From Zygnema cylindricum (Eukaryota > Streptophyta > Zygnematophyceae > Zygnematales > Zygnemataceae), in NCBI GenBank assembly GCA_037447655.1, contig JBBHKE010003115.1, positions 62,001 through 126,000 on the forward strand: 64,000 nt of DNA. Direction: 5' to 3'. Shown one piece after another: positions 1 to 64,000 of this stretch (the stretch's first letter is position 1; each line of letters begins with the position of its first letter). Both the position numbers and the translations under genes were made by a program. Under the pieces are notes generated by a model that searched no databases, was not told where the DNA came from, and saw only the letters and a program-made list of their open reading frames with translations.

Positions 1-387
1 GAAGACTTTTCACAGCAAAGGTTATTCAGAGTGAACGAAACAAAATTTAATAAGAGAAACTGCACTTCTTTTCTAAACGGCATTCGACTAAAAGTGGAAC
101 TTGAAAGCTGAAATTGGAGCATAAAAAATGAACTAAAAATCTGTGCAATAGGCAAAAAAAGAAAAGAGAAAGCATAAAAAAATGGGCTGAAGTTTAGCAC
201 CCACTTGGCAAATTTGGAGGGCTGGCGAAGAAGATGCTGATAACGAGAGCGGGACAGAGGGTTGTCCTATTTAAAGAATACTCCGGAAGCCCAACTCAGT
301 ATTGTTCAGAGCTGAAATCCTCAAATAGAAAGTCGTTATGTATTGTTAATTTAATGAGATTCAAGCAGAAAATATCTCTCTTCTTAC

Positions 388-3300
388 CTCAATTGTTGAA
401 CAAGCAAGAGCGACCCATGTTTTCCCCCTATCTTCCGGTGGAATTACTCCTAAACGGAGTCGATTGCTGAGAGAACTGCCACCTGGCAGCTGCAAAAGAA
501 GGAATTTAATCCCAACAATCACCATCAAGTAACTTTGAAGGTGACAGAGGAGTCACCAGATGTCCAAAGAGAAAAAAATGAAACCATTTTGCATTTTTTC
601 TGTGTAGAACACACATCGTACCTTTCCACCTTTTTCGCTCGGCTTGCTATGTTTCAACATTCCCTTCATTTTTTCCCAAACTCTCGTTATTCTGTGTCCC
701 CCGGTCGCTGCCACAACAGCAGCTGCCTTCGCGGCTCTCACCCCACTGGTGGTTCGTTCCACAGGAGTTACTTTCATTATTGAAGGGGGGATTTGATTTG
801 GAACCACAAACCCGGAATGGTCCCCTGTGAAAGAAGAAGGAAAAAACATTCAGGAAGACCTTTGTTTTCAGACGTGTCTCAATTCTGTTCCTAACTTTTC
901 TCCAAAGGAAAAAGGTTTTGCGTGTATACTGAACCTACAGCTACCACTATGGCTAGAGTGAACCACACTATATTTTATCTAAGTCTGTTTAATAAACATT
1001 CATATTTGGTGAAAGACAGTACTGGACCTGATTTGAAAACACAATACAATGTAATTTTATGAAATTTGAATTGGAATCATGAGAATTGACAGTGAACAAT
1101 AAACAGTATTTTTTGAAAATGGCAAACAACTAGAGTTAACGAAACAGATATTAAGCATCCACATTACCAATGGAGCCATGTCGAGAATGGCGTTTTTTTG
1201 TGGTCTCAGGAACTGATGGAGAAGAATTTGTTCTCCTTGAACTCCATCTATGAAGTCCCAGTTTCCCTCCCCTAGATTGTTCTTTCTTCTCTGCTGATTC
1301 TGGCATCTGGTCAGCAGATAAGCTCCGATCCGTACCGTTGCTAAGAGAAGCTCTCCTTGACATTCGAATATTAGAGAGGAGACTGGAAGAAGCGACAGGG
1401 TGTTGCTCAGGGATAGTGGAATTTTCATTCAAGGAATATTTGTCCTTGTTTGAAGCACCACCAGCTTCCGAGTGGTCCGGTGGAAAACTGGAATTTCGAT
1501 CCAAATGGTGGGTGATAGCAAGGCTTTGAAGGTGCCTCATGCCTCTCCTACCTGCAAAAATGAGAGAGTCAAAAGAAAACATACTAAGGAAAACTTACTG
1601 GAGAACAACTTTTGACACCCAATACGGATGTTCGGAATACAAATCAACATGTACAGTCCAATGTAAAGTAGAACGGTCAGTGTCAAACTTTTCAGAAACA
1701 ACTAGAATTGAACTTATTTTTTCGGCAGGAGTCCTCACTTTGCGACCTTTCCACAGTCCTGTTGCCTGGAGTGTTTGCGGTTGTTGTGTTTGGGCTCGAT
1801 GAGGGTTCAGAGATTACAGAATTTGGGGTTGACTTCCGAGGTGGTCGACTTCCTGTGAAAGGAGGAGGATTTGAAAAGCTTGGGTCCATCTCAGAACCTG
1901 CCCATGGGCTTTTGGGCAAATCGGTGACGGAGGCCTCCACCTTGTTGGAACGTCCTTTGGATCTCATGTCCGTTGTCATTTTCTGCTCCTCCTCGAGCAT
2001 CTCATTATGGCGTTCTAGCTGTTTTTTTTTTTGCGGAAAAAAACATTCCCCACCCAAAAGGACACAACCTCCATTTGATTTTCGCACAAACAAGACTATG
2101 AGTACACATTCAATTTTGTCATTTTCTTAATAGACCCTTGCAAAAACAGAAGACGAGGAGACAGAAGAGGATTTCAAGGGTGGGCAAAGTAGGTGGAATG
2201 GGACACAGTGAAGATGGAACGAGCAGGGAAAGGAAACGCCATAGAGAGAAAAAAAGGGGAAATCCTCGAGGAAGAAGACCGCTAAGGCCTTACAAATGGC
2301 AGAGTCCAAAATTTTGACTGCCCCACCCCCCTATGTTGGCAAAGGGAGTTATGCCGAAGTTTGCAATATAGTACACTGCGTATCTCTATTAGTGTTTAAC
2401 ACTAATAGCAATACACAGTGTAGCAGCATTGATTTTGCCAGATACTTTTATAATGTGAGCAAGATAGGGAAGGAGACGGAAGGGATACTGTCAAGCTCAC
2501 CCGCAAAAAGCTGATCTCTTCTCGCAGGCAACGAACCCATTCTTCATGCATAAGTGTACTGAATCGTTTCTCATCCCCCATTCTGGGACTTTCGTCCTCA
2601 TCTGTTCCCTCTCCGCTGTGTCTCCCATCGTGGCGCTGCGCACTGGTTGGCCCGGGCAACCGCGGTTCTGGGCCACAGAAACAGACAAAAGAGACACTTA
2701 TACACAGCTTTCAACCAGCAAAACTTAACAGTTGGCAATCTGCAGCAACTATCTTCAGTTTTTGACGAATTTGACACAGCCAGAAGAGATAAACAACCTT
2801 GGTGACTTCATTCACAATCCTGAAATGTGACCGCTGATTACCAACAATTAACCTTGGAAAACTAGAAGCCAAATTACACGACCATCAAATGTGCCACTTG
2901 ATGGTTCGCAATGAACACCTTAATGACAAACAGCTGTATAAACGGAAAAGATCGAATCTCATAACCACTACAAAATTGTTTAACAGGTGTGATTCCTGAA
3001 CATCTGGGTTTATGGATCTTGAAATAGATTTCATTTAACAAGTTTTGCGTAAACCTTTTGACAAAAAAAGGGGTTAAAAATTTAATGTTTTGGCAGCTGC
3101 AAAGAATTCGTTTGTAAATATTGTAAAGTACTATAAATAAGGAATTGAGGGTGAGGTAACATGCGTAATGTTGTTTGCATTGCTGAATCATTCACTTCTT
3201 GTGCACATGATATATGTGTGTCTTTTATTTAATTGTAAATGTTAACAAGGACCAAATCTCAACGTCCCTACATCCAGCTTCAAACAGATAATAGCATTTG

Positions 3301-6300
3301 AGATGTTATCGAGTGGACCCCTTGACACTTGGTTCATATATATATGAAGGAACAAATATGTACACAGAACAAATTTGTTTTGGAAGTTCAAACCAGTGAC
3401 CTTAGTGAAATATGGTGGTTAGACAATCTTGTAGATAAAAAATGATGAACTCGTAGGAGTTAGTAGACTGATTCAAACAACTGTGCCCTACATCATTGCA
3501 AACATGATGTTGACTCACTTCACATATTTTGAAAACTGCTATTGTTAGCTAACACTGACAAAAGCTCTAAGGCCCTTGTCAATTCGGCAATAATGTTTTA
3601 TCCTTACCCCCTTCTCGCAGTGCCTGAACCTCCGGTGACGTCAAAACTGTGTTGCTGAATACAGATCGGGCTTGGCCCCAAAATCCGAAATAACCTCGCG
3701 CTCTTCCAAGCTTCCTGTTAGCGATCCCATTCCATCCATTCATTTCAAGGTATACGAGACAAAAGATGTCATTCAGTCAATGTCTATGCTACAGGGGCAT
3801 GCTATTGTACTATACCGGGAGAAGAAGCATTTTCACACTTAAACCTGTTTGCACCTTCTGAACACTTCAGCACTTATTCAACTGAACATCAAAGATCCTT
3901 TTCCACATTACTCTCTTAAAGTGCTTTCTTTTGTCCTGTAGGATATTTTCTTGGCATTATTGTGCTGCTGAATTGTAGCTTCTGATCAGCCTATCCTTTT
4001 GCTTGTTGATAAACAGACCATTGGAATAAAGAAAATCTGCTCTTCCCCAAATGAAGTAAAGGGCAAAACTCACCGCTTTCCCAATGCCTGATCGCGAAGC
4101 ATGGGATCAACCGTGACCCTCTGCATGCATAAAACAAAGAAGAATTAGAGTAGCGGAGAAAATATGAAAGCAACAAACCAAATACTAAAAAAAAAAAAAA
4201 AAAGGCAGCAAAAAGCTTCTCGTCCAAAATGTTTTCAGTCATTTAAGGTAAATGCATACTCTGACTCCCATGGAGGGGTCAATAATGGTGAGTGCCTCGA
4301 GGTCATCGTCATCCTCGTCTCCCAGAAATGCCCTGCCAGCCATAGACGAGGCCGCACAGTGCTCATATGAAGGCTGCGAATGCTAAAACTTGCCCTGCAA
4401 GAATTCACATTCACATTGTGGCAAGACAGTATCAAACCACGTTTAGTTCAAAATTCCCTTCCACAGGTTTCCTGACTGGTCAGGCTGCTCAAGTGTTTGA
4501 AGAAAATCTGTTAAATTTGAAGCAATGTTGTAATAGATTGGCGCAAGTCATATAAGAGAAAGTTGTAATATAAGGGACAGAGCAGGCAGGAGGCAAATTC
4601 AGAACAGATCAGCAATTACCGAACTCTCCTTCTAAGTGAGAAGGATCAAGAACCACTGATTTCAGGTTAACATCCATCAGAGGCTCCATTCCAGCAAAAG
4701 CGACTTTTGAGCTTTGTAACTGAAATTGATCTTCCACCAGCTTTTATTTTAAAGGGAGAAGTAATGACAGGGTGTAATCGTAGCCATTTTAATGTAAAAA
4801 GAAAAGTACACTGAATCTTTAAAAACGACAAAACCATTAATGATAACGCTAATGCTACCTCCATTAGAAATGTTGAAAGCTTTTTTTTGTATCGGCCAAA
4901 ATTTTGTTGACTACCTCCTGACTGGTAGCAGTAAATTTCATACCAACGTCATTGGCGGCCCACTGTTTCGATTAATGTTCCATGAACTGAAACTGAGGTC
5001 ACTTACGAGGTTTTCGCCAAACTGACCTATGGAATGTCCGTTACCATCTAAACTGAGATGGAAGTTCACCCAAAGATAATCCTCTCTCCACTCTACAAAT
5101 CAAAAATGGATTGATTCCAAACTAGCACACTCTCAAAGGAGAGCAAGCTTGGCATGGTTGTTGTTGTCGGCCCCTCGTCAATCAAGTGGAGGAATTTCAT
5201 TTTATTTGGTTAAAAGACTAAAGAGCTGTTTTCCAACAATCAAATGAAATGCAAGAAACAGTATGTGCTCACATTAAAGAATGACAAAATGCATACCCAT
5301 GAAACTAAAATGGGCTTGCAGCATTCAAGAGTGAGTGAGTAAATGAAGTTAGGGCCAGTATGGATCTATCTTGGCGAAGGACACAAGAATACAAATTCAT
5401 AAACTTTATCTATTGATCAGGTGTCAGCGCAATGCAGGTAAGATCTAAGTTGCTTGAAAGTAAATTTGATATATAAAACTTAGGCATAAAAAAATTGTCT
5501 GGCTTATGTCCAAATACAAAGATGGCGTTGGGAACATAAATGGTGCGCCATAATAAAATTGGAATTACTGCAAGTAAAGCCTAGCATTGTTATGATATGG
5601 GTTGCCCAGCCATGTTACAATACAGCGAAGTACAATCAACGGAAGTGGCACAAGGAGGGCTTCCAAGGCAAAATGGGAATCAGTTAAGTGTCATGAAACC
5701 TATGACCTCCTCCTCTTACCAACCCAGGTCAAGACATGCTAATAAGGACCATCGACGAAATACATTTTCAACAATCAGACTGACAGAAACAAAAGTTGAG
5801 TGGAATTGCATATACGCCAGTAATGTTACCTGCGCTGTTGTTCGACACTGCATTAAATGCATAGTGAATAGTTAATACATAAATAGTGTGAATTATACAA
5901 GACTGATGAGCCATATACGTGAAAAGTGTGGACTCACATTCCTAAGATACAAAATGATAGGCAACTACCCCGGTTGTGAAAGCTAAAAGCTAGGTTTCTT
6001 GCACGTAACATTTTATCCTTTAAGTTCCAAATTTAAAGATTACCGACAACCAGTCACCTTTCGCCGATCTCTATACATTTGTGATTCTACTTTTACTTGA
6101 TTCTTGCCCAAACTCAAACAATGTGAAAACAAAATCAATGACGACTCGGAGGTAAGGTTATCCGCTTCAATTTGTGTGCAGTATGTCTTACGTGTCTGCA
6201 ACATCACAAACCCCGATATGGGAGACACTGTGGTCACATTCACGCTGGTAATGTTGCATATTTGAAAATTGGCAGCAAAATCCTGATGGTAGTGAACAAT

Positions 6301-6942
6301 GTAAAAGGACAGAAGTATGACTAGTTATTGAATTCGTCCAGTGACATGAGTTGTAAAAAAAGTTGAAAAGGTGTGGACCTCGCAGTGAAGCCATTGTTAT
6401 GACTCAGAAATGAGAATCCTCTACTACAAGAAATTAACGCCCGACATTGATATTGTGGATATTGTTCAGGCAAATAGTCTTCATAAATTGAACGAAAATA
6501 AATATGAGTAAACAAAACTTGGCTAGCACAGAATGGGAATTAGTTTTAAACATCACGAGGAGACAGAGTGAAACTTGAGCATAAGGAGGAACATAGGAAA
6601 TATTAGAGAAGGACACTAGTTAGTTAAGCAATCGGCATACAATATCTGCTTTCTTGACATAGCTTATCTTCATAGATACTGCACATGTTTTTTTCCATTT
6701 CTTTAGAAATAGTGCTTTCTCTCTTCCCCACTCCGGGAAAGACAAAAGCGTAGCACATGTACTACTTACTTGTGGTTCAGTAAGGGGAATGGAGGGACAC
6801 AGACTGCCATCCTCCCGTATGGTGCGTGAAGGCCATCATGAGAATGTCGGAGTATTCTGGCAGGAGGAAACAAAAGCACGGCCCAGTCCTGTAGCCTCTG
6901 GTCGCCGCTCTGCTCCTTGCTGCCGCGAATGGCAATTGCCAT
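388..6942 (-). CDS. Unrecognised multi-exon host gene, 14 exons, 3' end not resolved
   Basis: I assembled this gene from splice signals and reading phase. Exons in transcript order: 6770-6942, 6192-6244, 6044-6068, 5007-5052, 4620-4719, 4465-4507, 4260-4332, 4074-4120, 3608-3714, 2501-2667, 1739-2018, 1168-1551, 622-824, 388-489. Every junction is GT-AG and every phase matches, giving 601 codons without a stop. The start ATG (6942-6940) has an in-frame TAG 18 codons upstream. The 25-bp third exon and the weak donor of 4465-4507 are the least certain parts. The product has an acidic patch (GDEDDDDLEAL), a short predicted helix or coiled coil (about WVRCLREEISFLR to LEEEQK), then a long Ser/Arg-rich, probably disordered region. 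I do not recognise the family. After 388 the frame may continue via an acceptor near 233 and stay open to the window edge, or end soon after. It is the only apparently intact host gene here. Confidence 0.72.
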
Positions 6943-7684
6943 GCGGGGCAGCGAATATTTGCGGGATGCAATCGGCTATATACGGAACAGGATTTGTTAT
7001 ATCTACAGAACATGCCAGGCCAGAGGATATTCTGCAATACGACAACCAGCGTCGGACTGTGACACTTGTGCTTTTAAAACAGACGTTGTGACGTACACAA
7101 ACAGAAATAATTACAAAAAAAAAATCGTATCTTTTAACGGTTGGGATGTATCCAAAATTGGAGGGGAGGGGGGACGATTGTGCCAGCTGGTACACGTGCT
7201 AAAAAGCGTTACAGGACAGTATAAAAATCCACAATGATTGTCGACAAAATCCCATCAGCCAATAGACCACGTTTGGAACTTCGAGCTCTAAAGTTTCGGG
7301 CATGTCCCCATGTGCATTAGGGTTTTTTTCTGTCGTTTTCCTGTAAAACTTAGCGCCGTACTGCATAAGTTCCAATCGTACGAAGGAATCGCAAATTTGT
7401 AGAGTACAATTTGCGTCATCCTCGAACGGATGTACACAATTTTGTCGTCTTGTGTTTTTTTCGACCCACTTCGACGACAAAAAACGTCATCTTTAACATT
7501 ATCTTTAAAACACATGCGCGATGTGTTCTATAAACAAATAGGAACATAGATTTGCACGTGCCTTAAATTTCGAAAATTTTCAAACGATTTCCAAAGACAA
7601 AGAAAAGTACAGAATTCGCTATGTTTTGTCTGTTTGTGTCCATGAAAGTACAGAATTTGTTTTGTTTTGTCGGGTTGTGTTTAG
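6943..7684. other. Intergenic, no gene seen
   Basis: This is the region upstream of the minus-strand host gene and presumably holds its promoter and 5' UTR. I see no convincing TATA box, coding frame or repeat. The overlapping reading frames on both strands at 6.8-7.2 kb are shadows of the first exon and its upstream sequence. Confidence 0.5.
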
Positions 7685-8489
7685 TAGTGATGGGTATTGA
7701 GGACCATTTGCCGATATTCGATGTATATCGAATTTCAGGTACCCGATAATCGATATATCGCTTCGATATATCGAAAAGCTAAATATTGCGATATATCATC
7801 AATATATCGCCGATATATCAAAGCTTTTTAAAACAAAAATATTAACTATTTTTGCTACTGCTGCTTGTACTAATGCTGCTGCAGCTGGTAGTAAATATCC
7901 GGAAGCATTTCAGTGTCATTATCCTCTTCACCTCCCATGCTACCTCTCCCATCCCTTGGGAATCCATGGAGAAAACTAAAAGTGTAATGTTTCTATAATA
8001 TGAGTCGCTGGATCTAGATAAGCCGTAATGGCTACCAATCTGCAGATTGGTAGATGGTTGCAAAAATGCCTGCAGATTCGTAGGTATTCCTGCCTGAAAG
8101 CATGAAAAGAACAGTCTGCAATTTTTTTTTTCAAATTATAATTTGACTTAATTAGTGTGACCTTTTCGTTTGTGAAATCTTTGCGTACTAAATAATTAAT
8201 AATATGAATTACGGAATTATTACTTTTTTGTCGGTTACATTTTGCGACGTTTACCTTCAATTCACAAAACAAAAATCACATCGTACGTGGCGTATCAAAC
8301 AATTTGTCTTCATCGCTAAAATAACATATTATATAAAATAATAAATTTAAAAAAACTTTATATCACGATATATATCGCGATAATTTTTGTTGGTCTCGGT
8401 ACGATATATCGAGAAGATTGCTCGATCGATATTCGATATTTCGAATATCGAAATTATCGCAATATGAAATTTCCCAAAACCCAACACTA
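7685..8489. mobile_element. hAT-like non-autonomous element (MITE)
   Basis: The element starts TAGTGATGGGTATTG and ends with the inverse of TAGTGTTGGGTTTTG, so the terminal inverted repeats match at 13 of 15 positions. The flanks are near-identical 8-mers, GTGTTTAG at 7677-7684 and ATGTTTAG at 8490-8497 (7 of 8). An 8-bp duplication and a TAGTG-type terminus are typical of hAT transposons. The 805-bp interior has no transposase frame. Both ends carry many ATATCG and TCGATA palindromes in subterminal position, at about 7718-7825 and 8365-8465. Such repeats are where hAT transposases usually bind. Classification is inferred from ends and target duplication only. Confidence 0.75.
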
Positions 8490-8756
8490 ATGTTTAGTAC
8501 GAAAATTTCTGTTTCAGGGGTCTGAAAAATCCAACGCCATTTCACGAAAAAGTGAAAAATCTCGGAAGCCACAACTTGCACTCGCAGCACCTTCAAACTC
8601 TACCACCCCTTCCAACTTCACTCTTCTGCACTCTTTCATCAGGCGGCCTTAGTCCAGCAGTGATAAGCGGGAAAAAAACAAACAGACTGATGTTTTCTAC
8701 CACTGTCAAAGGTACTTAAGCATTTATTTAGCTTTTAAAAATAAAAACACAATAGT

Positions 8757-8910
8757 TATAGGGGGAGAAGGAGAGTGAGAGGGGCAGAGGGTGTAAAGAA
8801 GATGGAGAGAGGGAGAGAGAGAGGAAAAGGGGGAGGCGTAGAGAGAGATGGGAGATGGAGTGGGGGAGGGGGAGAGAGATAGAAAGAGAGAGAGAGGGAG
8901 AGGAAGAGAT
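8757..8910. repeat. Purine-rich (GA/GGGAGA) low-complexity tract
   Basis: Almost every base on the plus strand is G or A, in imperfect GAGAGA and GGGAGA units. The apparent minus-strand frame rich in Leu, Ser and Pro is a by-product of this composition. Confidence 0.9.
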
Positions 8911-10572
8911 TTATGTGTCTAACCAACATTTTTTTAAATTGAATGTGCTCTATCTTACATGTGACTATGCGAAATTTGAAATACAATGACATATGTTTGT
9001 TGACCTTATTTTTGGCTCTTGTTCTGTATATTCTCCTATAAACATAATTGTTTACTACACACTTTTCTCTCCCGTCACCTCTTCTTCAATTTTGAAATGT
9101 AATCTCCCCTACTTCTTCAATTTTGAAATGTAATCTCCCCTATATGATTGAGAAGCCTTCTGTGTAGTCCAAAGATGTGTACTTATCATCATTATTACTG
9201 TAAATGAAATACTAATTCAAAAACACTAAAAAAATGAAAAATGTGGAATTAGAATGGAACCTACTTATTGGGGTAGGGAGATTGTAGTGGTTTATACTCT
9301 GGCTCCTTAAAGAGTTTCTTTAACACCACTATTTTAAGATTTTCAACCAAAAAAACTCGCAACTAAATTAGTCTTTATAACGATAATAGTGATGGGTAGC
9401 AACGGTTTAGTTGTACGTTTTTGTCGATATGCCTATAATGTCACGTGTTTATAACCTGTACTTACAATAAGATATTACTATTTCCTTTACTATTTCTTTG
9501 GAATAGTATATACTTATCTAACAGGACAACTTCTTCAGCCCTACCCCCCCTCCTCCCCTTTCTCTTTTATATCAGCTAGAACACTTTTGTTGATTTTGTA
9601 AAAAGAAGCCTTGTTTGAAGATGCCTATCTTCTACTTATTTTTTAATTTAACAAAAAATGAGGATCCATTTGAAAACGATTCAACAATATAAATTTGTGT
9701 TGCTTATTTTCATAAGTATGCTTATTTTTATAAGTTTTTCAGTTTTTTCTCTTTTTTTGGTTAAAGTGAAAGTATTTTACAACCTCTCCATAATTATATT
9801 TAAGTGGTCTCTTCCTTCCTATTCTTTCAAATAATCAATGTCAAAGTTGATGGTTTCATTCTCCTGGTTCAAATGACCTAACGGTTTTCTTTAACCATCG
9901 TCCATCCCTTCCCATTCCCCCTCCCCCTTCCCATTGCCCTCTTTCCCTCCCTCTCCGTCACTGTAATGTTATGGTTTCTCCACCATGCCAACTCCTAATT
10001 GCGTCAATTTTGTATTCAAACAAAATGTTGGGAAATTTTTCCGAGATAAAACGATGTATTTTTTCTTTCCGAAAGAAGTCTAACACTAAAACTACATTAC
10101 TTGTTATTTTTTCCGAAAGAAGTGTAAAACTAAAACTACTCGTTAATTTTTCTGAGAGTTTCTCACAAAAGTGTAAAACTAACATTTTTACTGCTATCGT
10201 TTTTATCTTAGGTGAGGTTGGAGAGAAAAAAAAATTCAACCTGTCTAGTTTCGGAGGACTCTTCTGTCACCGCTTGAAAACAAAATTGACCACTTTGAAT
10301 CGGTAAAACATAAGCGAATACTTTACATTTTTGACAAAGAAAAGCGAGGAAATTTGCCGAGAAAGGTATGTTACTATTATTTTATTTTATTTTCTGTACA
10401 CACCACCCTTGTTAGTGTGTCCGCGTGTAAATCCGTCAAAAGTGTTTGCTAAAATGCTTTCCTTTCCTACATGGAAGGAAAAAGTGATAATATTTATAAA
10501 ATGGTGATATAGTTCTACCGAAAAGCAAGGAAAAAAGGTATCATTACATGTCTACTTGCATATAATACTTTT
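8911..10572. other. AT-rich non-coding DNA, no gene seen
   Basis: Apart from the 31-bp tandem duplication I see no gene. A TAGTGATGGGTAGCAAC string near 9390 resembles the hAT terminus at 7685, but no matching partner end was found. The frames at about 9958-10306 on both strands are mutually overlapping and featureless. Confidence 0.5.
9081..9142. repeat. Tandem duplication, 31-bp unit x2
   Basis: Two adjacent 31-bp copies (9081-9111 and 9112-9142), each beginning CTTCTTCAATTTTGAAATGT and identical by eye. No coding context. Confidence 0.9.
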
Positions 10573-10668
10573 TAGAGAGAGAAAGAGAGGGAGAGGAAGA
10601 GGGAGAGGGAGAAAGAGAGGGAGAGGGAGAGGGAAGGAGAGAAAAGGGAGAAAGGGAGGTAGAGAGCC
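10573..10668. repeat. Purine-rich (GAGA) low-complexity tract
   Basis: A 96-bp run of GAGAGA, GGGAGA and GGAAGA units on the plus strand, like the tract at 8757-8910. It lies about 145 bp upstream of the trihelix-like relic and could be a GAGA-rich promoter element of that locus or simple satellite drift. Confidence 0.85.
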
Positions 10669-10813
10669 TTCGTTTTGTTTTCTTTTCCTTCATCATTAAC
10701 CTTTACATTTTTTTGGTGTGTCACACACTCTTCTTTCCCTCACAGGGAATATGTCTGGAAATATGATGGAAAACACAACGAATATGCACACAAACTAAAC
10801 AAATATTCCTTTC

Positions 10814-11391
10814 GTGAACACAAAACCCCTTCCTACATCACCATCTTTATTGCATTCACCATCATCTTCTGTATCTCTCCCTACAATTTCTCCTCTAAAT
10901 AATGTCAATTATTCTCCCCTTATTCAACGTAGCTCCTCTTTTCCTCCTCAGGTTTTCAAGAACCTAAATCCCTTTCTAAACACCTTGAGAGCGCCATTCT
11001 CACTTTTGTACAACAACCTAATAGTTGCCTTACCTACTCAACCTATAGTTTCCTCTAGTTTTGTATTATCTCCCACGCAAACGGTTTCCTTACCCCAAAA
11101 AAACATCATGTGTCCACCAAAAAAAAAAAAATCAACTGGAAGCAAAGTAGTTGATAAGAGGTTATCACTGAAGAAAGAGAACTCAAGCCCAACAAACACA
11201 AACGAAAACTGGGAGCTATATGAAATGGGGATTTTGAACGATGCTAAAGAAGAAGAATTTTTACAAATCCCCAAGAAAAGCGCTAACGCAAAATTTGGGT
11301 TGAAAGTGGAAAAGTGGGACTACATCTCGAAAGCATTAAAAGTTAGAGGAGTTCAAAGGGATTGTAGCGCATGTAAAAAAAACTAGAGCAA
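10814..11391 (+). pseudogene. Trihelix-like DNA-binding protein, 5' half (split by copia insertion)
   Basis: A 190-codon frame opens at 10814. It has a Ser/Pro-rich N-terminus, a basic KKKK patch, then a segment ending KVEKWDYISKALKVRGVQRD followed by Cys-x2-Cys. Tryptophan, then ISKAL, then R-x-CSACK is the pattern of the third helix of plant trihelix (GT-type, MADF/Myb-like) domains, normally followed by a CK-x-K-W-E/L helix. Here the frame runs into a stop a few codons after the Cys motif and the sequence then enters a retrotransposon LTR at 11392. The missing half resumes at 24001, after the repeated target site AGCAA. A one-base indel in the A8 tract (about 11374-11381) also breaks the join. 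The locus is an inactivated host transcription-factor-like gene. The family assignment rests on short motifs. Confidence 0.62.
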
Positions 11392-12446
11392 TGAAACTCT
11401 GAGACCTCCATAAGTCCTCAGAGTGGATAGCTTCCAAGAAGCCTCTAGGATAACCCTGACCCCTTTGTGTTTCGGCAAAAACAACTGCCACCCTCCCAGA
11501 AAAAAACACTGACCAACTTCACCCTTGTAAAGGTAAGACTCCCCTGAGTCGATAGCAAAAAGAATCTCTGAATTTGATCCCCTGAGCAGTAAGTTATGGA
11601 GAGTCAAAGTTGACCTTTTGTACAGAAGCTCTCTGGGAGAGAGGGTCATATCTCCTAATTTTTCTAAGTCCTATCTCTCTCACAGACTCTATCTACTGAT
11701 GTACGGAGCCAATCAGAGTACACTTCCGTACACAAAAGTACAGCTGTTGGTGTACTTTTTGTATGGACACTGTACGACCTGGCCTAAATGTCGACACGTG
11801 GTATGTCCGGATTCGCTTCCGTTATCCTCGGAGATGCCGCGATCCAATGTAATTCCGCCACGTGTCATCCGATGTGGCAATGATCACAAACCGCCAAAAT
11901 CCTCTTCCGCGATCTCGGCGTTAATTCCGGTCGTCCGATTAAATTCACATTTAATCGTAGCCGTAATAAATACATGCGCGGTATTCGTTTCATTAAAGAA
12001 ATAAATGCGCGGTATTGGGTTTTCATCCGTACCGTAATCTGTACTTTCACATTAATGGATCTATGTCTCCCGTAAACAGTTACAGTTAAATGAATTATCC
12101 TACTTGACAATGTTTAATTAAATATCAAACCATGTAGTATGTAACACTAGTTAAAGACTTAACGGCTAAGGCTACCGGCTACCGGTTGTTTGCCGTCTGG
12201 TAGGTACCAGGATCAAATCCTGTGGCCGGCACATACCTTTTAGTAAATAAACCCCTAACTAATATATATTTCCCATAAACCTCTAGATAGCCTAGGTAGC
12301 CATGGCTCTAGCTCCCTCTCCAATTTCTCAAGGACTGCGACAAGTTTGAGAGTTGGAGAAAGAAGTTAGAGGTAGACTGCCTTGGCTTCTTTCTATATTT
12401 CTATTTAGACCTAAAAAATACTTTAAATGGACCATTAATTTCTACA
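11392..12446 (-). repeat. Copia LTR A (3' LTR of unit 1)
   Basis: This 1055-bp LTR, read on the minus strand, starts TGTAGAAATTAATGG and ends AGAGTTTCA. It is preceded on that strand by the polypurine tract GAAAATAAGGGGAG (12447-12460), which would prime plus-strand synthesis. It contains a plus-strand tRNA-like module at about 12156-12233. LTRs B, C, D and E align with it throughout. Confidence 0.92.
12156..12233 (+). other. tRNA-like module inside LTR A (antisense to the element)
   Basis: The segment contains AACGGCTAAGG, which resembles an A-box or D-arm, and GGATCAAATCC about 40 bases on, which resembles a B-box or T-arm flanked by a CAGGA/TCCTG stem. The same arrangement recurs at 18345-18421 (LTR C), 23711-23787 (LTR D) and 26153-26222 (LTR E), always on the strand opposite to retrotransposon transcription. 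It is a decayed or adapted tRNA-derived piece, not a functional tRNA gene. Confidence 0.5.
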
Positions 12447-12459
12447 CTCCCCTTATTTT

Positions 12460-13840
12460 CTAGTCAATCTTTAATTTCAGACCACACTTGTCCATGTAGA
12501 AAATTAGCTTAGGGGAAGGCACAAGTTTGGTCATCATATCTGATACCATCTCACTATCTGGTCGGTACTCTAAACTGATTATTTTGTTTTCTACTTTCTC
12601 TCTAACAAAGCTGAGTCTGATGTCCATGTGTTTGGCTTTAAAATGGTGTTTAGGATTGGCAGAAATAGCGATTGCTGTCTGATTATCACAAAATATTTTA
12701 TGCACACCACTCTTAAGGTGACCAAGCTCACCAAGCAAAGACTTGACCCACATCAATTCTTTTACAGCAGAGCAAGAGGCCATAAACTCAGCCTCCATGG
12801 TGGACTGAGCAATAACTTTTTGTTGTTTGCTACTCCAACTGCAAGCCCGATCACCCACATATAATACATATCCAGAAGTGCATCTCCTCATCGGAGCATC
12901 ACCAAAACTGGCATCACTCCAAGTAGTGATGTCAGTATTCTCTCCACCCAAATGCAACCATAGATCCCTAGTTCCTATCAAATATCTAAGAACTCTTTTA
13001 GATGCCTCCCAATCCCTCTTAGTGGGGACATTTAGACTTCTACTCAGCACTCCTACAGCTGCAGCTAAATCCGGCCGGGTACAATTCATAAAATAGATTA
13101 GACTTCCCACTACTTGCCGGTAAAGAATAGTCTGCATGAACTTCTGTTCTTCAGGAGATAATTCCTTGTCTAAGACTATGACTCCTTCTTTCTCACTCCC
13201 CTCACTTCCTTTGTTCAACTCCATTGGAGTTGTACAACTATTAGCTTTATCCATTTGAAAATTTTCAAGCATGTTCCCTATTGCTTCCTTTTGAGTCAAT
13301 CTTATAATTTTTCTTTTTCGGTCTCTCTCTACTTGAATTCCCAAAATATATTTTGCTTCCCCCATATCTTTGATTTCAAATCTCCCCTTAAGATTGGTTT
13401 TCAGTTTATTAATTTTTTCCATTGATTTACTTAAAACAAGTAAATCATCAACATAAATTGCAATAAATATAAAACCTTCCTCATCTTCGAAAACATAGAT
13501 TGACTGATGTGAGCTGATCCAGATATATCCCAAACCGGTAAGAAACTCATCAAGCTTCTTATTCTACTGTCGAGGCGTCTGTTTCAAACCATAAAGAGAT
13601 TTAATTAGCCAGCATACCTTACTCTCCTCTCCTTCCTCCACAAACCCTTCGGGTTGTCGCATGAAGATCTCCTCTTCCAATTTTCCTGCAAAAAGGTTGT
13701 TTTGATGTCCATCTGGTGCACTTTCTTGTCTTTCGCTCCTGCTAGGCTGAGAAGTATGCGGACGAAGGGAAATCTGACCACCGGGGCAAAGGTTTCCTAG
13801 TAGTCAATTCCCTCATTTTGTGTAAATCCCTTTGCCACTA
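12460..13840 (-). pseudogene. Copia unit 1: reverse transcriptase C-part and RNase H
   Basis: The main frame (12460-13533) carries the RT catalytic motif YVDDLLVL, then the LIYFMNCTRPDLAAAVG region typical of the copia RT C-terminus, then RNase H with TWSDASFGD, STMEAEF and FCDNQTAI. The final residues precede the polypurine tract and LTR A directly, as expected for a copia polyprotein end. Upstream, 13534-13840 continues the RT (QMDIKT region) but contains a stop and frameshifts relative to copia consensus. Product would copy the element RNA into cDNA in cytoplasmic particles. It is probably dead because no single frame spans the pol region. Confidence 0.88.
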
Positions 13841-13841
13841 A

Positions 13842-15742
13842 TCAGGCCTTGTAGCGCTCGATTCTGTTATCTGGGTTCAGTTTTAATTTGAAATTCCACT
13901 TACAACCGATTGGTTTTCGGTTAGGTGGACAATCCACCAGCTCCCAAGTATCGGCTGCCGTAATTGAGGCCATCTCCTCATTGATGGCTGTCTTCCACCA
14001 ATTTCTTTCTAGACAAGTCATCGCCTCTCTATAAGTCTGAGGTTCATCTTGATGAGATAGTTTTGTTACCTTGTTATTAACCTGTTTTTCTTGCAGTCTT
14101 TTACTACTTCTCCTTCCCCCTTCAAAATCTGAGGCCGGAATAGATGGTTCTCGTGGATTCTTTCGAACAAACTCGGTTTCTCCCCTATCCCTTGATTTTG
14201 AATCAATTTCCACCACGTCTTCCGCTTCAGGTAGAGTTGTCACTGGAGTTTCCACAGCCGAGTCATTTTCGGTCTGATTTGTACCTGCAAGAATGTCATC
14301 TTCTCTAAAAACTGGATAGTTAGGAAGCTCAAAGTCATCGAAATTTTCTGACTCAAATCTGATTTTTACCGACTTTGTATATTTGAAGGGATTCACAGAC
14401 TTTCTTCATCCATAACTACTAGATGCTTTACTAAGATTATATCTTCCCTTTTGAGATCATAAACTCTATATCCTTTAACATCCTCATCATATCCTAATAA
14501 GTATCCCGGTTTTCCTTTAGGATCTCGCTTCTAATTAGATCGATCTGTATCTAGATTGAATACTTGACTGCCGAAAACCTTTAAGTGAGATATGTCTGGT
14601 TTCCAGCCTATCCATCTCTCATAAGGTGTTTGATCTTTTATAGCTGAAGTAAGAACTCTATTTTTGAGGTAATTAGCACAGTTCATTGCTTCTGCCCATA
14701 ACCTTTTTACTATCTTTTTAACTGACAACATACTTCTAGCACTATCACTTAGTGTTCTATTCAACCTTTCAGCTACCCCATTCTGTTCCGCGTTTTCTGG
14801 AACTGTCTTTTGGTGTTGGACCCCATCTTCCCTCAAAAAATCCTCAAACTGGTTAGAAGTATACTCTCCACCATTGTCACTCCTTATTCTCTTGATTGGA
14901 GTTTCATGGAGTTTTTCGCTCCATGCTTTATATTGTCTAAAACAATCCTAAGCTTCCTACTTGTTTTTCAAAAAATACACTCGGGAATACGGAGACCAAT
15001 AATCAGTGATTGTCATCATAAATCTCTTCCCCCCCGGTGAGGGCACTTAAGCCGGTCCCCAAATATCTGTGTGTACTAGATCTAGAATTTTTTCTCCCTT
15101 ATAGGTGGCTGTTTTAGGAAAGGGTAATCTGTGTGTTTTACCTTGAGCACATCCACTACAATCACTTATAGTATCACTCTCACTGAACTTAATCCCTTCC
15201 ACCACTCCCATCTTTTTCATCTCTTTTAACTTGTCTAGATTCACATGCCCAAGCCTCTTATGCCACATCATAATATCATGAACACCAGCATAATAAAGTT
15301 TCTTCGTTTCATTACTTAAAACCGGCCTAAATATCCCATGGCTATCTTTCTCAGCAATGAAATAGACATCCTCCTCAAAACTAGCAGTAAAGACTCCTTC
15401 CCTAGTGCAAGTAAAAAAACCCTTATCATCTAATACAGATGTAGAGATGAGGTTTTTGTTCAGCTCCGGAATAAACAATACATCAGAGAATGTTATTATG
15501 GATGTCTTTCCTTCTACTAACACTTTCAAATCTACTGATTCTACAAGAGTAGTGGTTTGTATCCTCCCATCCCCGTACTCTATCTCTACGGTGGGAATCT
15601 TTCTTATCTTAGTGAACAGGTGCCTATCCCTACACATGTGCATGGAGGCACCTGAATCTACAATCCAGCCTGCTTCACCTTTCAATCCACCGTAAGCACA
15701 TTTCTGCCTTCGTGGAATTTTGACCTCGTTTTTCGCCTCCAA
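13842..15742 (-). pseudogene. Copia unit 1: protease, integrase and RT N-part (frameshifted)
   Basis: From 15742 downwards: the protease active site in IVDSGASMHMC, the integrase zinc-binding segment (HKRLGHVNLDKL, then CSGCAQGK) and the start of the integrase core with HTDIWGPA, whose first D is the expected catalytic residue. The frame stops at 15047. The integrase continues at 14531-14836 (ENAEQNGVAERLNRTL, with the catalytic E) and the linker plus RT start at 13842-14396. At least three frame interruptions separate these parts. Order protease-integrase-RT defines Ty1/copia. Compared with unit 2 the same domains are present with different breakpoints. Confidence 0.86.
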
Positions 15743-15801
15743 CTCCTCATCTAAAACGAGCTTATCGTCCTTGTCCTCGGATTCCGCCTCATGTACCTAT
15801 G

Positions 15802-16793
15802 TCACGAGGGTCTTTTTATTTCTTCTCGGGGGACACCGGAGTGCCCCTCCATTGACCCAAGCTCGATAAGCTTAGTGCACTCTGTTATATAGTGCCCAGG
15901 TTTCATACAAAAATGACATAAACCTTTGGGAGCCCTTAGTCCGAACTCGTCGGTCTGATTTTTTTGCTCCCTCCCCCCATAGTTTCCGACCGGTTTTCGG
16001 GAATCCTTGTTCCTCCAATCGTTTGCAGTTGCCAAGGCTTGACCACTCTTTCCTCCCCTTCAGGATTTAATTGTATTCTCTCGAACGAGAATCATCTCTA
16101 CCACTGAGTTCCATATCCACCTTGAGTCCGGCAAGTCCTGCACACGGTTGACTATGTTTCGAACTCATCGGGTAACTTCATCAGTAAATAGTTAACCTTT
16201 TCTTTTTCACTAAAATCTTTTTCCGCACTCTCTAGCTCCATGAAGAGTGTAGCGAGCTCATTGCAAAAATCCAACATCTTCCCCCCTTTGTATACATACT
16301 CCTTAACTTTCTGATCAGGCCAACTGTTGTTGCTGAATCGTCCCACTTCGATACATCTCTATGAGAGCCATCCAAAAATCGGATGCCCTTTCTACGTGCA
16401 AATGAGGACATGCAAGTCCTTGAGTGAGATGGCGTAGGATAAAGTGCTTTGCCGCCATATTGTTGAAGTCCCAAGTTTCAGTATCATTCTTCTCGTTCCT
16501 CGGAATATGTGACATAAATACCGAACCAATTGCTATTGGTGTGGTCGCCTCCTTCTCCTTTCCTTTGTCCAGCACCTCTCCTTCTTTTGTTTCCTCTGTT
16601 GAAGGTGGATCCTCTTTCCTCGTGAATCCGCTTCCTCCAAACCCTAGAGGAATTCCAAGACTTGATGGACGCCCCAACCGTCCACTCACTATCCCCCAAA
16701 ACCTTTTTTTCGCATAAAGCTCCTATCATCATACTTTCCCAGTATATAAAGCCAATTCTATTAAAGATTGGTACCTTAGAGGGTGGGCCCATA
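15802..16793 (-). pseudogene. Copia unit 1: Gag with zinc knuckle (frameshifted)
   Basis: The Gag start MGPPSKVPIF is encoded from within the primer-binding site, at 16791-16793. Fragments in three frames follow (16484-16816, 16315-16689, 16152-16346), matching the Gag of unit 2. A CCHC zinc knuckle, CHFCMKPGHYITEC, lies at 15802-16035. Gag would form the virus-like particle and bind RNA through this knuckle. At least three frameshifts break it. Confidence 0.85.
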
Positions 16794-16795
16794 AC
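16782..16795 (-). promoter_or_regulatory. Half-tRNA primer-binding site, copia unit 1
   Basis: On the minus strand this reads GTTATGGGCCCACC, complementary to the anticodon arm of plant initiator tRNA-Met (recalled as GGUGGGCCCAUAAC). It abuts LTR B. The ATG inside it is the Gag start. Confidence 0.8.
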
Positions 16796-16796
16796 A

Positions 16797-17579
16797 AGAA
16801 ACTCTGAGACCTCCATAAGTCCTCACAGTGGACAGCTTCCAAGAAGCCTCTAGGATAACTCTGACCCCTTTGTGTTTCAGCAAAAACAACTGCCACCCTG
16901 GCAGACAAAAACACTGACCAACTTCACCACTGTGAAGGCAAGACTCCCTTGAGTCGATAGCAAAAAGAATCTCTGAATTTGCTCCCTTGAGCAGTAAGTT
17001 ATGGAGGGTCAAAGTTGACCTTTTGTACAGAAGCTCTCTGGGAGAGAGGGTCATATCTCCTAATTTTTCTAAGTCCTATCTCTCTCACAGACTCTATCTA
17101 TTGATGTACGGAGCCAATCAGAGTACATTTCCCTACACAAAAGTACAGCTGTCGGTGTACTTTCTATACAGACACTGTACGACATGGCCTAAATGTCGAC
17201 ACGTGGTATGTCCGGATTTGCTCCCGTAATCCTCGGAGATGCCGCAATCCAATGTAATTCCGCCACGTGTGAACCGATGTGGCGATGATCACAAATTGCC
17301 GAAATCCTCTTCCGCGATCTCAGCGTTAATTTCGGCCGTCCGATTAAATTCACATTTAATCGTAGCCGTAATAAATACATGCGCGGTATTTGTTTCATTA
17401 TAGAAATAAATGCGCGGCATTGGTTTTTTATCCGTACCGTAATCCGTACTTTTACATTAATGGATCTATGTCTTTGTAAACAGTTATAGTTAAATGAATT
17501 ATCCTACTTGAAAATGTTTAATTAAATATCAAACCATGTAGTATGTAACACTAGTTAAAGACTTAACGCCTATGGCTTC
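16797..17579 (-). repeat. Copia LTR B, truncated (5' LTR of unit 1)
   Basis: The 783-bp sequence aligns with LTR A from its internal-side end (GAAACTCTGAGACC) up to the ACTTAACG string at the start of the tRNA-like module. There it stops and LTR C begins directly. About 270 bp of the LTR is missing, including most of the module. The terminal TG/CA dinucleotide at the internal side has decayed. Confidence 0.88.
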
Positions 17580-18627
17580 TGAAACTCTAAGACCTCCATA
17601 AGTCCTCAGAGTGGACAGCTTCCAAGAAGCCTCTAGGATAATCCTGACCCCTTTGTGTTTAAGCAAAAATAACTGCCACCCTGGCAAACAAAAACTCTGA
17701 CCACTTTCACCCCTGTGAAGATAAGACTCCCCTGAGTCGATAGCAAAAAGAATCTCTGAATTTGCTCCCCTGAGCAGTAAGTTATGGGGGGTCAAAGTTG
17801 ACCTTTTGTACAGTAGCTCTTTGGGAGAGAGGGTCCTATCTCCTAATTTTTCTAAGTCCTATCTCTCTCACAGACTCTATCTATTGATGTACGGAACCAA
17901 TCAGAATTGAGTTCCGTACGCAAAAGTACAGCTGCTGGTGTACTTTAGGTACGGACATTGTACGACAAGGCCTAAATGTCGACACATGTCATATCCGGAT
18001 TCGATGTCATAATCTCCGGGGATTCCACGATCCAACGAAATTTCGCCACGCGTCATCCGATGTGGCGATGGCCACAAACCGCCGAAAACTTCCTCCGCGA
18101 TCTCGGCGCTGATTGCGGCCGTCCGATTAGAATCTAATTTAATCGTAGCCGTAATAAATACATGTGCGGTAGTTGTTTCATTTACGAAACAAATGCGCGG
18201 TATTGATTTATAGTCCATACCGTAATCCGTACTTTATATATTACCGGATCTATGTATCCCGTAATCTATTATAGTTAAATGAATAATCGTACGTATACAT
18301 ATTTAAATAACTATCAAACTATATACTACGTATCATGACTCCTAGACTTAACGGCTAAGGCTACCGGCTATTTCCTGTCTGCCGGCCGGTAGGTACAAGG
18401 ATCAATTCCTGCCGCCGGCACATACCTCTTAAATAAATAAACCCGAACTAATATAAATTTCCCGTAAACCTCAGGATAGCCTAGGTAGCCATGGCTCTAG
18501 CTTCCTCTCCAATTTCTTAGTGACTGCGACAAGTTTGAGAGTTGGAGAGAGAAGTTAGAGGTAGACTGCCTCGGCTTCTTTCTTTCTATTCAGACCTAGA
18601 AAATACTTAAAACCATTAATTTCTACA
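17580..18627 (-). repeat. Copia LTR C (3' LTR of unit 2)
   Basis: A complete 1048-bp LTR that on the minus strand starts TGTAGAAATTAATGG and ends with the complement of TGAAACTCTAAG. It is followed by the same polypurine tract (18628-18641) and carries the tRNA-like module at 18345-18421. It is somewhat diverged from A and D in the middle. Confidence 0.9.
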
Positions 18628-18640
18628 CTCCCCTTATTTT

Positions 18641-19747
18641 CTAGTCAATCTTTAATTTCAGACCACACTTCTCCCTGCAAAAAATTAACTTAGGGGAAGG
18701 CACAGGTTTGGTCATCATATCTGCTACCATCTCACTATCTGGTCGGTACTCTAAACTGATTATTTTATTTTCTACTTTCTCTCTAACAAAGCTGAGTCTA
18801 ATGTCCATGTGTTTAGCTTTAAAATGATGTTTAGGATTGGCAGAAATAGCGATTGCTGCTTGATTATCACAAAATATTTTCTGCACACCACTCTTAAGGT
18901 GACCAAGCTCACCAAGCAAAGACTTGACCCACATCAATTCTTTTACAGCAGAGCAAGAGGCCATATACTCAGCCTCCATGGTGGACTGAGCAATGACCTT
19001 TTGCTGTTTGCTACTCCAACAGCAAGCCCCATCACCCACATATAATACATATCCAGAAGTGCATCTCCTCATCGGAGCATCACCATAACTAGCATCACTC
19101 CAAGTAGTGATGTCAGTATTTTCCCCACCCAAATTCAACCATAGATCCCTAGTTCCTATCAAGTATCTAAGAACTCTCTTAGCTGCCTCCCAATCCTTCT
19201 TAGTGGGAGCATTTAGACTTCTACTCAGCACTCCTACAGCTGCAGCTAAATCCGGCCGGGTACAATTCATAAAATAGATTAGACTTCCCACTACTTGCCT
19301 GTAAGGAATAGTCTGCATGAACTTCTGTTCTTCAGGAGATAATTCCTCGTCTAAGACTATGACTCCTCCTTCCTCACTCCCCTCACTTCTCTTCTTCAAC
19401 TCCATAGGAGTTGTACAACTATTAGCTTTATCCATTTGAAAATTTTCAAGCATGTTCCCTATTGCTTCTTTTTGAGTCAATCTTATAATTTTTCTTTTTC
19501 GGTCTCTCTCTACTTGAATTCCCAAAATATATTTTGCTTCCCCCATATCCTTCATTTCAAATCTCCCCTTAAGATCGGTTTTCAGTTTATTAATTTTTTC
19601 CATTGATTTACTTAAAACAAGTAAATCATCAACATAAATTGCAATAAATATAAAACCTTCCTCATCTTCGAAAACATAGATTGACTGATGTGAGCTGATC
19701 CAGATATATCCCAGACCGGTAAGAAACTCATCAAGCTTCTTATTCTA
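18641..19747 (-). pseudogene. Copia unit 2: RT C-part and RNase H
   Basis: The 320-codon frame at 18641-19603 matches unit 1. Just upstream of it the same frame carries YVDDLLVL (about 19620-19650). RNase H residues are seen in TWSDASYGD, STMEAEY and FCDNQAAI, and the end is immediately before the polypurine tract and LTR C. This is the best preserved part of the copia pol in the window. An upstream stop near 19747 separates it from the RT N-part. Confidence 0.88.
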
Positions 19748-19785
19748 CTGTCGAGGCGTCTGTTTCAAACCATAAAGAGATTTAA

Positions 19786-21017
19786 TTAGCCAGCATACCT
19801 TACTCTCCTCTCCTTCCTCCACAAACCCTTCGGGTTGTCGCATGAAGATCTCCTCTTCCAATATTCCTGCAAAAAGGTAGTTTTGATGTCCATCTGGTGC
19901 ACTTCAGTGTCTTTCGCTGCTGCCAGGCTGAGAAGTATGCGGACGGAGGGAAATTTGACCACCGGGGCAAAGGTTTCCTCGTAGTCAATTCCCTCCTTTT
20001 GTGTAAATCCCTTTGCCACTAATCTGGCCTTGTAGCGCTCGATTGTGTTATCTGGGTTCTGTTTTAATTTGAAAACCCACTTACAACCGATTGGTTTTCG
20101 GTTACGTGGACAATCCACCAGCTCCCAAGTATCGGCTGCCATAATTGAGGCCATCTCTTCATTGATGGCCTTCTTCCACGGATTTCTTTCTGGACAAGTC
20201 ATCGCCTCTCCAGAAGTTTGAGGTTTATCTTGATGAGATAGTTTTGTTACCTTGTTATTAACCTGTTTTTCTTGCAGTCTTTTACTACTTCTCCTTCCCC
20301 CTTCAAAATCTGAGGCCGGAATAGATGGTTCTCGTGGATTCTTTCGAACAAACTCGGTTTCTCCCCTATCCGTTGATTCCGAATCAATTTCCACCACGTC
20401 TTCCGCTTTGGGTAGAGTTGTCACTAGAGTTTCCACTGCCGAGTGCTTTCGGTCTGATTTGTATCTGCAAGAATGTCATCTTCTCTAAAACCTAGATAGT
20501 TAGGAAGTTCAAAGTCATCGGAATTTTCTGACTCAAATCTGGTTTTTACTGACTTTGTATATTTGAAGGGATCCACAGACTTTCCTTCATCCATAACTAC
20601 TAGATGCTTTATTAAGATTATATCTTCCCTTTTTAGATCATAAACTCTATATCCTTTAACATCTTCATCATATCCTAATAAGTATCCCGGTTTTCCTTTA
20701 GGATCTAGCTTCCAATTGGACCGATCAGTATCTAGACTGAACACTTGACTGCCGAAAACCTTTAAATGAGATAAGTCTGGTTTCCGGCCTGTACATCTCT
20801 CATAAGGTGTTTGATCTTTTATAGCTGAAGTAAGAACTCTATTTTTGAGGTTATTAGCACAATTCATTGCTTCTGCCCAAAACCTTTTTCCTATCTTCTT
20901 ATCCGACAACATACTTCTAGCACTATCACTTAGTGTTCTATTTAACCTTTTAGCTACCCCATTCTGTTCTGGATTTTCTGGAACTGTCTTTTGGTGTTGA
21001 ACCCCATCTTCCCTCAA
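19786..21017 (-). pseudogene. Copia unit 2: integrase C-part, linker and RT N-part
   Basis: The frame at 20424-21017 begins in the integrase core (VPENPEQNGVAKRLNRTL) and runs through the integrase C-terminal region (KGKPGYLLGYDEDVKGYRVYD is the usual copia signature). The expected catalytic E in the GVAER position reads K here. The second frame (19786-20436) carries the linker and RT start with ARLVAKGFTQ and HQMDIKTTFL. A frameshift at about 20430 separates the two. Confidence 0.86.
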
Positions 21018-21064
21018 AAAATCCTCAAACTGGTTAGAAGTATACTCTCCACCATTGTCACTCC

Positions 21065-22971
21065 TTACTCTCTTGATTGGAGTTTCATGGAGTTTTTCGC
21101 TCCATGCTTTATATTGTCTAAAACAATTTCAGCTTCTGACTTGTTTTTCAAAAAATACAACCGGGAATACCGAGACCATTCATCAGTTATGGTCATCATA
21201 AATCTCTTCCCCCCCGGTGAGGGCACTCTATCCGGTCCCCAAATATCTGTGTGTACTAGATCTAGAAGTTTTTCTCCCTTGTAGGTGGCTGTTTTAGGAA
21301 AGGGTAATGTGTGTGCTTTACCTTGAGCACACCCACTACAATCACTTATATCATCACTCTCACTGAACTGAATCCCTTCCACCACTCCCATCTTTTTCAT
21401 CTCTCTTAACTTATCTAGATTCACATGCCCAAGCCTCTTATGCCACATCATAATATCATGAACACCAGCATAATAAAGTTTCTTCGTTTCATTACTTAAG
21501 ATCAGCCTAAACATCCCATAGCTACCTTTCTCAGCAATGAAATAGACATCCTCCTCAAAACTAGCAGTAAAGACTCCTTCCTTAGTGCTAGTAAAAAAAC
21601 CATTATCATCTAATACAGATGTAGAGATAAGGTTTTTGTTCAGTTTCGGGATAAACAATACATCGGAGAATGTTAATATGGATGTCTTTCCTTCTACTAA
21701 CACTATCAGATCTACCGATCCTACAAGAGTAGTGGTGACTATCCTCCCATCCCCGTACTCTATCTCTACGGTGGGAATCTTTCTTATCTTAGTGAACAGG
21801 TGCCTATCTTTACACATGTGCATTGAGGCACCTGAATCTATAATCCAGCCTGCTTCACTTTTCAATCCACCGTAAGCACATTTCTGCCTTCGTGGAATTT
21901 CAACCTCAGTTTTCGCCTCCAACTCCTCATCCAAAAGGAGCTCATCGTCCTCGTCCTCGGATTCCGCCTCAAGTACCTGTGTGACAAGGGCCTTTTTCTT
22001 TCTTCTCGGGGTACCACCAATCTGCCCCTCCTTTAACCGAAGCTCGGTTAGCTTAGTGCACTCTGCCATATAGCGCCCCGGTTTCTTACAAAAATGAAAT
22101 AAACCTTTGGGAGCCCTTGGTTCGAACTCGTCAACCTGTTTTTTCTGCTCCCTACCCCCATAGTTTGCGACTAGTTTCCGGGAATCCTTGTTCCTCCAAT
22201 CGGTCGCTATTGCCAAGGCTTGGCCACTCTTTCCTCCCCTTCGGATCGCAATCGTATTCTCTCGAACGAGAATCATCCCTACCACTGAGTTCCATATCCA
22301 CCTTGAGTCCGGCAAGTCCTGCACACGGTTGACTATGTTCTCGAACTCATCAGGTAACTTCATCAGTAAACAGTTAACCTTTTCTTTTTCACTAAAAACT
22401 TTTCCCGCACTCTCTAGCTCCATGAAGAGTGTAGCAAGCTCATTGCAAAAATCCAACATCTTCTCCCCTTTGTATACATTCTCATTAACTTTCTGATCAG
22501 CCAACTGTTGTTGCTGAATCGCACCACTTTGGTACATCTCTATGAGAGCCATCCAAAGATCGGATGCCCTTTCTACCTGCAAATGAGGACATGCAAGTCC
22601 TTGAGCGAGATGGCGTAGGATGAAGTGCATTGCCGCCATATTGTTGAAGTCCCAAGTTTTAGTATCATTCTCCTCGTTCCTCGGAATAGGTGACACGAAT
22701 GCCGAACCAGTTGTTATTGGTGTGGTCGCCTCCTTCTCCTTTCCTTTGTCCACCACCTCTCCTTCTTTTGTTTCCTCCATTGAAGGTGGATCCTCTTTCC
22801 TGGTGAATCTGCTTCCTCCAAACCGTGGAGGAATTCCAAGGCTTGATGGACGCCCCAACCGTCCACTCACTATCCCCCAAAACTGTTTTTCGCATAGAGC
22901 TCCTATCATCATATTTTCCCAGTATATGGAGCCAGTTCCATTAAAGATTGGTACCCTAGAAGGTGGGCCCA
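21065..22971 (-). pseudogene. Copia unit 2: Gag, zinc knuckle, protease and integrase N-part
   Basis: This long open frame (about 635 codons from the primer-site ATG) is nearly intact. It starts MGPPSRVPIFNG. An alternative start, MEVPQF, lies upstream in the LTR. In order it shows the Gag core (FNNMAAMHFILRHL, CNELATLFMELE), a knuckle (FHFCKKPGRYMAEC, with R in place of the usual H), the protease site IIDSGASMHMC, the integrase zinc motif (HKRLGHVNLDKL with CSGCAQGK), and HTDIWGPD of the integrase core. It ends at a stop near 21065. Compared with unit 1, the Gag is open here but broken there. Confidence 0.9.
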
Positions 22972-22975
22972 TAAC
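22962..22975 (-). promoter_or_regulatory. Half-tRNA primer-binding site, copia unit 2
   Basis: Minus-strand GTTATGGGCCCACC lies one base from the end of LTR D. It is identical to the site in unit 1 and carries the Gag start codon. Confidence 0.82.
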
Positions 22976-22976
22976 T

Positions 22977-24000
22977 TGAAACTGTGGGACCTCCATAAGT
23001 CCTCAGAGTGGACAGCTTCCAAAAAGCCTCTAGGATAACCCTGACCCCTTTGTGTTTCAGAAAAAATAACTGCCACCTTGGCAGACAATAACTCTGACCA
23101 ACTTCACCCTTGTGAAGGCAAGACTCCCCTGAGTCCATAGCAAAAAGAATCTATGAATTTGCTCCCCTGAGCAAAAAGTTATGGAGGGTCAAAGTTGACC
23201 TTTTGTACAAACGTTCTCTAGGAGAGAGGGTCCTATCTCTTAATTTTTCTAAGTCCTATCTCTCTCACAAACTCTATCTACTGATGTACTGAGCCAATCA
23301 GAATAGAGTTCCGTACACAAAAGTACGGCTGGCGGTGTACTTTCTATACGAACACTGTACGACATGGCTTAAATGTCGACATGTGGTATGTCCGGATTCG
23401 CTCCCTTAATCCTCGGAGATGTCGCGATCCAATGTCATTCCGCCACGTGTCATCCGATGTGGCGATGACCACAAACCGCCAAAATCCTCTTCCGCGATCT
23501 CGGCGTTAATTCCGGCCGTCCGATTAAATTCACATTTAATCGTAGTCGTAACAAATACATGCGCGGTATTGGTTTCTTATCCGTACCGTAATCTGTACTT
23601 TTACATTACTAGATCTATGTATCCTGTAAACAGTTATAGTTAAATGAATTATTCTATTTGGTAATGTTTAATTAATTATCAAACCATATAGTACGTAACA
23701 CTAGTTCTACACTTAACGGCTAAGGCTACCGTCTACCGGCTGTCGGTTGGCCGGTAGGTACCAGGATCAAATCCTGTGACCGGCACATATCTTTTCGTAA
23801 ATAAACCTCTAACTAATTTATATTTCTCGTAAACCACTGGATAACCTAGGTAGCCATGGCTCTAGCTCCCTCTCCAATTTCTCAGTGACTGCGACAAGTT
23901 TGAGAGTTAGAGAGAGAAGTTAGAGGTAGACTGCCTCGGCTTCTTTCTATATTTCTATTTAGACCTAGAAAATTTTTAAAATGGACCATTAATTTCTACA
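22977..24000 (-). repeat. Copia LTR D (5' LTR of unit 2)
   Basis: A complete 1024-bp LTR with TG/CA ends, followed by the target duplication AGCAA at 24001-24005. The tRNA-like module is at 23711-23787. As the 5' LTR it would hold the element promoter. I cannot point to a specific TATA box. Confidence 0.92.
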
Positions 24001-24698
24001 AGCAATATGTCTTATGATTATAAAAAAAATTAGGGACTACAGTTCTAAATCTGGAGTTGCTCTTTATTTCTCAATGACCAAAAAAGAAAGATTAGAAAAC
24101 GGATTGGCGACTTTTTTTTCCCAATTTTTGTTTGACAAGATGGATAATTTTGATGTCAAAAACAAATGTTATAAACCCAAAAGTTACATGGGTTACTAAT
24201 GATTTATTCCCTAATGTTAACACGGAGTATGAGGACGAAGAAGATAAAGTTATTTTGGATAGTAACCCAAAAAAATGTGGAGGAAGCGAAGATGGAATCA
24301 ATGCGGGGAGGAGACTTTCGAAGGAGGCTACATTTGAGAAAAGAGAAACAGTAAGAGAAGAGGAAGGAAGTAAAAAAAAATGGAGTAAGTGTTGGGTCTC
24401 CACCCTGTGGAGAAATGTTCATGTTCGGGAGGAAAAGAAAAAGAGCCGGAAAACAAGGTCAGCATGAAAATCGCGTATTTATCGCTCGAGAAATTGTCGA
24501 AAAGATGGACAAAACTATTAAAAAATCTAACAACCAGCAATTTCAGCAACAAAAGGAATCAAACAAGGATCAAACCATAAATAATTTCTTAATAAACAAT
24601 TTCAACAGAATCAAAAAATAGTTGGAGCCATTGAGAAGATTGTCAATGGAGTGATAACTGCAATTATGACGACCACCGAAAAAATTATGAATGGATGA
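24001..24698 (+). pseudogene. Trihelix-like protein, 3' half, frameshifted
   Basis: Continues the gene interrupted at 11391. Directly after AGCAA comes a helix encoded in mixed frames, then KKIRDYSSKSG, then YFSMTKKERLENGL and a phenylalanine-rich LFDKMDNF segment. The pattern K-I-x-D-[YW]...S-[YW]-[WF]-x-M...ER...LP/A is the C-terminal half of plant trihelix domains. An acidic segment (EYEDEED), a Lys-rich stretch, and a Gln/Asn-rich C-terminus ending TEKIMNG before TGA at 24696 follow. At least three frameshifts fall in A- or T-rich tracts (near 24010, 24150-24200, 24610). It is a pseudogene, unless some indels are assembly errors. Confidence 0.62.
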
Positions 24699-25478
24699 TT
24701 TTTGATAGATTTAGGTGTGTAAGATTTTTTAGTGATCATACAAAAAAATACCTAACGTGATTCGTTAAGGTTCAAGGGTCGAAGCTCAATTTAGAATGTT
24801 TTGTGTCGCTTCAGTGGAAAATCAAAGCATCTTCTTGCTTTTTGAGGTGTAGAAGGTGATACTTGGATCAAATGGTTTTTATTGTAAAACTTTTGCTTTA
24901 GTTCAGATGGAAAGATAATAAATTGTTGAAAGTTGAACCATATTTCCGTTCATGAAGTTATTTAAAGTTTTTCTTATTAATCTAAATGTTATATTTTGTA
25001 TACATAATATATCATCGTGTGCAACTTGTATTTGTTGTATAAGTATTTCATCTTTAAGATTTTATTCCAAAAAATGTTTTCTTTTTTGTTTTTATCGTTT
25101 GGCAAGAATTTAGGGCATGGTCAAATGTTTGAAGGTGTTTATCAATACTTTGAATCGCTTTCGCCTTGTTATATGATATTGCAATATTTAATAGATATCA
25201 ATATTTATAGCTTCAATTTTTTAAGACGTAGACATATCAGTTGTTGAATTAATATTTTAATGTTCATTTTATTTTCGAGATTGGCGTTCTTATCACACAA
25301 ATGCTAAATTCTTACGTTAAAGTCTTAAGTATACCAAAAGGCCAAAAAACATTGTTTGAGCATACATATAACACGTAAAGACAGCATGCAAAGATTACAT
25401 AAAGGTATGGTCAGGAATGAGTAAATTGGGTAACTTATATGCTTAAGATTGAAAACCCTCAAAAAACAATATGAAAAG
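24699..25478. other. AT-rich non-coding DNA, no gene seen
   Basis: Probably the 3' flank of the trihelix-like locus. No coding frame, RNA gene or clear repeat was recognised. Confidence 0.5.
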
Positions 25479-26532
25479 TGCAACTCTGAGACCTCCAGAG
25501 GTCCTCACAGTAGGCAGCTCACAAGAAGCCTCTAAGATAACCCTGACCCCTTTGTGTTTCAGCAAGAATAACAGTCACCCTAATAAACAAAAGCTCTAAC
25601 CACCTTCACCCTTGGGAAGGGAATACTCCCTTAAGTCGACAGCAAAAAAATCTCTGAATTTGCTCCCCTGAGCAGTAAGTTATGGGTGGTCAAAGATGAC
25701 CTTTATAGTAACAAGCTCTCTTATAGAGAGGTACCTAAATAGCACTGAGTCTTGGTCTGCCTACTCACGACTACATACTGCTAAACCCTAATCCAATAGG
25801 AGTAGTATATAGTACAAGAAGGTACAATGGGCGATGTATTTATTGTACGTCTATTGTACGACATAGTCTACAAGGTAACACCTCTCAAATCGGGGGCCAT
25901 GGTTCCTCCTCCCATCTTCTCCGGTATCAAATAATGCGGCGCCACACGACAGCGCGTGACGTTATCTCCGAATGCGTTCAAAAGCTCACTTCGGATGGCG
26001 GCTACAATGCTGGTCGTCCAATCAAAACGTATATTACACGGTTAAGATTCGCGTACGTGCATGAATTTTTCCTCTTTGTTAGTTTGGTGTTAATTAGCCG
26101 TTTAGTTAAGGTTTATTTAACTTTGAAATCCGTCACGTGTATCGTTTTGATAAAGCCTTAGTGGATAAAGCTAACGACTACATAGTAAACCACAAACCAA
26201 GGTTCAAATCTGGACTTAGGCAACGTTTTGGTAAAATATCCTCTGCTTCAAAATATGCCACTTTCTACATATGGCGGCAGCCATGGCATACCTTTGATCT
26301 CCACTCTATCTCTTTAAAGTATAACTAAAATATAGAATAAACTATTAATTACATGTTTTTTGTCTCTCTCTAGACAGCACAGGTAGCCATGGCTCTATCT
26401 CCCTCTTCAACCTTCAATGACTACAACAATTGTGGGAGCTGAAGATAGGAGTTAGAGGCAGACTGCCTCGGCTTCTTTTTCTGCATTTCATTTTAGACCC
26501 AGAAAATACTAAAAGAACCATTAATTTCTCCA
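25479..26532 (-). repeat. Copia LTR E (3' LTR of a truncated copy)
   Basis: A 1054-bp LTR aligning with A-D but clearly more diverged. On the minus strand it begins TGGAGAAATTAATGG and ends GAGTTGCA. Polypurine-like AAAATAAGGGGAG precedes it at 26533-26545. At about 26153-26222 the plus strand has TTAGTGGATAAAGC and GGTTCAAATCTGG, the most tRNA-like version of the module in this orientation. Confidence 0.85.
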
Positions 26533-26545
26533 CTCCCCTTATTTT

Positions 26546-27819
26546 CTAGTCACTCTTTAATTTCAGACCACCCTTCTCCTTGCAGAAAATTAGCTTAGGG
26601 GAAGGTACAAGTTTGGTCATCATATGTGCTTTCATCTCGCTATCTCGTCTTTACTCTAAACTGATTATTTTGTTTTCCACCTTCTCTCTAACAAAGATGA
26701 GTCTAATATCCATGAGTTTGGCTTTCAAATGATGTTTAGGATTGGCAGCAATAGCGATTGCTTTCTGATTATCACAAAAAACAAATCTGCACACCACTTT
26801 TTTAGGTGACGAAACTCACAAAGCAAAAACTTGACCCGCATCAATTCTTTTACAGCAGAGCAAGAGGCCATATACTCAGCCTCTATGGTGGACTAAGCGA
26901 TAACCTTTTATTGTTTGTTACTCCAACAACAAGCCCCATCACCCACATATAATACATATCCAGAAGTACATCTCCTCACGAGTGCATCACCGTAACTAGC
27001 ATCACTCCAAGTAGTGATGTCAGTATTCCCTCCACCCAAATGCAACCATAGATCCCTAGTTCTTATCAAATATCTAAGGACTCTTTTAGCTACCTCCCAA
27101 TCTCTCTTAGTGGGAGCATTTAGAATTCTACTCAGCACTCCTACAGCTCCTGCTTAATCCGGTCGGGAACAATTCATTAAATAGATTAGTCTTCCCGCTA
27201 CTTACTTGTAAGGAATAGTTTGCATGAACTTCTGTTCTTCCAGACCTACTTCTTTGTCTAAGATCATGACTCCTTCTTCCACACACGCCTCATTTCCTTT
27301 CTTTAACTCCATTGGAGTTGTACAACTATTAGCCTTATCCATCTAAAACTTTTCCAACATGTTCCCTATTGCTTCTTTCTAAGTCAGTCTTATAATCATT
27401 CTTTCTCGGTTTCTTTCTGCTTGAATTCACAAAACATATCTTGCCTACCCCATATCTTTCATCTCAAAATCTCGCTTTAAGATTGGTTTTCGGTTTCTTA
27501 AATTTGTCCATTGATTTACTTAAAACAAGCAAATCATCAATTTATATTGCAATACAAATAACACCTACCTCATCTTCTAAAACATAGATTGAGTGATCTG
27601 AGCTGATCCTGATATATCCTTGACCAGTAAAAAAATCATCAAGCTTCTTATTCGACTGTCGAGGCGCCTGTTTCAAACCATAAATAGATTTAATCAGCCA
27701 AAATACCTTACTTTCCTCTCCTTGCTCCACAAATCCTTCGGGTTGTTGCATGAAGATCTCCTCTTCCAATTCTCTATTTAAAATTGTTGTCTTGATGTCC
27801 ATCTGGTGCACCTCCATGT
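26546..27819 (-). pseudogene. Truncated copia copy 3: RT and RNase H remnants
   Basis: Similar to the pol 3' end of units 1 and 2 but with many stops. Recognisable pieces are RNase H TWSDASYGD in 26908-27138 and the RT start HQMDIKT with EEEIFMQQPEGF and IKSIYGLKQAPR in 27542-27817. The YVDD region in between has decayed (frame breaks near 27540). The copy ends abruptly at about 27820, where an LTR fragment of a different, gypsy-type element begins, so the Gag, protease and integrase parts and the 5' LTR are missing. It is older than units 1 and 2 judging by divergence. Confidence 0.85.
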
Positions 27820-27829
27820 CTTACATTTG

Positions 27830-28122
27830 TCGAGCATGCCCGAGAATCCCCAGGGAAAGGCCCACAGCCCGGGGTAGTTGGCCTCGGATTCCTGCAAACA
27901 ACCCCCCCCCCCCAAATGTGAAAGGCTTCCCAGAATAATGATCATGCCCCCTACTGACCCCCCATCCTTCCCATAGATATGCATACAAAGATAGGAGAGA
28001 CACCGGAACCGGGAGTAAGAGAAAGTGCATGGGGGGGGGGCGAAAAGATCTCCTTTCCCCCTTCCTTTCCCATTAGGCCAGGGAAAGGGATTTGGGTTCT
28101 CGGTAATCGGGTCGGTCCTCCA
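27830..28122 (-). repeat. Gypsy LTR fragment (copy of 29303-29600)
   Basis: About 290 bp nearly identical to 29303-29600, from CGAGAATCCCC to GGGTCGGTCCTC, including the C8-10 run and a CCTTTCCCATTA string. It abuts the truncated copia copy at its left edge. Its right edge corresponds to the LTR terminus next to the polypurine tract of gypsy-1. Confidence 0.85.
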
Positions 28123-29302
28123 ATTACACTTATTCACGGGAAGTCTATAGCATTTGTTCCCTCAAAACCCACTGTTTCGATACAAGGAAGTGGCAGTTTT
28201 ACTCCGAGGAGTTCATGCCAAAGCAAAAGAAACTACAAGCGAATACACAAATGCACTATCACGTGGACACATAGAAATAAATAGGAATGGCTGTTTCAGA
28301 TTTAACAATATCACCTTGACCACAAAAATAAAATATAAGATGGAAGATATAAAAGATGGCGAAGCAAGCTTAACATACCCCGACAATTTACGAGGACAAA
28401 GAGACAAGGGCGAACTCTCTCCCGATGGTAGTGTAAATAGGTTTGGTACTCCTTTAACCCTCGGGGTTTGCAGTTCGGAACCGACCAGACTCTTCTCAGT
28501 TTGAAGCAGCGAAAGATCCAGAAGTCACCCTAAGGGACGATAGTGCCAACTACCAGCCCGAACTATGATTCCCACAATGGACAGATCAAAAACAAAGATG
28601 GCAATAGAGTCAAACAAAACAAAGATTCTTCCAAAAGAAAGTTTGTTGGATTTTCTGAGGGTTTTCACAGGAGACAGTACTGAAAAGTAACCTGTCTCCT
28701 TCGGCCCCAAGTGCCTTATACAGCAAAAGCTTGTCCAGTTTCAGGTCCAAAAGTCAAACCTACGCTATTAGCCAATGAGCGGCCAGCAACGGCAACCGAA
28801 CTAACATAAGACAAAATAATGTGTACTACACTTGGGGCAAAAAGTTCGACCTCTGACTACGGCTAGATCTGCGGCCAGAAGTTATTATTTGTTCTATAGT
28901 TTGTAAGACAAAGTACTAAAAGGACACGGAAGTGCGAAGCTTTGACTTAATGTAATAAATGAACCACTGGTCAGCTGAACATGAACTAAATTGCTACAGA
29001 CAGCTAACAGCATAGTCTAGATTACAATCCGGAAGTCAACGTAGCAATCCACAATGTACCCCCCACTAGGGCTGGTGGAAGCTAGTGCTATGTAGCGGAA
29101 CTGCGATCTTTCAAACGGTAGAACTTTGTCGTACGGCCTCCGTTAGGCACAAAATAAAGTGCGTCTTGTTCCGTAGAGGAAATACTATAATCCTTCTGGC
29201 TGGTTGTGCTTGCTTCTCCGTAATCTGAGAACAGTACGGGTAGGAAGGGTACGGAAATCCTCGGTAATAAAAAGGGGTGCCTGAAAAGCACTCGAGCTTG
29301 AC
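28123..29302. other. No gene recognised between two LTR copies
   Basis: This lies between the two copies of the gypsy LTR end and may itself be LTR or older flanking DNA. A 116-codon plus-strand frame (28154-28504) has no recognisable domain. A 41-bp string at 29263-29303 recurs at 43359-43398. Confidence 0.45.
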
Positions 29303-29600
29303 AAGTGTGGAGCGTGCCCGAGAATCCCCAGGGAAGGGCCCACAGCCCGGGGTAGCTGGCCTCGGATTCCAGCAAAGAACCCCCCCCCTCCAAATGCGAA
29401 AGGCTTCCCAGAATAATGATCATGCCCGCTGCTGACCCCCCATCCTTCCCATAGATATGCATGCAAAGATAGGAGAGACACCGGAACCGGGAGTAAGAGA
29501 AAGTGCATGGGTGGGGGCGAAAAGATCTCCTTTCCCCCTTCCTTTCCCATTAAGCCAGGGAAAGGGATTTGGGTTCTCGGTAGTCGGGTCGGTCCTCAAC
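29303..29600 (-). repeat. Gypsy-1 3' LTR, polypurine-proximal end
   Basis: On the minus strand the LTR begins TGAGGACCGACCC right after the polypurine tract AGAGGGGGGGAAG (about 29601-29614). Only its first ~300 bp can be delimited, through the copy at 27830-28122. The far boundary is not visible, because the 5' LTR of this element seems replaced beyond 42660. Confidence 0.7.
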
Positions 29601-29623
29601 TTCCCCCCCTCTTAGTCAGCCTT

Positions 29624-30160
29624 GACTAAGAAAAAGAAATAGTTACCCGCCCAATTCACAGTTCCCGCAGAACCATGGACTAGGGGATGGAGAGCGTGAT
29701 TCCCACGAGGAGGGGAGACAAGATGGATGCCAACACTGCCGCACTGATTGCAGACCAAGATGTCGTGCTGCTGGGAGGACAAGTTACATGATGAAGAACA
29801 GGAAGGGGGATCGGCAAAGTAAGTCATGTGGAAAGTGGGTTCGTCTTCCAATCCTCGGAGATGGCAAGGAGCCACATTGATCTGATTCTCTTTAATTCTT
29901 CGACCATCTTTCCCCTCCAAAGTCAGAACTCCCTTGTTTGAGACTTCCACCACTTTCAAAATCACCCGCCCGGCAGAAATGTCAAGCGTGTCCTTTTTCT
30001 GTTGCATTCGATATACAAAATCTCCCGGCATAAACCGTCGTTGTCTGGGCACATAATCCCCGTTCCGGCGCTAGGAATACCATAATTGATCCCGGTGTTG
30101 TGCCGCCTGTAAATTCCCCATGGCGAGAGGCATCTCTCGGAGGAAGATCTTGGCACGATC
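29624..30160 (-). pseudogene. Gypsy-1: integrase C-terminal tail and decayed PHD finger
   Basis: The frame at 29612-30052 carries the typical gypsy integrase tail (FMPGDFVYRMQQ, then an SH3-like stretch with ILKVVEVSNKG and LEGKDGRRIKENQ), followed by LVCNQCG. A frameshift follows. In another frame the segment ends PWFCGNCELGG before a stop at about 29640. CxxC, a spacer, then W-F-C-x2-C is the skeleton of a PHD finger, and the same module is complete at the end of the gypsy-2 integrase. I infer that the PHD finger is ancestral to the family and has decayed here. A further stop separates this part from the integrase core. Confidence 0.72.
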
Positions 30161-30295
30161 GGCGATCAGTTTTTCGACAGTCCCTTTGTGATCCATTTCC
30201 GGGAGGACCACTGCTTGGGCCGAGGCAGCCCCGGGCATAATGGGATGCCGTCCGAATAAGATGAAGTAAGGACTATAGGAGTGGAGGGAAGCTTG

Positions 30296-31669
30296 TCAGC
30301 TGAATCTGTATCCCATGGCAATCCAAGGCACCCTTTTGTCCCATTCTCCCAAGTCCTCTTCCACAGCATATTTCTGTAGGGACCGCTTCACAATTTGTAC
30401 GCACCTTTCAGCCAAACCGTCGGCTTGAGGGTGGTCGCGACTGGTAAGTCGATGGTCGATGAGGCATTTCTCCAAAAGATTTGTAAATTCTCCGGCGAAT
30501 TCCGATCCCTGGTCTGTCAGAGCCTCTGCTGGCGCTCCAAATTGGGACAAGATCCTCTGCAAGAAAGCGTCGGCGATGGACATGGACTCCTTTCGGGGTA
30601 GAACCACAAGCTCTATCCATTTGGAGAAATGTTCAATCATGACCAGGACGAAACGATTCCCACGTCTACTGGTCGGAAGAGGTCCCAAAAGATCCAAAGG
30701 CCACCGATAAAACATCCCCCGCATAGGGAGAGAATGCAACTCCGTCCCGCCCTTTGTGTCAAAGGAGGCCTTAACTCGATCGCAGGAAGAGCAAGTTTGT
30801 ACGATTCGGTTGACTTGGGCCCGTAACCCGTGCCACCAATACGAGCATGTAACTAGGGAAGTTGTCCACTTCTGCCCGAAGTGTTCACATTGCTTGTGGA
30901 GATTAGTAATCAGAGTTTCTCGATCTGATGAGGGAGGAACCACTTTCCTCGTACCGTCTGACCATTTCCGGAGGAGAACACCTCGGTCCCATTCATACGC
31001 CTTCATCCGGGTCTGCACTCGGGACAATTGAACTCCAGCCAAATGGGGAAGAGGCGATCCCTGCTGGATGGATTGGAGAGCCTCGGAGTCGTTCCAGATG
31101 TCTTTCCATCCGGCTCCAATGGGTGCCTGCCCCTCAACATCTGCTGCAAAGGTGGACAGTGCCCCCCCAGATGGAGAAAGCCAAATTAAGGCGGAGGATG
31201 CTCGAATGAGTCCCAAACTGATTTCCGAGTCTTCGTCATGCCGAGCGCCGTTGGAATCCAGTGTAGAAAGATCAAGGTTTTGGCTAAGTTCGTCGGCATT
31301 CCCATGGATTTCCCCTGCCCGGTGAACGATGCTGAAATCATATTCCTGCAGGATAAGCACCCATCTGGCGAGTTTGCCGGTCAACTTACTATTCTCCATG
31401 ATCCATTTCAGGGGTTGGTGGTCGGTTATCAGTGTGAAAGGGAACCCGTACAAATAAGGCTTGAAATGCTGGATGGCCCACACAGCTGCCAAAAGCTCCC
31501 CATGGTAACTGCTATAATTCCCCTCAGCTCGGTTGTTGCTCCGGCTGGCATAAGCCACCACATACTCGGCTCCGGCGTCGTCAACTTGGGCCAAAACCGC
31601 TCCCAATCCAAACCTGCTCCAATCAGTGTAAAGAAGGAAAGGTCTTTGGTGATCAGGCATCCGGAGCAC
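30296..31669 (-). CDS. Gypsy-1: RNase H and integrase core
   Basis: A 457-codon open frame. RNase H motifs include LYTDWSRFGLGAVL, EYVVAYASRSNN and LITDHQPL. The integrase zinc region has H-x-C-x2-H spacing (HKQCEHFG) with CSSC. The integrase core shows all three catalytic acidic residues, in WPLDLLGP, ALTDQGSEF and DGLAERCVQ. The frame ends at a stop after GYRFS, before the C-terminal tail. It is the best preserved part of gypsy-1. The product would process RNA/DNA hybrids and insert cDNA into chromatin in the nucleus. Confidence 0.9.
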   Translation of the reverse strand: MLRMPDHQRPFLLYTDWSRFGLGAVLAQVDDAGAEYVVAYASRSNNRAEGNYSSYHGELLAAVWAIQHFKPYLYGFPFTLITDHQPLKWIMENSKLTGKLARWVLILQEYDFSIVHRAGEIHGNADELSQNLDLSTLDSNGARHDEDSEISLGLIRASSALIWLSPSGGALSTFAADVEGQAPIGAGWKDIWNDSEALQSIQQGSPLPHLAGVQLSRVQTRMKAYEWDRGVLLRKWSDGTRKVVPPSSDRETLITNLHKQCEHFGQKWTTSLVTCSYWWHGLRAQVNRIVQTCSSCDRVKASFDTKGGTELHSLPMRGMFYRWPLDLLGPLPTSRRGNRFVLVMIEHFSKWIELVVLPRKESMSIADAFLQRILSQFGAPAEALTDQGSEFAGEFTNLLEKCLIDHRLTSRDHPQADGLAERCVQIVKRSLQKYAVEEDLGEWDKRVPWIAMGYRFS

Positions 31670-31675
31670 TGGGTG

Positions 31676-32939
31676 TTACTTCAGGGCATTTTTCAAGAAC
31701 TGGAAAGCGATATGCTGTTCCTCGGCCCACAGCCATTCTTGATCTTTCCGCAATAGCTTATTTAGGGGCTGGGCGTGACTAGTGAACTCAGGAATAAACC
31801 TGCGATAGTAGTTGGCCAAGCCGAGAAAGGTGCGCAAGGTAGAAAATGTCCTGCGGGGGAGGAAGAGCGTCAAGGGCTGCAACCTTAACCATATGGGGAC
31901 CCACTGTTCCAAGAGTCACCTCATGTCCGAGGTAAATAATTTTCTGCACCCCAAAAATACCCTTGCCCGGGTGACATTTCAAGCCCGCTGCTTGAAGGGC
32001 CTGGAGAACGATCTGGATATGCTCCAGGTGTTCTTCAAAGGTTTTGGAGAATATTATCACATCATCGATGTAGCACCGGGCACAATCAATTCCTCGGAGC
32101 GCTTCGTCCATGGCCCGTTGGAACTTGGCTGGTGCATTCTTCAGTCCGAAGGGCATATAAATCCACTCATAAAGTCTGGATCCGGCTCAGAATGCCGTTG
32201 TCTCCCGGTGTTTTGGTTTCATGGCAATCTGGTGAAATCCATTCTTCATATCCAGTGTGGAGAAGATGGTGGCCCCGGCAAGGGAGTCAAAAATCTCTTC
32301 CGGGGTTGGCATTGGATAACAGTCAGGAATGGTGGCCGTGTTCAGCATGCGGTAATCCCCACACATTCGCAAATCTGCAATTTTCCCAGATGAATCCTTC
32401 TTTGGAGGGAGAACTGTGGGGGAAGCAAACCCATAGAGTCTTGTGCTTTCCTGAACCAACCCGGCGTCTACCAAAGTTTGGACCTTTGCGGTGATAAACT
32501 CCATCTCCTTGAAGTTGGGAGGATATTGTTTCTGCCAAACAGTTGCGGTTTCGTCGAGCAAGTCAATACGAAAGGGGGTTCCTTTGTATATTCGGACATC
32601 AGTTTCTGACCAGGAGAAAACCTGATTGTTTTCGGCCAAGAGTTCCGTTAGCTGGTCTTTCTGCCGAGGGTCTAGCCGCTCCCCCAAAATCCAGTCCATC
32701 TTTACCAGCTCAACTGTGACCCAAGCTTCCGGTGGTCTCCCCCAGAGATCGATGTCGAATTCTAGCCCAATCGGTGGATCCGCCTCTACTCCTCCGGATA
32801 ATACTTTACTGCTGACAACTTTCGCTAAGCTGTCCCTTTCTGAAATACCGTTCCCCCCCACTAAAGAAACTCCTGGGTGTAGAATTTTTATCCTCTGTCT
32901 CCCCCCATCAAGCTGCAAATTGGCTTGTATTGACAACAA
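31676..32939 (-). pseudogene. Gypsy-1: reverse transcriptase
   Basis: Fragments 32187-32939, 31788-32156 and 31676-31912 together give a gypsy RT: ASPTVLPPKKDS, DLRMCGDYRMLN, FSTLDMKNGFHQI, MPFGLKNAPAKFQ, the catalytic RCYIDDVIIF, then TFLGLANYYRRFIPEF of the connection region. A stop at about 32187 and a frameshift near 31850 interrupt it. The first frame is in the same phase as the upstream methyltransferase frame, with a single TAA between them at 32949-32951. Confidence 0.88.
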
Positions 32940-32948
32940 TTTTGGAGC

Positions 32949-33593
32949 TTAAAGGTATCTTTTGCGGGAATCTGGAAAATGGAGACTGGAATATGCAAGA
33001 GCATGTTTTGTAACCCATGTAATGGTATTCAAATCCATGCCTTGACCCATTAAGAAACATCTTTGCAGGTTTGAAATACCTGGTGCGGCCGTGGTTCCCG
33101 GATGGAATCCCATGGTTTGTTCTCGTTCTGAAATTGTTGGTGTCGTCAAAATTCCGGCCTTGCTGTCAAAAATCATCCCAGCTGCTCCTTTTCTGAAGGC
33201 GTGACTGTGAGGAATAGAGACCAACGTGGGGAGGGCTTTGCGGGGAGACCCGGGTTTGTTGCATCGGAAGAAAGAAGGAAGATCCAGTTTGGTTACAAGT
33301 GTGGCAATTCTTCTTTCTCTAAGTACTTGTTGTACTGAAGTTTGAGAGTTGGAGGTCTGTTTCTCGAACAGTTGCCGGAGGACCGGTAGCGGGATCATAT
33401 TGGTCCAATATGCCCGGAGTCTGTGTGCTCGAGATCCCATTTGAGCAGCGTCAAAAACCAAAGGAGCTCCCAAAGTCCGGGTTACTTGTTTCCAGCTGTC
33501 TGCCACCTGTTTTCGTTTATCATCCCACGTGTGGACGTTCTCCAGGATGTACCCCACTGGTGTGTCCTGGAGCTGCTGAATCCACGATATTAA
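32949..33593 (-). pseudogene. Gypsy-1: C5-cytosine DNA methyltransferase, C-terminal half
   Basis: From 33593: a helix ending QDTPV, then GYILENV (motif VI, ENV), GSRAHRLRAYWTN (motif VIII-like RxR), then TISEREQTMGF, and NLQRCFLMGQ (motifs IX-X). The sequence aligns segment by segment with the gypsy-2 methyltransferase. The spacing of ENV, HRxR and the RQR-x-LLGR-like end resembles DNMT3-type enzymes more than DNMT1 or bacterial ones. The cofactor-binding motif I is at 37275-37330, but motifs II-IV, including the catalytic cysteine, were lost when a retroelement inserted at 33594. The enzyme is therefore dead in this copy. It ends at TAA 32949-32951, in frame with RT. Confidence 0.88.
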
Positions 33594-33929
33594 TGTCCAT
33601 TTGTCACAGCTTGTTCACACCAATCAATGAGTCTTTTACGTCACTTTAATTATATCAATCCGTTCGCTCCCCCAATCCGTGAATCTATTCAAACCGCCAT
33701 AATAAATCCAATTAGCAGTTACAGGCAAACAGTCTCGTACGCACGAAACTGACTTTTCAAAACATCCCCCGAAAATTTAGTTTCGTGCACCCAGAAAAAT
33801 ATGCAGCGTGTAATGCTATGTTGCTACGATGCGCTAGTTTGACATCGCAGTCCTAACTGCTGCTCTTTTTCACCTTTAACTTCCTCCTCATTGCCTCATC
33901 TCCTGAGACTAAAGCTTTCAAATTCTACA
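33594..33929 (-). repeat. TR-GAG 3' LTR, truncated
   Basis: On the minus strand begins TGTAGAATTTGAAAGC after the tract GCTTTAGGGGAG. About 160 bp (33594-33757) repeats at 37124-37274, sharing TCAATGAGTC and CCAATCCGTGAATC. The remaining part of the LTR that exists in the 5' copy is absent. Confidence 0.75.
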
Positions 33930-34078
33930 CTCCCCTAAAGCTTTAGACTCATTAGTCCATGTTGTACGCAAATGTTTCCACTCTAATGGATAAACAAAAG
34001 AAAAAAAAAAAAAAATATTCAAAATTCTGTATCAACCTCCACTGTTCATCATACAATAAATTTAGCAAAAACACCACA

Positions 34079-34411
34079 TCACCAGTGCTTTGCCGACGTC
34101 GCCATTGCTCCTGCTGCCCTCTGCCAATTCCCAGTCGCTTGCTGCCTTCTAGCAAAAAGTGTCCTGTAATAGCTCCCCTTACGCCATAAATGCATAACCC
34201 CTGAATGTTTAGTTGCTTGTACCTGGAATAAAATAATCAGCGTGTAAGTGTCATACGGCACCACTCCTTTTGCTGCGCCGCTATGCTGCGTCGCTGTTCG
34301 CGACGCGAACTTCTTCTGATGATTCTCCACTGCTTTCGCTGCGTTCTGCCATGTCTCCCGAAATTTCCGTTCCTGACAAGTCATTGCTTCCACCACCTCC
34401 TTTGTTTTCAA
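34079..34411 (-). pseudogene. Short copia pol-like remnant
   Basis: The frame starts near TKEVVEAMTCQERKF, resembling the EAMTCxER stretch in the linker just before RT in copia units 1 and 2. The remaining ~80 residues are unrelated. It may be the residue of the pol gene lost by this element, or chance. Weakly supported. Confidence 0.35.
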
Positions 34412-34598
34412 AAATACATAAATAAATCTTTTTGTTTCTTTTCAACTAACTCAACAAGGAAGAATACAAATCTAAAGTCCAACCAAAAACAAATAGAATG
34501 TCAAACAAAGTTGTCTTTATAAGACATGCTTGTAAAATAAGTTTTTCAAAACTAAGATTTCTCTAAATTCACATTCTTCAGAAATATCCTCCAGAAAA

Positions 34599-36320
34599 TC
34601 ATTTCTCCCGCTCTCTTTTTTTGATCACTTTCTGAGCATGTTTTCTTCTACCCTTGATCTTTTGAATATTACATCTTCTTTTTGTTTTCTTCATGATCTT
34701 TTGTCTTGTTTGAAAGTTTACATTTCTATCACAATTTTCTACTCGTTTAAAGTCACAAATATTAGTTTTCTGTTTCACCTTTATGTTTTTCTCCATAAAT
34801 TTGCTACTTCTATCAACTTCATTCATTTGAGAGATTTTAATTTTGATTCTTCTTCTTTTCAGCTGCACTCTTTTAACTTCTGCATTTCTATTACAATTTT
34901 CAATCCCACAAACTTCTTTTCTCACTCCAATTTTTTGAACAGTTTTTCTTTGTTTTTCTCCTAGTTCACCAATTTTCACGACCACCTTACTTCTAGTTTT
35001 TGCTTCTAAGTGTCCATCTCCTCCTTCAACTCCTCTTGCTTTAGTTAACAAACTTTCTTGTAAGCAATTTTCACTCACAGATTTTTCACTTGATAAGGTC
35101 ACAGAAATCGTGTCCTTCTCTCTTTTGTCCTTCACCACACTATCTTCGGTGACATAACTCCTTCCACCAGTTTCCACATTATACACCTCATTCCTAATTC
35201 CAGTTTTCTTCATATCTTCGCCCGGTCCTTCTAGAAAAATTGGGTTTAGTTTATTAGTCTTTATGTTTAAGTATTTTTCGGCTTCCACTTCCAAGTGACC
35301 TTGACTTCCTCTAATTTCTCTTACTTCAAACAACTCTTCCTCCTGTAACTCTTTGTTACTCACCAATCTGACGTCGGGAAAAGGGACAGACATTAAATCC
35401 TTTTCTGTCACCTCCTCCTTTACTCCATTCCAACCACCACAGAAGGTCGGTAAATACATAAATTCGTCAACACACGGTGTATGCCTTTTGTCATTTGTCG
35501 AGTCTTGTCTCTCACTCACGAAAGCACTTGATTCCTTTCTTGTTGGGGTTCGAACTAGGGTGTTGTCCCATCCATCTCTGAAATTCCCTGTAACACATGC
35601 ACTTTTATACGATGGACATACCCTGAAGGTATGTCCTAAATCATTACAGTAAAAACAATTCTTTGGTCGATCTCCGAACTCACTATTACCTTTAATTTTC
35701 TGAAACTGAGACTTAGATTCCTTCATATTCCTTTCACTTGATAAAACCTTTCTATTAGCCTCTTCATCTAGAATAACTCGTCTAGCTACAGTTATACTCC
35801 AATCATTTTTATCAATTAAAGTCAATCGATCTAGTGCACTCTTATATTCTTTAGGTAGACTTCTCATTAACAAAATAGCTTGTTGAGCATCTGTAAAGTT
35901 TCCCCCTGCCAAATCATTTTCTGCAAATAATACTTGTAAGTCAATACAGTGTTTCTCCATACTACCTCCTACATACTTGTGTTTAACTATTTTGGTAACA
36001 CTACTAAGCCAATGATATAAAGACGTCTTTGCATACATACATTCTAAGCTCTTCCATAATTCATTTGCCCTTTTATAACTTAGGTATGACATTACCAAAT
36101 CCTCAGTCAAGGAGTTCTTGATAACCCTTAGACACTCATGATTTTTCCTTTTCCAGTCATTTGATGTTTCGGCCAAGGTACCGTCCACCACATCCATTAG
36201 CTCCATCATCTCGAAGTAGCTCTCAAGCGCACACTTCCAGTAGTGATATTTCGATCCATCAAATATAGGTAACCATGGGTGTGGGCCCATAACCTGTTGT
36301 CCATAGCCTATTTCAGCCAT
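34599..36320 (-). CDS. TR-GAG: Gag-like protein with zinc knuckle and long basic tail
   Basis: An uninterrupted frame of 573 codons, or 564 if started at the primer-site ATG. The N-terminus, MGPHPWLPIFDG then YHYWKCALESYF, matches copia Gag. A central Gag core includes MRSLPKEYKSALDRL, and a CCHC knuckle CFYCNDLGHTFRVC sits near residue 225. The last ~340 residues are unlike copia pol: Ser/Glu-rich then strongly basic, ending KVIKKREREK. It would assemble particles or package RNA, relying on another element for reverse transcription and integration. Its open frame contrasts with the broken elements around it, suggesting a recent insertion or selection on Gag. Confidence 0.82.
   Translation of the reverse strand: MAEIGYGQQVMGPHPWLPIFDGSKYHYWKCALESYFEMMELMDVVDGTLAETSNDWKRKNHECLRVIKNSLTEDLVMSYLSYKRANELWKSLECMYAKTSLYHWLSSVTKIVKHKYVGGSMEKHCIDLQVLFAENDLAGGNFTDAQQAILLMRSLPKEYKSALDRLTLIDKNDWSITVARRVILDEEANRKVLSSERNMKESKSQFQKIKGNSEFGDRPKNCFYCNDLGHTFRVCPSYKSACVTGNFRDGWDNTLVRTPTRKESSAFVSERQDSTNDKRHTPCVDEFMYLPTFCGGWNGVKEEVTEKDLMSVPFPDVRLVSNKELQEEELFEVREIRGSQGHLEVEAEKYLNIKTNKLNPIFLEGPGEDMKKTGIRNEVYNVETGGRSYVTEDSVVKDKREKDTISVTLSSEKSVSENCLQESLLTKARGVEGGDGHLEAKTRSKVVVKIGELGEKQRKTVQKIGVRKEVCGIENCNRNAEVKRVQLKRRRIKIKISQMNEVDRSSKFMEKNIKVKQKTNICDFKRVENCDRNVNFQTRQKIMKKTKRRCNIQKIKGRRKHAQKVIKKREREK
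36281..36294 (-). promoter_or_regulatory. Half-tRNA primer-binding site, TR-GAG
   Basis: Minus-strand GGTTATGGGCCCAC directly follows the LTR terminus (ACAACA). It complements the anticodon arm of plant initiator tRNA-Met and includes an in-frame ATG of Gag. Confidence 0.82.
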
Positions 36321-37274
36321 GGATTACTCACGGAAACACCCACAGACTACCTCAAAAACAGTTGTGTTTCAGACAGCACAGATTACTCCAAACTGAACAG
36401 AATAACCTCAAACGTCACCAATAAGCATTATACCATATACACTATAAACTCCCAAAGTTACAGCAAAATCCACCAAGGCATCTAGAAGATATAGGCTCCA
36501 GAGTTTCACAAAAAAAACTGACAGGTTCACAAGCTAACCACTTAGACTGCTCACAGAATCTTACAGAGATACTGGAATACAATGAAACTTCACACATATA
36601 TATATATATATATTCTATATCATAAAAAATCTCCACAAAGTTTCACATGAAAGAACCAAACAGAGTGATCACACCAACAGGTCAAAGATGCAGAAAACAG
36701 TTTGCCATTGCTTTGATAAACTTGATTGCGATGCATAAAATAATCTAAGTCCTGCAAGTTAAACTCAGAGTACGGAGGCATACCAGCCGTACTGTATCTA
36801 CTCTAATAACCTAACTAGTCAAAAGGACAAACCTTTGTTTTACATAATATTTACACCGTACTCTTCGTATGTCAGAAACCAAGCTACCACTAAGCAACTA
36901 CTAAGCTACCACTACCGTACAATCATCATTACTTGAGATCTATCCAAGTCATATTATCCGCAGCTACGCTAGCTGCGCTGGCTGCGCAGGCTGCGCTGGC
37001 TGCGCTTATCCGTACGGATCATACAAATAGCCGCAGCTATGTTGACTTAACTGCGTCGCAGCTCCGCCGTACCGCGGCGCCTATTCAGTTTATTTTACAT
37101 CGGATCGCTTCGCGATCCGCCGTCCATTTGTCATAGCTTGTTCACACCAATCAATGAGTCTTTTACGTCATTTTAATTATATCAATCCGTTTGCTCCCCC
37201 AATCCGTGAATCTATTCAAACCTCCATAATAAATCCAATTAGCAGTTACGGGCAAACTGTCTCGTACGCAGGCG
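36295..37274 (-). repeat. TR-GAG 5' LTR, truncated
   Basis: Ends ACAACA at the primer site. Its outer end at about 37274 joins gypsy-1 methyltransferase sequence. It contains a (TA)n microsatellite at about 36597-36612, and a GCTGCGCTG tandem repeat at 36963-37006. Confidence 0.7.
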
Positions 37275-37335
37275 GCTTTTCAAAACAGGACTAATTCCTG
37301 AAAATAAAGATAAAACCCAAAACCCGGTGTCGGAG
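37275..37335 (-). pseudogene. Gypsy-1: methyltransferase motif I remnant
   Basis: On the minus strand the sequence encodes WVLSLFSGIS followed by VLKSRLRT, corresponding to the cofactor-binding motif I of the gypsy-2 enzyme (ILDLFAGIGTSLLSCLRN). Beyond CTGCGTACG the reading turns into LTR sequence with stops. This marks the left part of the methyltransferase cut by the nested element. Confidence 0.72.
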
Positions 37336-38380
37336 AGTGTCAATGAAACCGCTTATCGATTGAAGTCCTCGTTAACAGTCTTAGTGGGGAAAACATTTGA
37401 TCGGGTTGTCGAATCTGTTTTCGATGATGATAAGGCCGAGAAAGCATGATCTACTCCCCGCCGGAGTTTTGCCATCTGGAATAATCTATTTATGTATTCC
37501 CCTTCCCACCGCTTAGAAATCGAGAATTGCTAGATGTCTCCTGCAATATCTGTTGAATTATCGAACACCTCCGGCGGAGAAGATGTAGAATACACGGGGT
37601 AACAGCCAGACACAGGAACATTAGTCTTCCCCCGGTTCCATAAATCCAAAGGAACCACAACTTTGGTTCCTTCGCGATTTCCGGGGTCTCGAACTGTACA
37701 TTGCTCTTTCTAAACACTTAAACTCATATTCATCCGGGTCCAAGTAGCCATTTCCAACAGGATTTCAAACTGATTCCCCTCTACTACTAAGATAGGTAGT
37801 TCAATTTTCACCTTCTGTCCAGCATCATCGGAGAATTAATGTTCATGGCTTTGATGATTCCATGGACTAGTTGATTGCCGCTGCTTACTGTGCTTAAGCA
37901 GATGTTACTTGGGCATATTTGGGGCCTGAGTTCTTCAGTCATTTTCTACAATGCCGAGGTGGAAATAAGGTTAGGAAGTGCTCCGGTGTCGACCACAGTG
38001 TCCTGGTACCTGCCATACCCATTGAGTTTGAAATCGCCTGTTCGGTTCAGAATGAGAGCCACAGACAAGGTTTTGTAGTCCTTATCCACCATAGGGGTCT
38101 TCGCGTCGGAAGACAAATGTACCTCCAGGGGTGGTGTTACCCGATCTACTTTGTCCTTTCCAGAATGTATCGCTTCTCCCGGCGCCTGAATGAGGATTTC
38201 TTCCGGCAGATTATGGAATGAGGCAAGGGTCTTGACATGGGTTAGGGCACACGGCATAAGGTGCCTGACTAGCATGACAGCAGGCTTGGATGAAAGGAGT
38301 GGGGGCTCTCGAGGATGAAGCCGGCGAATCTGGTTCCCGATTCTGTTCATTCCCCTCCTTGTCATCACATTCAGAACCAC
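37336..38380 (-). pseudogene. Gypsy-1: aspartic protease region
   Basis: In 37946-38380 the C-terminal part reads VALILNRTGDF, then DTVVDTGALPNLIS, where DTG-A is the retropepsin active site. Further pieces in two frames (37490-37717 and neighbouring frames) correspond to the protease C-terminal region and the linker to the methyltransferase. Stops and frameshifts are frequent. The order protease then methyltransferase motif I is the same as in gypsy-2 and in the 46 kb relic. Confidence 0.78.
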
Positions 38381-39641
38381 AATCGGGCATTGGAGGAGTT
38401 TTGGGTGCCTCTTCGTCTAGACGTTCGGCCATGAACCACTCAAACCAATCCTGAGTGCTCTGTTTGTCCTTTTCCAGTGATTTCTTCATCTGCTGTAGTT
38501 TCTCGCTCTTGTAATTTTCGAAACCGGGAGGCAGTTTAGGCTTAGGAGGAAGAGGAGGAGGTTGAGTTGGCTTGATCCCAAGACATGTGTCACTGTTTAG
38601 CACTACTGCCTGGGGCGTGAAAGATAAAGGCCCGGTGGCCTTCCGGATGTGGTCCTTCCTGCTCATTGTCTGCCTATCTCTCCTCTGATCCAAGGTTGAG
38701 GAGCGAAGTTGTTTACGACCATCTCCTACTCCCACATTCCACGCTCTGTGCCGGAAGCTGCTTGCATGGTGGGCATTTGGGGGTTCCAAATACTAGCCAA
38801 TTAAATCATCGTCATTAGCACCCGCTGTGCTTTGTAGTTCAAGCTCCGCTAGCTTCTGTAGTAACTCCTGTTTCTGTCTTTGGAGTCGTTGCTCTGCTGT
38901 CAGAGGAGCAGTCCGAGAAGACAATCCCAAACAAATTGCAGCCAATTCCGTTGCCCTGGCGGCCATCTGGTGACTCTGTTGTTGGATTATAAACTCCGGT
39001 GTAAGTCTGGCTGGGGAAACCGATGCTCTTTCCGGAGTCTTGGGTATAGGCAACACGTGGCGCCCCCAAGGGTAAAGAAGTTGTAGGGGAAGAGGATTAA
39101 CCGCTATTTCTCCTCCTCCCGTGAACAGAGCGAATTGCATCATTTCCTTTGGAATTCCATTCTTCCGAAAACATTGCCCCTCCTTGTGCCCCAAAAAATC
39201 ACAGGCCTCGCACTTGTGACCCTCGGTAGTATACTTGCTCCGGATCTCGTTGGAGATCTGGGCGTCGTCAAACTTTGGCAGTTTGATTTGCCGCAGTTGA
39301 GATTGGGACATTTTAGAAGTTTCGCTCCGGGAAGTGGGGCGGTAATTGTCCTTGGTGACCGGTGTTCTCTCCTCCCCCCCAGCTCCTTTGAGACGTTCTT
39401 CATGCTGCTTCTGGCTCCTTTCTGAACGCTTTACATCCCATTTTTTCAGCTTGAGGGCTAGCTCCGGTTTGAGTTTCTTGCTGCAGCGTTTCCATCCATG
39501 TCCCGGTTGTTGACAATTGAGGCAATTGTACAAAATTACCCGATCGTCTACCCCCATTGCAAGTTTTGGCCCGCTGTCCACCGCTCGCTTCCCTTTAAGC
39601 TTCGGCAAAGCTTGAAGTTCCGCTTGTTCTTCCCCACTCAA
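38211..39641 (-). pseudogene. Gypsy-1: Gag C-part with zinc knuckles and Gag-protease linker
   Basis: Frame 38793-39641 (282 codons) contains a CCHC-type knuckle, NCLNCQQPGHGWKRC, a second Cys/His cluster CEACDFLGHKEGQC, and Lys/Gln-rich coiled regions ending in a Leu/Gln-rich helix. Frame 38211-38789 continues as a Pro/Glu/Lys-rich linker (NSDTCLGIKP, PPPLPPKPKLPPGF, KLQQMKKSLEKD) that leads into the protease. One stop near 38790 lies between them. The sequence does not resemble the Gag of gypsy-2, although the downstream pol is closely related. Confidence 0.72.
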
Positions 39642-39674
39642 GGAAGTTTCCCCGACGAATCCTGCAAAATTCGC

Positions 39675-40784
39675 TCAGGCCTTGCCGGTTACGGCCTTCT
39701 CCCTTGCCTCACTGTGAACGAAGTGGTCGTACAACTTCATTGCCACCAGTGAGATGTCCTGAGTAGAGGGATTGATGTCCTGGATTGCTTGTCCGGCAAT
39801 CCAATTATCCAAGGCAGTCTGCCCTGTCGGTCCGAAATAATTACGGACAGCTATAAAATACTTTGTGGCCATTGCGAAAGTTCAATGGTCGATAGCTTGG
39901 TTTTCTGGCACTGGCTTGAGAGACGGTTGAAGAGAGTCTGGGGAGTCTCGTTCTTCAAGCATCGGAATTCCGTGAATTCCTTGATGGCCGATTCGTTTCC
40001 CCTCGGTGTAGAGGAGTTGCCAGATATTCAGAAGGGTGGTGCAAGGGGTGGGATTGGCCACCATGCGTATTGCTGCCCGAGCTGCCTGAATAGCTTGCAG
40101 CTAGTTAACATAGGCCCTTCCTTGGGCCTGCAGCTTCATATCATCGGTGTATGTGGCTGTCACAGGGGTGGCCGCGGCTGCAGCTAAGTCAGCCTCCGCT
40201 TGTAAAACGGCCGCATCAAGAGCTGGATTAGATAGCTTGATGCTAGGAGCCATCAAAAGAGGTTGACGCTCCTTATAGTCTGCCAACGCCCCTCCAGAGT
40301 GGTGGTTGACCATCATGGGAAAGAGGGTCGTCTCGAAGTCATCTGGCATTGCTCCTCCCCTGTACTTATTGATTTCTGATTGGTGAACGATTTCCACAAC
40401 AACTCGAAATCTGAGAAAACGATCCCAGAGTTGTCCCCTATAAATATCCGAATGTCCCCCATTTATTTCTCTTCTTCCGCTGATTGGGTGAACTGAGAAA
40501 AGGAAAGGCCGGTGGGACTGACGAACTGTGCCGGCGAGGTGACTCCTTTGTCCTCTTCCTCGGGACCGGAACCGCCTTCTCTTCCGGTAGGAGGTGCTGC
40601 TCTGCGAGGTGTGGATACTCCTCCCGCAGAGGAAGTACCAGCTTCTGAAAGGATGGTGGGAGGAAAGGTTTTCCTCACGGGGAAAACTTTTGGACCCCTG
40701 GGCGCAGAGGGTATCTGCGTCTGAAGACCTGTCTGGCCTGGTGTAGTAGAAGGAAGGGCCCACTCCCCTTTGTCCACTCCTCAA
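39675..40784 (-). pseudogene. Gypsy-1: central Gag, frameshifted
   Basis: Pieces at 39675-39872 (KYFIAVRNYFGPTGQTALDN), 39882-40064 and 40101-40784 run between the proline-rich N-part and the zinc-knuckle part. The ALDNWIAGQAI and LVAMKLYDHF segment looks like a helical capsid core. Three frame changes occur. No specific function beyond capsid formation is inferred. Confidence 0.6.
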
Positions 40785-41023
40785 TATCCATAAGAATACC
40801 TTTCGTCCTTAAGAACTTTCTCCTCTGAAGGGATGTGGATCCGAGGTATGTTCAAAGGTGGATCTCTAGAAGACGAAGGCAAATTCTGAGGAGAAGGAGT
40901 TCGTCTCCGAAAAAGGGGTCTGTTTCCGGGGGCGTCTTCGGGAGGTTTCAGGAGGAGTTCCGGAACTGAAGGTTGGGGAACGCCGGTGAGGAGGAGAGTA
41001 GACGTCGGACTTGTAGGGTAAAT

Positions 41024-42544
41024 TCAGCGGACCCAGTGACCCACGGTCTGCTCAAGTAAGGGAAACCGAAGGTGAGGGAGAGGAGATGGGAACGTTCGGA
41101 GCTCTGCTGCAAGATCCTGGGAGTGAGAGGTAGGAGGTTGAGGAGGAGAAGGAGGAGGATCACGGGACAGTCTGGGTGGAGGCGAAAGAGGTGTGGATGG
41201 TCTCAAGGGGATGTGAATTCTTTCGTCCAGTCGTAACTCCACTAAGGCCTCAACAGCTGCAAAAACTTCCACTGAAACAAAGGTAGACCCTTCTCGTGGA
41301 GCCACTGCGAGTTCGGATGATGAATCTGCACCCAAACCCCCAATATTAGGTCTTGTGTATGCCCTCTCTTCCCGCTGAAGAGGAGGTTCTTGACCAGTCT
41401 CCGAGGAAAGAGCCAAGGGTTGAGCTCCGAACGGAGGTTCCGTTACGGGTGTTGGGGGGATCCGCCCACTGAGGATCCCAGTTAACCTCCGCTGAGCTTC
41501 CCGGATGAGGTTCAATTCTTGCTCCCACAACTTTCCCTTTTCTTCCTCCAAAGCCTCCCAATCTACTATGACGGGTCCTGCCCCCGCCGTAGCCTGGCCC
41601 TGAGATTTCAAAATTTCCACAAGTTCCTTAGCCCTTTCCACTACTCCGGTCAGATCAGCTATCCTTGCTCTTAGAATTTTTGGATCTATTCGCCTGGCTC
41701 TCCACAATCCCTCGGACAACTCTTTTGGTCCTGTTTCCGAAATCTCTGGGTCAGTTCGTTCGGGTCGCCAGAACCCCCTGTCCGGGCGAACACTGGGTGC
41801 CCTAGGGGAAGATCTCTCGGTGGAGACTGGCGCCGGCGTTGGGGAAGTTTCTTCCTTGGGAAGAGGTGCAAATCTACCCTTACTATCCCTGTGGTCAAAC
41901 TTCTTCCCTCTCACAAGCTCTGGAGCCCCTCTCTCGCTGTCACCTGCTCCCTTACGAGACCTCGAAGCAGGGCGCACCCGGGACGGTTGGCTTGCTGCAG
42001 TGTCTTGGGAAGAAGATGGAGGAGGGCGAGAAGGAGGAGCCCTCCTGGGCCTTTCCTGCAAAGACGATGAGGAACTACTCTCTGAAGAGCTGCTTAGAAT
42101 CTCCACCACCCCTCCCATTGGTTTAACCACCCGGGGTCGATCCGACCGAGCCACTCTCTGCACCAACTCCTGCTTCACCTTCAATTCATGAAGATCATGA
42201 AGAGCAAGGAGTTCCTTTCGACCAGGGCGGCTGGGATCCGTCAAAACCGCAAGGTCAATCTGAATTTCGGCCCTAGGAATCTTTGATCTGGTGTGAAGCC
42301 CGACCTCCGGAAGAGGACCCAAAAGGGGCTCCCGCTGAGCTTGCCTCTTTGGCCTGGCCTGGGGTAACACTCGGTTTCTTTCTTGAGCCTGTGCTCTAGA
42401 CTCCTTTCTTTCCTCGGCAAAGGTTCTGGAGGCCTTTGCCAAGGAGGGAAAATGTTCAGGAGTGAGGCTAGGAGGAGATGGGGGCGAAGTTTTTCGTTCG
42501 GGTGGTTTTGGAGGAGTTTCAACCCTAACAGGCTCAGGCATCAT
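41024..42544 (-). CDS. Gypsy-1: proline/arginine-rich N-terminal Gag
   Basis: A 506-codon open frame beginning MMPEPVRVETPPKPPERK about 70 bp after the primer-binding site. It is rich in Pro, Ser, Arg and Glu, with a poly-Ser block (ILSSSSESSSSSSLQ) and a possible helical segment near GVVERAKELVEILKSQG. No classical retrotrans_gag domain can be seen in it, so it is an unusual N-terminal extension of Gag. It is called coding because it is long and occupies the position of gag between primer site and zinc knuckle. The function is not known. Confidence 0.62.
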   Translation of the reverse strand: MMPEPVRVETPPKPPERKTSPPSPPSLTPEHFPSLAKASRTFAEERKESRAQAQERNRVLPQARPKRQAQREPLLGPLPEVGLHTRSKIPRAEIQIDLAVLTDPSRPGRKELLALHDLHELKVKQELVQRVARSDRPRVVKPMGGVVEILSSSSESSSSSSLQERPRRAPPSRPPPSSSQDTAASQPSRVRPASRSRKGAGDSERGAPELVRGKKFDHRDSKGRFAPLPKEETSPTPAPVSTERSSPRAPSVRPDRGFWRPERTDPEISETGPKELSEGLWRARRIDPKILRARIADLTGVVERAKELVEILKSQGQATAGAGPVIVDWEALEEEKGKLWEQELNLIREAQRRLTGILSGRIPPTPVTEPPFGAQPLALSSETGQEPPLQREERAYTRPNIGGLGADSSSELAVAPREGSTFVSVEVFAAVEALVELRLDERIHIPLRPSTPLSPPPRLSRDPPPSPPQPPTSHSQDLAAELRTFPSPLPHLRFPLLEQTVGHWVR

Positions 42545-42615
42545 CCCCTAGAGAAACCGCTCTATGTTGGCAGGCGTGGTGAAAGGGACGGATTCTTCGA
42601 GAACCTGTGACTCTT

Positions 42616-42627
42616 CTTCTGATACCA
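42616..42627 (-). promoter_or_regulatory. Gypsy-1 primer-binding site (tRNA-Met 3' end type)
   Basis: Minus-strand TGGTATCAGAAG matches the usual plant LTR-element site TGGTATCAGAGC in its first ten bases, which complements the 3' end of initiator tRNA-Met. It sits about 70 bp before the gag start. The 5' LTR expected beyond it is replaced from about 42661 by a copia-type LTR piece in the other orientation. Confidence 0.7.
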
Positions 42628-42660
42628 CCGCTTCTTGATTCCCCCGTTCTTTGTCGATAT

Positions 42661-43360
42661 TTGAGTATTTTCTAGGTCTTTATAGAAAAAAAGCAAAGGC
42701 AGTCTGTCCCTAACTCCCTTCTCCAAGCCCCCACACTTGTTGTATCACTGAAGGCTTGATAGGGAGCTAGAGCCATGGCTGCCTAAAGCTCATTAGAGAA
42801 GACATGGGGTGGATTAGATATATTTACTAAAAGTTAGTTGCCAGACCCAGGAATTGATCCTGGTACCTGCCGTCCGCCAATTTCACATAGACGTTAGCTC
42901 TGACCGTTAGGCGAGGACACATATTACGATATATTAGATTTGGTAAATATATAAATCGTTACATGTAGATTAATTCGTTTAACGGCGAATAGATACTTAG
43001 TGCATAGATACAGTTTGAATTAGTGCGTAGTACGGTACGCGGACAGAGTGGATATCGCGCATTTGTTTCGATAGCGAAAATAATACCGCGCGTCGAATTT
43101 CAGCGGCTAGGATTATAGCCGGTTTTGATCGGACGGCCGCTATAGGCGCCGCGATCACGGAAAAGGTACTTTTGGCGTTTTACGGTATTTGACACGTCAG
43201 ATGACACGTGGCATGATAACATTGGATTACGGGGATTCCGGAGATTACAGGAACTAATCCTGATTTGACACGTGTCGACATTTTGGCCATGTCGTACAAT
43301 GGCCGTACAGAAAGTACACCGGCACCTGTACTTTTCTGTACGACACAGTAATTTGATTGG
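42661..43360 (+). repeat. Copia LTR fragment, plus orientation
   Basis: Aligns with the reverse complement of LTRs A-E and with the LTR at 47113: GTATTTTCTAGGTC, AGGCAGTCTG, GAGCTAGAGCCATGGCTGCC, the antisense tRNA-like module, and later GTACACCGGCA with CAGTAATTTGATTGG. It stops at 43360, where a 40-bp string shared with 29263-29303 begins. Neither end has a target duplication. It cuts off the 5' LTR of gypsy-1. Confidence 0.75.
42840..42920 (-). other. tRNA-like module in the 42.7 kb LTR fragment
   Basis: Minus strand: GTCCTCGCCTAACGGTCAGA resembling a D-arm/A-box, then GGTACCAGGATCAATTCCTGG resembling a T-arm/B-box. It is antisense to the LTR, as in all other copies. Confidence 0.5.
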
Positions 43361-43429
43361 TAATAAAAAGGGTGCCTAAAAAGCACTCGAGCTTGACATG
43401 AGTACGGACAACGTCTGACCGTGCAAAAT

Positions 43430-43900
43430 TGTACATTTATAAGTAAAAAGGTACAAATAATGATTAAATAGAATCGCGCTCGCACGTGAAATTGCACTAA
43501 ACAAAAAAATCAATCACATAAAAAAAAAGCCATTCGCATACCTCTCGTCCGTCGAGAGCATCGTAGTCAGTGTGAACATTAACTGACATTCAACGCAACA
43601 AATATTATTAGCGTCATAATGACGTCAATATTATATTGGATTGACACATTTTGTACTTCTACGTAATTTAGTGTTCATAATTATCGCGCACATATTTATT
43701 GCCGACATAACCCTATATAGAATAACTAAATAAATTAGAGTAAACTTCATAATTGAAAAATCTCTATCACATAAATTAGCGTCAGTTACTTTAATTGTTT
43801 TTTTTGTTTTTTTACTCTAATTTTTTCATTACTCTAATTAGATTCGCGTGAATCGAGCATTTTTAGGTGTGAAGGTCGCGTGTGAGGGGGTCCACGTCGC
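43430..43900 (+). repeat. Dispersed non-coding repeat, copy 1 (similar to 53215-53960)
   Basis: Shares with the 53 kb region, in the same orientation and order, a AAGTAAAAAGGTAC-like string, a TCGCGCTCGCACGTGAAA-like block, several TTAGAGTAA motifs and CTAATTTTTTCATTACTCTAAT. Divergence is high and no coding frame is present, so it is perhaps LTR or leader sequence of an old element. Confidence 0.5.
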
Positions 43901-45869
43901 CGTGCACTCCTTTCACTCCAATTTCGCTTTACGACGCCCCGCGCCGCGCGGCGCGTCGCAAGTTTAAATATGTTTAGGGTTTTTTTCTTATTCGTGTTTT
44001 TTTTTATAAAAAAAAACCCGAACCAATAACCCTATGACCTAAAAAATCCGCGGTACCCGGGCGGTATTTTGCAAAGTGTGAAGGTCTTGGCGCATTTTGC
44101 CTCGTGTAGGAGACCTGCACACCCTGCACACCACGGGCGAGAAAACTAACGAACCTTACCTGTACTTTTCTTATCATTTTTATTTAGTACATTATTCTTT
44201 TCATGAGCGACTAGCGTTGTGAGTTTGTGCTCCCTCTAAGTCTACAGGTGTAACACTTTGCTCCCACTCGCCCAGTTTTTAGGTCAAAAAAAAGGTTGTA
44301 TGTGAGTGACGCGGCAAGCCAAATGGTGAAGATTCCATCTGCGAACAAGTGGGTATCCGAGCCGCATTTGTCTTTTTCTGGTTTTTGAACATCATTACGA
44401 AAGAACCTAACAAAAAAAAAAAAAACCCCAAGGATCGCGGTGTAAATATCTACCGTTCGATTTTACTTGTCAGCCGCATCCGAGGAATAAATCGCTCCGC
44501 TCAACCAGTAGGTGACCGCCGGTCACGCGCAGAGTTTTTTTTTTTTTTCTGCCGGGCGTGAACTTTGGCGCTCGGGCGGCACCTGATGGTTTCTAGATTT
44601 TCCGGGCGAGCGCACATTCCGGGTGGCGGTACAGAGTAGGGCGGCACCGACACTTCCTCTTTCTTTCCAGCGTCGGGTTGCACTGGGTAGTTTTGTTATT
44701 TTCCGGCGAGCTTAGATTCAGAGCGCTGATTCTGGGCGGCTATCGGGAGCCGGGCGTCACCCTACGGCCTCATTCGATAATCATTGCGGAATTACGCGAG
44801 CAAACGCTTCGGCGAACCAACATGTGAATAATAATTAGGGTTCGCACCACACGCGTTCGAATTCTAATTGCGCCTATTCTGTTTATTTGTACGTAGTTGT
44901 TTTCATGGGTGTACTTCGCACGCTTAATGTATGTTCTCGTGTGACCGTTACTTAATCTTCGTACTTTTATTTTAAATGAAGATTATCCGTAGTACTTTTC
45001 AGACTTTTCCCATGTTTGAAAACGAAACAACATTTACACTACTTACAAAAATGTGACGGTTGTAGACGCGGGTACAATTCGTGACGGTTGTACACGACTA
45101 CAAAACTACACCATGGATCGCTTTTAGTGTACAGAAGAAATAATGTTATTAACGTCATATTGTGTTCATGACCTCGTGCCAACAAAATATTAACTCTAGT
45201 TATCCATCTAATACCGATAAAGATACGCATTCCCATAGTGTAGCCCCTCCAACATGTGTTCACATAGTCGATGTTTGAACATGAGAGAACACGTTTGCAT
45301 GATTTCACCCATCTTTACTAATAGAAATAAATCATCAGAGCGCATTTTCGTGTCGCTGCCAAACATTTTTTTATCTCGACGCTTAACACTTTTTTTTGTA
45401 CATTGGTACTATGAGCATTTTTAGTACGGACTGACACATTTCATGCACTACACTATTTAAAAACCGGAGAAATTACAGTCAATGACAATGATTAAACCAT
45501 ACCTACATCAAGGTAAAGAAAAAAATAGTATTATTACTTTTATTTAAAGATGAAGGCTCAAAAATTAGGGGTGTGGATATAGTGTTATTCACAATAAAAA
45601 TGATTCACCTTGTAGCAACAATCACTGAAGTGAACAAAATAGTGACGATTGTAGATGTTTATTTTTAGGTGTTGGAAATGCTAATTGAATGGTAAGAGGT
45701 TTTTTGAGTTAGTAGAGTAAGCACAATAACTCTCACCTACTGTCAATCTAAACCTGGTTCTCTTCGCCATCTGAAACTCTTAAGTTATAATCAATGGTTT
45801 CCTTACATTCCTTTTAGTTGATTGTGACATTTCACACACATTTTGTCGCTGTTAAATTGCACTTGCAGT
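43901..45869. other. No gene recognised
   Basis: The left part is GC-rich in patches (44480-44760, many CCGGGCG and GGCGGCACC strings) and the right part AT-rich. Poly-T and poly-A tracts occur. It may be the upstream part of the decayed gypsy relic that becomes recognisable at 45870, but I could not find Gag motifs. Confidence 0.4.
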
Positions 45870-46600
45870 TTCTTATTATGGTTTTATATTTATATCACTC
45901 TCCAACGCACATTTTTTGGAGGTCATTCCTTACGCTTTAGTCATTGAAAGTATTGACTACGAATTCTTGATAGGACAATATGTTATATTACGTGAAGGTG
46001 GAGGGGTGGATATGAATGATGAGAGTTTTTCATACTAACCCGCAAACTACCCTGAACAAATAAGCGCCTCCCATTAACTTTTTGGGGAAAAAAATGCCCA
46101 TTTTGGCACATTCGGTTACCTCCGTTCTGGCATTTTCAATGAGTTGAGTGGTTGCTGAAATATTTTATTCCCTTTTGGCAAAAGGAGTTTTGTCCAAAAG
46201 TTATTCCTTGCCATAAATTTTTGGTGACCCCGGATTTCTTATAGATTTAAGAAAATTTGATTGAATAAAAAAAAACATATTGTTCCCTCCCCTATCTCTT
46301 ATACTAGAGTCATTCGACATTTCTTCCAATCAATTAAAAACCGGTCGAGTTCAATCCTCATCAAGATGGATTAGTGATCTTGGAACTATTTGCCGAAATT
46401 ATAACTTCTCATTTTTCTAGTATTATAAACGACCTAATAATTCGACGTTTTTATTCCATAAAGGTCGATCCTTTGGCACGCAAGGCGGATTTGCATCAAT
46501 GTAATTTTTTATATGTTCAATGCCCGCATTTACTAGTTATATGTGCATGTTTTCACATGGCTACCGTTTTCTCACAAAACATCCGGATGTATGTCAAGCT
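45870..46600 (+). pseudogene. Gypsy-3 relic: protease C-terminus plus methyltransferase N-terminus
   Basis: On the plus strand 45870-46040 encodes ALVIESIDYEFLIGQYVI and GGGVDMNDESFSY, aligning with ALVTKSEDYKCLVGQYVI and GSGVDMHDQTFFY of the gypsy-2 protease. After a decayed linker, 46365-46590 encodes LVILELFAEI (motif I), RRFYSIKVDPLARKADLHQC and CPHLLVICACFHM, aligning with the gypsy-2 methyltransferase up to about residue 77. A one-base deletion at the start and several substitutions (GIGT reads EIIT) show long decay. The rest is missing. This is an independent third copy with the same protease-methyltransferase order. Confidence 0.8.
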
Positions 46601-46781
46601 CGTGTGCATTCTTGGCACATTTCTACAACCAAGATTTGCGGGGCCTCATTCAACCACGTATGGACCCCAGCGTACATGGAAGGCGAGGACAACCAATCGG
46701 ATCAAACCCTTGTATTTTCACCTAGGAGCTCAACGCACTTTAGTTCACTTAAAACGGAGGTTGAACGACGGAGTTAGTCCG

Positions 46782-46965
46782 TTGCAACAGTGGCGACTTC
46801 ATAGCATGGCATATGTTCTACGTAGCTCTAGCAAAGGTGTATATTGTGAAAAATCACGTAACCTTTGGGATTGTTGCAACAGTGGCGACTTCATAGCATG
46901 GCATATGTTCTACGTAGCTCTAGCAAAGGTGTATATTGTGAAAAATCACGTAACCTTTGGGATTG
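46782..46965. repeat. Perfect tandem duplication, 92-bp unit x2
   Basis: Copies 46782-46873 and 46874-46965 start TTGCAACAGTGGCGACTTC and end ACCTTTGGGATTG, and appear identical base for base. They lie just downstream of the decayed gypsy-3 relic. Identity in otherwise decayed DNA implies a recent event or an assembly duplication. Confidence 0.92.
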
Positions 46966-47112
46966 TCCGGTAGATTCTACTGTTAGCCATCAGTAGGATA
47001 TTAGATCAGGCCCAAGTGACGGGCAAAGCATTTATTACGTTGGGTCAAAGTTAGGCATTTTCACGTCAATTCAGGACTTTGTTGCCGATTAGGGTACCAT
47101 AGGAGGACCTTA

Positions 47113-48130
47113 TGTTGAAATTCATAGATTTCTATAGTATTTTCTAGGTTTAAATATGTTAGGAAAAAGAAAAAGGACAGATAGCCTGCCTCCACCTCCT
47201 TTCTCTAGCCCCCATACTTGTTGTAGTCACTGAAGGATACAGAAGGTGGTTAATCCATGGCTGCCTTAGTTCAACAGGCAGTTATTTTTAGTAGGTTACT
47301 AAAAAATAGTCCTGACGGACCTGGGATTTGAACGCGAAACCTGCGGTTCGACAAGTTGGCCGATAGCGGTCAGCTTTATCCTACTAGACTAGGACCAATG
47401 CTAAGTGCTGTAGAGTATGATAGATATATATACATTTAGGAAGTAAGAAATCCATTTAACTAAAACAAGATACGGCGTGCATAAATACAGTTTTAGTATG
47501 ACATCATTTCAGAATGAATACCTCGCATTTGTTTGACAGCGAAACAAATATCTCGCAAGTAATTATAACGGTTAAGATTACGTCTCATTACGAATCCGAC
47601 GGCGCACGTCATCACCGAAATCTCGGAGTGGTCACCTTGGCGTTTTGTGACGTGACAAGACCTGGAGCCACGTGGAGGGGTGACATTCGGTCATAGGAAT
47701 TCCGAGGAATGTACAGACAAGTAAAAAGCAGACACGCGTCCACTTAATAGCCTTGTCGTACATAGGCCGTATAAAAGGTACACCGGCAATAGTACTTTTT
47801 GGTACGGTACAGTAATTTGATTGGTCCGTACTTTTGTAGATAGAAGTTATTAGAAGGAATCACGACATAGAAAATTTTGTTAGGTAGTCACCTCTCCCTT
47901 TGAGAGTTTGTACGAATTGGCATTTTTAGTGCCTCATAACTTATCGGCTGGTTGGCCGTTTTCAGTGATTCTTTTTGCTACGGACTCGAGGAGTCCAAGC
48001 TGCAGAGGGGAGCAGTCAAATTTTCAGTTTTCCTTCTTGGGCAGCAGTGGTCGTGGCTTAAAGTGGGTTAGTTAAATACTATCTAGAGGTTTCGTGTATT
48101 TTGTCGTCCAATGGAGGACACATAATTTTA
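47113..48130 (+). repeat. Copia LTR, plus orientation (5' LTR of copia-4)
   Basis: Begins TGTTGAAATTCATAG and ends close to GGACACATAATTTTA, immediately before the primer-binding site. Conserved blocks shared with LTRs A-E are GTATTTTCTAGG, CCATGGCTGCC, the antisense tRNA-like module and GTACACCGGCAATAGTAC. The exact 3' terminus is uncertain because the terminal CA is not adjacent to the primer site. Confidence 0.8.
47307..47396 (-). other. tRNA-like module in the copia-4 LTR (best preserved)
   Basis: Minus strand begins GGTCCTAGTCTAGTAGGATA, close to the 5' part of plant tRNA-Asp/Glu (TAGTCTAG-x-GG-x-AGGATA). It has GTTCAAATCCC as B-box and ends CAGGACTA, which can pair with GGTCCT as an acceptor stem. 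The middle is too long and does not fold as a standard anticodon arm. It is a tRNA-derived sequence, not a working tRNA gene. Confidence 0.55.
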
Positions 48131-48145
48131 GGTTATGGGCCCACC
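48131..48145 (+). promoter_or_regulatory. Half-tRNA primer-binding site, copia-4
   Basis: GGTTATGGGCCCACC, the longest (15 bases) of the four sites. It complements the anticodon arm of plant initiator tRNA-Met, and its ATG opens the Gag frame. Confidence 0.85.
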
Positions 48146-48938
48146 CTCTAGGGTGCCCACCTTCAATGGATCTAGGTTCATCTATTGGGAAGCCATGATG
48201 ATCGGAGCTTTGTGTGAAAAACGATACTGGGGTATCGTTAGTGGACAAGTGAAACGTCCATCTTCGGGAACTCCACCAGGATTTGGGGGAGTAAAGTTTT
48301 CTGCAACAACGGCTGCCTCAGTGGAGGAGGCAGATGATGGGGATAGCAGTGTGTCCGAAAAAGGGAAAGGGAAGGAGACACCCCTCACTCCTATTGCCAC
48401 AGTACTCGGAGCGGTGACCGTGAAGACCGTGGAGAACGATACGCAAATGTGGGAGGATGTAAACATGGCTGCCAAAAACTTCATTGTGAGGCACCTCACT
48501 CATGGTTTGCCCACTCCTCATCTTCTTATTTACAAGGCCGAGGAGTTGTGGGAGAGTTTGGTGGAGATTTATAGAGCTAGAACTATTCAGGAGCTCCAGT
48601 TGGCTGAGCAAAAGCTATTGAGTTACACTTACAAAGGAGGAAAGATGTTAGATTACTCTAATGATCTTTCTTCTTTGTATATGGAAATGGAAAGTGCCGG
48701 GTGGACTGGTACAATGAAAATGAAAGTTAACACCCCTATCATGAAATTACCAGATGAGTTCGAAAACATAGTGTACCGAGTACAAAGAATGCGTGATAGT
48801 TCATGGAAATGGAACACAGTAGTCAGGATGATACTTGTGCAGGAAAACACAATGGAGATTAGGAGAGGAGGAAAGAGCATTCAAGCTCTAGCAGTAGGAG
48901 GGGACCGATGGGGGAAGGACTCCGAAGAAACCTTATAG
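48135..48938 (+). CDS. Copia-4: Gag
   Basis: A 267-codon frame starting MGPPSRVPTFNGS within the primer site, then FIYWEAMMIGALCEKRYWG, a variable Ser/Gly/Glu-rich stretch, and the Gag core (NMAAKNFIVRHLTHGLP, YTYKGGKMLDYSNDLSSLY, MKLPDEFENIVYRVQ). It aligns with the Gag of units 1 and 2 over its full length but is clearly another lineage. The frame stops at 48938 (TAG), 25 bp before the frame that carries the zinc knuckle, so one frame break separates Gag from the rest. Confidence 0.88.
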   Translation: MGPPSRVPTFNGSRFIYWEAMMIGALCEKRYWGIVSGQVKRPSSGTPPGFGGVKFSATTAASVEEADDGDSSVSEKGKGKETPLTPIATVLGAVTVKTVENDTQMWEDVNMAAKNFIVRHLTHGLPTPHLLIYKAEELWESLVEIYRARTIQELQLAEQKLLSYTYKGGKMLDYSNDLSSLYMEMESAGWTGTMKMKVNTPIMKLPDEFENIVYRVQRMRDSSWKWNTVVRMILVQENTMEIRRGGKSIQALAVGGDRWGKDSEETL

Positions 48939-48963
48939 AGGGGAAATAGATCATTCTGGGGGA

Positions 48964-49390
48964 TTGAGGCCCCCAAAGGGTCTTTGTCATTATTGCAAAA
49001 AGCCGAGACACTTTATCGCAGATTTTGTCAAGCAATCAGAGCTGAGGCTCCAAGAGAACCCTGGAGGGGGTTCTTTCGGAGGGAAGAAAAAGGCACTTGT
49101 GGTTACAAAAGTGTCTAGAGAAACCGAGGATGAGTCTTCTGAGGAGGATGGGGAGCTTTTTCTTGACGAGAGTCCGGAGGAGAAGGAGATCCCTCGGAGG
49201 CAGAAGTGTGCCCTTGGAGCAATTCGGGAAGCTCCACAGGAAGGAAGGATCATCGACTCAGGTGCATCCATACATATGTGTCGTGATAAAAACCTCTTCA
49301 CTAAGCTAAGAAAGATTCCTACTGTAGAGATAGAGTATGGGGATAGGAGAGTGGTTACTACAGATCTAGTGGGATTAGTAGATGTGAAAG
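48964..49390 (+). pseudogene. Copia-4: zinc knuckle and protease, cut by the assembly gap
   Basis: The frame shows CHYCKKPRHFIADF (a knuckle with the last Cys replaced by Phe), an acidic linker, and the protease site IIDSGASIHMC with FTKLRKIPTVEIEYGD. It runs to VDVK at the 10-N gap (49391-49400). The sequence after the gap does not continue the copia pol, so the downstream part of this element is missing or misjoined. Confidence 0.85.
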
Positions 49391-49400
49391 NNNNNNNNNN
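49391..49400. other. Assembly gap (10 N)
   Basis: Ten undetermined bases in the copia-4 protease. The flanks are unrelated in content, so gap size and adjacency cannot be trusted. Confidence 0.98.
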
Positions 49401-52400
49401 CCATCGGAGAATGAACCCTTCAATCCAACTACCCGTAGATAGTTATCAAGCTCCAAAAACCACCCGCTATTAGGATAGAATTGGGTACGTTAGACATGGC
49501 AGACATCCTAGAATCCGTTTTCTCAAAATGAATTTTTTAAGAGTTTTGTATTTAGTAATGTGTCGCCTTCGAGTATTTTCTGTTCTCCTTATAAGTCGGT
49601 TTTTCTAAATATTCACAAGAACCGGCTTCGGAGAAGAGAGAAGAGAGAAGAGACATGATGTAAAGAGGCTTCGGCCAAGAACACTTATAAATCTTTTTGG
49701 CTGAATATTCCTCTTGTCTTTTATGAGCTTCCGCTGTGTAATGATTTATGTTTTGAGAATTTTTTAAGTAAAACTCTTTTGCCTAAGATCCTACAGACGG
49801 TACACACTGCATGGGTTAAGATATGATTATCGCCCACCAAAAACCTCGAACTATTGATAGATGCCACCAACCTAACTACCCAAGTAAGAGGCTACCAAAA
49901 TAAACAGTTGGCACTATGTTGGTTGTAGGACGCAAACCAAGGTCCTCGAAAGAGATTGGTGAAGAAGATTGGGAACGAGCGAGAAGCCCTTCCGAAAGAT
50001 CAGCTGTACCATGCTTGAAAAGTTAATGCAAAATCAAAAAGAGGTTATCAAAATGTGAAACTGAGGATAGGAAAGTAAAACTAAGAGGTAGATTACGCAA
50101 CAAGTACAATGGTTGTTGCAGAAAACAACAAGTCAAGATAACAAAAACAATGTGGGAATCCTAAAGTGGTTTTCACAGTGGGAAAGGTCATTCAATAATG
50201 CATCTTTCACAAACTCATTAACAAAGCAGGCACCAATTGGGGATCATAACACTCTCAAAATCTTTTGAGGTGTACAAACATGAAAGCATGTACGAAAAAG
50301 GAAATTTGGTGGCAAGCGAGTAGTTAACAACGCGACACATTTAGGGACTTTCACGGTCAAACTTATCTTAGAAAGTTGTAAAAAAATGGTGAAAGGCATG
50401 AAAAACTTGGTCAAGTGGACCTTTATATGTGTCATTGGCCACTTGAGATATGTATGTTATCAGCCATCGATGGCCAAAAAAAACTTGGAAAAGCGATAGC
50501 AGGTGCTCGTAACGCTCGTTAGTGGGCCAAGTTTAGCCAAAAAGCTCCCAAAAACGTCGCTTTTACGAGTACTAGTAGTTGAATTCAAAGTGGTAATATC
50601 TCATACTAGGCCACTAAAGAAATAAAGGAAAGGTGGATGTGGGGTAGAAGGCGCGAACAAAAGGGAAAAGGTGGTTGATGGGAGGTGGGCCACGTCGGAG
50701 GTCGCCAAAGATGGCATTACCATTAACGTTGTTGAAATCATTAGCAATGTCAACTTAGAGAATGACCAATCTTGGTACACGTTTAGAGTCATGTGTAAAT
50801 ATGAACGATTCCCTCACAACCCTCTCGCGTCTCGAGAACAAACTGATGTGGGGAAAAATAATCGTGGAAAGCCCCTTGTATTTTTGAACACAATGAGTGA
50901 GCAACAAGACGATGTACATTTAACCCCATATATATTTAACCCCACAACGATAGGACAAATACCGCCGACAAAATTCGAAAAAAACAGCAAGGAGTTATGC
51001 TGCCAAAAAGGGTAATACAATAGGTGGCACATGCCCTCAAGCTAATTGAGGAACTACCATAAATAGCAAATCAAAACCTTGAGATGGACCTTTTAGAGGA
51101 AAAATATCACTAAAATTCTAATAAACCATTTCAAGAGCTCCCACGGTCAAAAGATGTGGGGATCGGACAAAAGCTTTAACAAAGTATCCTAGTGAAACTG
51201 AAAGGAGTCAAGAGGGTCGTGTGATTAAAAAAACTGCAAAATTTTAGCACGTGCAGCGGGATGAAGGGTGTGGAGGGCCTCAACAATTAAATATTTACTT
51301 GGCGAGGGTGTAAAAAAGAGTTGCGTCTAAGAAGCTCGAGATAGTTCACCAAACGCTCAAGGTGCACAACACGACTCGTGCGGGCTATGGATGTAGGAAG
51401 TGGAACCTGATGTCGAGGAAGGGTCACAAAAAGCAAACTCGTGCCCCACTACCAAACCTATTGAATGTTAAAACCAAAAATTAAACCGAAATATAAAGAA
51501 GAGGTGCCAAACTGATTTTTGATGTCGTCAGCCAGAAGCCCGAGTGGCAACCGAAAATTTGTTTGGACGACTTCTCGAAGATGAAGAGGAATGAGAGGGT
51601 AAAGCTAAGGCCAATAGTAGTCAAGATGGTATCAACCTAGCACGTTAAGGTGGTTGTTAAATACCAAATCGTTATGAGAGGGGTGTCGCTGAATGGAGGT
51701 ATTCTTAAGAGGAGATCCTCTTTAAGAATAAGAAAGAGCAGCATGCTCTCACATGTCTTGCTATACCGGCACTGACAACGTAAGGCTTAACACAACCAAA
51801 AGCAAGAACCCGAGAAGTTCGAGCACTACAAGAAGGGTTAGAACCTGAGAAGTCGGAGATATACAAGAAGGGTTGAGAGTGGAGAAATGATAAAGAGAAC
51901 GGTTAATAAAAGGTTGGGAGGTAAAAGGAGGAAGTTGAGGGGTAGATACAATAGGTGAGGGGATAGAAAGGTTATCAGGTGGAGGGGTCGGCACAGATGG
52001 GGAAACCAAGGTGGGAGGGGCTTTTATAGGAGGGTTCAACATGTGACCAATTGTGGTTGTTGAAGGGAGAGTTTGCGATAGGAGCCAAGGGCAAAGTGAT
52101 TGATGGCTCTCGATGATGAGGGGGGCGATAGTGTGGTGTACATGTAGAGAGGGGATAGTTCATCACAAGTTGGGGAGAGGGGATGAGGCTAGGGGGAATG
52201 TTAATGTGTGAGGGTTAGGGTGGGGGTGCGATAGTGGTCGGTTGAGAAGCCAACACAAGACGCTAAGACGGGAAGGAGTTACATATTGCAAACATGCGAG
52301 AGATGAATGGGAAGGGGACCATGATGCCCGCCGTTATTGAGAGGCCATTGGAAGAGGTGCAAATGAATATAGCGAACCAAAAGACGAACCCACTCGATAA

Positions 52401-53214
52401 CCTGGTTGGATTTTCGTAAAAACAGTTGATAGATAATGGTCTTGCTAAAAGTTGCAAAATGAATGACTCCCCAAATGAAAGTGGAAACCTTAAATCACAT
52501 ATCGTTGTATTTGTCATACGTCTGATTCATTGATCGGTATTCGTCGGTATTGGTCATAATTTGCGGTATGCAATGCTGTTCTGTATCGATTTAGATCGTG
52601 TTTTTTTCTTTCTAACAGCAAGATATGAAAAACATTTGGAATATGTGATTTTAATGTTGCACACATACTGAGATGGTGATCTTGAGTTTGCTTCTAGCCG
52701 GATAGCGGTATATATATGCAATTACGATATTGTTTTAATGATTATTGATCGATTTTATATATATCGACAGATTTTAATGAATATCAAGCATCTGTCCTTT
52801 AAATTTCTAACAACTACACCGCCAATCGCTATTAGCGTTGTATAGGCTAATCCCGTCCCGTTTTTTTTTTTTTTATTCTCAAATAGAATTATCCACACTA
52901 TTTAAAAAAAAAACCCTAATTCCTAATTAGAGTAATCGATTTCTTCAATATTTCCAAATTCCCGATTAGCGTAAACCACGCTAATTATTCGTATATGCTA
53001 AAGAAACTTCTACGCCAATAGCGATTGGCAGTGTTCACCTCAAATCATTATTAGGGTGATGCTACATCGGTACCCTCAAATTTTGACCCCAAAACCTGAA
53101 ATAGAATTAATAACACTAATTCTTTTTTATGTTAATTAAAGCTATGGTGAATTAGCGTTAATAATTCTAATTTTTCATCTTCTTGAATAATGTGTTGTAC
53201 GAAGGTGTCATAGC
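49401..53214. other. No gene recognised; probably decayed repeats
   Basis: Several frames of 60-115 codons occur on both strands (for example 50671-51015 plus and 52263-52517 minus), but none shows a domain or motif I recognise and they have no supporting splice or element structure. The sequence just after the gap, up to 49500, reads like the end of a retroelement polyprotein (QLPVDSYQAPKTTRY then stop), which is only suggestive. Confidence 0.4.
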
Positions 53215-53960
53215 GTACAGAATGGTACTTTGTTAAGTAAAAAAGTACGAAATATGGATTAAAATAATTGCGATCGCACATAAAACTGCGCTCAGAATAA
53301 AAGGTTGAGTGAGATTGTACCTGTTTTAGTGGAAAAAATATTGGTCGCGTATTAATTATACGGGAGAAAATTAGAGTTATTAATAAATTAGAGTAATAGG
53401 ACGCGACGGTGTACGATTTGTCAGATTTTATACTTTTACTTATTTTACCGTGAAGATCCTCATGGCAGATCCGTTTCACCTAAATCAAGGTTATGGATCA
53501 ATTAGAGTAAATTTTTTTTTTTTTAAATCTTGAAAAACTCAAATTAGCGTCAATATCGCTAATTAACTTTTAACACTAAAGGTGAACCTCCATCGCGCGA
53601 AAAGTGAGGATCTTACTGGAAAAAATGTATTTTCGTGCAGGTCCAACTCATTTTCGTACCTGACCCTACTGTAATTTTTTTTTTTTTTTTATAAAACATG
53701 TTTACTAGAGATTCATTAAGATTCTCGAAGCTTTTTGGCGAAAACTTCCACCGTTTGGTTTTGAATTTTTGACGCCAACGCCCCTTCTATCAAGTTTCTG
53801 GCGAGTCTCCTCAATGGTCCGCGGGAGGAGACTTGACAAGTACACCGCGAATCGTAATTAGAGTAAATTACTCTAATTCGGTCGCTCGAAATTTCGACTC
53901 TATCACATCAAATAGAGTAATCGATTCTAATTTTTTCATTATTCTAATTTAGGTGAGGTC
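53215..53960 (+). repeat. Dispersed non-coding repeat, copy 2 (similar to 43430-43900)
   Basis: Carries AAGTAAAAAAGTACGAAAT, TTGCGATCGCACATAAAACTG, many TTAGAGTAA or AATTAGCGT strings, and CTAATTTTTTCATTATTCTAAT, in the same order as the 43 kb copy. No coding capacity. Confidence 0.5.
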
Positions 53961-54364
53961 TGAACTTCGGTGTAAATATTTGTGATAGAATGTTAGATGT
54001 ACGGCTGGAATGCCTCCGTACAGCTTAGTGTAGTTTCGGTGTATAAAAGTAGGACTTAGTGAATTTGATTTTTAGGAACAAATGATATGAAAACTGTACA
54101 CTCAGTTTTATGTAATTTCATTTCTTCATATCTCACAGATGTGTGAGCGGAATTGATTGAAATTTTGTGTGTGTGTTCCTTTTTATGTTATCTACAGTGT
54201 GGCTAATTTTCAGGACATTTGGAGCGTTTTTCTGAAGGTTATAGTCTGTCAAAGTTGCTGTTCAGCCATCGGTATTTGTGGAAGCTTCCTCTCTTGATTT
54301 GTTCTACGATGACTACTGCTGCATCTTCTTCATCTTCAGTACCAACAATTGTCTCAGAACAACA
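53961..54364. other. No gene recognised (flank of gypsy-2)
   Basis: AT-rich DNA immediately outside the gypsy-2 LTR. A 67-codon plus-strand frame here runs into the LTR and has no recognisable features. Confidence 0.4.
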
Positions 54365-55107
54365 AAAAACCCTCCCTAACTACATGTATGCACGAACATA
54401 CATGGGTTCGCGACTTAAATAAACATATGTATCGAAGCGTCGCCCGGAAATCGCGATACGCCTCCAAACGATACTTCACGTCGATACTCCCAAAATCGCG
54501 TGCGTACACACGAAACGAAACATATCGCACGAAATATATAGTATCGCACGAAATACTTGAAAAATGTGTACCTGCGCATGAAACGACATGGTACCAGGCA
54601 CGAAATTAGTATTTGTTCTATTAGACGTGTACGCGAATCGCGTACACATCAAACATAAATAAATCGCGGTCGCACGTGCGACCGAAAATCATACACGCAC
54701 GCCGAAATATCGTGCGTGCGAGAATGATATCGTGCGCGCGTGAATGAAATCACGCGCACGCCGAATATCGCGAACGCTTGCACGATATCGTGCGCGTGGA
54801 CACAATATTCACGTGCGTGCACCGTATTGTGCACGCATGCAGAATATCACGCGCGCGAGCACAATATTGTGCGTGCGTGCGCGATATTGTGTACGCATGC
54901 AAAATGTTGTGCGCGCATGCGTCCGATACCATGCGGCATGACAGCTGTCGTGCATGAGAGACTAGAAAGAGCGAACATGCATCCCAACCAGCAAAGTCAT
55001 GCTCCAAACATATATACAAACGAAAATGAATGAGATGGGCAAAAGGTATATAGAACATGAAAAAGAATAAATGTGAAGATGACCAAAAGAATAAAAAGGG
55101 AAGAATA
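54365..55107 (-). repeat. Gypsy-2 3' LTR
   Basis: About 740 bp bounded at the internal side by a polypurine-like GCTAGGGGAG. The outer part repeats at 63829-64000. The central part (54620-54930) consists of degenerate units mixing GATATCGTGCGCG, ATATTGTGCGTGCG and CACGCATGC, rich in alternating purine-pyrimidine. Exact termini are approximate because no TG/CA pair is obvious. Confidence 0.72.
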
Positions 55108-55152
55108 CTCCCCTAGCAAGAAGTGAATCCTATAATCCCCCCCCCCAGCTCC

Positions 55153-56076
55153 TTAGCCTGCGGAGGAGCTGGTCAAAACCGTTGGCAGCTCACGACAGCC
55201 ATGGCAAAACCAATGGCCACTTGGCACAGCTGTCAATGGAGGAACTAAACACTCCATGTGGAAACCTTGGTTACAATGGTCGCACAAGAGCATAGAAGTC
55301 TCGCCGTCTGCTCGCCTGCAAATAGTACATTCCGTTGCTTCTGTTATTGGCATCCTCATCGGATCCATATCCTGTGACAAATCCGGTAAGTAACAAGGTG
55401 CACAGTTCTTCGAATGCTCTCGAATTATCCTTGTATCCGCACCCTGCAAACCCAACATCCCATTAGCATATATTTCCACCACACGAAGAATGTGTGGTGA
55501 AACATCCGTGTCCAAAGTGTCGAAAGATTGTCGACGAAGGTACACGTAATCTCCGACTTGGTAAGATTTCAGTTGAGGCTTGTAACTGCCACTTCCCGTA
55601 GTGGCAAAGCGCAAGGTATCCCGATGTTGGGCAATCTGCAAATTATCAAAAGCCATGGGCATCTCACGAGCGAAAAGCAAAGCACGGCGAGTTAGTTCTT
55701 CCAAGAATATGGTGTCAGACATTAGAGGCAAAGGTAAACTTGCTACTTTCTGAATATTCCGACCGAGCAAGGGTGCTCGGCCGAAGAGAATATAGTACGG
55801 GCTGAAATTAGCCAAGCTAGCTTGTACGGACATCCGGTATCCCATGGTGATATAGCCCAAGGATTCGTCCCAGACGGAGATGTGTTTCTCCAAACAATGC
55901 TTTCGGAGGGCTCGCTTGAAAGTTTGGACAGCTCGTTTCGCCAAGCCATCGGCTTGTGGGTGATCACGACTCGTCCGGCGATGATCAATTAAAGATTCAT
56001 CCAACATCTCTTGAAATTCCCCGCGGAACTCTGTACCCTGGTCCGTGAGAACCTCCGCCAGAGCTCCATAATGCAT
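55153..56076 (-). pseudogene. Gypsy-2: integrase core C-part, tail and PHD finger
   Basis: A 307-codon frame. It opens with EVLTDQGTEF (second catalytic D), then DGLAKRAVQ, where the expected catalytic Glu is Lys (AAA at 55936-55938). The integrase tail GDYVYLRRQSFDTLDTD and ILRVVEIYANGMLGLQG follows. The last ~65 residues form a PHD finger: CTIC, CDHC, GFHMEC, HWFCHGC, which is C4HC3 with the conserved Trp. PHD fingers read histone H3 tails, so a role in choosing integration sites is plausible, comparable to chromodomains in chromoviruses. The stop follows directly, before the polypurine tract. The upstream core is in another frame. Confidence 0.9.
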
Positions 56077-56350
56077 GAGGACGTGCTCTTTAAGCAGCAG
56101 TGGTCAATTTAGCGGTCTTGTGGGGAAGAGCGACCACCTCTACCCATTTGCTAAAATTTTCAATCATTATCATAATGTATTGTTTCCCCTTTCGAGATAA
56201 GGGAAACGGTCCGACGAGATCCACGGACCAGCGATAAAACAATCCTCTGATGGGCAATGGCTGTAGAGACACCTGCGGATTAGAGAAAGAGGTGCGTAAC
56301 CGGTCGCATATGGCGCATTTGTGGAGAATGGCCGCCACATCCACTTGCAT
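56077..56350 (-). pseudogene. Gypsy-2: integrase zinc end and first catalytic Asp
   Basis: Frame 56090-56350 shows CAICDRLRTSF (the CxxC of the HHCC zinc module), YRWSVDLVGPFP with the first catalytic Asp, and MIENFSKWVEVVALPHK. It then shifts frame before the second catalytic Asp at about 56040. The short stretch to RNase H (56351-56530) holds the His pair of the zinc module in decayed form. Confidence 0.85.
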
Positions 56351-56530
56351 TCCGGACCACCAATAGCGTGCCTATAGAAGGCTCAAAGTACGCTTGGTCC
56401 CGTAATGGCCAAGCTCGGTATGTATCTGCTCAATCAAAGACAAGCGCTTGGTTGGCCGGGGGACATGGCGATGACTGCTGTCCGCCAGCAATCGAACTAA
56501 AGATCCGCCAAGCCACAGATAGTTTTTGGC

Positions 56531-58549
56531 TCATTTCTTTACTCGGTTGTCTTCCTCGGCGGTAGTACCGGGCTGAAAAGTTTGAGAGGAGAGGAAGAGG
56601 ATTAATGGGCCGTCGCGCCACGGATCCGTGGCCGGCCGAGGATGAGGAATAGAAGAAAGACAGTAAGTGATATAGGAACCAACCGACATGGCCGGTACCT
56701 CGTCCTCGTCGAAATCTTGCCGGACACCGTTATCGGTGGTCCGGGGTAGTGGATTCCGAGAAATCCCGTCGACGTTCAAGCTTAACAAACCAGGCCGATG
56801 GATGATCTCAACGTCGTACTCTTGTAAAATTAAAGCCCATCGGGCAAGCTTCCTTGAAAGCTTATCGTTGGTCATCAACCAATGAAGGGGTTGATGGTCA
56901 GTTAGGAGCGTGAATGGCTTGCCGTAAAGATAATGTCGAAAATGAACAATACCCCATACTGCGGCCAGACATTCACCCTCGTAACTACTGTAATTAGATT
57001 CAGCTCGGTTATTGCTCCGGCTAGCGTATGCCACTACGTATTCCTCTCCATTCAACTCTCTTTGCGTTAAAATAGCCGCAATGCCTGGCTTCCCGAAATC
57101 GGTTTGTAGGCAAAAGGGAAGCTTGTGGTTAGGAGGTCCAAGAATGGGAGCGCTAGAGAGGGCGGTTTTCAGTTTTTGAAACGCTTCTACTTGGGCGGGT
57201 CCCCAAACAAAAAGCACTTCTTTTTTGAGAAGGTCGTTGAGGGGAGAAGCAATCGTACTAAAATTCAGTACAAACCGACGGTAATAATTGGCTAGTCCGA
57301 GAAAAGCCCTCAGACTCGTGAGATTCGTGGGGGGCGGCAGTTTGGTGATCGCCTCTACCTTAGCTTCCAAGGGAGCGATGCCCTCAGCCGAAATAAAATG
57401 GCCGAGATAAGGCACTCCCTCCGCACCGAAAGTACACTTGGCTGGATGAAACTTCAGCCCGACTTTCTTTAACTCGGTGAGAACCCACTCAATATGGCGG
57501 GCGTGCTCCTCAACCGTGGCGGATGCAATTATCAAGTCATCGATGTAGCACCGGGCAAATTTACATCCACCCAGCACCGAATCCATGACTTTTTGAAACA
57601 CGGCGGGTGCGTTCTTAAGACCGAAAGGCATGGCTGCCCATTCCCACCGACCATCACTGCCCCAAAATGCAGTTTTATGCCGATCTCTTTCCTCGATTTC
57701 AATTTGGTTAAACCCTTGACGCAAGTCAAGAATGCTAAAGAACTTTGCACCCCCTACATGGTCAAATATTTCCTCCGCTAGAGGCATAGGGTGGCGGTCT
57801 TGAACGGTCCGAGCATTGAGCTCTCGATAGTCCCCACACATTCTTCGCTCAGTAAAATTTCCGTCGGAATCTTTCTTCCTAGGCATGACTGTGGGGGCGG
57901 CAAAGGTGGAATCCGACCGATAGATTAGACCGGCTTCTTCTAATTCTGCGCATCTTTTGTCCACCATCTCCCATTCCATTTCAGAGAGACGGTGTTTCGG
58001 CTTAAAGATAGGTCGATCGTCTTCAAGGTCGATTGACATTTTGTAAGTAGAATGACGTCCAAGGTCATTCATGGAGAAATCAAACGCATCTATATGACGG
58101 GTGACTGTGTCACTTAATAGTGCCTGTTCCGCCTTCGTGAGACTGGAACCAAACTTCCACTTGGGCGTCTCAGGACTCTTAATAGTGAAAGCTTCCATGG
58201 CATGAGCAAATGCAATTTGCTCATCGGCGATGAGTGAGTGGCCTAACTCGTATTTTACCGGAGTTTGCTGCGAGCAGTTCACCCAATGGTGCCAGCTACG
58301 CGTCGGAAATGCAGCTGTCCAGTGCGGTGGAGGGCCAGGAAACAATGAAATTGTGGATTGAACGGCTGTATAGGCCGGGATTTCCCAAGACATATGACTG
58401 GGGTTGAGGAAATCATAGATGTGCTTAACCGCCGGTGTGAGAGAATGGAAGAGAAAAAACTGAAATGGATTTCCCTTTAGACTAGGAGAGGTGCGAGAGG
58501 AAACAAGCCGTGAAGGAGCCGCTGTATTCCCCCCCCCAGCTGGTTGCAC
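56531..58549 (-). CDS. Gypsy-2: reverse transcriptase and RNase H
   Basis: An uninterrupted 672-codon frame. About the first 130 residues are an N-terminal region without a clear domain. RT follows with FAAPTVMPRKKDS, RRMCGDYRELN, FSILDLRQGFNQI, MPFGLKNAPAVFQ, and the catalytic RCYIDDLIIA. The connection region has TSLRAFLGLANYYRRF. RNase H shows LQTDFGKPGIAAIL (the first acidic residue is in QTD), EYVVAYASRSNN, YSSYEGECLAAVW and LLTDHQPLHWL. It ends with a stop at 56531, shortly before integrase. Between the methyltransferase and this frame are an in-frame TAG (CTT TAG) and a run of 9 G on the coding strand that changes frame. Confidence 0.92.
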   Translation of the reverse strand: MQPAGGGNTAAPSRLVSSRTSPSLKGNPFQFFLFHSLTPAVKHIYDFLNPSHMSWEIPAYTAVQSTISLFPGPPPHWTAAFPTRSWHHWVNCSQQTPVKYELGHSLIADEQIAFAHAMEAFTIKSPETPKWKFGSSLTKAEQALLSDTVTRHIDAFDFSMNDLGRHSTYKMSIDLEDDRPIFKPKHRLSEMEWEMVDKRCAELEEAGLIYRSDSTFAAPTVMPRKKDSDGNFTERRMCGDYRELNARTVQDRHPMPLAEEIFDHVGGAKFFSILDLRQGFNQIEIEERDRHKTAFWGSDGRWEWAAMPFGLKNAPAVFQKVMDSVLGGCKFARCYIDDLIIASATVEEHARHIEWVLTELKKVGLKFHPAKCTFGAEGVPYLGHFISAEGIAPLEAKVEAITKLPPPTNLTSLRAFLGLANYYRRFVLNFSTIASPLNDLLKKEVLFVWGPAQVEAFQKLKTALSSAPILGPPNHKLPFCLQTDFGKPGIAAILTQRELNGEEYVVAYASRSNNRAESNYSSYEGECLAAVWGIVHFRHYLYGKPFTLLTDHQPLHWLMTNDKLSRKLARWALILQEYDVEIIHRPGLLSLNVDGISRNPLPRTTDNGVRQDFDEDEVPAMSVGSYITYCLSSIPHPRPATDPWRDGPLILFLSSQTFQPGTTAEEDNRVKK

Positions 58550-58575
58550 GGGGTGATTCTGTACGTAGCGACCAG

Positions 58576-59581
58576 CTAAAGGCAGAGACCTAAGACAAAT
58601 GATAAAGATTGAGGATCCATGACCCTACCCAACAAAGTGCAACGCTGTCTATCCGTAAGGCCGGGGGCCGCAGTCGTGCGTGGAATAAAATGCAGGAGAT
58701 GTTCCCGTTCTGTGGCCGTAGGCTCCTCTAACTCTCCAGTGACATTATTCCGGAGCATGCCTGGACCGTTATGAGAGTATGCATGGGAATTAGGGTAAGA
58801 CACTAAAGTAGGAAGGACCTTGAGGGGCTTGGGAATTAGGGTAAGACACTAAAGTAGGAATGACCTTGAGGGGCTGGCCAGGTACATTAATGCTGTAATT
58901 CGGAGGGTAGTCGGATTAGACACAAGATTGGACTTGGTGGAAGGGAAGCAAAGCGGTCGTAATGTCTATAGTCCGAGGTCGTACCAACAAATTAGCTTCA
59001 CGAAGACGACCAACATCGATTAGGTTCGTCCATTTGGAGCGAACCCGATGTGCCAAGGACCCATGCCGAGCGGCATTAATAATTAGCGGGGGTCCGATAA
59101 GGTGTTCTATGCGCTTATAGTCAGCCAGAACTGTTGGCCGAGGATCATTATAGGCGGCGACGTTCTCTAAAATGTATCCGACAGGCTTGGCCATGGTTTG
59201 AAGAAAATGAAGGACCCTCAAAAGCTCAAAAAACAATTTGGTACGGGGATCCGCCAAACCAAGACCTTTGCCGGCCCGAGACATGCCTTGACACTCCCAC
59301 CCTCCGAAAACAAGGTCTATCGGTTCGACATCCCGGAGATGATGATTACTAAGGATGCGGATGTCTTGTGGAAGAGCAGTGTGCATGTGTAGAAAGGCTG
59401 ACTTTGGAAACAAGTGTGGATACTGTGAATGCAGGAGATTACAGTGGTGCAATTGTGCTTTCCTAGCTAATGCATCAATTTCTACTGCATAGTAGTGACG
59501 GATGAGGAGACCATTCCGTAAACATGACAATAGTGAAGTTCCGATCCCAGCGAATAGGTCTAGAATAACGACCCCGTCCAT
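58576..59581 (-). pseudogene. Gypsy-2: C5-cytosine DNA methyltransferase (DNMT3-like)
   Basis: Numbered from the Met at 59581: motif I ILDLFAGIGT (residues 6-15, AdoMet binding), motif II YAVEID (31-36), motif IV FGGWECQGMS with the catalytic Cys97, where the usual Pro before Cys is Glu, then G-x3-D-x-R-x-KLFFELLRVL, motif VI GYILENV (ENV 139-141), and motif VIII HRVR (178-181). The frame meets TAA at 58916-58918. Motifs IX-X (TATEREHLLHF, then RQRCTLLGR) continue at 58576-58803 in another frame because of a 46-bp tandem duplication. The LFFExxRxL string, the AHRxR context and the RQR-LLGR end resemble DNMT3 enzymes. It is in frame with the protease, separated by one TAG. It would methylate cytosines; as read it is inactivated. 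Confidence 0.92.
58784..58875. repeat. 46-bp tandem duplication within the methyltransferase
   Basis: Copies 58784-58829 and 58830-58875 both start TGGGAATTAGGGTAAGACAC and differ at one base. As 46 is not a multiple of three, it shifts the methyltransferase frame. Removing one copy would restore the match to the gypsy-1 sequence PTLVS-x-P-x-SHA. Confidence 0.93.
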
Positions 59582-59731
59582 ATGAGGACTCAGTTGTACG
59601 GGTTTCCAATTGATAGGAAGGAAACTTGAAGGATTGGTTGCAACTGTAGGTATAGGAGGGATAGTTGTTAATGGAATAGATAATGTGGACTTATAAATAT
59701 TGTCAAATATGTGAGAATTGATAAAAATACC

Positions 59732-60502
59732 CTATTCCGCAAAGAGCTCGGGTAAGGAAGAACTATCCGGTATGATTTCTTCGGCCGAAAAAGAGTGGAA
59801 AATTTCCTCCCCAACGGAGTTCCCCAAAAATGCGGGAAGAGCCGTAGCTGAGTGAGCCATGGTGGGCAAAGGTCGGCGGGTTGAAGTGAGAGGGAGGCAA
59901 ATTTTTCGCTCTGGAAAGTGTGTAGGTCGGTAAAAGAATGTTTGGTCGTGCATGTCCACGCCACTGCCAATTTGGAATATAACGTATTGACCCACCAAAC
60001 ACTTATAGTCTTCACTTTTAGTGACCAACGCTCTGACGACAATTTCAACGAACTCATTTTCAGTTTCTGTCTGAAACCGAAAGATGAGGGGGTACTTTGT
60101 GATTCCGAGGACCGGCTCCGTGGTCCCAACCAAAGTAAGAAGGCGGGTAGCGGTCGCCTGAAGCTTGTCTGCTCTCAAACCAGGCTTCAATGCAAATCCG
60201 GATCCGAGGATCACGGGTTTGGCCCCGGTGTCCATAAGAGGAAGAGTGGGGTGAACACCGTTCACTGAGAATGATCCCCGAGAGTTATCAAGGAAACTGA
60301 TATGGTGATCGAGATTACGACGCTCTTCCGTAGTAACCGGTTGAACCGCTGAAAGACTGCGGTTTAACCGCAGAGCCCTCAAAGCGGCTGCCGCTGCGAC
60401 CTCATCAACGAGGGGAAGGGCTTTTGGTACATCCTCTAACATCGCTGAAATAATACTTAATCGCTCCTTCACCCGATGAGCCTCATGAATAGTGCCATCC
60501 AA
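59732..60502 (-). CDS. Gypsy-2: aspartic protease
   Basis: A 256-codon frame. The active site is LPLMDTGAKPVILG (DTG at about residues 92-94), followed by GTTEPVLGITKYPLIF and a C-terminal part with CLVGQYVIFQIGSGVDMHD. It would cleave Gag and Pol. It ends at TAG 59730-59732, after which the same frame stays open through a ~50-codon linker into the methyltransferase. A fused protease-methyltransferase product is therefore the likely ancestral state. The upstream Gag part is in a different frame. Confidence 0.88.
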   Translation of the reverse strand: MDGTIHEAHRVKERLSIISAMLEDVPKALPLVDEVAAAAALRALRLNRSLSAVQPVTTEERRNLDHHISFLDNSRGSFSVNGVHPTLPLMDTGAKPVILGSGFALKPGLRADKLQATATRLLTLVGTTEPVLGITKYPLIFRFQTETENEFVEIVVRALVTKSEDYKCLVGQYVIFQIGSGVDMHDQTFFYRPTHFPERKICLPLTSTRRPLPTMAHSATALPAFLGNSVGEEIFHSFSAEEIIPDSSSLPELFAE

Positions 60503-61052
60503 TATCGTCAGTGCCTTTGCCGCGATGGTAGGAGCGGTTTTTCAGGAGGGAAAGCAGAGGCTCTTTTGCAAATGAGAGTGGGACACGAGAATTTTGTAAT
60601 TTGCCCACTCGGTTATGGTCTGCTAAGCTCTTTTCAAATGTGGTCACCAATTGTTGGACGGTGGAATTGTGAAGGGTTCGCCCGGCCAACGACGGCATGT
60701 GGACAACGGTCCTAGCCATCCCAGTAAATTAGGGTTTTATTTCCGCCATGAAAGCTGCAAATTGCTCTTTCATCTTGGGCGCCATTGTGGCTTGAAGCTC
60801 GGACTTCTCTCCCTCTCTATGAGAGATCTTAGGACGAGCTTCCTCCTTCTCGGTATCCTTAGGCGGAGTGACTTGTTTCGCGGAACGGGCCGGAATTTCG
60901 CCGTTTTTTATCTGATTTTGATAAGTGAAATTAGGGTCATTGATGTGGCACCGATGGACATAATGTCCCTTTTGGTGGCAATGAGTGAAAGTGGCGGCCT
61001 TGTCGGGACACATGCGGGCATCGTGCCCGGTTTTTCCACATCGGAAACACAT
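60483..61052 (-). pseudogene. Gypsy-2: zinc knuckle and Gag-protease linker
   Basis: Begins with a CCHC knuckle, CFRCGKTGHDARMC, and a second CxxC/H cluster (THCHQKGHYVHRC), then a Lys/Glu-rich segment up to a TAA at 60729. The same frame continues at 60483-60719 with LHNSTVQQLVTTFEKSLADH. Gag ends at a TGA directly before the knuckle Met (61053-61055), so a single stop divides Gag from the nucleocapsid part. Confidence 0.8.
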
Positions 61053-62258
61053 TCAATTTCCGGGATTGACTGGTGGAGTTCTCATGGCTGGCGTGTTCTG
61101 GAGCCTATTAGGAGGCCATGGGTTTTTAGGTGGAGGAGGAGATGGATTAGCCGGTTCCCTGTGAGGAGGTTTGGACCGCTCATGGGCGTCCCACCACGAT
61201 GTCTGCATCTCATACTCTACCGCGTATTGAGCCGCTTGCTCAAAGGTGAATTTCAGTCCATACATCTGACTGAGGTGGTTTTGGATAAACCTCTTTGATG
61301 GACCTGGAAACTGTCCCACAAATTTCTGGACAGCCTCCGCATCGGACATGAGGTCCGGTAATGCTTCCCGCAGAGTTTCCATCCAAGCTCGCAAGGCAGG
61401 GGCAGTTTCACTTGGCCTACGCTCGAAGTTCATTAACTCTTTGATTTGATCCGGATTTTGCATCCGGTACTCCTCTTGGAGGATATCAAACATGACTGAA
61501 AGCGGGTCACGTAAGGGAATGGTGCCCCCCGCTCTAGCTGGGACCGCCGCTCGGGCAGCCACTGCATACTGACGAGGAACCTCGGGGATAGCTGGATACA
61601 ACTCGTCCCCATTAGCATCTAATACCGCTAGTCTTGGTGCCTGATATGGGATATCCACTTGGCCTAAGACTTCTGGTAACCCCGCAAAGGAAGCCACGTA
61701 CTCTGTCATCGCAAGCACATCCTCGTACTTGCGAGTGTAGAGTGTAAGGGCCGTACCGCGGAGGTATCGACCGAGAAGGGAAAAAGCGACACGGAGGTCA
61801 AACCTATCCTGATATCTAAATGCTAAATCCCTCATTTCCGTATCGTATAACATACGGAAATGCGATAAGGACATGGTGTCCTTCAATCCGGAAAAGCAAA
61901 ATTGCATCCTTCCCATGGATCCCTCGGAAGAGGAAGCCATGTCGTAAAAGGAAGGATGGGTCGGTTGTGCCAAAGCTGGGCTGGCAGGGAACCTACGAGT
62001 GTGAGGAATAGGAAAGGTTTCCTCCGGGAAGTCTTCTTCGGTCCCCTCTAGGTATGACCTAGATGAAACCGAGGACAGCGATGACGTAGATGTGAGACCA
62101 GACCGCACTGACGGCGATCTGCGATCCGCAATTGGATCGGATGTGGTCCACGATTCGGGAAAATCCGAAGGATTTAACTGCGGAGGACGATAGAGTGTAC
62201 CTCCTCGGGTGGACCCGGATAAATATTGAAGGTTATCCCAATCTGTGGGCATAAACAA
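61053..62258 (-). CDS. Gypsy-2: Gag capsid protein
   Basis: A 401-codon open frame starting MFMPTDWDNLQYLSG. After a Ser-rich N-part it shows the retrotrans_gag pattern: FSGLKDTMSLSHFRMLYDTE, RFDLRVAFSLLGRYLRGTALTLY, later LRAWMETLREALPDLMSDAEAVQKFVGQF and FTFEQAAQYAVEYEMQTSW, which match the capsid helices before the zinc knuckle. It ends in a Pro-rich tail, HREPANPSPPPPKNPWPP. This is a conventional gypsy Gag and is not similar to the proline-rich Gag of gypsy-1, although the two elements share related protease, methyltransferase and pol. Confidence 0.88.
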   Translation of the reverse strand: MFMPTDWDNLQYLSGSTRGGTLYRPPQLNPSDFPESWTTSDPIADRRSPSVRSGLTSTSSLSSVSSRSYLEGTEEDFPEETFPIPHTRRFPASPALAQPTHPSFYDMASSSEGSMGRMQFCFSGLKDTMSLSHFRMLYDTEMRDLAFRYQDRFDLRVAFSLLGRYLRGTALTLYTRKYEDVLAMTEYVASFAGLPEVLGQVDIPYQAPRLAVLDANGDELYPAIPEVPRQYAVAARAAVPARAGGTIPLRDPLSVMFDILQEEYRMQNPDQIKELMNFERRPSETAPALRAWMETLREALPDLMSDAEAVQKFVGQFPGPSKRFIQNHLSQMYGLKFTFEQAAQYAVEYEMQTSWWDAHERSKPPHREPANPSPPPPKNPWPPNRLQNTPAMRTPPVNPGN

Positions 62259-63828
62259 AGGGGAAAACCCTGACTACAATAATGAAATGTTTCGCACGAC
62301 CTAACCGAGATGCAACACGTGTCAGACCAATCCACTCACCCAGTCAACACACTCAGTCACTATCAAGATAGCAAATTAAGTTGCACCAAAAGAAAGAGAG
62401 ATAAGAAATATTGAGAAAAGTTCAAAAATAAAACACAAAGTACGGTAAAATTGGGCAAAAAGGTTTCCCAAACCCTAATTCCACGTTGTAAAAATCAAAA
62501 ATTTGCGACCAATGAATGGTAATATGCTGTCATAGGGTTGAGAATTTCAAAAAATAAAACCTTAATACGCCCAAACCCTAAATCTGCGGCCCAAACCCTA
62601 AATCTGCGGCCAAACCCTAATTTCGCAGATTAACCCTAAAAATCTGACACAAAATCAGACCTAAATCTGCAGACCAGAAATAGAGTGGAAGCAAGATAGA
62701 AGACAAGAATTGAAAGCAAGAAAGAAGAAAACAAAAAACCAAAACAAAATGTTTTTATTTTTTTATAAAATAAAATTTATAAATTAAATTATTTTTATAA
62801 TATATTTTCCCAATGCAAAACTGAAAGCGAAAGCAAAAATAGAGAGAAAGTAGAATGAAACTTGTAGAAAGGGAAAACAAGGAGAAAAAACCAAATCAAA
62901 AAATAGGTGGAAGAAAATATAGAAATGAAAAGTGGTGGATTTTATATTGAAAATAATGTAATTTTTATATTTTGTTTTTCTTTAGATTTATTTTATCACA
63001 CAAAACTGAGAAGTAAAACTGAAAATAAAAGGTAAATAGGCAGGAAAATAGAAAGACAAAAACAAGAATAAAAACTGAATATGAAAAGTAATATTTTTTT
63101 TTATGAAATAAAATTTATATATTTAATAATTTATTTTAAAAAAATATTATATTTTAGAAAATGTGATTTTAAAAAGTGTAGCTTTTGGACAAGAATGCTA
63201 AGCCAGGAGATAGCCACTAGGCTCTCTGGTCTTTATCACATTCTCTACAAGAGTTATCCCGTTACGACAGCAAAGTAAGAAATATTCCAATCGGAATAAG
63301 GGAAAATCCAATTCCGATCAAAAATACACTCCTTCCAAGCCAACCGAATTACAAACAAGACACAAACACACAACCAAACCGTCAAGCTGCCTGAGGAAGG
63401 CACAGCAAGGTACGGATGTGCTCCCCCACGATCTCCAATTCCACACTTCCACCAAAAGACTAAGCTTGGAGGGAAACCTTCCGGACGTGGCCTTAGGCCG
63501 TGTGGATCAAAAACATGGGCAGAAATAAAAGGGGAAATATTCTTAACCTATCTAGCCTCTACAGCTAGCAAGCAAGGAAAAGAAAGACACGTGGGCAATC
63601 GGTGAGAGAGAGAGCAAGAGAAAAGCTCCGCTGCGAAGAGAAAATTCTTGTCCAAAAGCTAAATTCTCTAAGTCTGAGAATTAGGCTAAGTAAGAGCTAC
63701 ACTAGGCCTAAGCAAAATTAGCCTACGTCTAGTCTACTTTACATGCATGAAACTACTAAAGATGTTGGCCAATAGGCGGCCAACATCGTCTGCCGTACGC
63801 CTGACAAAATCCACCATCCAAGGGTAAA
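62259..63828 (-). other. Gypsy-2 untranslated leader
   Basis: About 1.57 kb between the 5' LTR and gag. It contains AAACCCTAAATCTGCGG repeats at 62570-62640 (telomere-like AAACCCTAA strings), a very AT-rich block at 62740-63160, and no long reading frame. The primer-binding site should lie near 63800-63828. TTGGATGGTGGATTTTG there does not match a tRNA end that I can name. Confidence 0.6.
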
Positions 63829-64000
63829 AACCCTCCCTAACTACATGTGCGCGAACCTACATGGGTTCGCGACTTAAATAAATAAAAGGTATCGAAGCGC
63901 CGCTGATACCACCGGGAATCGCGATTCGTCGCCAAACGATACCGCACGTCGATACTCACAAAATTGCGTGCATACGCACGAAACAAAATATGTCGCACGA
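63829..64000 (-). repeat. Gypsy-2 5' LTR, partial (runs off the window)
   Basis: Repeats the outer 170 bp of the 3' LTR (54365-54540) in the same orientation with about 80-85% identity by eye. This divergence suggests an old insertion. The remainder lies beyond the window. Confidence 0.82.

Follow-up and report, generated by a model that had tools for sequence, protein, structure and literature searches.

A degenerate Ty3/gypsy retrotransposon with a predicted DNMT3-class methyltransferase and a PHD finger in Zygnema cylindricum

Described retrotransposon methyltransferases and the architecture of the Zygnema element

The capture of a DNMT3 by a gypsy element has been published for Klebsormidium nitens, in which KnitGypsy-Dnmt3 is reported to carry a non-rearranged, intronless Dnmt3 domain under purifying selection in its gypsy Pol and, according to the legend of Fig. 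4c, a DIRS-like repeat structure (de Mendoza et al. 2018, PMC5890265). The same report describes SymbioDIRS-Dnmt3 of Symbiodinium, which likewise has a Dnmt3 in Pol and A-coding-B-A-B repeats, together with the tyrosine recombinase of DIRS-type elements. A 2025 paper likewise places DNMT3s within retrotransposons of streptophytes and dinoflagellates (PMC12344493). As to host enzymes, DRM is reported to be streptophyte-restricted and CMT to be plant-specific from charophytes on (PMC12344493, PMC6453930), and plant DNMT3 carries a DUF3444 domain (PMC6453930).

The window analysed here, a 64-kb stretch of Z. cylindricum DNA spanning C2337:62001-126000, contains on its minus strand a locus (Element A) that is almost certainly a degenerate DNMT3-PHD Ty3/gypsy retrotransposon of the KnitGypsy-Dnmt3 kind, with a gag-protease-DNMT-RT-RNaseH-integrase-PHD polyprotein and A-coding-B-A-B repeats. 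Element A and a copy at C1344 combine a gypsy RT, RNase H, a DDE integrase and a DNMT in the Pol frame; like KnitGypsy-Dnmt3, the family has DIRS-like repeats, complete in five of nine copies (C1344, C829, C449, C1915 and C2602), and the window elements share an RT clade with the K. nitens proteins P0040 and P0045. The Klebsormidium capture mentioned in the first-pass annotation matches the published element (PMC5890265). The window family differs from it in its host, may differ in its Glu-Cys active site, and has a PHD finger, a term with no occurrence in the main text of that report. This finger is also found in two proteins that fall with the K. nitens RTs, P0020 and P0021, and it may therefore be an unreported shared trait. 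From SymbioDIRS-Dnmt3 the family is set apart by its DDE integrase and gypsy RT. The element enzyme shares a DNMT3-class catalytic domain with plant DRM and plant DNMT3; DRM differs by its permuted motifs, and no DUF3444 was found in Pfam scans of Element A or the scanned copies. Chromoviruses are chromodomain gypsy elements with a histone-reader-type module at the integrase C-terminus, a position that in the window family is occupied by a PHD finger instead; a chromodomain had no match in the same Pfam scans.

Read along the minus strand, Element A is composed of gag, a zinc knuckle, protease, DNMT, RT, RNase H, integrase and a PHD finger. Repeat comparison places its left terminal repeat A1 at 63826-64000 and on beyond the window to 64504, where the repeat starts with TGTCATGCCG. 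The open gag frame (61056-62273) has no Pfam match and is aligned by P0129 over 61928-60558 at 30%; it is followed by a zinc knuckle region (60732-61052; zf-CCHC, E 7.5e-4, just below the curated cut-off) and an aspartyl protease with the motif DTGAKP (59735-60541), whose match to PF13650 is weak and below the cut-off (E 0.0064). A second alignment of P0129, at 39%, runs from the protease through the DNMT (60328-58826). Motifs I-VIII of the DNMT, with ECQ at motif IV, lie in an open frame of 271 residues at 58916-59731 (P0001), recognised from the frame, Pfam and PDB/fold comparison, and motifs IX-X in another frame at 58580-58848, to which tblastn of relatives extends (about 58836-58579). RT and RNase H share one frame (P0002, 56534-58624; RVT_1 E 3.6e-29, RT_RNaseH 6e-35). 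Just as the first-pass annotation had it, the DNMT is placed between the protease DTGAKP upstream (60541-59735) and the RT motif YIDD downstream (58624-56534). The N-terminal part of the integrase (56085-56531) is interrupted by five stops in the frame tried, with relatives aligning over 58198-56093. The end of the integrase core and its C-terminal part (55330-56103; P0003 residues 1-258) are aligned by tblastn of P0006, P0009, P0013 and P0015 to 56094-55189, P0003 itself having no Pfam integrase match, and the PHD finger forms the C-terminus (55195-55329; PF00628, E 8.3e-12, with its ligand pattern and PDB matches).

A PPT-like run of ten Gs (55137-55146) stands ahead of repeat B1 (54946-55136), which ends with CATGCACGACA and was delimited by comparison with C2602, C449 and C829. 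Repeat A2, again starting with TGTCATGCCG, was placed at 54365-54943 by repeat comparison; A1 and A2 agree at 70% over 420 columns (63826-64241 versus 54365-54742), and no B2 was found downstream of A2. A run of nine Gs between DNMT and RT (58529-58537), with a like-placed run in the C1344 copy, is a possible second (central) purine tract or frameshift site, and P0009, P0129, P0020, P0021 and the K. nitens protein P0045 read LGGG at this place. The runs at 58529-58537 and 55137-55146 stand in like context (AGCTGGGGGGGG). The copy is dead: a TAA at 58918-58916 terminates the DNMT frame, a tandem duplication of ~46 bp near 58873-58782, recognised by eye, shifts the frame ahead of the C-terminal motifs, and there are more breaks after gag and within the integrase.

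Two further elements of this type lie in the window. Element B, on the minus strand, comprises a protease frame with DTGALPN (37946-38416, by eye), the C-terminal half of a DNMT (32949-33614, by tblastn; motif IV absent), and RT, RNase H, integrase and a decayed PHD finger (29612-32948; tblastn of P0017, P0009 and P0015 within 32735-29708, the finger by eye). The N-terminal half of its DNMT was not found, its expected place being occupied by a nested minus-strand retroelement (33595-37287; terminal repeats 33595-33764 and 37122-37287, 92%). Element C, on the plus strand at 45862-46589, has a protease (45862-46228) followed by the N-terminal part of a DNMT (46314-46589), with tblastn E-values of 3e-18 and 2e-28. 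A perfect 92-bp tandem duplication (46781-46964) lies directly downstream of Element C, and a direct repeat of ~293 bp (27828-28120 and 29306-29597, 95%) lies by the 3' end of Element B. The window also contains two adjacent Copia-type elements (11393-23277, with repeats at 11393, 16798, 17581 and 22978) and a further stretch related to them at 25480.

The methyltransferase domain and its active site

All the motifs claimed in the first-pass annotation were located on the minus strand, DLFAGIG, GGWECQGMS, ENV and AHRVR within the P0001 frame (59731-58916) and RQRCTLLGR in the separate frame at 58848-58580. P0001 matches PF00145 (E 3.8e-12), and searched alone against the PDB it has DNMT3A as its top match (E 1.5e-9). 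A 13-row DNMT profile likewise recovers DNMT3A first (9.7e-22), then DNMT3B (7e-21) and DRM2 (about 8e-10), with weaker matches to HaeIII/HhaI (2e-8), DNMT2 (2e-7 to 6e-7) and DNMT1 (1.6); the DRM2 match is split into two stretches because its motif order is permuted. With an AlphaFold model of the domain (pLDDT 78), all 50 of the 50 Foldseek matches listed are DNMT3 entries (E about 1e-11 to 5e-10, TM about 0.53). By these profile and fold comparisons, against a PDB that holds few plant classes, the domain is predicted to be a DNMT3-class C5-MTase. The class proposed at the outset is borne out in this way, and the opposite outcome it had allowed for, a frame falling outside the C5-MTases, did not occur, as the profile matches place it among them. 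The canonical, non-DRM motif order that had also been claimed is seen in the DNMT alignment (I-IV-VI-VIII-IX-X), with the last motifs of Element A in the other frame. A DRM origin is ruled out by the permuted motifs of DRM, and a bacterial one by profile scores of bacterial MTases far below those of DNMT3. Single-protein patterns, with a reach of close relatives, found no relative of P0001 in viral or bacterial/archaeal contigs. For a canonical host DNMT3, the exact DNA pattern GGSPCN[N/D] gave three matches in the genome, two DRM-like and one lacking such surroundings, and one in the control, and its absence is unproven.

A Pro-Cys dipeptide in motif IV is the general rule for the C5-MTase active site. 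Element A retains ENV, HRxR and RQR and has ECQ versus the usual PCQ at motif IV. A search of the genome assembly (352,776,454 bases in 2689 contigs) yielded at least 142 scored copies of the P0001 DNMT from 1481 first-look candidates, and among 30 fetched loci Glu-Cys is present in 29 (28 by script plus L025, which reads SECQ), with L009 reading WDRQ and PCQ occurring in none; the full ECQ is seen in 23 of the 29, the Q being replaced by another residue or a stop codon in the remainder. The exact DNA patterns GWECQG and GWPCQG have 164 and 200 genome matches, respectively, and none in reversed controls, these being DNA matches not each confirmed as an element. Ten fetched PF00145 loci comprise seven PCQ types, two members of the window family and one CMT-like exon, and the best matches of the seven PCQ types, with the DNMT rather than the flanking RT compared, are element DNMTs. 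Among relatives, ECQ occurs in P0010, P0126, P0031, P0129 and P0135, the P0129 and P0135 versions being in long frames, and PCQ in Marchantia P0039, P0127, P0128, P0130-P0134, P0136, P0137 and P0044. This recurrence across genome loci and relatives rules out ECQ as a peculiarity of the broken Element A copy. In the DNMT tree, Element B groups with PCQ copies from its own genome (100/100). A third DNMT type, also PCQ, is found at C412 (L050) as the sister of the Element B family (100/100).

The Glu-Cys active site weakens the claim of ordinary catalysis and leaves the DNMT3 class untouched. It raises the unlikely alternative that the enzyme, lacking the proline, is catalytically altered, either binding or flipping DNA or acting at a changed rate or on a changed substrate (e.g., RNA), and has been retained for that. 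The prevalence of Glu-Cys in the fetched loci and pattern matches, its occurrence in long frames with ENV, HRxR and RQR kept in Element A, and the presence of a PCQ family in the same genome (its 200 pattern matches partly checked) are what such an enzyme would predict; a dead domain would, however, not require the catalytic Cys and the ENV Glu, both of which are retained. Moreover, motif IV changes state at least twice on the smaller trees and three times on the largest DNMT tree, and a topology test does not reject a single ECQ clade (p-AU 0.258 and 0.165), so ECQ may be a tolerated change.

The PHD finger and a possible role in chromatin-guided insertion

The PHD finger of Element A has all eight of its eight zinc ligands, and its nearest solved relatives in the PDB are those of PHF12, Lid/KDM5, BAZ2, KAT6A, DPF, ATXR5 and AIRE, several of which read H3 unmodified at K4. 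In the limited literature searched, no LTR-element integrase is described as having a PHD finger, and such an account may exist elsewhere in print. Taking the evidence as a whole, we lean towards a KnitGypsy-Dnmt3-kind element with self-marking and chromatin-guided insertion. The mechanism that we tentatively propose is that the PHD finger tethers the integrase to chromatin and the DNMT marks the new copy. The finger would hold the insertion complex on nucleosomes, probably on H3 tails unmodified at K4, which would mean insertion away from active promoters. Being produced in the same Pol, the DNMT would therefore likely be in the same particle, and it would methylate the cDNA of its element or the newly inserted copy. 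Insertions might then arrive pre-marked as silent chromatin, do less harm to the host and persist. This model is supported by the de novo CG methylation reported for SymbioDIRS-Dnmt3 domains in yeast (PMC5890265); against it stands the inactivity of the KnitGypsy DNMT in yeast, a result termed inconclusive by its authors (PMC5890265). The replacement of Pro-Cys by Glu-Cys counts against self-marking, as does the model's silence on why other gypsy elements manage without a DNMT.

A rather improbable alternative is that the DNMT acts in trans on host genes or rival elements, whose methylation would disable defence or competition. The many copies could supply the enzyme in trans; Pol products are, however, generally held to act mostly inside particles, which is an argument against the idea. 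Stray activity of a retrotransposon DNMT reaching the Symbiodinium genome has been raised as speculation, and K. nitens, which carries such elements, is reported to have a land-plant-like methylome (PMC5890265), which is not what wide action in trans would suggest.

Selection, movement and relatives of the family

Twenty-five of the 30 copies are of equal length, giving 300 pairs, of which 217 are usable (dS defined and above 0.05). Their median dN/dS is 0.49, with 98% below 1, and the ratio is 0.63 at a dS of 0.05-0.15 (75 pairs), 0.46 at 0.15-0.3 (119), 0.28 at 0.3-0.5 (17) and 0.08 at 0.8-3 (3), three pairs lying outside these bins. Dead copies probably raise the ratio at low dS; against the KnitGypsy-Dnmt3 yardstick of Ka/Ks <0.2, the median of 0.49 includes dead copies and the 0.08 comes from three pairs only. 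Over 92 codons, the DNMTs of Elements A and C differ with a pN of 0.25 and a pS of 0.93. These codon comparisons indicate that the DNMT has evolved under purifying selection. It is hence very improbable that the DNMT is a passenger domain, once useful and now hitch-hiking: Element A is indeed broken, and stops fall inside the DNMT in 17 of the 30 loci and in many of the scored copies, but the ratios below 1, the low pN and the conserved in-frame motifs of relatives found elsewhere speak against it. The CpG observed/expected ratio is 0.89 in Element A (55156-62273) and in the C1344 copy and 0.90 in C829, and it is 0.68 in Element B and 0.57-0.60 in the Copia elements of the window; with values this high, CpG loss gives no clear sign of strong methylation throughout the life of the copies, a point against self-marking. 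The ratio of CpG-context transitions to CGs kept in both repeats gives a mixed picture (33:57 in C449, 40:41 in Element A, 4:91 in C2602 and 1:82 in C1915).

In seven scored DNMT copies the match is free of stops and belongs to a frame that spans between 956 and 2395 codons. The search for intact copies that the first-pass annotation had suggested recovered the C1344 copy, a single uninterrupted 2395-codon frame with the order gag-PR-DNMT-RT-RH-IN-PHD; Pfam scans of its two halves detect the DNMT, RT, RNase H, integrase and PHD finger, with knuckle and protease below cut-off. Across 931 bp, the two A repeats of this copy show no difference; its B repeats, like the A repeats of C829, agree at 99.6%. 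Judged from the identical terminal repeats at C1344, the DNMT-carrying gypsy family has therefore moved recently in its host. A misassembly or an unrelated host gene fragment is virtually out of the question as the source of the DNMT, and is refuted by junctions that are not unique to one copy, since Element B repeats the DNMT-RT junction and Element C the protease-DNMT junction, and both are found in most of the 30 fetched loci (protease upstream in 29 and RT downstream in 25, within 1.5 kb) and in proteins of other origin. The host sequences, namely two DRM-like loci with permuted motifs and GGSPCNN and an exon with GGPPCQG that we take to be CMT-like, are unlike the element DNMT; these loci and the exon also mark the host as a streptophyte.

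The five complete copies have the ends TGTCATGCC...CACGACA, and four are flanked around A...B2 by 4-bp target duplications (TTGG, AAGG, CCCT and CCCC), the fifth, C449, having TCAT/GCAT. In the other copies examined, Element A is without the last B, the A-coding-B-A-B arrangement was not seen in C2577, and A repeats were not found in C1407 and C1112 within the stretches examined. The palindrome GACAGCTGTC forms the inner B1/A2 junction, Element A included, and the A2/B2 junctions differ slightly between copies. For DIRS, the inner junction is proposed to template the joined element ends; by analogy, the B1/A2 junction may do so here. The tyrosine recombinase that is the hallmark of DIRS is replaced by an rve integrase in the C1344, C1407 and C449 copies, with the 4-bp target duplications noted above. 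No tRNA primer site was recognised by eye after A1, and three A1-adjacent sequences differ.

Relatives were gathered by protein searches with P0002 and the DNMT region of P0010. Besides P0001, 16 proteins match the P0010 DNMT profile, 15 over most of its length and P0126 over its first part; P0032 matches additionally with its C-terminus, and P0013 comes from a transcriptome assembly. The Closterium protein P0033 begins, by eye, with an apparent DNMT C-terminus followed by RT. In a quick RT tree, Elements A and B fall in a clade of 40 rows with proteins of Klebsormidium, Closterium, Calypogeia and Marchantia (SH-aLRT 99), throughout which carriers of DNMT and PHD are spread; where a row has no DNMT mark, the sequence may just have been cut off ahead of it. 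The K. nitens P0040 and P0045 are placed in this clade by their RT and may belong to DNMT elements. That elements of Klebsormidium, Closterium and liverworts join the clade points to an association of DNMT and gypsy far older than one algal genus. A second arrangement, with the DNMT after RNase H and ahead of the integrase, is seen in P0136 (DNMT between RNase H and integrase), P0044 (DNMT after RT and RNase H) and perhaps P0137 (a stretch after the DNMT resembling, by eye, the pre-integrase region). The DNMT tree unites all three (97/97), but in the RT tree the joining of P0044 and P0136 involves long branches.

As far as our limited literature search extends, the apparently new features are the PHD finger, a Glu-Cys branch that coexists with a Pro-Cys family, a DNMT in a second position, the broader range of hosts, the split-repeat boundaries with target duplications and the recent movement. 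It is conceivable, if somewhat doubtful, that these elements represent an ancient streptophyte-wide lineage that joins a PHD-DNMT3 reader-writer pair to DIRS-like split-repeat cDNA and a DDE integrase, with one branch that exchanged Pro-Cys for Glu-Cys while under selection. If true, such an exchange would imply an altered or newly regulated methylation chemistry. The Glu-Cys and Pro-Cys families within one genome offer a natural comparison. DNA methylation is normally directed at transposons; elements that bring along a methyltransferase, and whose integrase ends in a histone-reader-type finger, raise the question of whether silencing can serve the parasite.
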